From a virus, in the IMG/VR virus record IMGVR_UViG_3300030099_000838, positions 1 to 39,921 of that record: a stretch of DNA of 39,921 bases. One strand, 5' to 3'. Position 1 is the stretch's first letter, and the number at the start of each line of letters is the position of its first letter. The position numbers and the translations under genes were made by a program. The notes under the pieces are model-generated. The model ran no database searches, had not been told where the DNA came from, and saw only the letters and a list, made by a program, of their open reading frames with translations. Positions 1 to 39,921 of this stretch are shown here, one piece after another.

Positions 1-27
1 TTGATTGAATGAACCCGGGAGCGGATC

Positions 28-186
28 ATGACTAGATATATACAAGATGCTGTAATTCAGCAACAGAAAAAAGAAAAGACGACTAAAGAGGTATTAGACA
101 AGCCTCTTCCTAAACCTAAAGAATATACAGCTGTTGAATTAGAAAAGGCAGCAAGAACTTATTTAAAAATAGGAGGTAAGTATTAA
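28..186 (+). CDS. Small charged protein upstream of portal (52 aa)
   Basis: The ATG at 28 follows a GGGAG ribosome-binding site at 17-21. The frame stays open for 52 codons and its stop overlaps the portal start by one base (TAATG). The product is rich in Lys, Glu and Gln, with a Pro/Lys stretch in the middle (KPLPKPK) and no hydrophobic segment. The tight coupling suggests it is translated with the portal. I do not recognise a family. Short genes between terminase and portal are common in marine podoviruses, so a packaging or portal accessory role is only positional inference. Confidence 0.6.
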   Translation: MTRYIQDAVIQQQKKEKTTKEVLDKPLPKPKEYTAVELEKAARTYLKIGGKY

Positions 187-2342
187 TGAAACGGTATGGT
201 TATAAAGAACCAGTTACCGACGAGCAACTCATTAATCTTATCGAAATGGGAGTTCAAAACAGTACTGGTGACTTTCTTAATAGTTCTGACTTAGCTAGAG
301 AAAGATTAAAAGCAACTTATGAATACGCTGGAGTTCCGTCAGATCATCTATCACCACAAGGAGTTTCCGCTATTGTTGATACTTCTACTACTGAAGTCAT
401 AGAAGCATATACTGCTATTTTATCTGATTTGTTTTTAAATAATCATAAACTAGCTAGGTTTATGCCTTATGATGATAGTCCAGCAGCATTTAAGTCTGCA
501 AAAGACGCTAGTGATGTAGTTAACTATTGTATGTTTAAACAAAACAATGGTTGGGAGTTTATGTCACAATGGATTAAAGCTGCTTTACTATGGAAAAACT
601 CTGTATGTAGATGGGACTTTGTAGAAGATTACGATTATGTGTTTGAAGATTATGAAGAAATAACACAGGTAAAACTAGATGAAATATTAGCCGATGACAA
701 TGTAGAGGTCGTTGGAGAATTAGAGTTTGAAAACAGACCTGTTAAGTCTGAAATAACGCAAGAAGATGAACTAGAATTAGTTTATGTTGATGTTAGAGTT
801 AGAAAGAAAATAGATAAGTCTAAAGTAAAACTAGAACTAATACCACCAGAAAATTTTAGAATATCACGAGAGTCTACATGTATATCTGATGCTCAGTTTG
901 TAGGAATACAGACACAAATGTCAAGATCTGAAATACGAAAGTATTACCCAGAAGTATCTGATGATATAGATTTTGATAGTATGCATGATACTTCATGGTT
1001 AGGTTCTGCTAAATACTCACAAGATGTTGCAGCTAGAAAGCATGTAACAGGGCAAGAGTATTGGCAAGGATCTGCTGAATCATATGAAGTACCATTAGAA
1101 GCAAATATAAATGTAAACGTTACAGAATGCTGGATAAGAGTAGATAGAGATGGAGATGGTATTGCTGAGCTAAAACACATCATGACTATTGGTAATCATA
1201 TTATATATGAAAATGATGTTGATGAAATACCACTAGCTTCTATAGTTCCTTTTGATATACCGTTTGAGTTTTATGGTTTGTCAATGGCAGACTTTACAAG
1301 AAGCTCTACATTAGCAAACACAGCAATATTAAGAGGTTTTGTAGAAAATACTTACTTAACTAACTATGCTCCAAAGCTTGCTGATCCAAATGTAGTAGAT
1401 TTTTCTGCTTTACAAAATATGAAACCAAAGCAGATTATACCTACAAATGGTAATCCTCAAGGATCAGTAACAACTCTACCACCTGAAACTATATCTACAG
1501 GTACAGTTCCTTTATTAAACCATTTACAGACAATAAAAGAACAAGCTACAGGTATGAGTAAAACAGTACAAGGTCTTAACGATACTTTGTACGTATCAGG
1601 TAACTCTGAGCAAAAATTTGCCGCTGTTCAATCAGCAGCCCAGAAGCGTATATCTCATATTGCGCGGAGATTTGCTGAAACAGGATTTAAGCGGTTAATT
1701 GCTGGGGTCTATACGACTATGCATAAAAATATGAAAAGAAAACTTTCTTTTAATATGAATAATGTATACAAAACTATAGATATGAACGCACTACCAAGTA
1801 AGATGGAAGTTGAAATTCTTCTTGATATAGGAGAAAATAGTAACAGCACTCGACTAAACAAGTTGAGACAAATAGGTGCAGAAGTTCTCCCGGCTTTAAA
1901 TAAACAAGGAGCAGGTATGGCTATAAAGCCAGAAGCTCCTGCGGTATTAGCTACTAAAATAATAGAAGCTATGAATTTAGATAGTAACGATTTCTTAGAA
2001 GATTATAATAAAGACGAGTTTAGGCAAAAAGCTATGAAAGCAATACAGTTGCAATCGCAAGCCGCTAAAACAACTAGAGAGGCGGCTATGCAAAAAGCAA
2101 TGAGTGATGTTAAGTTACAAGAAGCTAATGTTGCCTATACAAACGCTCAAGCTAAAAATACTATGGACGATAATGCTAGACAACTAGCTGTTGCTATAGA
2201 TAAACATTTTCAGCAATGGGCAGAACTTAGTGTTAAAGCTCAGAAGGAAGGGGCACAAATACCACCTCATCCGAGCTATGACGAAATATTAATGATGGCA
2301 AGTAGCATTTTAGGAGGAAAAAATGGGAACAGTAACAATTAA
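186..2342 (+). CDS. Portal protein, P22-like
   Basis: A 718-residue protein, close to the P22 gp1 portal (about 725 aa) and much longer than T7 gp8 (about 535 aa). It should form the dodecameric ring at the capsid vertex through which DNA is packaged and ejected. The long acidic N-terminal half contains segments such as PPENFRISRES (about residues 220-230), typical of P22-type portals in environmental phages. The C-terminal 150 residues are helical and rich in Gln, Ala and Lys, as expected of a barrel or crown. An AGGAGG site at 171-176 supports the start. The gene opens the head module and overlaps the next gene by 20 bases. The family call rests on length, context and recognisable segments, since no search could be run. 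Confidence 0.85.
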   Translation: MKRYGYKEPVTDEQLINLIEMGVQNSTGDFLNSSDLARERLKATYEYAGVPSDHLSPQGVSAIVDTSTTEVIEAYTAILSDLFLNNHKLARFMPYDDSPAAFKSAKDASDVVNYCMFKQNNGWEFMSQWIKAALLWKNSVCRWDFVEDYDYVFEDYEEITQVKLDEILADDNVEVVGELEFENRPVKSEITQEDELELVYVDVRVRKKIDKSKVKLELIPPENFRISRESTCISDAQFVGIQTQMSRSEIRKYYPEVSDDIDFDSMHDTSWLGSAKYSQDVAARKHVTGQEYWQGSAESYEVPLEANINVNVTECWIRVDRDGDGIAELKHIMTIGNHIIYENDVDEIPLASIVPFDIPFEFYGLSMADFTRSSTLANTAILRGFVENTYLTNYAPKLADPNVVDFSALQNMKPKQIIPTNGNPQGSVTTLPPETISTGTVPLLNHLQTIKEQATGMSKTVQGLNDTLYVSGNSEQKFAAVQSAAQKRISHIARRFAETGFKRLIAGVYTTMHKNMKRKLSFNMNNVYKTIDMNALPSKMEVEILLDIGENSNSTRLNKLRQIGAEVLPALNKQGAGMAIKPEAPAVLATKIIEAMNLDSNDFLEDYNKDEFRQKAMKAIQLQSQAAKTTREAAMQKAMSDVKLQEANVAYTNAQAKNTMDDNARQLAVAIDKHFQQWAELSVKAQKEGAQIPPHPSYDEILMMASSILGGKNGNSNN

Positions 2343-2619
2343 TGCTTCAGGAGTTGGAGGCACACAATCAGGTACAGTAACGACTGCTGCTGGCTCAGGA
2401 GCTGGAAGTATAATGGTTACTAATGACTCTGATGCTAGAATTACGTTTAATGTAGCTACAGGCGGAACAGACGTACAGACAGGATTAACTTGTGCTGAAA
2501 AGTCTTTTCTTATAGTTACAGGGCTAGATAATGGAGCCCAAACATTAACTAGTTTAAAAACAGCGCATGGTACATCTGCACAAAATGGTGAGATTGTATA
2601 TAACACGCTGATTGCATAA
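2323..2619 (+). CDS. Small Gly/Thr/Ala-rich protein, possible head decoration (98 aa)
   Basis: The start lies inside the portal 3' end (20-base overlap) and follows an AGGAGG site near 2311. The product is rich in Gly, Thr, Ala, Ser and Val with alternating polar and hydrophobic residues, which suggests an all-beta fold. There is no signal peptide or charged tail. Size and position between portal and scaffold would fit a decoration or head-stabilising protein, but no family was recognised and the role is inference. A 25-codon gene abuts its stop directly. Confidence 0.6.
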   Translation: MGTVTINASGVGGTQSGTVTTAAGSGAGSIMVTNDSDARITFNVATGGTDVQTGLTCAEKSFLIVTGLDNGAQTLTSLKTAHGTSAQNGEIVYNTLIA

Positions 2620-2697
2620 ATGAATAAACAAGCTTTGATAACGCATATTATTATGGTTATCTTAGGTGTTTTATGCATTTATTATCTTGCTTTTTAA
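2620..2697 (+). CDS. Putative single-pass membrane miniprotein (25 aa)
   Basis: The ATG at 2620 follows the previous stop without a gap (TAAATG), so translation could be by re-initiation. The 25 codons encode a short polar start (MNKQALITH) and then one continuous hydrophobic segment (IIMVILGVLCIYYLAF), long enough to span a membrane. The stop is followed at once by the AGGAG site of the next gene. Known phage miniproteins of this form include holin-like, superinfection-exclusion and membrane-remodelling peptides. I cannot tell which applies, or rule out a spacer that is not translated. Confidence 0.45.
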   Translation: MNKQALITHIIMVILGVLCIYYLAF

Positions 2698-2707
2698 GGA
2701 GAAACAA

Positions 2708-3124
2708 ATGAGACATTTAGAAATAATTGATTGGTTCAATAATTATACACCCTACACTATTGGTTTTGATAGATTAGTAGAAAGGTTAGCAGAAAATACA
2801 AATACGGATACTTATCCTCCGTTTAATATTGTAAAGGAGGATGCAGAAAAATTTAAGATAGAGATGGCAGTAGCTGGCTTTGACAAGTCTGAAATAGAAG
2901 TTACAGTAGCTGATGGCATGCTATCTATTAAATCTGTAAAAGAAAATAAAGATGATAACGATAAAATTTATCGAGGTATTTCTTACAGAAAGTTTCATAA
3001 AAAGTTTACACTAGCTGAAGATGTAGTTGTAAAAGACGCATCTTTGCTTTGTGGTTTACTTACTATTAAATTAGAAAAGATACTTCCTGAAGAGAAGAAA
3101 CCTAGAACGATTAAAATAAAATAA
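2708..3124 (+). CDS. Small heat-shock protein, Hsp20/alpha-crystallin family
   Basis: A 138-residue ATP-independent holdase that should bind unfolding proteins. The segment YPPFNI through GFDKSEIEVTV and DGMLSIKS matches the opening strands of the alpha-crystallin domain of IbpA-type proteins. YRGISYRKFHKKFTLAEDV and ASLLCGLLTIKLEK cover the second half, including the A-x-x-x-G-x-L signature. The C-terminal PRTIKIK gives the usual I-x-I-like tail. I start at 2708 and not at an in-frame codon at 2666, because an AGGAG site at 2698-2702 lies just upstream and family members begin with this MRHLE-type sequence. Its place just before scaffold and capsid suggests a role in capsid protein folding, though general stress protection in the infected cell is equally possible. 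Confidence 0.85.
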   Translation: MRHLEIIDWFNNYTPYTIGFDRLVERLAENTNTDTYPPFNIVKEDAEKFKIEMAVAGFDKSEIEVTVADGMLSIKSVKENKDDNDKIYRGISYRKFHKKFTLAEDVVVKDASLLCGLLTIKLEKILPEEKKPRTIKIK

Positions 3125-3131
3125 GGACAAA

Positions 3132-3470
3132 ATGGATAAGTATAAAGCGACGGCTGAGAAGAGGCTAAGTAATACTAAATCCTATGGTAATCATAAGATA
3201 CACCCGGAAGAACTAGCTAGGCGAGCTCACGTACAAGGTAAGTTCGCAGCTAGAGAACGGGATGAGTTTTTTGATGAAGCATATGGTGATATACTAGTAG
3301 ATCTGTTTTTACAATGGTTAAAGACCGAGCCTCACGAAACTAAGTCTCGAGAGTTTTTATACGCAACTGCAATGGCACTTGGTAGTGTCAAAGAGAAGAT
3401 GATAAATATTGAGACTTATGGAAAAAATGTACCTATAATGAAGGAGAACGAGAGTGAGGGAAATAAATAA
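3132..3470 (+). CDS. Hypothetical phage protein, 112 aa
   Basis: Follows the Hsp20 gene by seven bases, with AAGGAC as a weak ribosome-binding site. The product is charged and mostly helical by composition. An N-terminal region rich in Lys, His and Arg contains HPEELARRAHVQGKFAARERDEFFDEAY, given here as the two halves HPEELARRAH and VQGKFAARERDEFFDEAY, followed by a hydrophobic helix (GDILVDLFLQWLK). It overlaps the next gene by 17 bases. I recall no named family. Its place between portal and scaffold points to head assembly, but that is context only. Confidence 0.6.
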   Translation: MDKYKATAEKRLSNTKSYGNHKIHPEELARRAHVQGKFAARERDEFFDEAYGDILVDLFLQWLKTEPHETKSREFLYATAMALGSVKEKMINIETYGKNVPIMKENESEGNK

Positions 3471-3654
3471 AACCGAACTACTATATAATATAGACACAAT
3501 GATAAATACTTTAGAGTATGACTCTATGAGATCTGCAGGTAAAACAAAAGTTAACTGTGGTTTGTTAGTAAGTCTGTATACTTTAAAAGATATATATAAA
3601 AAGGAATTAAAGAATTCTAAGGCAGCCCCGGTAAAGGAGGTAGCTAATGGATAA
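3454..3654 (+). CDS. Hypothetical phage protein with GTG start, 66 aa
   Basis: The start is GTG at 3454, supported by an AAGGAG site at 3441-3446 and by reading continuously through the overlap with the preceding gene. The 66-residue product looks helical (LLYNIDTMINTLEYDS, then LLVSLYTLKDIYKKELK), with no membrane segment or recognised motif. It overlaps the scaffold start by eight bases, so the three genes from 3132 are probably translationally coupled. Function unknown. Confidence 0.55.
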   Translation: MREINKTELLYNIDTMINTLEYDSMRSAGKTKVNCGLLVSLYTLKDIYKKELKNSKAAPVKEVANG

Positions 3655-4747
3655 TAATACAGAAGCACAAGTGGACTCTACCCAACAGGATGACTCCCAA
3701 GCCAATGTAGGTCGAACAGAAGATCAGTTGCTGGCTGACATTGTGAAAAGCTCGCCTTTTACACAATCTCTACCCGAAGAGCAAGTGCCTGAGTTAGACC
3801 CGGAAGAATCAGATTCAGAGACCCAAGAGTCTGAGGAACCCGTTAGCGAAGAAGTTGAAGAAGAGGTCCAAGAAGAAAGTGAAGAAGCGCCAGTTGAGGA
3901 TGCCGCTGAAGAAGCCGCTACCCAAGAAACTGAAACTTATTCTCAAGAAGACTTAGACTTAGATGCTAAAGTATCCGTTAAAATCGACGGTACAGATACT
4001 GAAGTATCTTTTGGTGATCTTATTAAAGGTTACTCTACTGAACAATCTCTTTCTAAGAAGGGTCGAGAGCTTGGAGATGCTAGGAAAGAACTTGAAAAAG
4101 AATACCAAGATAAATTAGCACAACTTGACGGTATGTCAAAAGCTAGTTTAACAGTATTGTATTCAAGTGAAAAAGACTTAGCGGAACAATACCATAAACT
4201 CGAGGAAAAAATTACAGAAGCACGTAAGGATAATGATTCATACAACTTAAGTGAATTAAAAGACGAGCGTGAACAAGTGCAAAAAGAGTATTGGACTGCT
4301 CGTAACAAGCGAGAGCAATTAACAGCTGCTGTGCAAAAACAAGCACAGGAGGAAACTCAGAAAGCTTGGAATGAGCAAATAAAGCATTTTAACGATACTA
4401 TTCCTACTATGATACCTGGTTACGACGAGAGTAGAGCTAAACTTATACGTGAGTTTGCTCTAGCAGAAGGAATAAAAGAGGATGTTTTAAATACTGTTAC
4501 TGATCCTAGTATAGTAAAGTTTGTAGATGACTACAGACAACTAAAACAAGGCATCAAGCAAGGTTCTGTAAAGCGTAAAGCCTTACCAGTTAAAAAGGCA
4601 CCAGTGAGGAAAGCTAAAACTGTTTCTAAACAGAAACAAGATGCTGACCAGGTACTGCGTGCAAAAGTACTAGCTGGGAAAGGTGAAGGCAACGAAGATA
4701 TGGATTTCCTAAAGTCAATAGCCCAAAAGTCTCTGAGTAACGTTTAA
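3647..4747 (+). CDS. Capsid scaffolding protein
   Basis: A 366-residue protein directly upstream of the capsid gene. Residues about 40-100 are very rich in Glu, Asp and Ser. Next comes a short folded element (KVSVKIDGTDTEVSFGDLIKGY, two halves KVSVKIDGTDTE and VSFGDLIKGY) that recurs in podovirus scaffolds. About 150 residues of Lys/Glu/Gln-rich coiled coil follow, then a basic C-terminal tail (KRKALPVKKAPVRKAK). An acidic N-terminus, coiled-coil centre and basic capsid-binding tail is the standard scaffold layout. It should guide assembly of the shell and then leave before or during packaging. GGAGG at about 3636-3640 supports the start. No protease gene is visible nearby, so exit without cleavage, as in P22, is likely but unproven. 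Confidence 0.8.
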   Translation: MDNNTEAQVDSTQQDDSQANVGRTEDQLLADIVKSSPFTQSLPEEQVPELDPEESDSETQESEEPVSEEVEEEVQEESEEAPVEDAAEEAATQETETYSQEDLDLDAKVSVKIDGTDTEVSFGDLIKGYSTEQSLSKKGRELGDARKELEKEYQDKLAQLDGMSKASLTVLYSSEKDLAEQYHKLEEKITEARKDNDSYNLSELKDEREQVQKEYWTARNKREQLTAAVQKQAQEETQKAWNEQIKHFNDTIPTMIPGYDESRAKLIREFALAEGIKEDVLNTVTDPSIVKFVDDYRQLKQGIKQGSVKRKALPVKKAPVRKAKTVSKQKQDADQVLRAKVLAGKGEGNEDMDFLKSIAQKSLSNV

Positions 4748-4776
4748 CTTAACTCAGTCTTTGGAGGTAATTACAA

Positions 4777-5919
4777 ATGACTAATGTACTTGGTGTACGT
4801 GGTGTAGGTGGACCAGCAGGTCCGGCTAGATCCACAGGCAAGGACGTTTCCCAAAGGGAAGACCTTGCTGATTTTATTACGATGATTACAAGGGACGAAA
4901 CTCCTTTTATATCATCTATCGGTAAAGCGAAAGCTTCTGCAATCTATCACGAATGGCAGACTGACGAACTAGAAACTCCTGGTGACTCAAGGATCGGTGA
5001 GGGTACCGATTACATTGAGCCTGTATCAGGTGGTGGTGCGACTGCAACTCCTGCAGTTGGTGCTAAGTTTGCAACTGATGGACCTAACCGAACACGACTA
5101 GGTAACTACACACAGATCAATGGTAAAACTATTGCTGTGTCAGGAACTAGACGAGCTGTTGATCAAGCTGGTGTAGCTGATGAGTATGCTTACCAACTTA
5201 AAAAGCGCGGAACTGAAATGAAGCGTGACGTCGAGCACGACATGATTCACTCACACAACGTTTCTGCTGCTGTTGGTAACCAAAATGCTAACGCCAGAAG
5301 TGCTGGTGGATACCAGTCCTTCATTAACTCTACTGACACTTGCGTATACGTAGGTGGGTATGGTGCTCCTGCAACAACTGCAGATGGTACTGGTAGAATT
5401 AGAAGTGCTGCTACTTCTGGAACTTCTCAGCCTTCTACAGGTTCTCTAGCATTAACAGACATCGACTCTGTTATGCAGAAAATCTATGAGCAGGGTGGAA
5501 CCGCTACTAGCATAATGGTATCACCAAAACTAAGGAGAGACTTCTCTGACTTAATGGTATCTGATACCGGTGTTAAGCGAGAAATCGGTTCCTCAGGACA
5601 GCTACGTCAATCTGTCGACGTATACATGTCTGATTTTGGTGACTTAATGGTAGTACCTAACTACATCATGGGTCTAACGAATGCCGTACAGCTAACAAAC
5701 TCTGCTGGATCACCTGGTAACCTAGGTGCTACAACTAACATGGCAGACAAGTCAGCGTTAATTTACGATCCTATGTATTTCGCTATTGCGAATCTACGAC
5801 CTCTACAAGAGGTGGACGTAGGGCAAAAGGGTGACTCAACTGTTGGAATGATGGTTGAAGAGCTTACACTTGAAGTACGTAATCCTAAGGGTTGCGGAGC
5901 TATCTACGGTCTTGCATAA
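4777..5919 (+). CDS. Major capsid protein, SU10/DUF5309-like HK97 fold
   Basis: A 380-residue shell protein. The N-terminal part has REDLADFITMITRDETPFIS followed by a YHEWQTDEL strand, the opening typical of DUF5309/SU10-type capsid proteins. The middle has the long helix region TEMKRDVEHDMIHS. Toward the end come a phage-typical VSPKLRRDF helix and SDFGDLMVVPNYIM, the usual fold-closing strand pattern. Codon choice here is less AT-biased than in flanking genes, as expected for the most highly expressed gene. A GGAGG site at 4763-4767 supports the start, and a strong terminator lies seven bases after the stop. The family name comes from recall of the sequence pattern. Confidence 0.87.
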   Translation: MTNVLGVRGVGGPAGPARSTGKDVSQREDLADFITMITRDETPFISSIGKAKASAIYHEWQTDELETPGDSRIGEGTDYIEPVSGGGATATPAVGAKFATDGPNRTRLGNYTQINGKTIAVSGTRRAVDQAGVADEYAYQLKKRGTEMKRDVEHDMIHSHNVSAAVGNQNANARSAGGYQSFINSTDTCVYVGGYGAPATTADGTGRIRSAATSGTSQPSTGSLALTDIDSVMQKIYEQGGTATSIMVSPKLRRDFSDLMVSDTGVKREIGSSGQLRQSVDVYMSDFGDLMVVPNYIMGLTNAVQLTNSAGSPGNLGATTNMADKSALIYDPMYFAIANLRPLQEVDVGQKGDSTVGMMVEELTLEVRNPKGCGAIYGLA

Positions 5920-5925
5920 GACTTT

Positions 5926-5955
5926 TGGGGAGGTTTAATCGCCTCCCCATTTTTT
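5926..5955 (+). terminator. Rho-independent terminator after capsid gene
   Basis: An eight-base stem (TGGGGAGG at 5926-5933 with CCTCCCCA at 5942-5949) has an eight-base loop and is followed at once by six T residues. It is the clearest intrinsic terminator in the window. It lies just after the capsid stop, so it would end or attenuate the portal-to-capsid transcript and lower expression of downstream genes. Confidence 0.88.
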
Positions 5956-5973
5956 AAATTAAGGGAGAGATAA

Positions 5974-6186
5974 ATGCCAGGTCATTACGGAAAAGATAAG
6001 AAAATGATGCACGGTGGTAAAGTACACTATAAGCCGGGCGGAGGAATGGTAATGGACGATATGAACAAAGTTATGCAGATGATGCATGGTGGTAGAGTTC
6101 ATGACGCTAAATACTATAAACATGGTGCTAAAGTAGCGGGTTGTGGACCAGCTAGGAATAAGCCTAACATGACTAAAAAAGCATAA
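5974..6186 (+). CDS. Small His/Met/Gly/Lys-rich protein (70 aa)
   Basis: The first gene after the terminator, with GGGAG at about 5963-5967. The product opens MPGHYGKDKKMMHGGKVHY and repeats a MMHGGKVH / MMHGGRVH motif, separated by a Gly-rich linker. It is strongly basic and rich in His and Met. I recognise the MPGHYGK style from small unassigned genes next to capsid genes in marine phages. Metal binding by the His/Met motifs is possible but speculative. The stop overlaps the next start by one base. Confidence 0.65.
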   Translation: MPGHYGKDKKMMHGGKVHYKPGGGMVMDDMNKVMQMMHGGRVHDAKYYKHGAKVAGCGPARNKPNMTKKA

Positions 6187-6479
6187 TGCCAGATCCTAAA
6201 AAGGGTACTGGTAAAAAGCCTAAAGGTTCTGGCCGCAGACTTTATACAGACGAAAACCCTAAGGATACAGTAAGTATAAAGTTTGCTACGCCAGCTGATG
6301 CTAGGGCAACGGTAGCTAAAGTAAAAAGAATTAATAAGCCTTATGCTAGAAAGATACAAATACTTACTGTTGGAGAACAACGAGCTAGAGTTATGGGTAA
6401 GTCACAAGTATCTAGTATATTTAAAAAAGGTAAACAAGCAATAAGAAAAGCACACGGGAAAGATAAAAATGGCAAATAA
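6186..6479 (+). CDS. Conserved basic marine-phage protein (97 aa)
   Basis: Lysine-rich throughout, with a Gly/Lys/Pro opening, a central block RRLYTDENPKDTVSIKF and then an ARKIQILTVGEQRARVMGK helix. I recall the LYTDENPxDTVxIKFATPxDA pattern as common among small proteins in marine podoviruses, but its function is unknown to me. The basic charge would allow DNA or capsid-interior binding. It starts by one-base overlap with the previous stop and overlaps the next gene by 11 bases. Confidence 0.7.
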   Translation: MPDPKKGTGKKPKGSGRRLYTDENPKDTVSIKFATPADARATVAKVKRINKPYARKIQILTVGEQRARVMGKSQVSSIFKKGKQAIRKAHGKDKNGK

Positions 6480-6654
6480 ATCTGTACAAGCGCCTGAAGG
6501 GTTTCATTGGATGAAAAGTGGTAAAGGTTTTAAACTAATGAAAAATCCTGCAGGTGGATATAAACCACACAAGGGAGCAAGTTTAAAAGCTTCTTTCGAA
6601 ATACAAACAGTGCATAAGGGAGGGAAAGCCAATGTACGTAATAAGAGCAGCTAA
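6469..6654 (+). CDS. Conserved basic marine-phage protein (61 aa)
   Basis: A short basic protein with the pattern APEGFHWMKSGKGFKLM followed by YKPHKGASLKASFEIQTVHK. I recall near-identical wording from many unassigned small proteins in marine phage structural regions. It has no membrane segment. It overlaps both neighbours (11 and 23 bases), so the 5974-7194 run reads as one coupled operon. A structural or capsid-associated role is inferred from position only. Confidence 0.65.
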   Translation: MANKSVQAPEGFHWMKSGKGFKLMKNPAGGYKPHKGASLKASFEIQTVHKGGKANVRNKSS

Positions 6655-6853
6655 TGGAAATATATATCCAGTAGACCGATCAGTATTTAGAATCGCTGAA
6701 GTAACTAGTGGTGGATATAAGCTAACACATTTTACGCCTAACGCAGGTTCAGTAGCAACTAACGCAGCACCTGCAGCCGCAACTGCTGGTGATGAGCTAG
6801 GTTATATAGGCAAGTCAGGAAGATTTGTTGCTATAACAGAGGCTGCTACATAA
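6632..6853 (+). CDS. Hypothetical phage protein, 73 aa
   Basis: Begins within the preceding gene after a GGGAGGG site at 6618-6624. The sequence looks like a short beta protein (YVIRAANGNIYPVDRSVFRI), with an Ala-rich loop and a final RFVAITEAAT. Composition suggests a small structural protein. No family recognised. Its stop overlaps the next start by one base. Confidence 0.6.
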   Translation: MYVIRAANGNIYPVDRSVFRIAEVTSGGYKLTHFTPNAGSVATNAAPAAATAGDELGYIGKSGRFVAITEAAT

Positions 6854-7194
6854 TGGGAAGGCAATATGAATTTAATTTTTCTAGTGCCACCGTTGATCCT
6901 AAAAAGTCTATAAAGGCTGGATATGATTTAGAAACCAACAATTGGCAAGCTACACAAGATGTAACACATTTTATTGAATCAGTAAAGCGAGATAGGGATA
7001 GAGAGGCTTACTTTGGTAAAAGCAAAATGGGTTATCGTAAAATGGCTACTATACCTGATATAGTCGCTATAAAAATAAAAGAGGATTATGGTATTGATTT
7101 ACATGATCCTGCCTTTATGCACGATAAGGACAAGCTTAAAAAGTTAAAAGTTATATTAAAAATGGAATATCCTCATCTGCTTGTAAATACATAG
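6853..7194 (+). CDS. Conserved phage protein, 113 aa
   Basis: A charged, probably helical protein. Its C-terminal half (IPDIVAIKIKEDYGIDLHD, then a Lys-rich helix ending MEYPHLLV) follows a pattern I have seen in unassigned proteins next to head-tail connector genes of marine phages. No enzyme motif or membrane segment. It lies just before the adaptor gene, so a head-completion or internal role is possible. Function unknown. Confidence 0.6.
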   Translation: MGRQYEFNFSSATVDPKKSIKAGYDLETNNWQATQDVTHFIESVKRDRDREAYFGKSKMGYRKMATIPDIVAIKIKEDYGIDLHDPAFMHDKDKLKKLKVILKMEYPHLLVNT

Positions 7195-7203
7195 GAGGGT
7201 ATT

Positions 7204-8070
7204 ATGACTTATACTGAACTCGTAGCTTTAGTACGCAATTGGTCTAACAGAGACGAAGAAGTTGTTAGTGATAACATTATTAAAGATTCTTTGAGATACG
7301 CAGCTGATAAGGCCTATAGAAATCTTAGAGTTCCTCCTTTAGAAAACGTTGCAACTTATAATAAAACAACTTTGGAAGCAGCTACAACTAATAACACTCA
7401 ACTACAATCTAGCAAAACTGAGATAAAGGTTCCATTTGATTTAATTGAAATAATACAAATAAAAGAGTTAGATTCTGCTGGTGGTGCAACTAGAGTATTT
7501 AATGAAAAGTTAGATGTTAGAACGTTTAACGATCCTACAGCAGAAAAGTACTTAGCTAATAACTACTTTACTAGAGAACGTAACTTAATATTTTTAACAC
7601 CTGGCTTTGGTGAAAATGCTTTTGGTAATACAGCAGACAGTATTGAGTTACTATATTATAGAAGATTACCTGCATTAGATGCTAAATATGCCGTAACAGT
7701 ATTAAACTTTACAGCGGGATTTTTAACTACCTCTGGTGGTACAACTCCGTTATTTTTTGTAAATGGTAATACAACTACTGCATATGCAACTCAATCAGAA
7801 GCTACAGCTGCTGATACAGGAAGCGCAGGTACAAACTCAGTTAATTATATAGGTACAGAAGTACCAAACTGGTTAAGAGACCAAAATGAACGCATACTAC
7901 TATATGGGGCATTAGTAGAAGTTTTTGCATTTGTGCAAGATGATCAACAAGCTGCTAAGTATAAACTAATGTTTGATAACGAAATTAATGAACTTAATAA
8001 CGAAGACAGGAAAAGAAATGCTTCTGGTGGTAATGTACAAATAAACTTTAACGGAAGAGGGTTGATATAA
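7204..8070 (+). CDS. Head-tail adaptor protein, SU10/P22-adaptor-like
   Basis: A 288-residue protein with an opening typical of phage adaptors: an N-terminal helix (YTELVALVRNW) and a second helix with DSLRYAADKAYRNLRVPPLE. A beta-rich middle contains KVPFDLIEIIQIKEL and RNLIFLTPGF, and the C-terminus is helical (ERILLYGALVEVFAFV and a following stretch). Such proteins form a ring under the portal and connect it to the tail nozzle. GGAGG at 7193-7197 supports the start. The SU10-like label is recall, in keeping with the capsid type, and other connector families with the same layout are possible. Confidence 0.65.
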   Translation: MTYTELVALVRNWSNRDEEVVSDNIIKDSLRYAADKAYRNLRVPPLENVATYNKTTLEAATTNNTQLQSSKTEIKVPFDLIEIIQIKELDSAGGATRVFNEKLDVRTFNDPTAEKYLANNYFTRERNLIFLTPGFGENAFGNTADSIELLYYRRLPALDAKYAVTVLNFTAGFLTTSGGTTPLFFVNGNTTTAYATQSEATAADTGSAGTNSVNYIGTEVPNWLRDQNERILLYGALVEVFAFVQDDQQAAKYKLMFDNEINELNNEDRKRNASGGNVQINFNGRGLI

Positions 8071-10559
8071 TGACAACACCAGCACGACCAGGTCAGTTTA
8101 CAGGAGCGACAGACAATGAAGCTAACGGTGGTTTATTTACTGACTCAAAAATTGATGGTATACCCGATCTTGTTGCAGCAGACGTTGCATCTGCGCAAAC
8201 TTCTGCAACTAATGCAGCCGCTTCTGCTACTACAGCTGCCACACAGGCAACAACAGCAACAACAAAAGCTACAGAAGCGTCAACTTCTGCAACCGCAGCA
8301 GCTAGTTCTGCAACTGCAGCAGCTACAAGCGCCACAAACGCAGCCAGTAGCGCCACAACAGCTAGCAATGCTGTGTCTTCTGTTAGCACAAACGCGACAA
8401 ACGCTGCTACAAGTGAGACAAATGCAGCAACTAGTGCAACAAACGCAGCAGCTTCAGCGTCTACAGCATCAACTCAGGCCACAAACGCCACAACACAAGC
8501 CAACTCTGCGCTTTCGAGCGCGTCTGCGGCGGCTACTAGTGCCACAAATGCTGCAAATAGCTTCGATAGTTTTGATGATAGGTATTTAGGAGCTAAAAGT
8601 AGTGATCCGTCAACTGATAATGATGGAGATGCGCTAGCTACAGGTGCGTTATACTTTAAAACTGGCGATGGTATGCAAGTTTATACCGGATCTGCATGGG
8701 AAGATGTAAAACCAACTAGCTCTGAACAAACAAATATTAATACAGTAGCAGCAGCTAACTCAAATATTACTGCAGTAGCAGGAAATGCTACAAATATTAA
8801 TACAGTAGGTGGTATTAGCTCTAATGTAACTAGTGTTGCAAACATAGCTAGTGACGTCACATCTCTTGCTAACAGTTTAGAAAAGACTTATACAGTAACT
8901 GTTGTAAATCCTGGAAGTGGTAATTTCTTTTATCTTGATGGTGCTGCTTATCCAGCAATAGAGATGTTTAGAGGTAATACTTATATATTTAATCAAACAG
9001 ACTCAAGTAACGATGGGCATCCACTAGTTTTTAAGAACGGTAGTTCTGAGTATGATGTTGGTGTTTCTTATTTCTTAAACGGATCATCAGCAACAAAATC
9101 AAACTATGTTAATGTAACTACTTTTAATGCTGGTAGAGCTTCGGGAGCACGTAAGATTCAAATAGAGGTGGCCTCTAACGCGCCTAGCAGTGGTTTAAGA
9201 TACTATTGTTACGTTCATGGTAACGGTATGGGTAATACTATTACTGTTAAGGATAGTAATATATCACTAGTTGCTGGGTCTATAGCTAACGTAAACACAA
9301 CGGCAGGATCAATAGCAAATGTAAATGCAGTTGCTGGAAACGCAACTAATATTAATGCTGTAGCAGGTAACAACAGTAACATTACTTCAGCAGCAGGCAA
9401 TGAAACAAACATTAATGCTGCAGTGAGTAACGCAAGTAATATTAATGCTGCTGTAAGTAACGCAAGTAACATCACTGCTGTTGCTGGAAATAGTTCTAAT
9501 ATTAATACAGTAGCAGGAAATAATGCTAATATTAACACGGTAGCTGGTATAAGTTCAAATGTAACTTCAGTAGCAGGAATAGCTTCAAACGTAACAACCG
9601 TTGCAAATAATGTTTCTGGTATAAATGATTTTGCAGATAGATATAGAGTTCAGGCAGGAACACCTACTAGTAATAACGATATTGGTGATTTAGTTTTTGA
9701 TACTTCATCAAACACAATGAAAGTTTTTGGATCGAGTGGATTTCAAAACGCAGGGTCATCTGTAAACGGAACATCCGCACGATTTACCTATAACATTAGT
9801 GGAACTCCAACATCTGTTACAGGATCTGATGCAAACGGAAATAGTTTAAATTATGATGCTGGTTTTGTTGATGTTTATCTTAATGGTGTAAAGCAAGTTA
9901 ATGGTACAGACGTAACTGTTACAAGTGGTGACACAGTTACTTTTGCTTCTGCTCTTGCAAACGGTGATGTAGTAGACATAGTTGGGTTTGGTACGTTTAA
10001 CGTTGCATCAATTAACGCATCAAACATAAATGCTGGCACAGTTCCTATAGCAAGACTTGGAACTTCTGGAACAAAAGATACTACTACATTTTTACGAGGA
10101 GATAATACTTTTGCTGTTGTTGATACAACAAATGCATCTAACCTATCTACAGGAACATTACCAAACGCTAGACTAAGCTCAGTTCCTAACTCAGCATTAG
10201 CTAACTCAGCAATAACTATTAATGGATCATCAGTTGCTTTAGGTGGTTCTGTTACGTTACAAGAAGATTTTGTTTGGGAAATTAAAACAAGTGCATTTAA
10301 CGCAGCAGCTAGTCGTGGATACTTTGTTGATACTTCAGGTGGTGCTGTAACAGCTACTTTACCTAGCTCTGCAGCATTAGGAGATACTATACGTTTTGTA
10401 GATCATACAGGGTCCTTTGATAGTAACAACTTAACTATTGCTAGAAACAGCCACAAGATACAAGGAGATGCAAGTGATATGACAGTAGCAACTGATAGAG
10501 CAGGTCTTGCATTAGTTTACGTAAATGCAGCCCAAGGTTGGGTATTACAGGAGAAATAA
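8070..10559 (+). CDS. Tail fibre protein with repeats and a cupredoxin-like domain
   Basis: An 829-residue fibre component. Residues about 35-165 are an Ala/Thr/Ser heptad-like repeat. Next comes a DDRYLGAKSSDPSTDNDG module, then NINTVAG-type repeats at about 220-270 and 400-515, a second DRYRVQAG module, a beta domain with DVYLNGVKQVNGTDVTV, and a C-terminal beta cap. Inserted at about 272-395 is a beta-rich domain with His317, Cys380, His383 and Met387, the ligand order of type 1 copper proteins (see findings). The repeats suggest a long thin trimeric shaft. The start overlaps the adaptor stop by one base. This is the first gene of a fibre/adhesin array and probably attaches to the tail. 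Binding of copper is inferred from the motif only. Confidence 0.8.
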   Translation: MTTPARPGQFTGATDNEANGGLFTDSKIDGIPDLVAADVASAQTSATNAAASATTAATQATTATTKATEASTSATAAASSATAAATSATNAASSATTASNAVSSVSTNATNAATSETNAATSATNAAASASTASTQATNATTQANSALSSASAAATSATNAANSFDSFDDRYLGAKSSDPSTDNDGDALATGALYFKTGDGMQVYTGSAWEDVKPTSSEQTNINTVAAANSNITAVAGNATNINTVGGISSNVTSVANIASDVTSLANSLEKTYTVTVVNPGSGNFFYLDGAAYPAIEMFRGNTYIFNQTDSSNDGHPLVFKNGSSEYDVGVSYFLNGSSATKSNYVNVTTFNAGRASGARKIQIEVASNAPSSGLRYYCYVHGNGMGNTITVKDSNISLVAGSIANVNTTAGSIANVNAVAGNATNINAVAGNNSNITSAAGNETNINAAVSNASNINAAVSNASNITAVAGNSSNINTVAGNNANINTVAGISSNVTSVAGIASNVTTVANNVSGINDFADRYRVQAGTPTSNNDIGDLVFDTSSNTMKVFGSSGFQNAGSSVNGTSARFTYNISGTPTSVTGSDANGNSLNYDAGFVDVYLNGVKQVNGTDVTVTSGDTVTFASALANGDVVDIVGFGTFNVASINASNINAGTVPIARLGTSGTKDTTTFLRGDNTFAVVDTTNASNLSTGTLPNARLSSVPNSALANSAITINGSSVALGGSVTLQEDFVWEIKTSAFNAAASRGYFVDTSGGAVTATLPSSAALGDTIRFVDHTGSFDSNNLTIARNSHKIQGDASDMTVATDRAGLALVYVNAAQGWVLQEK
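8175..8565 (+). repeat. Degenerate Ala/Thr/Ser-rich coding repeat in fibre gene
   Basis: About 390 bases encode imperfect copies of a seven-residue unit of the form A-T-S-A-T-N-A. The DNA units (built on gcaacaagtgcaac-type words) vary, so this is a protein-level repeat and not an exact tandem array. It is likely to form an extended, coiled-coil-like shaft. Other frames stay open here because of the skewed composition. Confidence 0.8.
8728..9612 (+). repeat. NINTVAG-type fibre repeats, two blocks
   Basis: Units of 10-12 residues such as NATNINTVAG, NSSNINTVAG and NASNITAVAG occur in a short block at 8728-8875 and a long block at 9265-9612, with the cupredoxin-like domain between them. The spacing and Asn/Val positions suggest a repeating beta or trimeric fibre element. 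DNA identity between units is moderate, as expected for an old repeat under selection. Confidence 0.8.
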
Positions 10560-10561
10560 TA

Positions 10562-11317
10562 ATGAGTACGTATGAAGCACTAAGATACAACTTTTCAGGT
10601 TCTGCTATTACAGCTTTGAATGGTTCTAATATTGCGAGTGGTACAGTCGCAGAAGCTAGATTAGCAGATTTAGCAGCATCAAAGATTACCTCTGGAACTT
10701 TTGCTGATGCTAGGTTTGCGTCATCTAATATCACACAACATGTTGACCTTACAAATCTTAACGCAAGTAATCTTACATCTGGTTCTATACCAAGTGCAAG
10801 AGTGCCAAGCGGTGCTGTTACTCAACACGTTAGTGCAGTCACGCAAGCAACTGGAACTTGGTCTCCAAATATAACAGTAGCTGGTGTACATAATACAAAT
10901 GCAACCTATTCTAGGACTGGAAATATTGTTACTTGCGTTGCTAATGGTCAATGGGCTAGCCGACCGCACCATAGTGTCCATACTTATGTAGACATAACTG
11001 GATTACCGATTACATCAAGAAGCGGAAGTTTTAGAAGTGTTGGTATGGGATTTTTTGGGTCGTATTACTCTAGTGGTGCATATGGACTGGTAGTTGTTCA
11101 ACCCGGCTCAACAACCGCAAGAATATATTCTTCAAATGCAAATATAGGTACATCAAGAGCATGGACTACTGGTGGTTCTTCTGAGACTTTATCTGGTTTT
11201 GTAAGTGTTGGGTCAAGCTCACATTGGTATCAAGGGTATAGGCTTATTGCAAGAAATCTCCATCAAGTTGCTTACTATGATGCTTACTGGAATTTTCATT
11301 TTACATATCAAGTTTAA
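10562..11317 (+). CDS. Tail fibre / receptor-binding protein (251 aa)
   Basis: The ATG at 10562 follows the AGGAG at 10549-10553 and lies two bases after the previous stop. I prefer it to an in-frame ATG at 10538. Residues about 20-85 hold SKITSGTFADARF-type repeats also present in the gene at 11677. The C-terminal domain begins near ATGTWSPNITV and includes a Tyr/Ser/Gly-rich beta region, like the terminal domains of many phage fibres that bind surface sugars. It is probably a distal fibre or receptor-binding part working with its neighbours. The receptor is unknown. Confidence 0.7.
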   Translation: MSTYEALRYNFSGSAITALNGSNIASGTVAEARLADLAASKITSGTFADARFASSNITQHVDLTNLNASNLTSGSIPSARVPSGAVTQHVSAVTQATGTWSPNITVAGVHNTNATYSRTGNIVTCVANGQWASRPHHSVHTYVDITGLPITSRSGSFRSVGMGFFGSYYSSGAYGLVVVQPGSTTARIYSSNANIGTSRAWTTGGSSETLSGFVSVGSSSHWYQGYRLIARNLHQVAYYDAYWNFHFTYQV

Positions 11318-11334
11318 AAACGGAGAATAAATAA

Positions 11335-11676
11335 ATGAGTAAATACACAACAACAAAACATCAATTTTCAATGGATGTAGTTCGCACCTCTGATAATCAT
11401 GCGTGTGGTTTTATGTGTTCAAATGTCTGGGAAGATGGTGGTGAATACACTTACTATGAAGCAGATGATGAAGAAGTAAAATCAGGTGCAAAAAAAGAGG
11501 GTGATGTAAAAGAAGAAATACGAAAGCCAGAAGGTTGGAAACAAGAAGACTGGGACTGGGATACAGAACTACAAAATGTTTTTGGTGAAGTTGACGCTGA
11601 CCTTAAGAAAGAGCTAACAGATTATTTTACTGCAGATATGAAAGCAAAGTATTTAGCAAATCAAAAAGGTGAGTAA
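11335..11676 (+). CDS. Small acidic protein within the fibre array (113 aa)
   Basis: GGAG at 11322-11325 supports the start. The product is strongly acidic, with the run YYEADDEEVKSG, several Trp residues (PEGWKQEDWDWDTEL) and two Cys near the start (HACGFMCSN). It has no fibre repeat and no membrane segment. Small acidic proteins between fibre genes are sometimes fibre-assembly chaperones, but no motif shows this here. The next gene begins directly after its stop (TAAATG). Confidence 0.6.
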   Translation: MSKYTTTKHQFSMDVVRTSDNHACGFMCSNVWEDGGEYTYYEADDEEVKSGAKKEGDVKEEIRKPEGWKQEDWDWDTELQNVFGEVDADLKKELTDYFTADMKAKYLANQKGE

Positions 11677-12267
11677 ATGACAAAGGCAAGAGATTTAGCA
11701 AACATAATTACTGGTGGATTTACAGCCGATGACATTCCAGATTTACCAGCGTCTAAAATAACATCAGGAACAATAGATAACGCAAGAATAGCATTAGATG
11801 CTGCTGAAATTCCAGCGTTACCAGCATCGAAGATTACATCTGGAACAATAGCATCAGCTAGGCTTTCTTTAGCTGCATCCGATATTCCAAATCTTGACAC
11901 TGCAAAAATAACAACAGGTACATTCGCTGATGCTAGGCTTTCTTCTAGTTCTGTTACTCAACATGCAGATTTAACTGCATTATCAGCAAGCAATCTAACG
12001 TCTGGTACAGTTCCATCTGCTCGTTTATCGGACAGTGATACAGATTTGTCTGCTGATAGTTCTCCACAGTTAGCTGGTGATTTAGATGTAAACAGTAACG
12101 ATATACTGATGGGGAGCCAATCTGTAAAATTTGGTACGAGTAAATGGGAAATTGTATTGGATGGTAACGATTTAGATTTTAAATATAATGGTTCAACAGT
12201 ATTTAAACTTGCATCAAATGGTGCGGTTACTTCAGCAAACAACATAACAGCTTTCGGATCACCATAA
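11677..12267 (+). CDS. Tail fibre repeat protein (196 aa)
   Basis: Built largely from repeated LPASKITSGTIDNARI-like units: three or four copies in residues about 18-90, then LSASNLTSGTVPSARLSDSD. The unit is shared with the N-terminal part of the gene at 10562. The C-terminal 70 residues (a KFGTSKWEIVLDGNDLDFKY strand pair) resemble a common fibre end module. A modular shaft or adhesin is the likely role. It starts directly after the preceding stop and overlaps the next start by one base. Confidence 0.7.
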   Translation: MTKARDLANIITGGFTADDIPDLPASKITSGTIDNARIALDAAEIPALPASKITSGTIASARLSLAASDIPNLDTAKITTGTFADARLSSSSVTQHADLTALSASNLTSGTVPSARLSDSDTDLSADSSPQLAGDLDVNSNDILMGSQSVKFGTSKWEIVLDGNDLDFKYNGSTVFKLASNGAVTSANNITAFGSP

Positions 12268-13370
12268 TGGCACTACAAACAAGCGGAGCAATAAGCTTAG
12301 ACGATATTCATGTCGAGCTTGATGCAACTTCTGGCACAACAGTTTCTATCAATGACAGTGACGTTAGAGGTTTAATTGGTAAATCAGCTAACGCACAAAG
12401 TGCCTTTAATGAATTTTACGGTGCATCAAATGTCACTCATATGGTAGCAACTGGTGGTACTATTTCTACATCTGGCAATTACAAGTTTCACAGATTTACA
12501 TCTTCTGGCACTTTTGGTGTTACTACTGTTGGTGTAGGGGGTTCACAATATACTACTGTAGATTATTTAATTATTGCTGGTGGTGGTTCTGGTGGTGGAC
12601 TGAATTATACTTTTTCTGCTTCTGGAGGAGGAGGTGCTGGTGGATATCGAACTGGAACTGTTACTATATCATCTACTGGCAATAATACTATAACTGTAGG
12701 TGGAGGTGGCTCTGGAAGTACAAATCCAGGTGCCGCTAATGGTTCTAATTCTTCTGCTTTAGGTATAACCTCAACTGGTGGTGGTCATGGTGCTAGACAA
12801 GCAAATCGAAAGAGAATATCAAACACTGTTAATCCAAATGGTAGTGGAGGAAAGGGTGGTGGAGATGATGGTGGCTCTGGTGGAGGTGGACAGTCTGGTG
12901 GTTATAACCCTGATAGATGGAACGCTGCAGGTAGTGGGATATCTGGACAAGGTAATAGAGGAGGGCATGGTTCTAGATCTAGTGGCCCGGGTTTTTCATC
13001 CTACCACGGAGGAGGTGGTGGCGGTGGCGGCGCAGGAAGTGTAGGCGAAGGTCACATATTTAATTTAACTAATGATGTTAGAGATGGTGGTTCTGGCTCA
13101 TCATCAGGAAATGCAAACTACAATGGAGCTACAAGAGCTGGTGGAGGTGGTGGTGGTACAGATGAAAACTTAACTGCAGGTGGCTCTGGTCAGGCAGGAG
13201 GTGGCGCAGGTGGTGCAAGACATGGTTCAGGCTCTTACTACAATGGCTCATCAGCATCAGGTAACACAGGTAGTGGTGGTGGAGGTGCAGGAGGCACATA
13301 CTCTGGTTCAGCAAGTGGTGGCTCTGGTGGTTCTGGAATAGTAGTATTGCGATATCAATATCAAGGATAG
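12267..13370 (+). CDS. Glycine-rich tail adhesin (367 aa)
   Basis: Residues 1-52 form a compact start with GAISLDDIHVEL and SAFNEFYGAS, common at the N-terminus of marine phage tail proteins. From about residue 100 to 360 the sequence is dominated by Gly, with many GGGG and SGGGGAGG runs separated by Ser, Asn and aromatic residues. This resembles the polyglycine sandwich domains of T-even gp38-type adhesins, in which variable loops contact the receptor. It ends with a hydrophobic strand (GIVVLRYQYQ). I infer a receptor-binding tip. The high Gly content alone could also fit a structural glycine-rich protein. Confidence 0.7.
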   Translation: MALQTSGAISLDDIHVELDATSGTTVSINDSDVRGLIGKSANAQSAFNEFYGASNVTHMVATGGTISTSGNYKFHRFTSSGTFGVTTVGVGGSQYTTVDYLIIAGGGSGGGLNYTFSASGGGGAGGYRTGTVTISSTGNNTITVGGGGSGSTNPGAANGSNSSALGITSTGGGHGARQANRKRISNTVNPNGSGGKGGGDDGGSGGGGQSGGYNPDRWNAAGSGISGQGNRGGHGSRSSGPGFSSYHGGGGGGGGAGSVGEGHIFNLTNDVRDGGSGSSSGNANYNGATRAGGGGGGTDENLTAGGSGQAGGGAGGARHGSGSYYNGSSASGNTGSGGGGAGGTYSGSASGGSGGSGIVVLRYQYQG

Positions 13371-13375
13371 TTAAT

Positions 13376-13807
13376 ATGGGACATTGGGCAAAAATAGATA
13401 ATAACAATATTGTTAAAGAAGTTATTGTTATTAAAGAATCTGAATTGGATACTGGCAACTGGGGTGATAAATCCAAGTGGATAAAGACTAGTTATAATAC
13501 TTTTGAAGGCAAACATTATGTACCTAAAGACCATCAAGATTGGTCTGAAGAAAGTGCTGACCAAAGCAAAGCATTACGATTTAGATATGCTGGTATTGGT
13601 ATGTATTATGATGCAACAAATGATGTTTTTTATGAACAGAAACCTTTTGCAAGTTGGACATTGAATAATACAACATGGTTATGGCAAGCTCCTATTGCTT
13701 ATCCAGCTTTGACGCAAGAACAAATAGATGCAAGAAACTATTACACTTGGGATGAAGATGCTTATCAAGCTGATAACACACAAGGGTGGGTACTAACAAA
13801 TGGATAA
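13376..13807 (+). CDS. Conserved marine-phage protein of the fibre region (143 aa)
   Basis: Opens MGHWAKIDNNNIVKEVIVI and contains RFRYAGIGMYYDATNDVFYE, KPFASWTLNNTTWLWQAPIAYP (two halves KPFASWTLNN and TTWLWQAPIAYP) and a TQEQIDARNYYTWDE end. I recall this whole pattern as a very widespread marine phage protein found near fibre genes, with no firm function known to me. Aromatic richness suggests a carbohydrate- or protein-binding beta domain. It overlaps the next small gene by eight bases. Confidence 0.75.
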   Translation: MGHWAKIDNNNIVKEVIVIKESELDTGNWGDKSKWIKTSYNTFEGKHYVPKDHQDWSEESADQSKALRFRYAGIGMYYDATNDVFYEQKPFASWTLNNTTWLWQAPIAYPALTQEQIDARNYYTWDEDAYQADNTQGWVLTNG

Positions 13808-13964
13808 CAATCAAGTACAACAAGTATTAACAGATATGGCTGTTATGCACACACGCATGCAGTCTTTAGAAAAACGTTTACATAGATTAGAAATGATATT
13901 AATCGCTTTAATAGGTGGTTATGTCGCATTTACAATAAGTATATTCACACAAATAATGCAATAA
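13800..13964 (+). CDS. Small membrane protein, XhlA-like layout (54 aa)
   Basis: The ATG at 13800 overlaps the preceding stop by eight bases. Residues 1-30 are polar and helical (TRMQSLEKRLHRLE), and residues 32-50 form one hydrophobic segment (MILIALIGGYVAFTISIF). A short coil followed by a C-terminal membrane anchor is the layout of XhlA/hemolysin-type holin accessory proteins. It is the first member of a membrane-protein cassette that ends with a clear holin, which supports a lysis role. The call rests on layout and not on residue identity. Confidence 0.6.
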   Translation: MDNNQVQQVLTDMAVMHTRMQSLEKRLHRLEMILIALIGGYVAFTISIFTQIMQ

Positions 13965-13976
13965 GAAAGGACCGAG

Positions 13977-14219
13977 ATGGAGTCAATAGCAGTATTTATT
14001 ATTTATGCAGTTATAAACTTTGGAGATGTAATTATTACGCAAGAATTTAAACCTATACAGTTTAAAGATAAAGCAAAATGCGAAGCGTATTTACATCTCA
14101 ATGCTGAAGCTATTAACATGAGTTTAATAGATCACTTTGAAACTTTAGGAAGACCTAAGTCTACAGTATTAGAAGTTGGCTGCTTGGATAAAACCCGTTT
14201 TGTATGGGAAGAAACCTAA
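13977..14219 (+). CDS. Putative exported or membrane-anchored small protein (80 aa)
   Basis: An AAAGGA site near 13966 precedes the ATG. The N-terminus is hydrophobic (SIAVFIIYAVINFGDVIIT) and could be a signal anchor. The rest is soluble and includes two Cys residues (AKCEAYL and VGCLDK) that could pair in the periplasm. Position in the lysis-type cassette suggests an envelope role. No family recognised. Confidence 0.55.
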   Translation: MESIAVFIIYAVINFGDVIITQEFKPIQFKDKAKCEAYLHLNAEAINMSLIDHFETLGRPKSTVLEVGCLDKTRFVWEET

Positions 14220-14231
14220 AGGAAAACAAGC

Positions 14232-14732
14232 ATGGATCCAGTAACGATTAGCGCAGCAATAGGCGTAGCAAGTACAGCATTTAATGGAATTAAAAGAGCC
14301 TTTGCGGCAGGTCGTGATTTAGAAGCTATGAGTCAAGATCTGTCTAGATGGATGGGTGCAGTATCAGATGTAGATGCAGCACATAAGGCTGCTAAGAATC
14401 CTACAATGTTTCGTAAAGTATTAGGTGGTGGATCCATAGAACAAGAAGCAATAGAAGCTTTTACAGCTAAAAAGAAATTAGAAGAACAACGCTACGAACT
14501 ACAGCAGTTTATAAAGTTTACGCATGGTACGGCAGCTTGGGACGACTTATTAAGAATGGAAGGACAGATACGTAAACGCAGACAAAAAGAAATTTACGAT
14601 AAAAAAATATTTAGAGAAAAGGTTATTGGATATGTCGCGCTTACAGTGGTTATTATTGTTGGTATTTGTGCTTTGGTGCTGTTTACTACTACCCTTGTGG
14701 GGGTCGACAGAGGATGGTGGATATCGAACTAG
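14232..14732 (+). CDS. C-terminally anchored coiled-coil membrane protein (166 aa)
   Basis: A hydrophobic or Ala-rich N-terminal helix (TISAAIGVASTAFNGI) is followed by a long charged helical middle with KKKLEEQRYELQQFIKF and RRQKEIYDKKIFREK. A strong membrane segment follows at about 133-157 (GYVALTVVIIVGICALVLFT). I recall similar coiled-coil plus anchor proteins next to holins in pelagic phages. It overlaps the next gene by about 100 bases in another frame. A spanin-like or holin-regulating role is possible, but a spanin anchor would normally be N-terminal. Confidence 0.6.
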   Translation: MDPVTISAAIGVASTAFNGIKRAFAAGRDLEAMSQDLSRWMGAVSDVDAAHKAAKNPTMFRKVLGGGSIEQEAIEAFTAKKKLEEQRYELQQFIKFTHGTAAWDDLLRMEGQIRKRRQKEIYDKKIFREKVIGYVALTVVIIVGICALVLFTTTLVGVDRGWWISN

Positions 14733-15117
14733 AGATAAATGTGTACGTAAACAAGGTGGACAAGAAACTTTTGAGTGGCTTTGCACCAACGGTAAGGTTA
14801 TATACATAGCACAATCAGATAACATTAAACAGTGTTTTACTTGCTTTCTTAAAAAGTTTAGTGACTGGACATGGGAACAAGAAAAACGTTTAGGTATACG
14901 AGAAGATCCTAAATACATTACCTGTCGTAGATATAAGAGAAAGCAAGCTAAAAATGGACAGCAAGTTTGTTTATACAAAGGTGCTAATGATACGTATACA
15001 TTAGTTGTTGAGGGTCAGTGTCCTACAGAATACAGATGCAAGTATGATCCTAACGGAAAAGAGCCTAATATAGATAGCGTAGTTGATTCATTAAACGATA
15101 GTTTTAAGAGAAAGTAA
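14632..15117 (+). CDS. Exported cysteine-rich protein (161 aa)
   Basis: I place the start at ATG 14632 and not at TTG 14626, because GAGAAAAGG lies nine bases upstream. The first 25 residues are a clear signal sequence (LQWLLLLVFVLWCCLLLPL). The mature part carries about eight Cys in patterns such as CVRKQGG, QCFTCF, TCRRYKR, VCLYKG and YRCKYDP, so a disulphide-bonded periplasmic protein is likely. The first 101 bases lie inside the upstream membrane gene. Function unknown. Candidates are an envelope-disrupting lysis factor or a secreted exclusion protein. Confidence 0.6.
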   Translation: MSRLQWLLLLVFVLWCCLLLPLWGSTEDGGYRTRDKCVRKQGGQETFEWLCTNGKVIYIAQSDNIKQCFTCFLKKFSDWTWEQEKRLGIREDPKYITCRRYKRKQAKNGQQVCLYKGANDTYTLVVEGQCPTEYRCKYDPNGKEPNIDSVVDSLNDSFKRK

Positions 15118-15118
15118 T

Positions 15119-15517
15119 ATGGTATTAAATAATTTAATAGGACCTGTAACTGGGTTGTTAGATAAGTTTATAGAAGATAAAGATCAGAAAGCAGCATTAG
15201 CACATGAGATAGCTACAATGGGCGCAAAGCATGCACAAGAGTTAGCTATATCACAAATAGAAGTTAACAAAGCTGAAGCAGCTAGCGGATCGTTTTTTAA
15301 AGGTGGTTGGCGTCCTTTTATAGGATGGGTATGTGGATTAGCTTTTGCATATCATTTTATATTACAACCTTTGTTAGTGTTTATATTAGCTACATTTAGT
15401 ATAGCATTACCTGATTTACCTGAGTTTGATATGGGTACATTGTTACCTATATTAGGTGGCATGTTAGGTATAGGTGGTTTACGTACATATGAAAAACAAA
15501 AAGGATTAACTAAATGA
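15119..15517 (+). CDS. Holin, 3-TM family (GTA holin-like)
   Basis: A 132-residue protein with an N-terminal amphipathic part (NLIGPVTGLLDKFIEDKDQK) and a helix rich in Ala and Glu (QIEVNKAEAASG). Next come FFKGGWRPFIGWVCGLAFAY and two further hydrophobic stretches (LLVFILATFSIAL; GTLLPILGGMLGIGGL). The GGWRPFIGW motif with this layout matches the 3-TM holin family first described in gene-transfer agents. It should form inner-membrane lesions that trigger lysis. It starts one base after the preceding stop and overlaps the next gene by four bases (ATGA). Confidence 0.82.
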   Translation: MVLNNLIGPVTGLLDKFIEDKDQKAALAHEIATMGAKHAQELAISQIEVNKAEAASGSFFKGGWRPFIGWVCGLAFAYHFILQPLLVFILATFSIALPDLPEFDMGTLLPILGGMLGIGGLRTYEKQKGLTK

Positions 15518-15648
15518 AAAAAGGATTATGGGCTAATATACATGCTAAGCGTAAGCGTGGTGAAAAGATGCGTAAGAAAGGTGCAAAAGGTGCACCTACA
15601 GCTGCAGCAATGGCAACTGCACAGCGTAGTAAAAAGAAGAAGAAGTAG
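15514..15648 (+). CDS. Small highly basic marine-phage protein (44 aa)
   Basis: The ATG overlaps the holin stop (ATGA). The 44 residues open MKKGLWANIHAKRKRGEKMR, continue KKGAKGAPTA and end in a run of lysines. The WANIHAKRxRGEKMRKxGxKGAPT pattern is one I recall from very many marine phages, usually as an unassigned small protein. The charge suggests nucleic-acid or membrane-surface binding. Its stop is followed by the repeat-bearing leader of the reductase gene. Confidence 0.7.
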   Translation: MKKGLWANIHAKRKRGEKMRKKGAKGAPTAAAMATAQRSKKKKK

Positions 15649-15650
15649 TG

Positions 15651-15686
15651 TCTCCTATTAGAGATAAATAATATACTATTAGGAGA
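15651..15686 (+). promoter_or_regulatory. Hairpin/direct-repeat leader covering the reductase ribosome-binding site
   Basis: TCTCCTA at 15651-15657 can pair with TAGGAGA at 15680-15686, which contains the AGGAG ribosome-binding site of the reductase (start 15692). The same short leader holds a near-perfect direct repeat: CTATTAGAGATAAA at 15655-15668 and CTATTAGGAGATAAA at 15676-15690, 21 bases apart. Translation control, an operator pair or a promoter are all possible. Only the repeat and the pairing are directly seen. Confidence 0.4.
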
Positions 15687-15691
15687 TAAAA

Positions 15692-17428
15692 ATGCAGCCG
15701 TATCAAGGACCTACAAAGCCAATATCTATAGAAATAGATAAGATGAAATACTGCCAGACTGACGAAACATTTGATGAAAAGGTTTCTAGAATAGCCAGAA
15801 CTTTAGCAGATGATAAAGGGCATAAAGATAATCTAAAAGATATATTAGGCAATATGAGGTTCTTACCTGCTGGTAGAGTACAGTCTGCAATAGGAAGCAG
15901 TCGAATAACTACAGCTTACAACTGCTTTGTATCAGGAACTATAGAAGATAGTATGAATACAATAATGGAGAAAGCAAGTGAAGCAGCTGAAACAATGCGC
16001 AGAGGTGGTGGGATTGGCTACGACTTCTCAAAGATCAGGCCCAGAGGCGATAAGATTAAATCGCTCGATAGCCAAGCTAGTGGTCCAGTATCCTTTATGG
16101 GCATCTTTGATTCTATCTGTCAGACCATCGCTAGTTCGGGACACAGACGCGGGGCGCAGATGGGTGTCCTCAGGGTCGACCATCCGGACATTGAGGAATT
16201 CGTTAGTGCTAAACGTAATTCTGATCGTCTTACTGGTTTTAATATTAGTGTAGGTATAACTGATAAGTTTATGGAAGCTCTTACTAACCCTAACGATAAT
16301 TCTTTTGATTTAGTGTTTGAGCATAAAGTATATAAAACCATATGCGCTAAAAAGCTATGGGATCAGATTATGGAATCTACATGGGACTGGGCAGAGCCTG
16401 GTGTGTTGTTTGTAGATCGTATAGCTGAAATGAATAACCTACACTATTGTGAAGAAATAGTAGCAACAAATCCTTGTGGTGAACAACCTTTGCCACCATA
16501 TGGAGCTTGCTTGTTAGGTAGCTTTAACTTAACAAAGTATGTTGTTGAAAGTGAAATAAATATGTTTGACTTTGATCAGTTTAAAAAGGATATACCTAAT
16601 GTTGTAAGAGCTATGGATAATGTTATCGATAGAACTATATATCCATTAAAGCAACAATCTGATGAAGCAAAGGATAAGAGGCGTATGGGGTTAGGCGTGA
16701 CCGGTCTCGCTAACGCAGGCGAAATGCTTGGGTTACCCTATGCGTCCGAAGGATTTATGGCATGGGCAGAAAAAGTATTTGCTTGCCTTAGAGATAACTG
16801 CTATAAAGCTTCTGCATTATTAGCTAAAGAAAAAGGACCTTTCCCTTTATACAGAGAGGAATATTTAAAGTCAAACTTTATAAGAAGTTTACCACAATCA
16901 GTAAAGAAGTTGATAAGAGAACATGGGATTAGAAACTCGCACCTTACTTCTATCGCTCCTACTGGCACTATTAGCTTGGTCGCTGACAATGTGTCAGGAG
17001 GGATTGAGCCGGTATTTAGCCACTACTACGATAGAACAATACAAACATTCGAAGGACCTAAAGTTGAACGTGTAGAAGATTATGCATACGCTAAAGGCGT
17101 AGAAGGTAAAACAGCTAACGAAACAACAGTACAAGAGCACTTATCTGTTTTACTATTAGCTCAGCATTATGTAGATAGTGCTTGTTCTAAAACTTGTAAT
17201 GTAGGAGACGATGTTGGGTACGAGGAGTTTAAGCAAGTTTACGTGGATGCCTGGAAGGGTGGGGCGAAAGGATGTACAACGTTCCGACTCAGTGGTAAAC
17301 GATACGGAGTACTTACGACCGTGGAAGAGGAAAAGAAAGATACGGCTGAGATTCAATCAATTCAAGAAGAAGATAAAGTCGAAGCGTGCTTTGTGGATCC
17401 GCAGACTGGGATTCGCGAATGCGCTTAA
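15692..17428 (+). CDS. nrdJ: Class II (cobalamin-dependent) ribonucleotide reductase
   Basis: A 578-residue enzyme that should convert ribonucleotides to deoxyribonucleotides using adenosylcobalamin. The active-site N-x-C-x-E is Asn260, Cys262, Glu264. Cys78 (AYNCFV) and Cys273 (PPYGACLLGS) match the redox pair, and Cys262 to Cys273 has the same 11-residue spacing as in the Lactobacillus leichmannii enzyme. HRRGAQMGVLRVDHPDIEEF and SIAPTGTISLVADNVSGGIE are NrdJ-type segments. Two C-terminal cysteines (Cys566, Cys577) would regenerate the active site. No ATP-cone is seen and no class I small-subunit gene is nearby. It is encoded with late genes and not in the replication arm. An AGGAG site and hairpin precede it. 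Codon use is patchy (see findings). Confidence 0.92.
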   Translation: MQPYQGPTKPISIEIDKMKYCQTDETFDEKVSRIARTLADDKGHKDNLKDILGNMRFLPAGRVQSAIGSSRITTAYNCFVSGTIEDSMNTIMEKASEAAETMRRGGGIGYDFSKIRPRGDKIKSLDSQASGPVSFMGIFDSICQTIASSGHRRGAQMGVLRVDHPDIEEFVSAKRNSDRLTGFNISVGITDKFMEALTNPNDNSFDLVFEHKVYKTICAKKLWDQIMESTWDWAEPGVLFVDRIAEMNNLHYCEEIVATNPCGEQPLPPYGACLLGSFNLTKYVVESEINMFDFDQFKKDIPNVVRAMDNVIDRTIYPLKQQSDEAKDKRRMGLGVTGLANAGEMLGLPYASEGFMAWAEKVFACLRDNCYKASALLAKEKGPFPLYREEYLKSNFIRSLPQSVKKLIREHGIRNSHLTSIAPTGTISLVADNVSGGIEPVFSHYYDRTIQTFEGPKVERVEDYAYAKGVEGKTANETTVQEHLSVLLLAQHYVDSACSKTCNVGDDVGYEEFKQVYVDAWKGGAKGCTTFRLSGKRYGVLTTVEEEKKDTAEIQSIQEEDKVEACFVDPQTGIRECA

Positions 17429-17440
17429 TAGGAGATAACT

Positions 17441-20400
17441 ATGGCAGAAGATCTAAACATTGTCGATATAGCCAGTAAAGGTGTTGTTAAAGATACTCCG
17501 CCTATCGCTTTAGCACCTAATATATTTACTGACGTACGTAATGTTAGATTTAAAGATGGTGCCATAAGAAAAATGGAAGGAGAGCTGCTACTCAATAATA
17601 TTGCAGATGAGTTAACAGGTTCATTGTCACATGGTAAGGTTAGATACTTTGCTGTGTGGCAAGATCCGAACCTGCAACCTACTGGCTGCTATTATATATT
17701 TGTAGTAGACTTACTTAACAACAACATTATTGTAGGCCAAAAGGTTTACATACAGGATCATTTAGGAAATAAAAGAGACATAACTCCCTCTACTTTAAAC
17801 AGTGGTAATGGTTTTACATTTAGCACTGATGGATGGATGCATACGTTATTCAATGGTGGTTTTACGTTTATTATAAACAATGGGATAGAAAAGCCACATT
17901 ATATAAAGGATACGCCAGGTAATACAAACATTAATAACATAGTATTAGCTGAGCTACCTGGTTGGGATAGTTATAACGTAGCACAAACAACTCACTCAGA
18001 TACATTTTCTACAGGAGATAGTAATGTATTTGATTTAGGACAGAAAGTAGACTTTGCAGCTAATAGCATTAGTGTAACAGGGACGACTACAAAGAATGCA
18101 CAGACAGGTAGTCCGGCTGGTAGTGGTACAGTAAATGGTACTAACTTTGTACCAGGAGCTTTGCCAGGATCTACACCATCTGTAACTGGTGACAACTTTC
18201 AAATATACACAGACGCATCTACTAATACTACTGTTATTGTAATAGGTAATTTAAGTAATGGCAATACAGTAACAGTTAATGTTAACTCACGTAATCCTGT
18301 AAATGTACGATGTGGTGTACTAGAAGCGTTTGGTAACTTACTTGTTGCAGGTGATTTAACTGAAATAGATACAAGTGGTAATACAATACGTAGACTATCA
18401 GGTGTTGTTAGAACCTCTGATGTTGCTGCGCCGGGTGCATTACCTATTAACTGGAATCCTTTTGAAGCTGGTGCTAGTACTGCTGACGAGTTTACATTAT
18501 CTGAAACAAGTCAAATACAAGACATGAAGCCATTACAAGGTAACATGTACATATATGCTACAGACTCTATACACGCTATGCGTCTTACAGGTAACGTAAA
18601 TGTGCCTGTTAGTTTTGCACCTGTTACTGATGAGTATGGTGCTCTTACAAAAGGAGCGGTAAAAGAATATGATGGTAAGCACTTTGTAGTAGGACGTAAT
18701 GATATATACGTATTTCAAGGTAACCCATCTAACATACAAACATTATCAGGTGGTAGAGTACAAACATACTTCTTTGATAACTTAAACCCGATACACGAAA
18801 ACCAATTGATGCTAATGCAAAATCATTTGGAAAATGAAATATGGGTTTGTTATCCTACACTAGATTCACTTGCTGGTGAACTGGATGAAGTATTAATATG
18901 GAACTATAGAGATAATACATGGACTATAAGAGACTTAAACGGTGTTATGTCAGGGGATATGGGACCTGTAAAAGGTGGTGGAGTACCTTCTGCTACCGTT
19001 GCGCTAACTGGCAACAGTGGTTCTTTTGGCTACACTAACAGAGGTAAAAAAGAAAGTGTTGCAGTAACAATAAACGGTAAAACGCCTAGACGTACTGTAG
19101 GTACTAAAGCTAAAAAGACTATAGCTGTAGCTTCTTTTACTACGTTTCAAACAAACATAAGAGAAGTTATAGACCTTGCAATAACAGGAGATACAGGACC
19201 TAATGTTGTTAATCAAATAACTACATTAACTTTTCCTTCATCTGCTACTTTTACATATGATAGAACTCAAAGCAATCACCTTGATGGTGGAGCTAGTGCT
19301 GTTATAAAAGGTAGCGCTTCACATGGTATAGGTGATGTTAGTTTTCCAGCTGTTGTTATACTAGGTAATAATCACAATAATGGCGCAACTATTAACATGA
19401 CTACATTTGTTGCTGCTATAAGAGACTACATTAATGGTAACAACGCGTTATCAGATTTTACTGCAACAGCTAGCACAAACGTGTTAACCCTAACTTCAGA
19501 CGTACCAGGACCAAGAACATTTAATACTAGTACATTTGCTATAAGTGGTGGTTCTACAAGTAACCTTACAACTAACGTTACAACTACTGGTGTAGGTGTG
19601 TATGGTGTTGCTGCTAACATAAGTCCTGCTATATCTATGAGGCTACAGTCTTCTGAAGCTTCAGGTATACATGCAGCTATAGATCAAACAATCATATTAG
19701 CTAAAAACAAAACTGCGGCAGCAGATATAAGAGACGACATAATAACTAAATTACAAGCATTGAGTCAATTTAATGGAAACAGTAGTTCTATTTATAGTGT
19801 TTCAGCTAGTGGTAATAACGTTAGACTTACCTCTAGGATAGGAGCAAATCATAATCCTATAACAGTTACGTTCTTAACATCCTCCGGTGGTACAAACTAT
19901 TCTGAAACAGATTTTGGTGGTAACTTAAATAGTAGTGTAACAGTTAGTACTGCTGGAGTAGATAACAGTCAGAAAGTTATAACACTTACTGTGACGTTTC
20001 CAGATGGCAGTACACAAAGTAAGGTATTAGATGGACAGTTTACAAGAGCTAATATTGTTACTGAAGTTGCGGGACTTATAACTTCAGGTTCAGGGTTTAC
20101 AACAGCTACAGCTACTGGTTTAGTTACAGCTACATCTACAAGCGTAGGTATAATCTCAAACAACTTTAGTGTGGCTCTAACATGCGCTGGGTCATTACCG
20201 GCAGGCTTTAGTAATAGTACGTTCACAGCAGCTCAAACGCGCGCTGGTGTGGCCGCTGCAAGCACTACAGATACTGTTACATTAACACCACCTTTAGGTA
20301 ATGCTATAACAGTTAACTTTAATGATTTGTCTGCTTATCCTGCTTTTGATCCTGATGGATCACAAACTACAGCTGAAGTAACTGCTATACAAATTGCTAC

Positions 20401-21691
20401 AGCTTTACAAGCAGCACATACAGATACTACACATTTTACAGTCACAAGAAATAATGCTGTACTAACATTTTTAGCTACAAGTAGAAAAGCTATATCTGGT
20501 AACTTTGCATATACTATTACTGAAGGTGCTTCAAGAACAGGTACATTACTAACTGGACTAATAACTAATTCTACAGGTAGTGATATAGCCACAACAGAAG
20601 GGGTAGATATTGCCTATGCTAGAGGGACCCGCGTTACTCTTAGTGCAAATACTGCTAGCGGCAGTAGCGTGCTATTTGATAAGCATTATGGTGAAGGGCC
20701 TGGACGACTCTTAGATCCTTCATTTACAAAAGCAGCAAATGATAATGATTATGGTGAAACAAGTCATAGTAGTAATTCAGCTTACTTAGCTGCTTATTAT
20801 AACACTGATGCAACTCAAAATAGTACAGAACTTGCTAAACCTAATGGTGGTGTACAGGCTATGCAGCAGGCACTATTAGATATATTAACTGCTTTAACTA
20901 ACAACGCGTTATTATCTTTAACACCTGACAGTTCTAGTAGTCCTACTAACATAGTTATTAGTCCTAGTCAATTTAGTTCTACTGCTAATTTTATTACAGC
21001 TTTTGCGCCAGTAACAGAGGTTGTAGCTAGTAGAGTAGCACCAACAACTACAAATCTTACTAATGCTGCAGAAGGTACTGCTGTTTCTGATTCTGCTCCT
21101 ACGTTTAGTACAAGTGGTACAAGTATAAGTACAACTTTTGATATTATAAGACCATGGGAGTCAACTAAAATAAATGCCACTAAAATATATCCTATACTTT
21201 TACAATCTGAAACTGCTTCTAATGGTGATATTACTAATAGGATACGCGTTGCAGATTTAGGATTTACTTTTGCTGGCACTAATTATGTATCTTACTTTGA
21301 AAGAATAGAGCTATCTATTAGTCCTACATTTGATACTGAGCAAGTAAACAGCATGGCACTATGGGCTGATGGTGGTAGTATTGAAACTGTAGGTGGTGAG
21401 CCTGTAAGAGCTACATTACGTATAAGAGCTAGAGCTACTAATAACCCAGGTCAGCTATCGTACTTAACTGTAGCAGAAGATAATACTCAAAGTAATGCTA
21501 AAGCTAATAAGCTTGTTATTAACGATTTTGGTGTTGCTAGTAATTATAAATCAGATATGCGAGTATTTGGTCGATTAATTAATTATAGAATCGATGATGC
21601 ACAAGCATCAAATGCTAACACAGCTGCTAATAACAAAGCTTGGAACGTATCTGGTTTACAACTAGATGTTAAGAAAGGAGGTAAGCGCTAA
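17441..21691 (+). CDS. Very long tail nozzle-like protein with inserted beta domains
   Basis: A 1416-residue protein. The N-terminal 500 residues open with KGVVKDTPPIALAPNIFTD and VRNVRFKDGAIRKMEG, and include HFVVGRNDIYVFQGNPSNI and EVLIWNYRDNTWTIRDL. This propeller-like pattern is found in podovirus nozzle/stabilisation proteins (P22 gp10- and T7 gp12-like). Residues about 540-1065 hold repeated beta modules of 100-130 residues, rich in Thr, Ser and Asn, each with an IAxALQAA-like helix and NNxxxLTS-like strands. The last 350 residues return to a nozzle-type beta fold. T7 gp12 is only about 790 aa, so the middle is a large insertion. It should form the tail tube below the adaptor. GGAG at 17430-17433 supports the start. 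Confidence 0.65.
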   Translation: MAEDLNIVDIASKGVVKDTPPIALAPNIFTDVRNVRFKDGAIRKMEGELLLNNIADELTGSLSHGKVRYFAVWQDPNLQPTGCYYIFVVDLLNNNIIVGQKVYIQDHLGNKRDITPSTLNSGNGFTFSTDGWMHTLFNGGFTFIINNGIEKPHYIKDTPGNTNINNIVLAELPGWDSYNVAQTTHSDTFSTGDSNVFDLGQKVDFAANSISVTGTTTKNAQTGSPAGSGTVNGTNFVPGALPGSTPSVTGDNFQIYTDASTNTTVIVIGNLSNGNTVTVNVNSRNPVNVRCGVLEAFGNLLVAGDLTEIDTSGNTIRRLSGVVRTSDVAAPGALPINWNPFEAGASTADEFTLSETSQIQDMKPLQGNMYIYATDSIHAMRLTGNVNVPVSFAPVTDEYGALTKGAVKEYDGKHFVVGRNDIYVFQGNPSNIQTLSGGRVQTYFFDNLNPIHENQLMLMQNHLENEIWVCYPTLDSLAGELDEVLIWNYRDNTWTIRDLNGVMSGDMGPVKGGGVPSATVALTGNSGSFGYTNRGKKESVAVTINGKTPRRTVGTKAKKTIAVASFTTFQTNIREVIDLAITGDTGPNVVNQITTLTFPSSATFTYDRTQSNHLDGGASAVIKGSASHGIGDVSFPAVVILGNNHNNGATINMTTFVAAIRDYINGNNALSDFTATASTNVLTLTSDVPGPRTFNTSTFAISGGSTSNLTTNVTTTGVGVYGVAANISPAISMRLQSSEASGIHAAIDQTIILAKNKTAAADIRDDIITKLQALSQFNGNSSSIYSVSASGNNVRLTSRIGANHNPITVTFLTSSGGTNYSETDFGGNLNSSVTVSTAGVDNSQKVITLTVTFPDGSTQSKVLDGQFTRANIVTEVAGLITSGSGFTTATATGLVTATSTSVGIISNNFSVALTCAGSLPAGFSNSTFTAAQTRAGVAAASTTDTVTLTPPLGNAITVNFNDLSAYPAFDPDGSQTTAEVTAIQIATALQAAHTDTTHFTVTRNNAVLTFLATSRKAISGNFAYTITEGASRTGTLLTGLITNSTGSDIATTEGVDIAYARGTRVTLSANTASGSSVLFDKHYGEGPGRLLDPSFTKAANDNDYGETSHSSNSAYLAAYYNTDATQNSTELAKPNGGVQAMQQALLDILTALTNNALLSLTPDSSSSPTNIVISPSQFSSTANFITAFAPVTEVVASRVAPTTTNLTNAAEGTAVSDSAPTFSTSGTSISTTFDIIRPWESTKINATKIYPILLQSETASNGDITNRIRVADLGFTFAGTNYVSYFERIELSISPTFDTEQVNSMALWADGGSIETVGGEPVRATLRIRARATNNPGQLSYLTVAEDNTQSNAKANKLVINDFGVASNYKSDMRVFGRLINYRIDDAQASNANTAANNKAWNVSGLQLDVKKGGKR

Positions 21692-21858
21692 TGAGTATTA
21701 GTAATCCTCCTAGCACAGGAGATGCTAACTTAGACTTTACATTATTAGAGTTAATTAGAGCACTTAACGAAAGGCAAGAAGAACATTTAAAGCTATTGGC
21801 AGACATTAGAGCTGCCAGTAGTCTTGCAGACCTTAAGGAAAGGATAGACGAAAAATGA
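21691..21858 (+). CDS. Small acidic helical protein (55 aa)
   Basis: Start and stop both overlap neighbours (TAATG before, ATGA after), and a GGAGG site at 21677-21681 is well placed. The 55 residues have a short disordered start (SISNPPSTGDANLDF) and then a continuous charged helix (LLELIRALNERQEEHLKLL). It could be a small coiled-coil virion or assembly factor. No family recognised. Confidence 0.6.
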   Translation: MSISNPPSTGDANLDFTLLELIRALNERQEEHLKLLADIRAASSLADLKERIDEK

Positions 21859-22325
21859 TAAGAGCTATAGGCCAAAATGATGTTTTGGAAGCCATATTAT
21901 TAATGAATAAATCTAATGAACAAAATGACTATAAAGGTATTGAGCGTAACCAAAATACCTGGATACGTTTCTTTTGTAATTTAGTAGATAAGCAAAGTAA
22001 AAAAGATCCTAATGCTTTAGTACTAGGATATTATGATAACGATTTAAAAGGGTTTTTAGCTGCATCAACATACGTAAACTACTATAACAACAAAGCAGTT
22101 ATGGATGTTAATGATTGTATTGTAGATAAAAACTATAGGTTAAATGGTAAAGTAGTACATGAGTTATTTACTCATATGATAGACCATACTAAAGAACATG
22201 GTGGTAAGTACTGGCGAGCAGACTCAGTACAACCATATGACGATGCTTTACGTTATGGTAAATTTTTAAAAAAACGTTTTAATGGTAATTTATATATTTC
22301 TGTTAGAGGAAAAATAGGAGATTAA
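21855..22325 (+). CDS. GNAT-like acetyltransferase-fold protein (156 aa)
   Basis: The layout fits a small GNAT domain. It opens MIRAIGQNDVLEAILLMNKS, then has the strand LVLGYYDNDLKGFLAAST and the strand-helix unit VNDCIVDKNYRLNGKVVHEL, in which RLNGKV sits where the acetyl-CoA-binding R-x-x-G-x-G/A loop is expected. A further helix (FTHMIDHTKEHGGKYWRAD) follows. The loop is not canonical, so activity is uncertain. T7-like phages often carry a related protein near internal virion genes, where it may be a structural or assembly factor. It overlaps the previous gene by four bases. Confidence 0.5.
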   Translation: MIRAIGQNDVLEAILLMNKSNEQNDYKGIERNQNTWIRFFCNLVDKQSKKDPNALVLGYYDNDLKGFLAASTYVNYYNNKAVMDVNDCIVDKNYRLNGKVVHELFTHMIDHTKEHGGKYWRADSVQPYDDALRYGKFLKKRFNGNLYISVRGKIGD

Positions 22326-22326
22326 T

Positions 22327-22884
22327 ATGGGAAGTGGAGGCGGAGGCACTACTACTCAGGTAGCAAACTCAGGGATAGCTGATCAATTTGCGCCATACGT
22401 AGAAAGAGTTTTATCAGACGTTACTGATATGTATGAGGCTGATAGATTAAAAGGCCCTGAATCTGTTGTAGCAGATCTTACTCAAGAGCAAAAAGATGCG
22501 CTTACTGCACAAAAAGGTTTTGCTCAAGATATGATGGCAGGTACAGGTATTTTTGATACTGCTGCAGCTAGAGAAGCAGACTTAAAAGGTATATTAGGTA
22601 GTAGTATGGGACAAGCAGCTACTGGTGGTATGCTAGGTTCTGCTAGATCTCAGGCTGCTATGAATCAAGCATTAGCTGATAGATCTTTAGAGTTTGCAAA
22701 AGACAGACAGCAAACCGCCTTGGGTGGGTCAGACTTGTTAGGAGACGTAGGTAGCGTACAGCAAGCTTACAAACAACAGCTATTAGATGCTGATGATACT
22801 ATGGCTACTAGATACTTTGGCTATTTAGGATCACAAGCAGTGCCTCGATCAACTACTACTACACAAACAGGAGGCGGCAAATGA
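22327..22884 (+). CDS. Virion ejection protein, small Gly/Ala-rich (185 aa)
   Basis: Opens MGSGGGGTTTQVANSGIADQ and then has FAPYVERVLSDVTDMYE and LTQEQKDALTAQKGFAQDMM, with GGMLGSARSQAAMNQALADR in the second half. This Gly-rich start followed by Ala/Gln-rich helices is typical of P22 gp7-like and related ejection proteins in marine podoviruses. It is the first gene of the run leading to the putative virion polymerase, and its stop overlaps the next start (ATGA). Assignment rests on pattern and position. Confidence 0.65.
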   Translation: MGSGGGGTTTQVANSGIADQFAPYVERVLSDVTDMYEADRLKGPESVVADLTQEQKDALTAQKGFAQDMMAGTGIFDTAAAREADLKGILGSSMGQAATGGMLGSARSQAAMNQALADRSLEFAKDRQQTALGGSDLLGDVGSVQQAYKQQLLDADDTMATRYFGYLGSQAVPRSTTTTQTGGGK

Positions 22885-23561
22885 TAAGTCTAGCACAACC
22901 TATGATAGGTATGGCTCCTATGCAAGCAAGAAGAGAAGACCCACAAGTACCTATGCTTCAACGTAAACAATCACCACTAGGTATGGCTACTGATATAGCA
23001 GAAACTAAAGCTATAGATTATGCATTAGGACAAGTAGGAAAAGAAGGAGCAAAGAAAGCGCTTTCTGCTGCAGGTGGTGCAATGATGGGACCTATGGGTG
23101 CAATAGGTGGAGAAGTTGTAGGTGAAATGCTAGCACCGTTCTTAAAAAGTTTATTCTTTGCAAGAGGTGGTTATGCAGGACCATTAGCTTTAGCACCAGG
23201 TGGAGAAGTAACTAATGGTGTACCTAAAAAATATAAAGGGTTTTCTAAACTACCTGAAGCCGTACAGCAAAAGATAGATCCAGAGTTAGCTAGAAAATAT
23301 AATGAAGGAGCTTTTGTAATGCCAAAGTCTGGTGAAGAACTAATGTTTGGTAATATGGGTATGTCACCTACTTCTGTTGATAGTGTGTTTCAAAACTTTT
23401 TGCGATCAGGTAAAATGCCATTAGGCGCAGGATATAGTATTAAACCTGATATGGGTAAGGGTAGCGGAAGCTTAACGTTAGAGTACGAAATATCTAAAGA
23501 CCCTTCTAGAAATATGATGACCGGCATAAAGAATATGTTTAATAATTTTAGAGGACGTTGA
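22881..23561 (+). CDS. Putative internal virion/ejection protein (226 aa)
   Basis: Rich in Met, Gly and Ala. Residues about 40-95 include a glycine-zipper-like hydrophobic stretch (KALSAAGGAMMGPMGAIGGE and VVGEMLAPFLKSLFFARGGY) that could insert in a membrane during DNA delivery. A mixed C-terminal domain follows (YSIKPDMGKGSGSLTLEYEI). Helices of this type are common in proteins ejected by podoviruses. No named family. The start overlaps the upstream stop by four bases. Confidence 0.55.
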   Translation: MISLAQPMIGMAPMQARREDPQVPMLQRKQSPLGMATDIAETKAIDYALGQVGKEGAKKALSAAGGAMMGPMGAIGGEVVGEMLAPFLKSLFFARGGYAGPLALAPGGEVTNGVPKKYKGFSKLPEAVQQKIDPELARKYNEGAFVMPKSGEELMFGNMGMSPTSVDSVFQNFLRSGKMPLGAGYSIKPDMGKGSGSLTLEYEISKDPSRNMMTGIKNMFNNFRGR

Positions 23562-23562
23562 T

Positions 23563-24288
23563 ATGGCAGTAGGTTTTAGAGGCAGTTCTTCATTAGGAGG
23601 ATCAACAGGTATAGATTTTGATAGTGATTATTTTGATATTCCAGTTACTCCGTTAAATAAAATAGTACCAAGAACAGACTACTCAGCTCCAGTAACGGGT
23701 GGTAATGAAGTAGCGTTAGGCAATACTTTTGATTCTGCTGCTTTTAATCAAAGCTATGATGTACCAGTAATAGATCCTGCTATGTATGGTAGTTCTATAA
23801 TGGACCGTAGCGAAGGACCTCCCATGTTATCCGAACCCGATTATTTTACCAAGGGTAAAGTTTTAACGGAGCAAGATATACAAAATTATTTAAATGATAC
23901 TGAAGGTTTTGTATATAATCCAAGCACAAATAACTTTGAAGGTGCCGGAGATTATACATACCCACTAAGTAAAATAGCTCCCGGTTATTCTGATACACAA
24001 GAAAAGCTTATGTTAGGTATAAAGCCAGGTGTAACAACTGGTGATCAGCTAAGAGATATAGAGTTAAATAGATTAAATACACAAAAGCTAGCATTTGAAG
24101 TTCCTATGGGTGAAGGTGTGGATATGTTTGATAATTATAATGAAGCCTATACAGGATTTGACAGCTCAGGAAATTTTACAGGAGCTCCATTGGATCTTGG
24201 TACGCAAGCTATGAATGATATACCTGACTACAGTCAACCTACACAAAGTGTATTTGATGAAGGTGGAGCTTTTGGAGGAAAACAATAA
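23563..24288 (+). CDS. Putative virion protein, low-complexity (241 aa)
   Basis: Polar and rich in Asp, Gly, Tyr, Ser and Pro, with repeated SDYFDIPVTP / SYDVPVIDP / SEPDYFTKG-like phrases that suggest an extended, poorly folded protein. It has no membrane segment and no enzyme motif. It sits between two ejection-type genes with a one-base overlap to the next. It could be an internal or linker component. Function unknown. Confidence 0.5.
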   Translation: MAVGFRGSSSLGGSTGIDFDSDYFDIPVTPLNKIVPRTDYSAPVTGGNEVALGNTFDSAAFNQSYDVPVIDPAMYGSSIMDRSEGPPMLSEPDYFTKGKVLTEQDIQNYLNDTEGFVYNPSTNNFEGAGDYTYPLSKIAPGYSDTQEKLMLGIKPGVTTGDQLRDIELNRLNTQKLAFEVPMGEGVDMFDNYNEAYTGFDSSGNFTGAPLDLGTQAMNDIPDYSQPTQSVFDEGGAFGGKQ

Positions 24289-27260
24289 TGCAGCTTAAAA
24301 AGTTTACAAGAAAAGACCGACATGGGAATATGATGTCTTTTGAATTTGACGTACCGCAAGCTAATGTACCTGCTATGCAATCAATTCCTATGTATGACCA
24401 TCCAGGCGAACCTAAAGGTACAGATACCGTGCCAGCTTGGCTTACACCCGGTGAGTTTGTAGTAAACAAAGAAGCCACAGAAATGTTTGGTCCTACAATA
24501 AAAAAGATGAACGATATAGGTAGGCAAAAACAAAATCAAAACAAAGCTATGTACGCACAAACAGGTACAGAAGTACTATCTCGTGGCTTATTAGATGAAG
24601 ATGAAGCATTCCAAACTCAGCTTAATAAAATGCTAGACAAGTACGAAGGATCAGAGTTTACTAAAGATAAGCTATATAACATTATAGATGGAGAAAGTAG
24701 CTTTGACCCTACTGTTAAGAACAAAGAAAGCAGTGCTACTGGTTTATTTCAGTTTACTGATACTGCTATAAACGATTTAAAAGATCAGGGTAAGATAGAT
24801 AAAGACTTTACTACATCCGATGTTGCAAGTATGAGTCCCACTGATCAATTAAAACTGTATGAAACATACTTAGACAGATGGAAGTATGGTGGAGATGCGC
24901 ATTTAGGAATTATGCAAGCAGCTCCTGGTAAATATTTTGAAAAATTTAGAAGTGGTGATAACAAAGGAGACTTAAATCAAGAGGTTTTTGCTAAAGGTAG
25001 TGACAGCTATGAACGAAATAAAGTTTGGGCAGGCGATGATGGCAAAATGACTTTTGCTAGTATCTCAAATTACTATGATAGTAGAGCTAAAGATAAAATA
25101 CCTGGTGTTACTGTGGCAAAACTTCAACCAGATACGTCTGCTAGCCCTACACAGGTGGCCGCTGACGCGTCTTCAGTACCTTCTATGAATATAGGTATAC
25201 CGCCAAGGGACATGTCCTCTATGGAGCCGATTGCAGGGCCAAGTTCTGGTAGAATTGCTAGAGTTATGGGTAATAGACAGCCATCTAATGAGTATACTAA
25301 CTTCCTTAGAAACTTAAATATAAACAAAGGGGTTATGCCTAACAGAAATGTTACGCTAGATACAAGACAAATACCTGGTGTAAACCCAATGTTAGACATA
25401 AATAAACCAGCTGGCGTACCGATACCTACAGGAGTAGTTGATGGTAAGCGTGTAGCGTTAACACCTGAATATTTAGATGCAATGCAAGATAATGATATGG
25501 GTGGATTAGGGGCAGACTCGCAAGTATTTAAAGATTTTGTTGGTAGTAGGTTAAGAGTGCCTGTAACTAAAGCGCCTCCTAGTCAAGTTATACCTAAAGT
25601 TTCAGAGATTGCTGATATACCAGGTGTTGCAACTGTACCAGATGAGCAAAAGAGAGGTCAAACGCGTCAACGATATGATCTATACGAAGGTACAGACAGA
25701 CCAACAAGTCAACAAGAACTTGATCGAAGAGCTATGGAAAACTTTAATCCTCCAGAACTAGATAGACTTGTTGATAGTATGCAAGCAGATATTAATAAAC
25801 AAAATGCACCACAGTTTTTAAGTGATGACGAAATAAAAAGATCTGAAGGTCTTGGTAAAGAGATTCAAGCTATTGATGATTTTGCTAGAAGAGCTGGTAA
25901 ATATTTAGTTAGCCCTAAAGAGTTTAAAAACGAAAGAGGTCTTACAGGTAAACAAGAAGAAAAGGCACAAGCAGATTTAGCAAAGATGGAAAAGCTAGAG
26001 CCTATTGAGAAAGGCTACGATCAAAAACAAAGAGTTGCTACAGAAATAGAGAAACAAAACAAAAATCAAACAGGGCCTGGGCCAGATCAGCCAGGTAATA
26101 ATGCTGATCCTGATACTGTTAAGAACACAGGGTCTAATGCTCCTGCTGCAGAACAAAATAAAACAACTAGTTTTCTAAAAGGTTTGTTTGGTAGCTTGTT
26201 TGACACTGATGAACTAAAGCGTATGGCTGTAATGTATCTTGGTTCTAGATTAATGGGCTATAGTCATGGTGGTAGTTTAAGTTTTTCTGTTAAAAACTAC
26301 TTACAAAGAGTTGATGCTAAAGAAAAGGCTGCTGTAAAGTTTGCAACAAGCGCGGGTGCAGCTAAAGCTTATACTGCTAAGTCACTAGCTAAGTATGCAA
26401 AGAGTGGTAACATAACAGATTTAATTCCGTTACCTAGACAGCTCATATCTACAGGAAATGCTACTACTTTCTATGGTAATAAAAACGGCAAAGACTTTAA
26501 AATACAAGTTATGGAGTATAAAGCTGGTGCAGGAGATAACGCTCCTAGAGTATTTTTAGATAAGTTTGGTAACGAGCATAACCCTCTTGACTATGACTTA
26601 GATCCTATATATAATAAAAACAGCCCTAAACATAGAGATGCTTTAGACTCATACACAAAAACTTTTGCAGATGTTATGACTTCTGTTAGAGAAAAAGTTA
26701 GTCTTTTAAGTATAGATAAAGGAAAGAAAACGTATGTAGACGATGTAATTCCTGCAACAGATGCTGGAGCTGTAGCATCTTGGGCATTAGATAATAAAGT
26801 AGAACTACCTAGAATGCCTCAGTTAATTGAGTTAGCTTACAGAGATATGGTAGAAGATGCAGGTAGAGGATACAAAGCTACTAGTATTGTTGGCTATTTA
26901 GATTCTCTTAAAATTAGAGAAACTATTTTAGATGGTACAGAAGCAGATAGACTATTTAGATTAGAGCCTGATACAGAGCAAGAAAAAGCTAGAGGTTTTG
27001 GTAAGCCTGTTGACGCTAAAGAGTTTACAAGGTTACGAGATAACGCAGTTAGATGGTTAAGAATTACTAAGCCTGAGCTATCTGGAATACCAAATCAAGA
27101 AGTAGCTATAGGAGCTTTTCAAGAGCTAGTAAGTCAATGGAATACTTTAACTGATGAGCAACAAGCTCAATGGAATAAGAAGGCTTCTAAAACAACAACT
27201 GGTTTTATGGAATGGTCTAAAGCATCTATAAACAATGTACTTAGCACAATGGTGGATTAA
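24288..27260 (+). CDS. Internal virion protein with lytic-transglycosylase-like domain (990 aa)
   Basis: Residues about 36-80 carry GTDTVPAWLTPGEFVVNKEA, a phrase I recall from many phage tape-measure and internal proteins. Residues about 115-240 look like a soluble-lytic-transglycosylase fold: candidate catalytic Glu136 in DGESSFDP, then SSATGLFQFTDTAINDL. This combination should cut peptidoglycan to let DNA cross the wall, as T7 gp16 does. A long Gln/Pro/Lys-rich linker (about 270-640) leads to a helical C-terminal third with a YSHGGSLSFSVKNYLQR segment. It is followed by the nuclease-domain and polymerase genes (one-base overlap with the first). Activity depends on Glu136, which is intact. 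Confidence 0.72.
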   Translation: MQLKKFTRKDRHGNMMSFEFDVPQANVPAMQSIPMYDHPGEPKGTDTVPAWLTPGEFVVNKEATEMFGPTIKKMNDIGRQKQNQNKAMYAQTGTEVLSRGLLDEDEAFQTQLNKMLDKYEGSEFTKDKLYNIIDGESSFDPTVKNKESSATGLFQFTDTAINDLKDQGKIDKDFTTSDVASMSPTDQLKLYETYLDRWKYGGDAHLGIMQAAPGKYFEKFRSGDNKGDLNQEVFAKGSDSYERNKVWAGDDGKMTFASISNYYDSRAKDKIPGVTVAKLQPDTSASPTQVAADASSVPSMNIGIPPRDMSSMEPIAGPSSGRIARVMGNRQPSNEYTNFLRNLNINKGVMPNRNVTLDTRQIPGVNPMLDINKPAGVPIPTGVVDGKRVALTPEYLDAMQDNDMGGLGADSQVFKDFVGSRLRVPVTKAPPSQVIPKVSEIADIPGVATVPDEQKRGQTRQRYDLYEGTDRPTSQQELDRRAMENFNPPELDRLVDSMQADINKQNAPQFLSDDEIKRSEGLGKEIQAIDDFARRAGKYLVSPKEFKNERGLTGKQEEKAQADLAKMEKLEPIEKGYDQKQRVATEIEKQNKNQTGPGPDQPGNNADPDTVKNTGSNAPAAEQNKTTSFLKGLFGSLFDTDELKRMAVMYLGSRLMGYSHGGSLSFSVKNYLQRVDAKEKAAVKFATSAGAAKAYTAKSLAKYAKSGNITDLIPLPRQLISTGNATTFYGNKNGKDFKIQVMEYKAGAGDNAPRVFLDKFGNEHNPLDYDLDPIYNKNSPKHRDALDSYTKTFADVMTSVREKVSLLSIDKGKKTYVDDVIPATDAGAVASWALDNKVELPRMPQLIELAYRDMVEDAGRGYKATSIVGYLDSLKIRETILDGTEADRLFRLEPDTEQEKARGFGKPVDAKEFTRLRDNAVRWLRITKPELSGIPNQEVAIGAFQELVSQWNTLTDEQQAQWNKKASKTTTGFMEWSKASINNVLSTMVD

Positions 27261-30200
27261 TGGCAATATCAGCTGATAGAGTAGCAGAAAGGTTATTAGG
27301 TAAAGATCTTAATGACGATTATGCTTTTATTGACGGAGATACTCTGGCTTCTACTAGTGAAGTAGATCAATATGGTAATCCATTAAAGTTTAGAATGAAA
27401 GGCATAGATGCGCCGGAAGTTACAAAAGTATTTGGTGCTGATAACGTTGCATTAGGAACTGCAGGATCTGAAAAAGCTAATGAAGCGCTAATGCAGTTAG
27501 CAAAGAAAGAAGGTTTTACTAACGTATTTCGTACAGGTAAGTTTGATCCTAATGGTCGTGAGCTAATAGATTTACAGGATGACAAAGGTAGAAGTTGGGA
27601 ACAAACGTTAGTAAGAACTGGTGTATTAAATCCTACTAGATATTCTTCTGAAGGTGCAATAAGATCCTATAAAGCAGCTCAAGCACTAGGCACTGACGGT
27701 CTAGGAGAAAACTACGACTTAGCAAGAAACGTTATTGCAGAAGCTATAGCTGATGAAACAAAGTATGAGCAAAGATTTAGACAAAAAGCTATAGATGAAA
27801 CACAGCTTGCATATACTGGTGGCCTATACGCTTCTAATAACGTTATGTTTAGAGATCGATCGAGAGATTTTGAAAACAAAGCTATGAGTCCTTTTTCTAC
27901 AGCTTGGGATATAGGTCTTACTGGCGCTATAGAAGGATTATATGGTGCTGTCGAGCTTATAGGAGAAACTTCTGGTTGGGACTGGGCTAAAAACGTAGGT
28001 GAAGCTGGTATATATAGAGCTAGAGAAAAGCTACAAAAGAATCCTGAAGTAGTTACTAGTTATAAAGATATTGATGGGTTCTTTGGTAAAGAAGGATTCT
28101 TGCAATATGTTGCTAACAACGGTGCTATATCTTTACCTTATATGGCAGCTACTATAACTGGTGCAGTTGCTGCTCCTTATGTAGGGGCTAGTGCGTTAGG
28201 TGTTGCAGCCACAGGTGCTGTGTTATCTCCTGTTGCTTTATATACAGGTACAATATGGAACGACCAAGAAGGTGATAATAAAAATGCTTACTTAGCTGTA
28301 GCCGGTGGTGTATCGCAATCTGTATTAGATAGATTAGGTCTTAGGTTTTTGAATCCAGCTGCATTGTTAACTAAAGAAGGCAGACAACAAGCTATTACAG
28401 CCATGACAAATAATGCTGATGACGTAGCAGGTAGAGCGATGCAAGCTAGAAATAGAGCTTTATTTGGTAGAACTATTACTAGCGAAGAAGATGCTAGAAA
28501 AGCGTTGCTAACATTATCAAGACAAGAAGTAGCTAAATACGCTGATGATGCTGCAAGATTTGCTAAGAATCAAATTACTGCTAGAAACGTGGCTAGAAAT
28601 CAATTAACTCGTATTGCTAAAGCAGGTGCTGGTGAAGGTATAACAGAAGCTTTACAAGAAGCTATTGGTTATACTGCTGCACATACTGCTAATGGTTTTA
28701 GAGACTGGGATGCTAATGAGTTTAAAGATAGACTTATAGATGCTACTATTGCTGGTACATCTCTTGGTGGTGCTATATCAATACCAGGTGGTGTATACGA
28801 TTATGGTGCATGGGTAGATGTAGCATACAGAACTGGGCCAGATACAGGTCGACAAACGTCTGATATGGGTAGATTAGCACAACAAGATATAGAGGCTAAT
28901 GGTCAACAGTATAATGTACAACAAGAAAATGCAAGAGTAAAAGCTGCTACAGATAATATTAATCAAAGAGTAGAAGCACTACAACAAAGATTATCAAATA
29001 GACGATTAAACAGAAGAGAAAGACAACAAGCAGAATCTGAGTTAGCAGAGCTAGGTGGCGTAGATCTTAACGATAGAGCTGATGCACACGTAGCGGCTAA
29101 ACAAGACAGAGCTGTAGGTCAAATTGCTAAAGACTGGTGGAAAGGTATACCTGGTTTATGGCGAGGTATGACTAGATTTATGTTTGATAACCAAGGTGGT
29201 ATACAACAAGACTCTGTAACTGCTAGAATACTAGGTGAATCTGTAGGATCTAACTTACAACGATCTGTTTCTGGTGAAACATATGAAAACAGAAAACATA
29301 ACTTAATTTCTGAGATTAAATACAGACTAGGAGATGTGTCAGATTTACTTGCTGCGTTTGGTAGAACTGATAAACGTAAATCTAGATTAGAATTTAGTGA
29401 GCAATACTATGAAGTATTTGAAGCTGCAAGATCTAGAGCAGCCAGAGAAAATAGAGATATAAACTGGGATATAGACTTACCTGAAAACTTACAACCTTTT
29501 GCTAATGCTTTTAGAAATTTTCATAATAAACTTATAGAAACAGGTGACAGACTACATAACATGCAAGCAGTTCATAATCCTGAACTAGGTTATGTAAATG
29601 ATTATTTATCTAGGTATAAGTCATTAGATAAACTAGCTATAGAAAACAATAGAGCTGAGTTTGAATTAGCACTTACTAACATTATTAATGACGAAGGTCA
29701 ACAAGTACTTACACCACAAGCAGCTAAAGAACTTACAGATCAAATACTACAAATAGATGGAGCTGATGTTCCTTCTAACTTTACACTTGATGGTGGGTTT
29801 TCTGTTACTGACAGATCTACGTTTAGACCACAGTCGCATAGAGGTAGAACATTAAACCTTTCTGATAGAGCAGAGTTTAAGCAGTTTATGGAAAGAGATA
29901 TATTTACTAACGTATCTAATGCTGCTAAGTCTGCTGTAAGATATACAGTATTAGAAGAGTATGTAGGTAGTAACAATGCTAAGCTTAATTATAGATTAAA
30001 TAAAATAGAAGAAGAGCTTATAGAGTCTGGTAAGTATACTGTTGATGAAGCAAGAGCTAGAGTTAATAAACTTGCGTTTGATCTTAAAAACTACTTTGAT
30101 GCTGAGTCAGGTAACTACAAGAGAAACATACCACCTATACTTAGGCATGCACAAAAGAACATATTATTTGTAACTACTATTACTGGTTTGCCACTAGCTA

Positions 30201-31354
30201 CACTATCTAATTTTGTTGAGCTAGGTTTAACTAGTGTTGGGCTAACACAAAAACAAATTTTTGGTGAGAAAGGTAGTATTAACTCTATAGCTAGATCGTT
30301 TGCAGATGAGTTTGGAAATACTGCTAATAGATTGTATGGTACTATAGCTAACCAACCAGCACCACATAAAAGAGGTAGGTTTGGTCATGCTATATTAAAG
30401 AAGCTAGGTTTCTTTGATTGGGAAGTTGGTGCTGCTCATACAACAGGTGTTAGTGAAACAGGTAGATGGCACCAAAGAATACTTGATATGTACTTTAAGA
30501 CTATCTTATTACAACAATGGACTAACGCTGCACGTGCTGCAAGAGCTGCTATAGCTTTAGATTACATTAGTGATAAGGTAGCTATAATGGTAGCTGCAAG
30601 ACAAGCAGATATAACAACTAACGAGTCTCGAGAAGCAGAAGAGGGGCTAAGAAACTTAGGATTAGACACACAGTTTTTACTTAGATACCATACTGGTTTT
30701 GTTAGAGACGAGCAAACAGTATTACCTAATCAAGATGTAAGACAGCAGTGGGAAAGAATGATTAATGATGCTACATTTAACTTTATAAATGAAGCTGTTG
30801 CATTACCACAGTCTGCAAACAGACCTTTGATATTTCAAGATCCAAGGTTTGCTTTGTTTACACAGTTTCAAGGTTTTATAGCTACGTTTACTGCTAACCA
30901 TATACCTAAAATGTATACTCAGTTAGCTAAACGTGGTACTCCAGCAATGAAATACAACATATTTGCTACAGTATCTACAATGATACTATTAGGATTTGTA
31001 TCTCAACACCTAAAAGATTTATTAAAGTACGGAGAAACTACACCTTACTTTAAAGGTATGGAGTATATTAGAAGAGGGGTAGGAGCTAGTGGACTACTAG
31101 GTACAAGTGAAAGAGTTATTGACTTTGTTTTCCCAATGTATGACAAAAGATATGGCTCAAATGTAGAATGGTTCTTTGGTACAATAGCTAGTGAATCAGC
31201 TGGTGTAAGTAAAGCACTTAGAATAGGTGATATAACCGCTGATGTCATAACAGGAGAAAAGCCACCAGAAACTATAGTTAAAGTTACACCGATAGCACAA
31301 GTTGCTTATCAACAAATAGATAAACAAGCTTATAAATGGGGTTTTGGAGAATAA
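27260..31354 (+). CDS. Large ejection protein with N-terminal staphylococcal-nuclease-like domain (1364 aa)
   Basis: Residues about 20-150 match the thermonuclease fold: D25-G-D27-T, then R45-M-K-G-I-D50-A-P-E53, then NGR100-EL and a LVRTGVL helix. These correspond to Asp19, Asp21, Arg35, Asp40, Glu43 and Arg87 of staphylococcal nuclease, with identical Arg-Asp-Glu spacing. Around residues 285-330 are hydrophobic helices (SLPYMAATITGAVAAPYVGA and more), and a further membrane-like segment lies near 1240 (IFATVSTMILLGFVSQHL). The C-terminal part, with FALFTQFQGFIATFTANH, resembles large internal virion proteins of T7-like phages. I infer ejection into the cell with an active nuclease head. It lies between the transglycosylase-domain gene and the putative virion RNA polymerase. 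Confidence 0.75.
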   Translation: MAISADRVAERLLGKDLNDDYAFIDGDTLASTSEVDQYGNPLKFRMKGIDAPEVTKVFGADNVALGTAGSEKANEALMQLAKKEGFTNVFRTGKFDPNGRELIDLQDDKGRSWEQTLVRTGVLNPTRYSSEGAIRSYKAAQALGTDGLGENYDLARNVIAEAIADETKYEQRFRQKAIDETQLAYTGGLYASNNVMFRDRSRDFENKAMSPFSTAWDIGLTGAIEGLYGAVELIGETSGWDWAKNVGEAGIYRAREKLQKNPEVVTSYKDIDGFFGKEGFLQYVANNGAISLPYMAATITGAVAAPYVGASALGVAATGAVLSPVALYTGTIWNDQEGDNKNAYLAVAGGVSQSVLDRLGLRFLNPAALLTKEGRQQAITAMTNNADDVAGRAMQARNRALFGRTITSEEDARKALLTLSRQEVAKYADDAARFAKNQITARNVARNQLTRIAKAGAGEGITEALQEAIGYTAAHTANGFRDWDANEFKDRLIDATIAGTSLGGAISIPGGVYDYGAWVDVAYRTGPDTGRQTSDMGRLAQQDIEANGQQYNVQQENARVKAATDNINQRVEALQQRLSNRRLNRRERQQAESELAELGGVDLNDRADAHVAAKQDRAVGQIAKDWWKGIPGLWRGMTRFMFDNQGGIQQDSVTARILGESVGSNLQRSVSGETYENRKHNLISEIKYRLGDVSDLLAAFGRTDKRKSRLEFSEQYYEVFEAARSRAARENRDINWDIDLPENLQPFANAFRNFHNKLIETGDRLHNMQAVHNPELGYVNDYLSRYKSLDKLAIENNRAEFELALTNIINDEGQQVLTPQAAKELTDQILQIDGADVPSNFTLDGGFSVTDRSTFRPQSHRGRTLNLSDRAEFKQFMERDIFTNVSNAAKSAVRYTVLEEYVGSNNAKLNYRLNKIEEELIESGKYTVDEARARVNKLAFDLKNYFDAESGNYKRNIPPILRHAQKNILFVTTITGLPLATLSNFVELGLTSVGLTQKQIFGEKGSINSIARSFADEFGNTANRLYGTIANQPAPHKRGRFGHAILKKLGFFDWEVGAAHTTGVSETGRWHQRILDMYFKTILLQQWTNAARAARAAIALDYISDKVAIMVAARQADITTNESREAEEGLRNLGLDTQFLLRYHTGFVRDEQTVLPNQDVRQQWERMINDATFNFINEAVALPQSANRPLIFQDPRFALFTQFQGFIATFTANHIPKMYTQLAKRGTPAMKYNIFATVSTMILLGFVSQHLKDLLKYGETTPYFKGMEYIRRGVGASGLLGTSERVIDFVFPMYDKRYGSNVEWFFGTIASESAGVSKALRIGDITADVITGEKPPETIVKVTPIAQVAYQQIDKQAYKWGFGE

Positions 31355-31355
31355 C

Positions 31356-34300
31356 ATGGCAACAAGGATAAATCCACAAAGTGGTTTAATGGAATTTGTA
31401 AAAGAACGAGAAGCTACGGGGGCTGTTTTAGATGAAAGACTTAGAAACAAAACACCCGTAGAGTCTTTACAACAAGAAGGCCCTGCAACTTTAGCCGTAA
31501 AACCACAACCTATACGTCCTACACCAGCACCTTTTGTTTTACCTGAAGAACAAAAAGGTAGAGTAGATCAGACAGCAGCTAGAGATAGGTTTGCACAACA
31601 AATAGCACAACAAGATGCTGCTAGACTTGCTCAAACGGCTGAGCTACAAAGAGAAGCTGAAAGAGTAAAGCCTATTAGTGAAATAGAGCCTGATGTTAAA
31701 GAGTTTGATGCTTACGAAAATGATGGTTTTGGCGAAGCTATTACGAGATCTAATAAATACATTCAGCTACTTTATGATAAGCTAGAATCTGGTGCTACAG
31801 TTACAGGAGCTTACTTATCACCAGCTCAAGGACTACCTATAGCTGCAGGCTTATCTCCTGTAGAAGCCGGAGAAGCTTCTGGTCAGTCAATAAACGTTAA
31901 CTCTACAAAAGGTATACTGTTTGATCCTAAAGGATTTAATGCAGGTAAAATAAGAGGTGATGATGTAACTCAAGTAGATCCGTTGTTTGCTAGAGTTATG
32001 TCTATTATGACTGAAAGGTTTATATATCAAAATCAGTACAACGCTAAACCTGATCAGCAAACAGATAATACAGATGATTTTACTGAAGCGACTTTACGTG
32101 AAACAGATCAAGTAAAACTAACAGATGAAGGTAAATTAAGACGTGGTTTAGGTAACCAACAGTTAGGTAGAGAAATATATAGAGCTTGGAAACGTGAACA
32201 AAACATAGCTCAAGGCAGACCTTCTGATGAGTACACTATGAAAGGTGTAACCGGAGATCAGTTTGAAACAATAGGTACGCTTGCAAAAGAAATGTATCAT
32301 GCTGCTAATCCTGAATTATATAATAGAATATCAGATTCTTTTAACAGAACAGTAGAATATGAGCTTACTACTACCGGTGCTGCTGCTATGGAGGCTGCTG
32401 AAAAAGCTTCTCCTGCTATATTTACTGGTTATGAAATAAAACCTTCATCTGCTCCTAGATCTAAGTTAGCACTTACTGAATCTGGGTTAGGAGAAGGAGC
32501 TAAGTATAGAAAAACTAAAACTACTTCTGTTGTAGATCGTAAAATGGCAGAGATAGAGGAAGCTGCAGAGAATATGCATAGCGTTGCTCATGGTGTAGAT
32601 CCTCTTAGAAGAAAGCTTTATATACAAATAGCCGTACAAGTTCTTACTGGTATGAAAGATAGAACTAGGCCACCTGAACTAGGCGACTTACTTAAGATAG
32701 GTCCAGCTAAGTTTATAGCATTTAAAGGTGAGTATGCTAAAAAGCAACAAGACGATCCTAATCCTGATTATAATCCTGCATTTGAAATGGAAAAGCAAGT
32801 TACTAGGTTTATAGAAAGTTTAAACACTATTGGCACTTATAGTAATAAAGCTAATCATTTAGATTTTGCCGTGCAAGAACTACAAAGTCGTATGCATGCT
32901 ACACAAACAAGATTTAATCCTCAACTAGTTCCGTGGATTAGGTTTGTAACAGGAGGTATTAGACCTCCTACTGTAAATCCTAATGCTAATACTCCTGCAA
33001 CAGTAATGTTTAAAGAGTTAATGGCAAAACATTTTTTACCAGGTGCGGATAAGTTACTTCCTGAAAATAGAGTTGCTGCATTTGATACTGAATGGAACAG
33101 CCCTAACCATGGCGCTTTTGCTAATATTGTTGCTGATGGAAAAGGTATAGCAGATAGTTTACTAACGCCTGAACAAGATCAAGATGCTATAACAAAGCTA
33201 AAACAAATAAAGTTAACAGAAAAAGGAGTTACTGTACCTCCTGAGTTAGCTAATATACCAAGACTAACAATTGGAGATTCATTAAAGAGTAAAGCTATTG
33301 GTGAAGAACTAGAAGGCTTAAACTTAATTGAAGCTGCTCATGAGCTATATCAGTTTGATAAAGCACAAAAGAACAACACAACGTTTAAGAGCAATATATC
33401 TGTAGAACTAGATGGTAAAACTCATGGACCAGCTAGTAACCTAATGCAATTAGGATCTATGAAGGCTGCATTTAGAGCTGGTGTTTTGAGAAGAGAAGGA
33501 GCTACTAAAAACTTAGATACTATACCTATAAAAGAATTGTATCAAGGAGCACAAACAGACGACGAGTTAGCTGCTGGTGATATTAGAGATGGTATGAAGT
33601 ATTTCATGGAAGAGAATGGTGACAAACATGCTCAAAACTATTTACCTAATAACGCAGCTTCTGCTCACTTAGTTAGTATACTTAAGTTAGCTTTAAAAGA
33701 TAGGGACAACTTTCTTAAAAAGCCACCTATGACGCTTGCTTATGGTCAGTTACTTAAAAACTTAGATGCTGCTATATATGAAACAGTATTTACTGGTCCT
33801 CAGTCTGTAGCAATAAGAAACATTATAAACGGCAACTCAGATTTACCTTCTATATTAGATAAAAAGATACAACAAAAGATGGATGCAGAAGGTGGAATGC
33901 TGATACCGTCTAGAGAAGATATGGTAGTTGAGTTCTTACACGATATATTAGCAGACTCTATTGATGCTGAGTTAGATCCAGGTGTCGTACAAGTAGGACA
34001 ACTACTAAGAGCAAACAATGTTGTTGCTATGTTATCTGATGAGGTTATAAAAGTTAAGAATGCTATAGGTATTGACAACTACATTGGTGCTAAAAGCTCT
34101 GTTATGAAAGATGTAGAAGGAAATATTGGTGTAGTATTCGGAGATACTTCTAATGTAAAGAGAGCAGGTAACGTACCGTTGTATAGAAGTATGCCTTCAG
34201 GTAGTGCTATAAGAGAAGGTAAGCCCGGTGGCTGGGGTAGAGGTAGAATTATACCTGCTGTTATCCAAGGTATAGATGGTGCCTGGATGAATAGAATGTT

Positions 34301-34931
34301 TACTGGTAAATCGTTTGCGCAGTTAAAGCGTAACTACATGCTACCTATTATGGATGCTGTTAAGACAGATCTAGATGGAGCAGCAAAAGTACGTGATCTT
34401 GCTAATAAAAATTGGTGGGATGTTATCAACGAGTATTCTTATGTCGACAGTATTATGGGAGACTGGACACCCGGAGCTATAGAAAGGTTTAGAACCAAGC
34501 TCAAAAATATCGGGGATACTAAGGTTGAAATAAGTATGGATAATGAATATAGAGGATTTTTCTTTCTATTACATGATCTTGAAAAAACACCTCCTATTTT
34601 TGATTCGGGTAATCTTATAAAAACTTTGTATGATACTATGGAGCACCCTCCTAGAAAACAAGGAGTAGCCGTTGGAAAATACGAAGCGTTTAAAAAATCT
34701 AGAGCAGCAAAAGCTGCAGATAAATTACTTCCTAATGCTGCAAGAGCACAAGGAAGAACGTTAAATGAACTAACTGGTGATCAAATGTTAAGATTGTTTG
34801 ACAATATTATAGGACCTAATGGCTTAAACCTTGAGTCGCGCAATCGTCAAACAATGAAAGATGTCGGTGAAGCTAAAAATAAACTTACGAGAGCCGCTAA
34901 GGGCTCCCGTATATTGCAAATAGATATGTAA
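31356..34931 (+). CDS. Putative virion-associated single-subunit RNA polymerase, N4 vRNAP-like (1191 aa)
   Basis: I start at ATG 31356, six bases after GGAG at 31346-31349. Motif A is ISVELDGKTHG with Asp686. Motif B is LKKPPMTLAYG with Lys788, Tyr796 and Gly797; the eight-residue Lys-Tyr spacing and MTLAYG equal T7 Lys631-Tyr639. Motif C is PAVIQGIDGAWM and then LPIMDA with Asp1000. A DxxGR-like ELQSR (508-512) followed by FNPQ (520-523) aligns without gaps with the same region of the T7-like polymerase encoded at 35114-37477. Both catalytic aspartates are present. About 190 residues follow the last Asp, nearer to N4 than to T7. Residues 1-120 are Gln/Ala/Glu-rich and may serve packaging. 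It is last in the ejection gene run. Polymerase activity and virion location are inferred. Confidence 0.78.
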   Translation: MATRINPQSGLMEFVKEREATGAVLDERLRNKTPVESLQQEGPATLAVKPQPIRPTPAPFVLPEEQKGRVDQTAARDRFAQQIAQQDAARLAQTAELQREAERVKPISEIEPDVKEFDAYENDGFGEAITRSNKYIQLLYDKLESGATVTGAYLSPAQGLPIAAGLSPVEAGEASGQSINVNSTKGILFDPKGFNAGKIRGDDVTQVDPLFARVMSIMTERFIYQNQYNAKPDQQTDNTDDFTEATLRETDQVKLTDEGKLRRGLGNQQLGREIYRAWKREQNIAQGRPSDEYTMKGVTGDQFETIGTLAKEMYHAANPELYNRISDSFNRTVEYELTTTGAAAMEAAEKASPAIFTGYEIKPSSAPRSKLALTESGLGEGAKYRKTKTTSVVDRKMAEIEEAAENMHSVAHGVDPLRRKLYIQIAVQVLTGMKDRTRPPELGDLLKIGPAKFIAFKGEYAKKQQDDPNPDYNPAFEMEKQVTRFIESLNTIGTYSNKANHLDFAVQELQSRMHATQTRFNPQLVPWIRFVTGGIRPPTVNPNANTPATVMFKELMAKHFLPGADKLLPENRVAAFDTEWNSPNHGAFANIVADGKGIADSLLTPEQDQDAITKLKQIKLTEKGVTVPPELANIPRLTIGDSLKSKAIGEELEGLNLIEAAHELYQFDKAQKNNTTFKSNISVELDGKTHGPASNLMQLGSMKAAFRAGVLRREGATKNLDTIPIKELYQGAQTDDELAAGDIRDGMKYFMEENGDKHAQNYLPNNAASAHLVSILKLALKDRDNFLKKPPMTLAYGQLLKNLDAAIYETVFTGPQSVAIRNIINGNSDLPSILDKKIQQKMDAEGGMLIPSREDMVVEFLHDILADSIDAELDPGVVQVGQLLRANNVVAMLSDEVIKVKNAIGIDNYIGAKSSVMKDVEGNIGVVFGDTSNVKRAGNVPLYRSMPSGSAIREGKPGGWGRGRIIPAVIQGIDGAWMNRMFTGKSFAQLKRNYMLPIMDAVKTDLDGAAKVRDLANKNWWDVINEYSYVDSIMGDWTPGAIERFRTKLKNIGDTKVEISMDNEYRGFFFLLHDLEKTPPIFDSGNLIKTLYDTMEHPPRKQGVAVGKYEAFKKSRAAKAADKLLPNAARAQGRTLNELTGDQMLRLFDNIIGPNGLNLESRNRQTMKDVGEAKNKLTRAAKGSRILQIDM
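34889..34908 (-). terminator. Possible leftward terminator inside the polymerase gene 3' end
   Basis: GAGCC at 34891-34895 pairs with GGCTC at 34902-34906 around a six-base loop, with one more pair beyond a mismatch. Read leftward, the hairpin is followed after about six bases by TTTATTTTT. It lies just beyond the last leftward stop (34932), so it could end that operon, while in the rightward direction it is coding sequence without a T-run. The stem is short and the T-run offset, so this is tentative. Confidence 0.3.
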
Positions 34932-35111
34932 CTAACCACATATATCAGAGTGGTATAGGTGATATAAGTCATTTTGCTCTACGTATTTCTTTATAAAGCT
35001 TTGAGTATAATGTATCTCACTGCCATTAAGAAACACAATGCCATATTTATATATGAAAGCAATGTCTTCTTCATCTATACCTATTTGCCCATTGTTTTTT
35101 ATCTTAATCAT
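34932..35111 (-). CDS. Small acidic protein at the convergent junction (59 aa)
   Basis: The ATG at 35111 lies two bases after the stop of the leftward polymerase, and the frame runs 59 codons to a stop directly against the rightward polymerase stop. No clear ribosome-binding site is seen, so translation would depend on coupling (TAATCATG). The product has MIKIKNNGQIGIDEEDIAFI, then YKYGIVFLNGSEIHYTQSF and a basic/aromatic end. It reads as a plausible small soluble protein. No family recognised. Exact filling of the gap is the main argument that it is real. Confidence 0.5.
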   Translation of the reverse strand: MIKIKNNGQIGIDEEDIAFIYKYGIVFLNGSEIHYTQSFIKKYVEQNDLYHLYHSDICG

Positions 35112-35113
35112 GA

Positions 35114-37477
35114 TTATGAAAAGAAGTAGTCGCTATCTTGTATAGCTTCTACATCTAACTCCCCTAGTTTATAGTTGTAATTAAAGTTTTCAGGTTCTAG
35201 CAATAGCATTTCTGCTATATCCTTATAGAAATCCTTATGATTGTACATTTTAATGAACACTTCTTTAGTTAAACTTAATAAGCTAGCTACATCACAAGCG
35301 TGAGTAGAAAATGAATCATGAATTGCAGCAAAGTCACCGTCCCAATGATGGATAATAAGTGCCATATGAGCTGCGTCCATACTATGTATGAAGTTAGGGC
35401 TTATACCTGATGCAAAGCCACCAGGACTAGGTATCTTTTTACCATACACTAGCCTATGTTCTTTGCCTACGTGTTGTATCCTCATATCAGAGATCCAGCT
35501 TTTCCACTTTACGTCTTCCATTACGTAGTTTTCATAACGTACTGGGAAGCCGGAAGGCGTAGTCCATTCGACAACTGGCTCTTTCAAGTCAGATATTATG
35601 TGATTTGCTATTGCCTGTAGGTAACTCATAGTCTCGAGTGGACCTGGACACACCTCATCTATAGCTTTTATTAAGTTATATGACAAGTCGGTACAGTCAC
35701 TCATAGTAATATCGTACTTACTATGGAATCCTTCGGCATAACAATCAGCATACATGTTCAAAGCTATGGCTAAGTGGCCCGCAGAGTACGCTCTAGTCAT
35801 CGCTCCGCGTTTCGATATACCTTTCCTTATGTGTTTCATAGGCATGTCTCTCTGCGCGAACCAGTCAGGTACGCGAGATATCAATGCTTTAGCTGTTTGC
35901 ACATAAAAGTCCTTAGGTATATCAGTTTTTACTAAACCTACTAGCTCACCTGCCTTTTTATCCTTAGATATAGCAGCAAGGTGTTGCCAACCATTATTAG
36001 AACCATCAATAGGAATAGGTAGGCTTAAGTAATACACGCCACTTTCCTCTTTTTGATCCCATAAACCACACCACGCTTTACAACAAGCAAGAAAGCTTAC
36101 GCCTTTTTCTGCTTTGTCGTGTATAGTACGGTTATTCCAGGTGTTTCTAATGAAATCCTCATTATGAATTACCCATTTTACCCTATCATCGATAGTCATT
36201 TTGTCGACTGATATGTCTGTAAGTCCTTCATCTTCAAGATGTGACTTGTAATCAGCTTCACACCAGTCAGGTATGTTATCGATAGTATAAGATTGGTTGT
36301 ACGTACAAGCCGTATGTACAGCAAAATAGTATAAACCCTCTTCAGTCATCGGTTTTGCATTAGCAAATTTGAGTAGACCACGTTCCATATCTTTACCTTG
36401 ATAGTTTAAATATGACTCACGGTAGTATAGCCTGCCACGATAGTCTGCATCTACATACTGAAAGAAGACTTTATCCTTTAATGCTTCGGCTTTCTGTATA
36501 GTCATGTTGTATGCATCAAACTTACTACGGTTTTTAAGTAATACTAACTTAGCATTCCAGTGAGTAGCAGCTTCATCATACTTAGCCTGAGCTTTTTCCA
36601 ATAGCTTTTTGTTAGGCTTATTACGTAGCTTGTTAGTTAAACGTCGTAACTCGCTGTAATATTTCTTTTCCAAAGACTTATTGCCTAACTCTGGTTTAAA
36701 GACGGTATTATTCCAGTATAAGTCTTTGCCTTGTAACTCATCGTTGTTACCAAAAATGCAGTAACGGTAGTTCTTACCGGTCTCATCTGATACCTTTAAG
36801 GTTTCAGTTACAAACTTACGTTTGTTTTTCTTTACTGCTTCCAAGATGTCGTTATCAATAGTCCATGCTGTTCGTTGCAGCTTGTTTATTGCATTAACAA
36901 ATGGTTGATCTAACAGATCCTTGAAATCTTGGTCCTTATCATATCCCCAATGCTTAATAACAGGATGTCCGTTTTCCTGAAACAAATGATGGACACGATT
37001 AATTTTAGTAAATGAGGTATTTTGTATTAGTTCATTGACTACATCAGACGGTAATGATCCTATTTGTAACCACTTATCTGATGTTTCAATCATGTACGGT
37101 GCCCGGCTAAATGGCTTTTTACCTACCGGGTTTTTCTCCCATTCAACTTGCGCTTCAGTAGGAGCTCTAAATATTTTTATGTAACCACATTCATAAAAAC
37201 CTTCTAGAACTAGGTCGCCGACTGTTACGTCGGCTCTAAATCCTAGCTCTACACCTTGTCTTAATAATACGTTTTTGCCTATTGCAACTGAAGCTGCAGT
37301 AAGTTTACACGTAGCTGACTCAGATGTAGACGTTTTTCTAAAGTGATATTGTAGTATAGTTAATGCATCATACACCAGCTGTTTCGGCTGTAACTCGTGC
37401 TCGAGTACTAGCTTCACTGCCCACCTTTGAGGCGTGCTGAGTATCTTCTGCTCCAGATAATCTATTATATTCTGCAT
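35114..37477 (-). CDS. T7-like single-subunit DNA-dependent RNA polymerase (787 aa)
   Basis: All family motifs are present: D345-x-x-G-R349 in DADYRGRLYY; motif A LPIPIDGSNNGWQHL with Asp491; motif B ISKRGAMTRAYSAG with Lys556 and Tyr564; and motif C PNFIHSMDAAHM and AIHDSF with Asp721. The end DSDYFFS resembles the T7 C-terminal foot. It is about 100 residues shorter than T7 gp1 (883 aa), mostly in the N-terminal promoter-binding part. Ser565 replaces the Gly that follows the sugar-discriminating Tyr in T7. It should transcribe phage genes from its own promoters, and late genes are the obvious target. An AAGGAG site lies upstream of ATG 37477, inside the GIY-YIG gene, which overlaps it by 110 bases. 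Confidence 0.93.
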   Translation of the reverse strand: MQNIIDYLEQKILSTPQRWAVKLVLEHELQPKQLVYDALTILQYHFRKTSTSESATCKLTAASVAIGKNVLLRQGVELGFRADVTVGDLVLEGFYECGYIKIFRAPTEAQVEWEKNPVGKKPFSRAPYMIETSDKWLQIGSLPSDVVNELIQNTSFTKINRVHHLFQENGHPVIKHWGYDKDQDFKDLLDQPFVNAINKLQRTAWTIDNDILEAVKKNKRKFVTETLKVSDETGKNYRYCIFGNNDELQGKDLYWNNTVFKPELGNKSLEKKYYSELRRLTNKLRNKPNKKLLEKAQAKYDEAATHWNAKLVLLKNRSKFDAYNMTIQKAEALKDKVFFQYVDADYRGRLYYRESYLNYQGKDMERGLLKFANAKPMTEEGLYYFAVHTACTYNQSYTIDNIPDWCEADYKSHLEDEGLTDISVDKMTIDDRVKWVIHNEDFIRNTWNNRTIHDKAEKGVSFLACCKAWCGLWDQKEESGVYYLSLPIPIDGSNNGWQHLAAISKDKKAGELVGLVKTDIPKDFYVQTAKALISRVPDWFAQRDMPMKHIRKGISKRGAMTRAYSAGHLAIALNMYADCYAEGFHSKYDITMSDCTDLSYNLIKAIDEVCPGPLETMSYLQAIANHIISDLKEPVVEWTTPSGFPVRYENYVMEDVKWKSWISDMRIQHVGKEHRLVYGKKIPSPGGFASGISPNFIHSMDAAHMALIIHHWDGDFAAIHDSFSTHACDVASLLSLTKEVFIKMYNHKDFYKDIAEMLLLEPENFNYNYKLGELDVEAIQDSDYFFS

Positions 37478-37826
37478 TCATTCTCCTTGTTTTGCGAAAA
37501 GGATTCTGAGCTACATTAAGTAAGTCAGATCCCTTTCTTAGGCAACATTTTATCTCATGAGCTTCTACAATAGTAGCTTCTTTGTCGGTCATTTGACCGC
37601 CTTTTATCTTAACAATATCTTGTATCTTGTAGTTATCAAGCTTATCTAGTAACCACACATGATGGTCATAACTGCGGTTTGTAATCTGATAAGCTCGATG
37701 TAATGTACCTTTACCTACGTAAATTACTTCATCAGTCTCTGGGTCTTGATGGAAGTAAACACAATACATATCTTCAGGATACCTAATAACTTCATTAGTG
37801 TTTTCTCTTATTTCAATGTTTCGCAT
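37368..37826 (-). CDS. GIY-YIG nuclease-domain protein (152 aa)
   Basis: Residues 19-45 read DMYCVYFHQDPETDEVIYVG followed by KGTLHRAY. The VYF and YVG positions replace GIY and YIG, with Tyr24, Tyr36 and Arg44 where catalytic residues are expected, and Glu88 or Glu91 (VEAHE) supplying the acidic residue. The last 50 residues are polar and low in hydrophobics, and about 36 of them lie over the start of the polymerase gene. Many phages carry such domains as free nucleases for host DNA degradation, recombination or homing. No intron or intein is visible in the flanking genes. GGAGG upstream supports the start, and its first 19 bases overlap the deaminase gene. Confidence 0.72.
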   Translation of the reverse strand: MRNIEIRENTNEVIRYPEDMYCVYFHQDPETDEVIYVGKGTLHRAYQITNRSYDHHVWLLDKLDNYKIQDIVKIKGGQMTDKEATIVEAHEIKCCLRKGSDLLNVAQNPFRKTRRMNAEYNRLSGAEDTQHASKVGSEASTRARVTAETAGV

Positions 37827-38260
37827 TCATGCACCTCCACACCATTATCTAATAAAAACTTTAATGCTTCTAACTCAGGTACTCGTTTACCGTTCTTATT
37901 AGATTTATACATTTCAGCATATATCATTCGCTTTATGCCTGCTTGTAATATAAGTTTAGTGCAGTCTTTACAAGGTGAATGTGTTAAGTATAGCGTAGCA
38001 TCTTCAGAAGAAGAAGTCGAAGCTGCTAGTTTAGTTATTGCATTTGTTTCTGCATGTACTAATTCCCATTTAGTATTACCATTAGCATCTCTTGTAGCGT
38101 TGTCCATACCATGAGGTGTACCATTCCAGCCATAGCTAAGGATCTTATTACCCCTAGCTATTACTGCACCTACCTTGAAATGTTCATCACGAGATCTAAG
38201 AGCTACAACTCTAGCAATGTTCATGTACATCGCATCGTCCTTAGATAATTTCAAAGCCAT
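37808..38260 (-). CDS. dCMP deaminase (150 aa)
   Basis: A zinc deaminase that should convert dCMP to dUMP, feeding thymidylate synthesis. His69-Ala-Glu71 holds the zinc ligand and proton-shuttle Glu, and SPC97-K-D-C100 gives the other two ligands. Preceding segments FKVGAVIARGNKILSYGWNG and TPHGMDN match the family. Start choice is uncertain: at 38260 the AAGGAG sits directly against the ATG, while an internal ATG at 38230 has AAGGA at normal spacing. I keep 38260 because it restores the usual family N-terminus. It overlaps the primase-helicase end by 20 bases, or leaves a 10-base gap with the other start. It works with the reductase encoded in the late arm. Confidence 0.9.
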   Translation of the reverse strand: MALKLSKDDAMYMNIARVVALRSRDEHFKVGAVIARGNKILSYGWNGTPHGMDNATRDANGNTKWELVHAETNAITKLAASTSSSEDATLYLTHSPCKDCTKLILQAGIKRMIYAEMYKSNKNGKRVPELEALKFLLDNGVEVHECETLK

Positions 38261-39866
38261 CTCCTTTCTCTAGTCTACCAGTATGTTGGTTGTATTTGCT
38301 GTTGCCAGCTGGTCCTGTTAAGCCGGTATACCTAGATTTAAGAACTGAAAACTGAATCTTATTACGATCAGATTCGTTTACAGCTACTAGGTTTCTTGAA
38401 AAAGCAATAATATCAAATGATATTTGTTTAATACTACCGCTGCCTTTGATGTCGTCGATAGAAGCCATGTTGCCTTCTTCGAATGCACCGCCGCCTGACT
38501 TACGTAGGTGGCTTACAATACCCAGCCATACGTTATGCTTCTTTACTACCTTTAGTAAATCACTCATAACTTTATCTACTGCTTCATTACCTGATAGTCC
38601 TTCACTACCTTCTGATACTGCAATAGTAATATGGTCTAGAAATAAATACTTGCATCCCATAAGAGCCATGTACTCTATCTTATCTATTAAAGAGCTATCA
38701 TCAACAGAGCCTTGATGGTCTAGTAATATAAGTCGTTCATCACTAAACACAGATTCAAAGCCAATGCGTAGTTCTTCTGCAGTAATAGGTATATCACCAC
38801 CAACACGTTTATTAAGAGGCATACCAATAAACTTTTCAGCTGTGTCACCTACGCTTTCTTCCAAAGATATAAGACCAATACGATCTACTTGAGTTGTACG
38901 AAGTAAATGCCATACAATCTCTTTGATGACGGTAGATTTACCTGAGCCTGTGCCACTAGTAAATAAAGTAATTTCACCTTGCCTCATACCTTTAAGCTTT
39001 TCGTTAAGACCATTTAGGCAAGGAGGATAAGGTATTGACTCAGTGTTTTGCCTTTCTATAAACTTATCCCATATAGGTTCACCACTAAGTATGCCAGCTG
39101 GATTATACTTTTGTGCATTCCATATTACGTTAGTAACTTCTTTTGCACCATGTTTCATGTATAAATCACTAGCATCTTTCTGGTCTGATGATACTACTTT
39201 TACTTTATCAAAGCCAATAATTTTACTAGCTTCAGTTATAGCTTTGATACCAGCTTTGTCATTATCAAACCATAGTATAACAGATTCAAATCGTCTAATC
39301 CATTCACGTTGTTCTAACAATACTTGTAGCTGGTTAGCAGACGGTATAGATACAACAGGATATATTCTCTTGTTAAAATCTAAGCAAGCTTGTGCTACTG
39401 TTAGTGCATCTATTTCGCCTTCGGTAATGACTAGCATTCTGCCGCCTGTAAATTTATCTTGACCAAAAAGCTTTTTAGCTTTGCCAATCATTCTAAACTC
39501 TTTAGGTAGTATACGTATCTTGTAGCAATCATCTCCATATGGATAGAAATGTGCTGGCTTATCATCGTATTGATGTGTCTTAACACCAAAGTATTTAGCT
39601 ACATCTTCCGAAATATTTCTGCTAGGCATACCAAAACAAGGATACTTATGAATATCGAGGACGTCCAGTTGTCCATTATTATTTGTATCGGCATTGGGTC
39701 CATTACTAGTTACTCCTTTTACTTTTGTAAATATTTTCGCATCTTCATTACGATACGTCCCACATGCGAAGCAATATGTGTGATTGTCGGTAGAGTCAAA
39801 CATCACACCATCAGAGCTTCCACAATCTTCGCAAGGATAGCGCTTATTGTCTACATAGTTGTTCAA
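38241..39866 (-). CDS. Primase-helicase, T7 gp4-like (541 aa)
   Basis: Zinc-binding primase start: Cys12, Cys15, Cys32, Cys35 in YPCEDCGSSDG and HTYCFACG. TOPRIM domain: Glu149-Gly-Glu151 with Asp153 (ITEGEIDALT), and Asp201-x-Asp203 (WFDNDKAG). Helicase: Walker A SGTGSGKST (304-312), Walker B YLFLDHITI, and a SHLRKSGGGAFEEG loop typical of DnaB-like hexameric helicases. Length is close to T7 gp4 (566 aa). It primes lagging-strand synthesis and unwinds the fork. The start is TTG 39866, supported by GGAG seven bases upstream and by no in-frame ATG before the zinc finger. It is the first full gene of the leftward arm in this window. Confidence 0.92.
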   Translation of the reverse strand: MNNYVDNKRYPCEDCGSSDGVMFDSTDNHTYCFACGTYRNEDAKIFTKVKGVTSNGPNADTNNNGQLDVLDIHKYPCFGMPSRNISEDVAKYFGVKTHQYDDKPAHFYPYGDDCYKIRILPKEFRMIGKAKKLFGQDKFTGGRMLVITEGEIDALTVAQACLDFNKRIYPVVSIPSANQLQVLLEQREWIRRFESVILWFDNDKAGIKAITEASKIIGFDKVKVVSSDQKDASDLYMKHGAKEVTNVIWNAQKYNPAGILSGEPIWDKFIERQNTESIPYPPCLNGLNEKLKGMRQGEITLFTSGTGSGKSTVIKEIVWHLLRTTQVDRIGLISLEESVGDTAEKFIGMPLNKRVGGDIPITAEELRIGFESVFSDERLILLDHQGSVDDSSLIDKIEYMALMGCKYLFLDHITIAVSEGSEGLSGNEAVDKVMSDLLKVVKKHNVWLGIVSHLRKSGGGAFEEGNMASIDDIKGSGSIKQISFDIIAFSRNLVAVNESDRNKIQFSVLKSRYTGLTGPAGNSKYNQHTGRLEKGDGFEII

Positions 39867-39921
39867 TATTTATCTCCAGTTTCTCCTCGCCTCTTTTGAC
39901 AAGGTGTTTATGTGCTTCTAT
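39844..39921 (-). CDS. Partial C-terminus of a further leftward gene
   Basis: From the window edge one leftward frame is open for 25 codons (HKHLVKRGEEKLEINIEQLC region) and ends at 39844, overlapping the primase-helicase start by 23 bases. The other two leftward frames are closed by early stops. The charged helical sequence and the overlap, like others in this genome, make it plausible as the end of an upstream gene. Too short to identify. Confidence 0.4.
   Translation of the reverse strand: MEAHKHLVKRGEEKLEINIEQLCRQ

Follow-up and report, generated by a model that had tools for sequence, protein, structure and literature searches.

A staphylococcal-nuclease domain at the head of a large, probably ejected virion protein in a group of marine phages

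Introduction

Ejected proteins enter together with the DNA in phages N4 and T7, and some of them bring an enzymatic cargo along. The cargo known so far comprises cell-wall hydrolases, as in the ejected internal virion proteins of T7, of which one (gp16) has a transglycosylase, and RNA polymerase, as in the virion RNA polymerase (vRNAP) of N4, which to our knowledge has no staphylococcal-nuclease (SNase) domain. SNases require roughly millimolar Ca2+, which is supplied by seawater and probably by the periplasm, but not by the cytoplasm. Further enzymatic cargo of ejected phage proteins is found in the polyvalent proteins, which are large, multidomain and enzymatic, are encoded among late genes and are thought to be injected (PMC5512222). 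The words 'SNase', 'staphylococcal' and 'thermonuclease' are absent from the main text of that study, and a literature search for SNase in ejected or virion phage proteins, with subscription journals largely outside its coverage, returned no description. As far as the literature searched shows, a general nuclease as conserved ejected cargo is apparently undescribed.

Here we analyze a viral DNA stretch of 39,921 nucleotides, referred to as the window (IMG/VR record IMGVR_UViG_3300030099_000838), and its relatives. In this group of marine phages a domain of the DNA- and RNA-cutting SNase family fronts a large protein that probably rides in the virion and enters the cell with the viral DNA.

Results

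Genome setting

Judged from its sequence, the window comes from a marine podovirus-like genome, with SU10-type portal and capsid genes, a class II ribonucleotide reductase, a T7-type RNA polymerase and a primase/helicase. Roseobacter phage CRP-7, an isolated podovirus of 58 kb that was described as the founder of a new group (PMC6918029), is the closest named relative for both the SNase-protein gene and the capsid. A near-identical phage (99.97%) is found on a viral contig of 55,997 bases, and as this contig overlaps both ends of the window, the remaining gene set could be read from it; among others, it has a 5'-3' exonuclease, RusA, a family A DNA polymerase, a thymidylate synthase and a cell-wall hydrolase. 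On this contig (L056) the thymidylate synthase, at 6870-7568 (-), and a methyltransferase, at 5273-6109 (-), lie in the replication region and might point to a modification of nucleotides or bases. Note also that a small heat-shock protein of the Hsp20 type is encoded between the portal and capsid genes of the window, at 2666-3124 (+; phrog_432, E=1.3e-40).

An SNase domain at the N-terminus

The open frame at 27260..31354 (+) encodes a protein of 1364 amino acids, with homologues at our loci L002-L005, L011-L031 and L039-L046 and in gp34 of CRP-7. A sequence-only reading of the window had assigned an SNase domain to its first 150 or so residues and had proposed profile searches and structure prediction as a check. 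Both were carried out and bear the assignment out, and the conserved motifs concur: sequence profiles and the predicted fold confirm, beyond chance resemblance, that the protein begins with an SNase domain, which spans about residues 20-125 (27317..27634, +). A profile of the first 166 residues and four relatives picked out staphylococcal nuclease among the PDB structures (profile positions 23-124, best E=2.3e-5), and a profile built from distant relatives alone did so with E=4.3e-7. The full single sequence yielded no PDB match up to E=1, and against Pfam PF00565 the window protein as a single sequence scored 17.1 bits, below the cut-off of 21 that is passed by the relatives L028 (24.4) and L045 (22.7) and by gp66 of Aeromonas phage phiA008 (29.9).

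An AlphaFold2 model of residues 1-167, calculated from 16 sequences, reached a pLDDT of 77. The PDB matches listed for it by Foldseek were SNases, with a probability of 1.00 and E about 5e-5, and VIA-align superimposed 113 residues on SNase at 3.9 A (Z 8.2); the extended Tudor domain of Tudor-SN (SND1) was also among the VIA-align matches. An SNase fold is thus found, though a partial one, with TM-scores of 0.43-0.51 at best, and these modest values are due to the poorly modelled loop that follows Asp50 (model loop 55-66).

All six key residues of SNase are present in the window protein, with the spacing of the known enzyme (R-5-D-3-E, D-x-D-T and D-x-x-G-R), as the sequence-only reading had it for the residues and for the Arg-Asp-Glu spacing. 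Asp25 and Asp27 in the DGDT motif (27332..27340, +; Asp19 and Asp21 of SNase) are invariant in 14 of 14 relatives, as is Arg100 (27557..27559, +; Arg87 of SNase). Arg45, Asp50 and Glu53 (27392..27418, +) correspond to Arg35, Asp40 and Glu43 of SNase; the arginine and the glutamate are again invariant, and the aspartate, a metal ligand, is retained in 12 of the 14 and replaced by asparagine in L040 and L045. Nuclease activity may be weak, lost, reduced or changed in these two. Among the 14 relatives, which extend down to about 25% identity, only 11 of 100 columns are invariant, including Asp25, Asp27, Thr28, Arg45, Glu53 and Arg100, so that five of the six catalytic residues fall into invariant columns (hypergeometric p=3.5e-5). 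The catalytic residues were retained while most of the domain diverged, and their conservation suggests an active enzyme. As evidenced by the dN/dS ratios of domain and body (0.17 versus 0.18 against L003, 0.32 versus 0.32 against L004), the SNase domain is under purifying selection equal to that on the body.

The helical body

The remainder of the protein, residues 170-1364 (27767..31351, +), matches the profile phrog_6958, a 'virion structural protein', with E=3.5e-23. Its counterpart in Pseudomonas phage PaP3 is orf19, annotated as 'constituent protein' and 'virion structural protein', which the family profile finds with E=4.6e-20 (Z set to 40000) in two main stretches that start behind the SNase part. 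In blastp, residues 229-502 (27944..28765, +) align with orf19 at 25% identity over 285 columns (E=8.6e-6), and a C-terminal segment, residues 1175-1261 (30782..31042, +), aligns with E=4.4e-4. The SNase domain thus looks like a module placed before a separate virion protein.

AlphaFold2 rendered the body almost entirely helical, with low confidence (pLDDT 49), and this model was left out of the fold search. Together with three hydrophobic stretches at residues 308-326, 968-986 and 1229-1247 of the protein it agrees with the earlier description of a long helical remainder with membrane-like segments. The same description had seen an end like that of T7-type internal proteins, and this found no support: neither hmmsearch --max with the SNase protein family nor blastp (E 0.8 or worse) related it to T7 gp14, gp15 or gp16, and it is PaP3 orf19 that the body matches instead. 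The fusion of an SNase domain to a large, probably ejected virion protein is well backed by profile, fold, conserved catalytic residues, the PaP3-type body and the synteny described below, whereas the resemblance to T7 is not supported.

Neighbouring genes

The SNase gene is enclosed by two large genes. The upstream one, at 24288..27260 (+), encodes a large protein of the virion block with an SLT transglycosylase domain at residues 125-173 (Pfam SLT, 24.3 bits, cut-off 21.3); the two genes share one base, the last of the upstream gene and the first of the SNase gene. At all loci with enough sequence the SNase gene has a large gene upstream and one that codes for 1140-1575 amino acids downstream. 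Hydrolase domains occupy the same place in relatives, but their type varies: the window shares SLT with L014 and L045, whereas L012 has phage lysozyme2 and CRP-7 a pesticin/lysozyme type. No hydrolase was recognised in the upstream proteins of L028 and L046, nor upstream for L019, L025, L039 and L040. Two loci have the lysozyme fused ahead of the SNase domain in a lysozyme-SNase-body arrangement (L028 9338-14173; L031 709-5301), and the lysozyme of L031 is similar to those that head the vRNAPs of N4-like Vibrio phages and an internal virion protein in Alteromonas phage H4/4.

The downstream gene, at 31344..34931 (+), overlaps the end of the SNase gene, and its product is related to N4-type vRNAP (phrog_2206, E=5.2e-6). 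Motifs A (ELDGKTHGP, near 33411) and B (KKPPMTLAYG, near 33720) of single-subunit RNA polymerases are present, and tblastn matched only N4-like phages of Salmonella and Shigella, in several cases at proteins annotated as virion RNA polymerase. A profile of six such downstream proteins matched the vRNAP of Salmonella phage SP-076 across motif A (E=6.8e-8) and also the downstream genes of L014, L019, L031, L039 and L040. CRP-7 gp33 and the downstream gene of L025 were not among the matches listed, and the L045 gene was not significant, so that the RNA polymerase partner is supported for part of the group only. A PDB profile search with the window product found no RNA polymerase; the relation came from the vRNAP comparison. 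Note that this is the second single-subunit RNA polymerase of the window and lies in the virion block, and that the T7-type enzyme is encoded separately at 35114-37477 (-).

With a peptidoglycan hydrolase upstream and a relative of N4 vRNAP downstream, the neighbours of the SNase gene fit an ejection module; the vRNAP is ejected in N4 (PMC5512222).

Distribution

In scans of viral contigs, one alignment (A2) found 24 loci and another (A6) 15, some contigs being common to both. Every complete relative examined is a protein of about 1260-1610 amino acids that begins with the SNase domain or has it right after a lysozyme domain, and whole records matched by Pfam SNase have one such match apiece. 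Among isolate phages only CRP-7 gp34 and phiA008 gp66 were found to be headed by SNase, and both are annotated as hypothetical. With the patterns used, the collection of bacterial and archaeal genomes contained no true relative; its one match, L047, was rejected as a chance match, as by eye it is glucose-6-phosphate isomerase-like. The N-terminus of the L040 relative found no match in the plasmid collection. This absence from cellular genomes and plasmids fits lytic phages. A search of whole records with phrog_8809, a profile of 2317 positions that includes an SNase-like stretch, likewise gave no match.

Discussion

Position, homology and company of the SNase protein suggest that it is packaged and ejected with the DNA, and most likely it brings an active Ca2+-dependent nuclease to the envelope or the cytoplasm of the host when the genome enters. 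We rate as somewhat better than even the chances that it is an ejection-type, LUZ24/PaP3-like virion protein whose intact N-terminal SNase domain cuts host or foreign nucleic acid when infection starts. The packaging, ejection, activity, target and self-protection that we infer for it would then take the following course. The three proteins of the block, cell-wall hydrolase, nuclease and RNA polymerase, would be loaded into the head and leave with the genome by way of the tail. Inside the particle a lack of free Ca2+, confinement of the nuclease in the core, or both would spare the phage DNA; the nuclease would cross the tail unfolded, regain its fold at the inner membrane or in the periplasm, where Ca2+ is present, and cut nucleic acid of the host (or other foreign nucleic acid) as infection begins. 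In a broader and more tentative scheme, to which we would assign clearly less than even chances, takeover would precede phage gene expression by means of an ejected kit consisting of a peptidoglycan hydrolase, a Ca2+-switched SNase for the destruction of host nucleic acid and an RNA polymerase for early transcription.

The Ca2+ requirement could cut both ways, in that it could spare the packaged genome and also limit degradation of the chromosome. The bacterial cytoplasm probably offers far less free Ca2+ than an SNase requires, and this speaks against breakdown of the chromosome as the chief task of the SNase protein. In addition, the phage encodes a 5'-3' exonuclease and RusA, so that the breakdown of host DNA need not depend on the SNase protein. 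An activity in the envelope is no less credible than an attack on the chromosome.

The chief rival is unlikely on our estimate: the nuclease would act mainly in the periplasm or outside the cell and little in the cytoplasm, clearing competing phage or plasmid DNA or extracellular DNA, or blocking superinfection. The Ca2+ dependence of SNases, the high Ca2+ of seawater and the periplasmic workplace of the partner peptidoglycan hydrolases all favor such a role, but few copies are expected per virion, and the infecting genome itself crosses the same space. An attack on host or foreign nucleic acid at entry is most likely and ranks first.

That the domain might be a non-catalytic OB-fold, serving in DNA binding or as a structural part of the ejection channel, seems to us quite improbable. 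OB-folds often bind nucleic acid, Tudor-SN uses SNase folds for binding, and the exchange of Asp50 for Asn in two relatives would be compatible with a loss of catalysis. The invariance of the metal ligand D27 and of R45, E53 and R100 across highly diverged relatives is however what is expected of an active enzyme. Still less probable is a role in processing the phage's own DNA, for instance trimming or nicking of an end at packaging or entry. The SNase protein would contact the genome end and is constant in the group, but SNases are largely non-specific and would endanger the genome, terminase and RusA of the phage already cover such tasks, and we found no precedent. Finally, since we infer the presence of the protein in the virion, it might be made late and act on the nucleic acid of the producing cell without being carried onward, but this is scarcely probable, as the gene belongs to the late virion block, orf19 of PaP3, the homologue of the body, is annotated as a virion protein, and a free nuclease would threaten the progeny genomes.

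An SNase that enters with the genome would raise the question of how a particle holds a non-specific nuclease next to its own DNA. The finding also opens an early attack on host nucleic acid to direct testing, with CRP-7 as a culturable test case, and suggests what large genes annotated as 'hypothetical' may do in marine roseophage-like viruses and an Aeromonas phage.

Comparison with known systems

The nearest counterpart is gp34 of CRP-7 (MK613349, QBQ72827.1), annotated 'hypothetical protein', which is about 25-29% identical to the window protein and, like it, combines N-terminal SNase motifs with the same body and lies between two large genes. The two loci differ in the pesticin/lysozyme type of the upstream partner in CRP-7 and in its downstream protein, which the RNA polymerase profile does not match. 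In Aeromonas phage phiA008, gp66 (OL774570, UIS74281.1; L050 823-6975) likewise has an N-terminal SNase domain, and its C-terminus resembles the body of L045. Unlike the window protein it comprises 2050 amino acids with a central HELGH motif, metalloprotease-like by eye, and the family profile search did not detect it. PaP3 orf19, the LUZ24-type virion protein of phrog_6958, shares the body and, with 1056 amino acids, is without the SNase domain. Toward T7 gp14, gp15 and gp16 the likeness is one of role, which would be analogous, and not of sequence; with N4 the link is the neighbouring product at 31344-34931, related to a vRNAP of about 3500 amino acids.

With the polyvalent proteins, finally, the SNase protein shares large size, a location among late genes, an enzymatic domain and presumed injection, which here would follow from genomic context only. 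As to recognised enzyme domains, the window protein has one, the fusions in L028 and L031 combine lysozyme and SNase, and phiA008 gp66 joins SNase to the HELGH motif.

Follow-up and report, generated by a model that had tools for sequence, protein, structure and literature searches.

A compact relative of the N4 virion RNA polymerase, and DNA hairpins in the early arm, of marine phages outside the Schitoviridae

Virion RNA polymerases (vRNAPs) have been described as restricted to the Schitoviridae (PMC12633501). The window, by which we mean the whole stretch of DNA analysed here, is a 39.9-kb phage fragment carrying a portal protein of the SU10 type, its nearest isolate by portal being roseophage CRP-7 (53% identity), and it raises the question of whether an intact 1191-aa reading frame with zero internal stops encodes a polymerase of this kind in a phage that does not belong to that family. 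A sequence-only reading had proposed a cryptic N4-type vRNAP, encoded as the last ejection gene of an otherwise T7/P22-like phage. The placement held, the gene lying directly after two large Cys-free genes and closing the late arm; the T7/P22-like label was only loosely right, given the portal type and the nearest isolate. The genes concerned, in window coordinates, are the following:

24288..27260, plus strand: putative ejection protein, 990 aa, SLT transglycosylase domain, no Cys
27260..31354, plus strand: putative ejection protein, 1364 aa, partial match to a virion-structural PHROG, no Cys
31356..34931, plus strand: vRNAP-like single-subunit RNA polymerase gene, 1191 aa, Cys-free
35114..37477, minus strand: T7-like RNA polymerase, 787 aa, phrog_414 E 1e-102

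The last two genes are convergent, and the T7-like RNA polymerase (RNAP), matched in 17 of 18 records carrying the vRNAP-like family, is likely a second phage polymerase newly made in the infected cell. An IMG/VR contig, G001, represents the same phage (99.96-99.98% identity across the whole window); it spans 55,997 nt with a 98-nt end repeat and is therefore an apparently complete genome of ~55,898 bp. Its two arms both start at ~38.7 kb, the minus-strand arm carrying early and replication functions, among them a single-stranded DNA-binding protein (SSB), nucleotide kinase, thymidylate synthase, DNA polymerase, exonuclease and primase, with the T7-like RNAP last, and the plus-strand arm carrying the structural genes, with the vRNAP-like gene last. 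As a separate observation, two 113-bp repeats (74% identical) occur at window positions 8760-8872 and 9495-9607, within the tail gene 8070-10559.

The active site was examined by aligning 25 family members, 16 Schitoviridae vRNAPs and 14 T7-like enzymes together (55 sequences in all), which placed the following elements in the 1191-aa protein:

32889..32891, plus strand: Arg512, at the position of the DxxGR arginine of single-subunit RNAPs (ssRNAPs); R in 55/55 aligned ssRNAPs
33405..33428, plus strand: motif A, ELDGKTHG, residues 684-691, with catalytic Asp686; D in 55/55
33702..33749, plus strand: motif B / O helix, residues 783-798, with Lys788 and Tyr796; K in 55/55, Y in 54/55
34251..34289, plus strand: IPAVIQGIDGAWM, residues 966-978, counterpart of the helix that precedes motif C in T7; aligns with vRNAP MPLLVQSVEAAM
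34341..34358, plus strand: motif C, LPIMDA, residues 996-1001, with catalytic Asp1000; D in 55/55
34914..34928, plus strand: C-terminal LQIDM, near-constant as LQID(I/M)G among close family members in the alignment

Arg512, Asp686, Lys788 and Asp1000 are thus invariant, and the single departure at Tyr796 is a Phe in one vRNAP. Motif A fits the E-x-D-G-x-T-[HN]-G pattern of the N4 vRNAPs, whereas Arg783 lies at -5 from Lys788 instead of the -4 found in T7 and N4. The open reading frame and all the motifs singled out by the sequence-only reading were confirmed at the places given, namely ELQSR/FNPQ with Arg512, ELDG with Asp686, KKPPMTLAYG with Lys788 and Tyr796, and, at the residues given above, IPAVIQGIDGAWM and LPIMDA with Asp1000, as did its motif spacings of 110 and 204 when recomputed. 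The C-terminal LQIDM could possibly be a counterpart of the T7 C-terminal foot, which is only an inference. The computation therefore shows an ssRNAP with an intact set of active-site motifs, in phages that also encode a separate T7-like RNAP; its activity is inferred.

Conventional searches placed the protein only in part: Pfam gave no match, searching the PDB by sequence with the protein or with a 4-row profile returned nothing useful, and a search of the genome contigs found no relative. The PHROG 'virion RNA polymerase' matched it at motif A (E 5e-6), and its matches in the phage database were 12 records, all from N4-like phages and most labelled vRNAP or RNA polymerase. Relatives in IMG/VR fall into two clades, ~40-75% and ~20-25% identical, with lengths of ~1,100-1,600 aa across the family, so that the 1191-aa protein is not a giant. 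A 19-row family profile compared with 16 Schitoviridae vRNAPs gave P 7.2e-14 and kept the motifs in register, all of 20 column-shuffled control versions giving P > 0.46, and the family profile gave P 2e-7 against T7-like RNAPs. In the tree the close and distant family clades are united (support 100) with the Schitoviridae vRNAPs beside them, and the T7-like set, neighbour gene included, stands apart, the join of the family with the Schitoviridae vRNAPs having a support of 82. The Schitoviridae set (plus the split gene of L078 described below) has a support of 99 and leaves the 1191-aa protein outside. These separate clades show that the protein's lineage is sister to the Schitoviridae vRNAPs and that it is not a member of that family; BLASTP, profile and tree all speak against a grouping with T7-like phage RNAPs.

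Two further sets of sequences were observed along the way. A 1,102-aa vRNAP-like protein (L044:1018-4323, L053, L131, L145; vRNAP profile E ~1e-10) forms a lone branch in the tree, and in L078, L125 and L139 a vRNAP-like gene that groups with the Schitoviridae vRNAPs is split across consecutive frames (1,519 + 375 + 1,244 aa in L078).

Structure prediction on the full-length protein with only 4 sequences yielded no usable AlphaFold model (pLDDT 34). An AlphaFold2 model of residues 380-1191 built on a 32-row alignment reached pLDDT 86.9 and pTM 0.85, and its top Foldseek match was the N4 mini-vRNAP (3c46, E 5e-11), followed by N4, mitochondrial and T7 RNAPs intermixed. The VIA-align Z scores were practically tied, at 23.2 for the N4 mini-vRNAP (over 590 residues), 22.0 for the mitochondrial and 21.7 for the T7 enzyme; the fold therefore identifies an ssRNAP, and the vRNAP side of the assignment rests on sequence and tree. 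A confident match to an unrelated structural family would have refuted the N4-type reading, and none appeared. Profiles, fold and phylogeny together thus support that reading, pointing to an ssRNAP nearest to the N4 vRNAP.

Packaging into the virion can only be inferred, no proteomics data being available, and it is supported by gene position and by the absence of cysteine. Neither the 1191-aa protein nor the two preceding ejection-type proteins contain Cys. Among the 31 other sequences of the family alignment 29 are also Cys-free, as are all 16 Schitoviridae vRNAP fragments; the T7-like RNAP encoded in this genome, by contrast, has 12 Cys. It should be kept in mind that recognition of an ejection-type operon with the two further proteins rests solely on gene position, protein size, the SLT domain and the missing Cys.

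If the enzyme acts as in N4, whose vRNAP promoters are known to be DNA hairpins (PMC4496689), comparable structures could be expected before the early genes. The window itself holds none of the hairpins described here for G001, whose early (minus) strand carries six perfect hairpins with shared loops and varying stems (G001 coordinates, sequence scan):

35761-35777, 36546-36562, 36736-36752 and 37328-37346, minus strand: four hairpins, loop ACAAG
30548-30566, minus strand: hairpin, loop ATAAA, before the DNA polymerase gene
38473-38495, minus strand: hairpin, loop ATAAA, at the start of the arm

The stems of the ACAAG hairpins include CGCGAG/CTCGCG, TGCCAG/CTGGCA and AGCCCAG/CTGGGCT, and the six sites lie ~28-76 nt before start codons, most of which have a ribosome-binding site. 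Related genomes showed comparable sets:

G006: eight hairpins, ATAAA/ATTAA loops, most followed by (T/G)CTAATAATAT
G004: four hairpins, loop ATAAA
G013: four hairpins, loop ATTC, three convincing
G008: hairpins with ATAC and ATTC loops, mostly followed by a CCTTAATA-like sequence
G002: five hairpins, loop AGAA, about three convincing

Across genomes the hairpins, most of them ~27-80 nt ahead of a start codon, have a genome-specific loop, compensating changes in the stems and, in several genomes, a conserved element 3' of the hairpin; the evidence is weak or limited to a single site in G002, G003 and G005. Counted over eight genomes, the early strand bears 34 perfect hairpins and the opposite strand 3, with ~0.3 expected. 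The loops in this count were chosen after seeing the data, and the less biased control is therefore the shuffle test, in which 4-6 hairpins share one loop in G001, G004 and G006, versus at most one in 100 shuffles. Stems with G-T wobble pairs stay at chance level (3 vs 2.3 expected), a result that fits hairpins formed in DNA better than hairpins formed in RNA. When applied to N4, the scan picks up two of its hairpins, both with loop TCC, at 557 and 4546. No hairpin family turned up in these scans in cultured CRP-7 or in the records of the distant clade.

Other regulatory signals were also sought. Sigma-70-like sites in the early region occur at chance level only, so that host promoters can be neither claimed nor ruled out. 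The terminator scan of the early region was likewise at chance level, and within the part of G001 that it covered none of the hairpins was called as a terminator; for most hairpins a terminator function was rejected because no T run follows them. Repeated 12-mers that could be T7-like promoters were absent from G001. A repeat, CTCTAATAGGAGACA, was noted in G002 (L154-L156) at 9978, 12801, 13334 (minus) and 49140, and is possibly a promoter of the T7-like RNAP. A Gp2.5-like SSB gene was also observed directly behind one hairpin (L152:16000-16500, corresponding to G001 36000-36500, minus), and equivalent sites are present in G004, G006, G008 and G013. In N4 it is the SSB of the host that stabilises the promoter hairpins.

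Which of the two phage polymerases would read the hairpins can be approached by comparing genomes. Between G001 and G008 the T7-like RNAPs are 99% identical and the vRNAPs just 47%, and the hairpins are not alike, the same spot before the DNA polymerase gene having loop ATAAA in the former and ATAC in the latter. In G004 and G013, with T7-like RNAPs 99% and vRNAPs 47% identical, three corresponding sites have ATAAA in the former and ATTC in the latter. The kind of loop is thus not tied to the T7-like enzyme, and the vRNAP is the natural candidate for reading it, an inference made without transcription data that does not exclude other factors varying between genomes. More broadly, T7-like RNAPs are 98-99% identical within G001/G005/G008 and within G004/G013, the adjoining vRNAPs only 47-75% (L151-L153, L222, L223, L221, L157-L159); the vRNAP gene appears either to be exchanged or to be diverging much faster than its T7-like neighbour.

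We consider it likely that the 1191-aa protein is a compact vRNAP using DNA-hairpin early promoters outside the Schitoviridae, with packaging, ejection and transcription being inferred. A few copies would be packaged and ejected together with the two other ejection proteins, the hairpins would extrude from the incoming DNA, and the vRNAP would recognise loop and hairpin and transcribe the early arm, including the SSB, DNA polymerase and T7-like RNAP genes, the T7-like RNAP afterwards transcribing the remaining genes. Absence of Cys and the early-arm hairpins support the ejection and early-transcription role put forward by the sequence-only reading, of which packaging and activity remain inferences. 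Several observations weigh against the overall scheme. The enzyme lacks the additional large N- and C-terminal regions of the N4 protein, regions that are implicated in ejection and autoinhibition. G001 has two loop types (ACAAG in four hairpins, ATAAA in two) despite one vRNAP. The scans gave no hairpin family for CRP-7 or the distant clade, and the VIA-align scores hardly separate the N4, mitochondrial and T7 enzymes.

The alternatives differ in how much of this scheme they would retain. A catalytic vRNAP-type enzyme could be made late and remain unpackaged within the cell, serving for instance in late transcription or replication priming; the gene lies in the late arm and presence in the virion has not been shown, but it sits right behind two Cys-free ejection-type genes, Cys is almost wholly absent across the family as in the N4 vRNAP, and an enzyme made late would come too late for the first transcription from an early arm bearing hairpins, so that we regard this as very unlikely. 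Still less probable is a protein that derives from a polymerase but has lost its activity and serves merely in ejection. The third ejection protein of T7, gp16, illustrates that such a protein need not be a polymerase, but the catalytic residues are invariant in 25 members from two deep clades whose remaining sequence falls to ~20% identity.

More room is left, within what is still unlikely, for a true vRNAP accompanied by hairpins of another function, for instance as structures in RNA leaders, as processing sites or as sites used by the T7-like RNAP. Hairpins also precede several middle genes such as that of the DNA polymerase, and the two loop types of G001 fit this possibility; against it stand the near absence of G-T wobble stems, the lack of T runs and of terminator calls already mentioned, loops that differ where T7-like RNAPs are 99% identical, and a layout the same as that of N4 promoters. 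A recent duplication of the neighbouring T7-like RNAP, suggested by adjacency and common superfamily, is all but excluded: BLASTP found no similarity between the two, and the hypothesis was rejected with the genes on opposite sides of the longest branch of the tree.

Returning to a compact vRNAP, a marine-phage relative of the N4 enzyme with matching early-gene hairpins implies that N4-style start-up transcription is probably not limited to the N4 family. A small vRNAP relative with hairpins outside the Schitoviridae may have been described earlier beyond the open-licence literature searched. An IMG/VR survey of N4-like viruses with vRNAP profiles dropped proteins < 2,500 aa (PMC10654107), and length filters in surveys hide compact enzymes of such kind. 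It is tempting to go further, and we lean towards a bolder reading in which infection by marine phages outside the Schitoviridae is widely started by a second lineage of vRNAPs a third as large as that of N4, polymerase and loop co-evolving and being exchanged as a module to give natural orthogonal promoter/polymerase pairs. If the vRNAP outside the Schitoviridae holds up, ejected polymerases with DNA-hairpin promoters would be a broader strategy, with a compact version that does without N4's giant flanking domains and in which ejection and the recognition of hairpins would be simpler to study. Its various loops would provide ready-made pairs for dissecting specificity, and a marker of early promoters in uncultivated phages.

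Among known systems, protein size, helicity and missing Cys led to a vRNAP being proposed in StenR_269 and Zobellviridae-like phages (PMC10747016); the putative StenR_269 enzyme is also Cys-free and outside the Schitoviridae, its proposal being made without catalytic motifs or promoters in the relevant sections (PMC10747016). CRP-7 (MK613349) shares gene order and T7-like RNAP, and encodes at the same position a Cys-free 1,235-aa 'hypothetical' protein, gp33 (L006:9360-13067, minus), whose profile similarity is not significant (P ~0.13), only a motif-C-like stretch aligning (VIQGGDSTIM...IHDALIT); gp33 may represent a third lineage of vRNAPs, still more remote, in a phage that is in culture. 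T7-like phage RNAPs, including that at window 35114-37477, share superfamily and catalytic residues with the 1191-aa protein but are far from it in profile and tree, are made in the infected cell and, in the window phage, are Cys-rich; known T7-type promoters are duplex DNA. With N4 gp50 and the Schitoviridae vRNAPs (mini-vRNAP PDB 2PO4, 3C2P, 3C3L, 3C46) the likeness extends to the ssRNAP fold and active-site residues, the motif A E-x-D-G-x-T-x-G, the absence of Cys, a gene encoded with two other ejection-type proteins, and perfect-stem DNA hairpins upstream of early genes, known in the new phages by sequence only and with their function inferred. The new family differs in its size of ~1,100-1,600 aa, without N4's large terminal regions, versus 2,842-3,820 aa in the Schitoviridae (PMC10654107), in hairpin loops of 4-5 nt (ACAAG, ATAAA, ATTC, ATAC, AGAA) versus 3 nt in N4, and in genomes of ~56-60 kb that carry a full-length T7-like RNAP where N4 has instead its two-subunit RNAPII.
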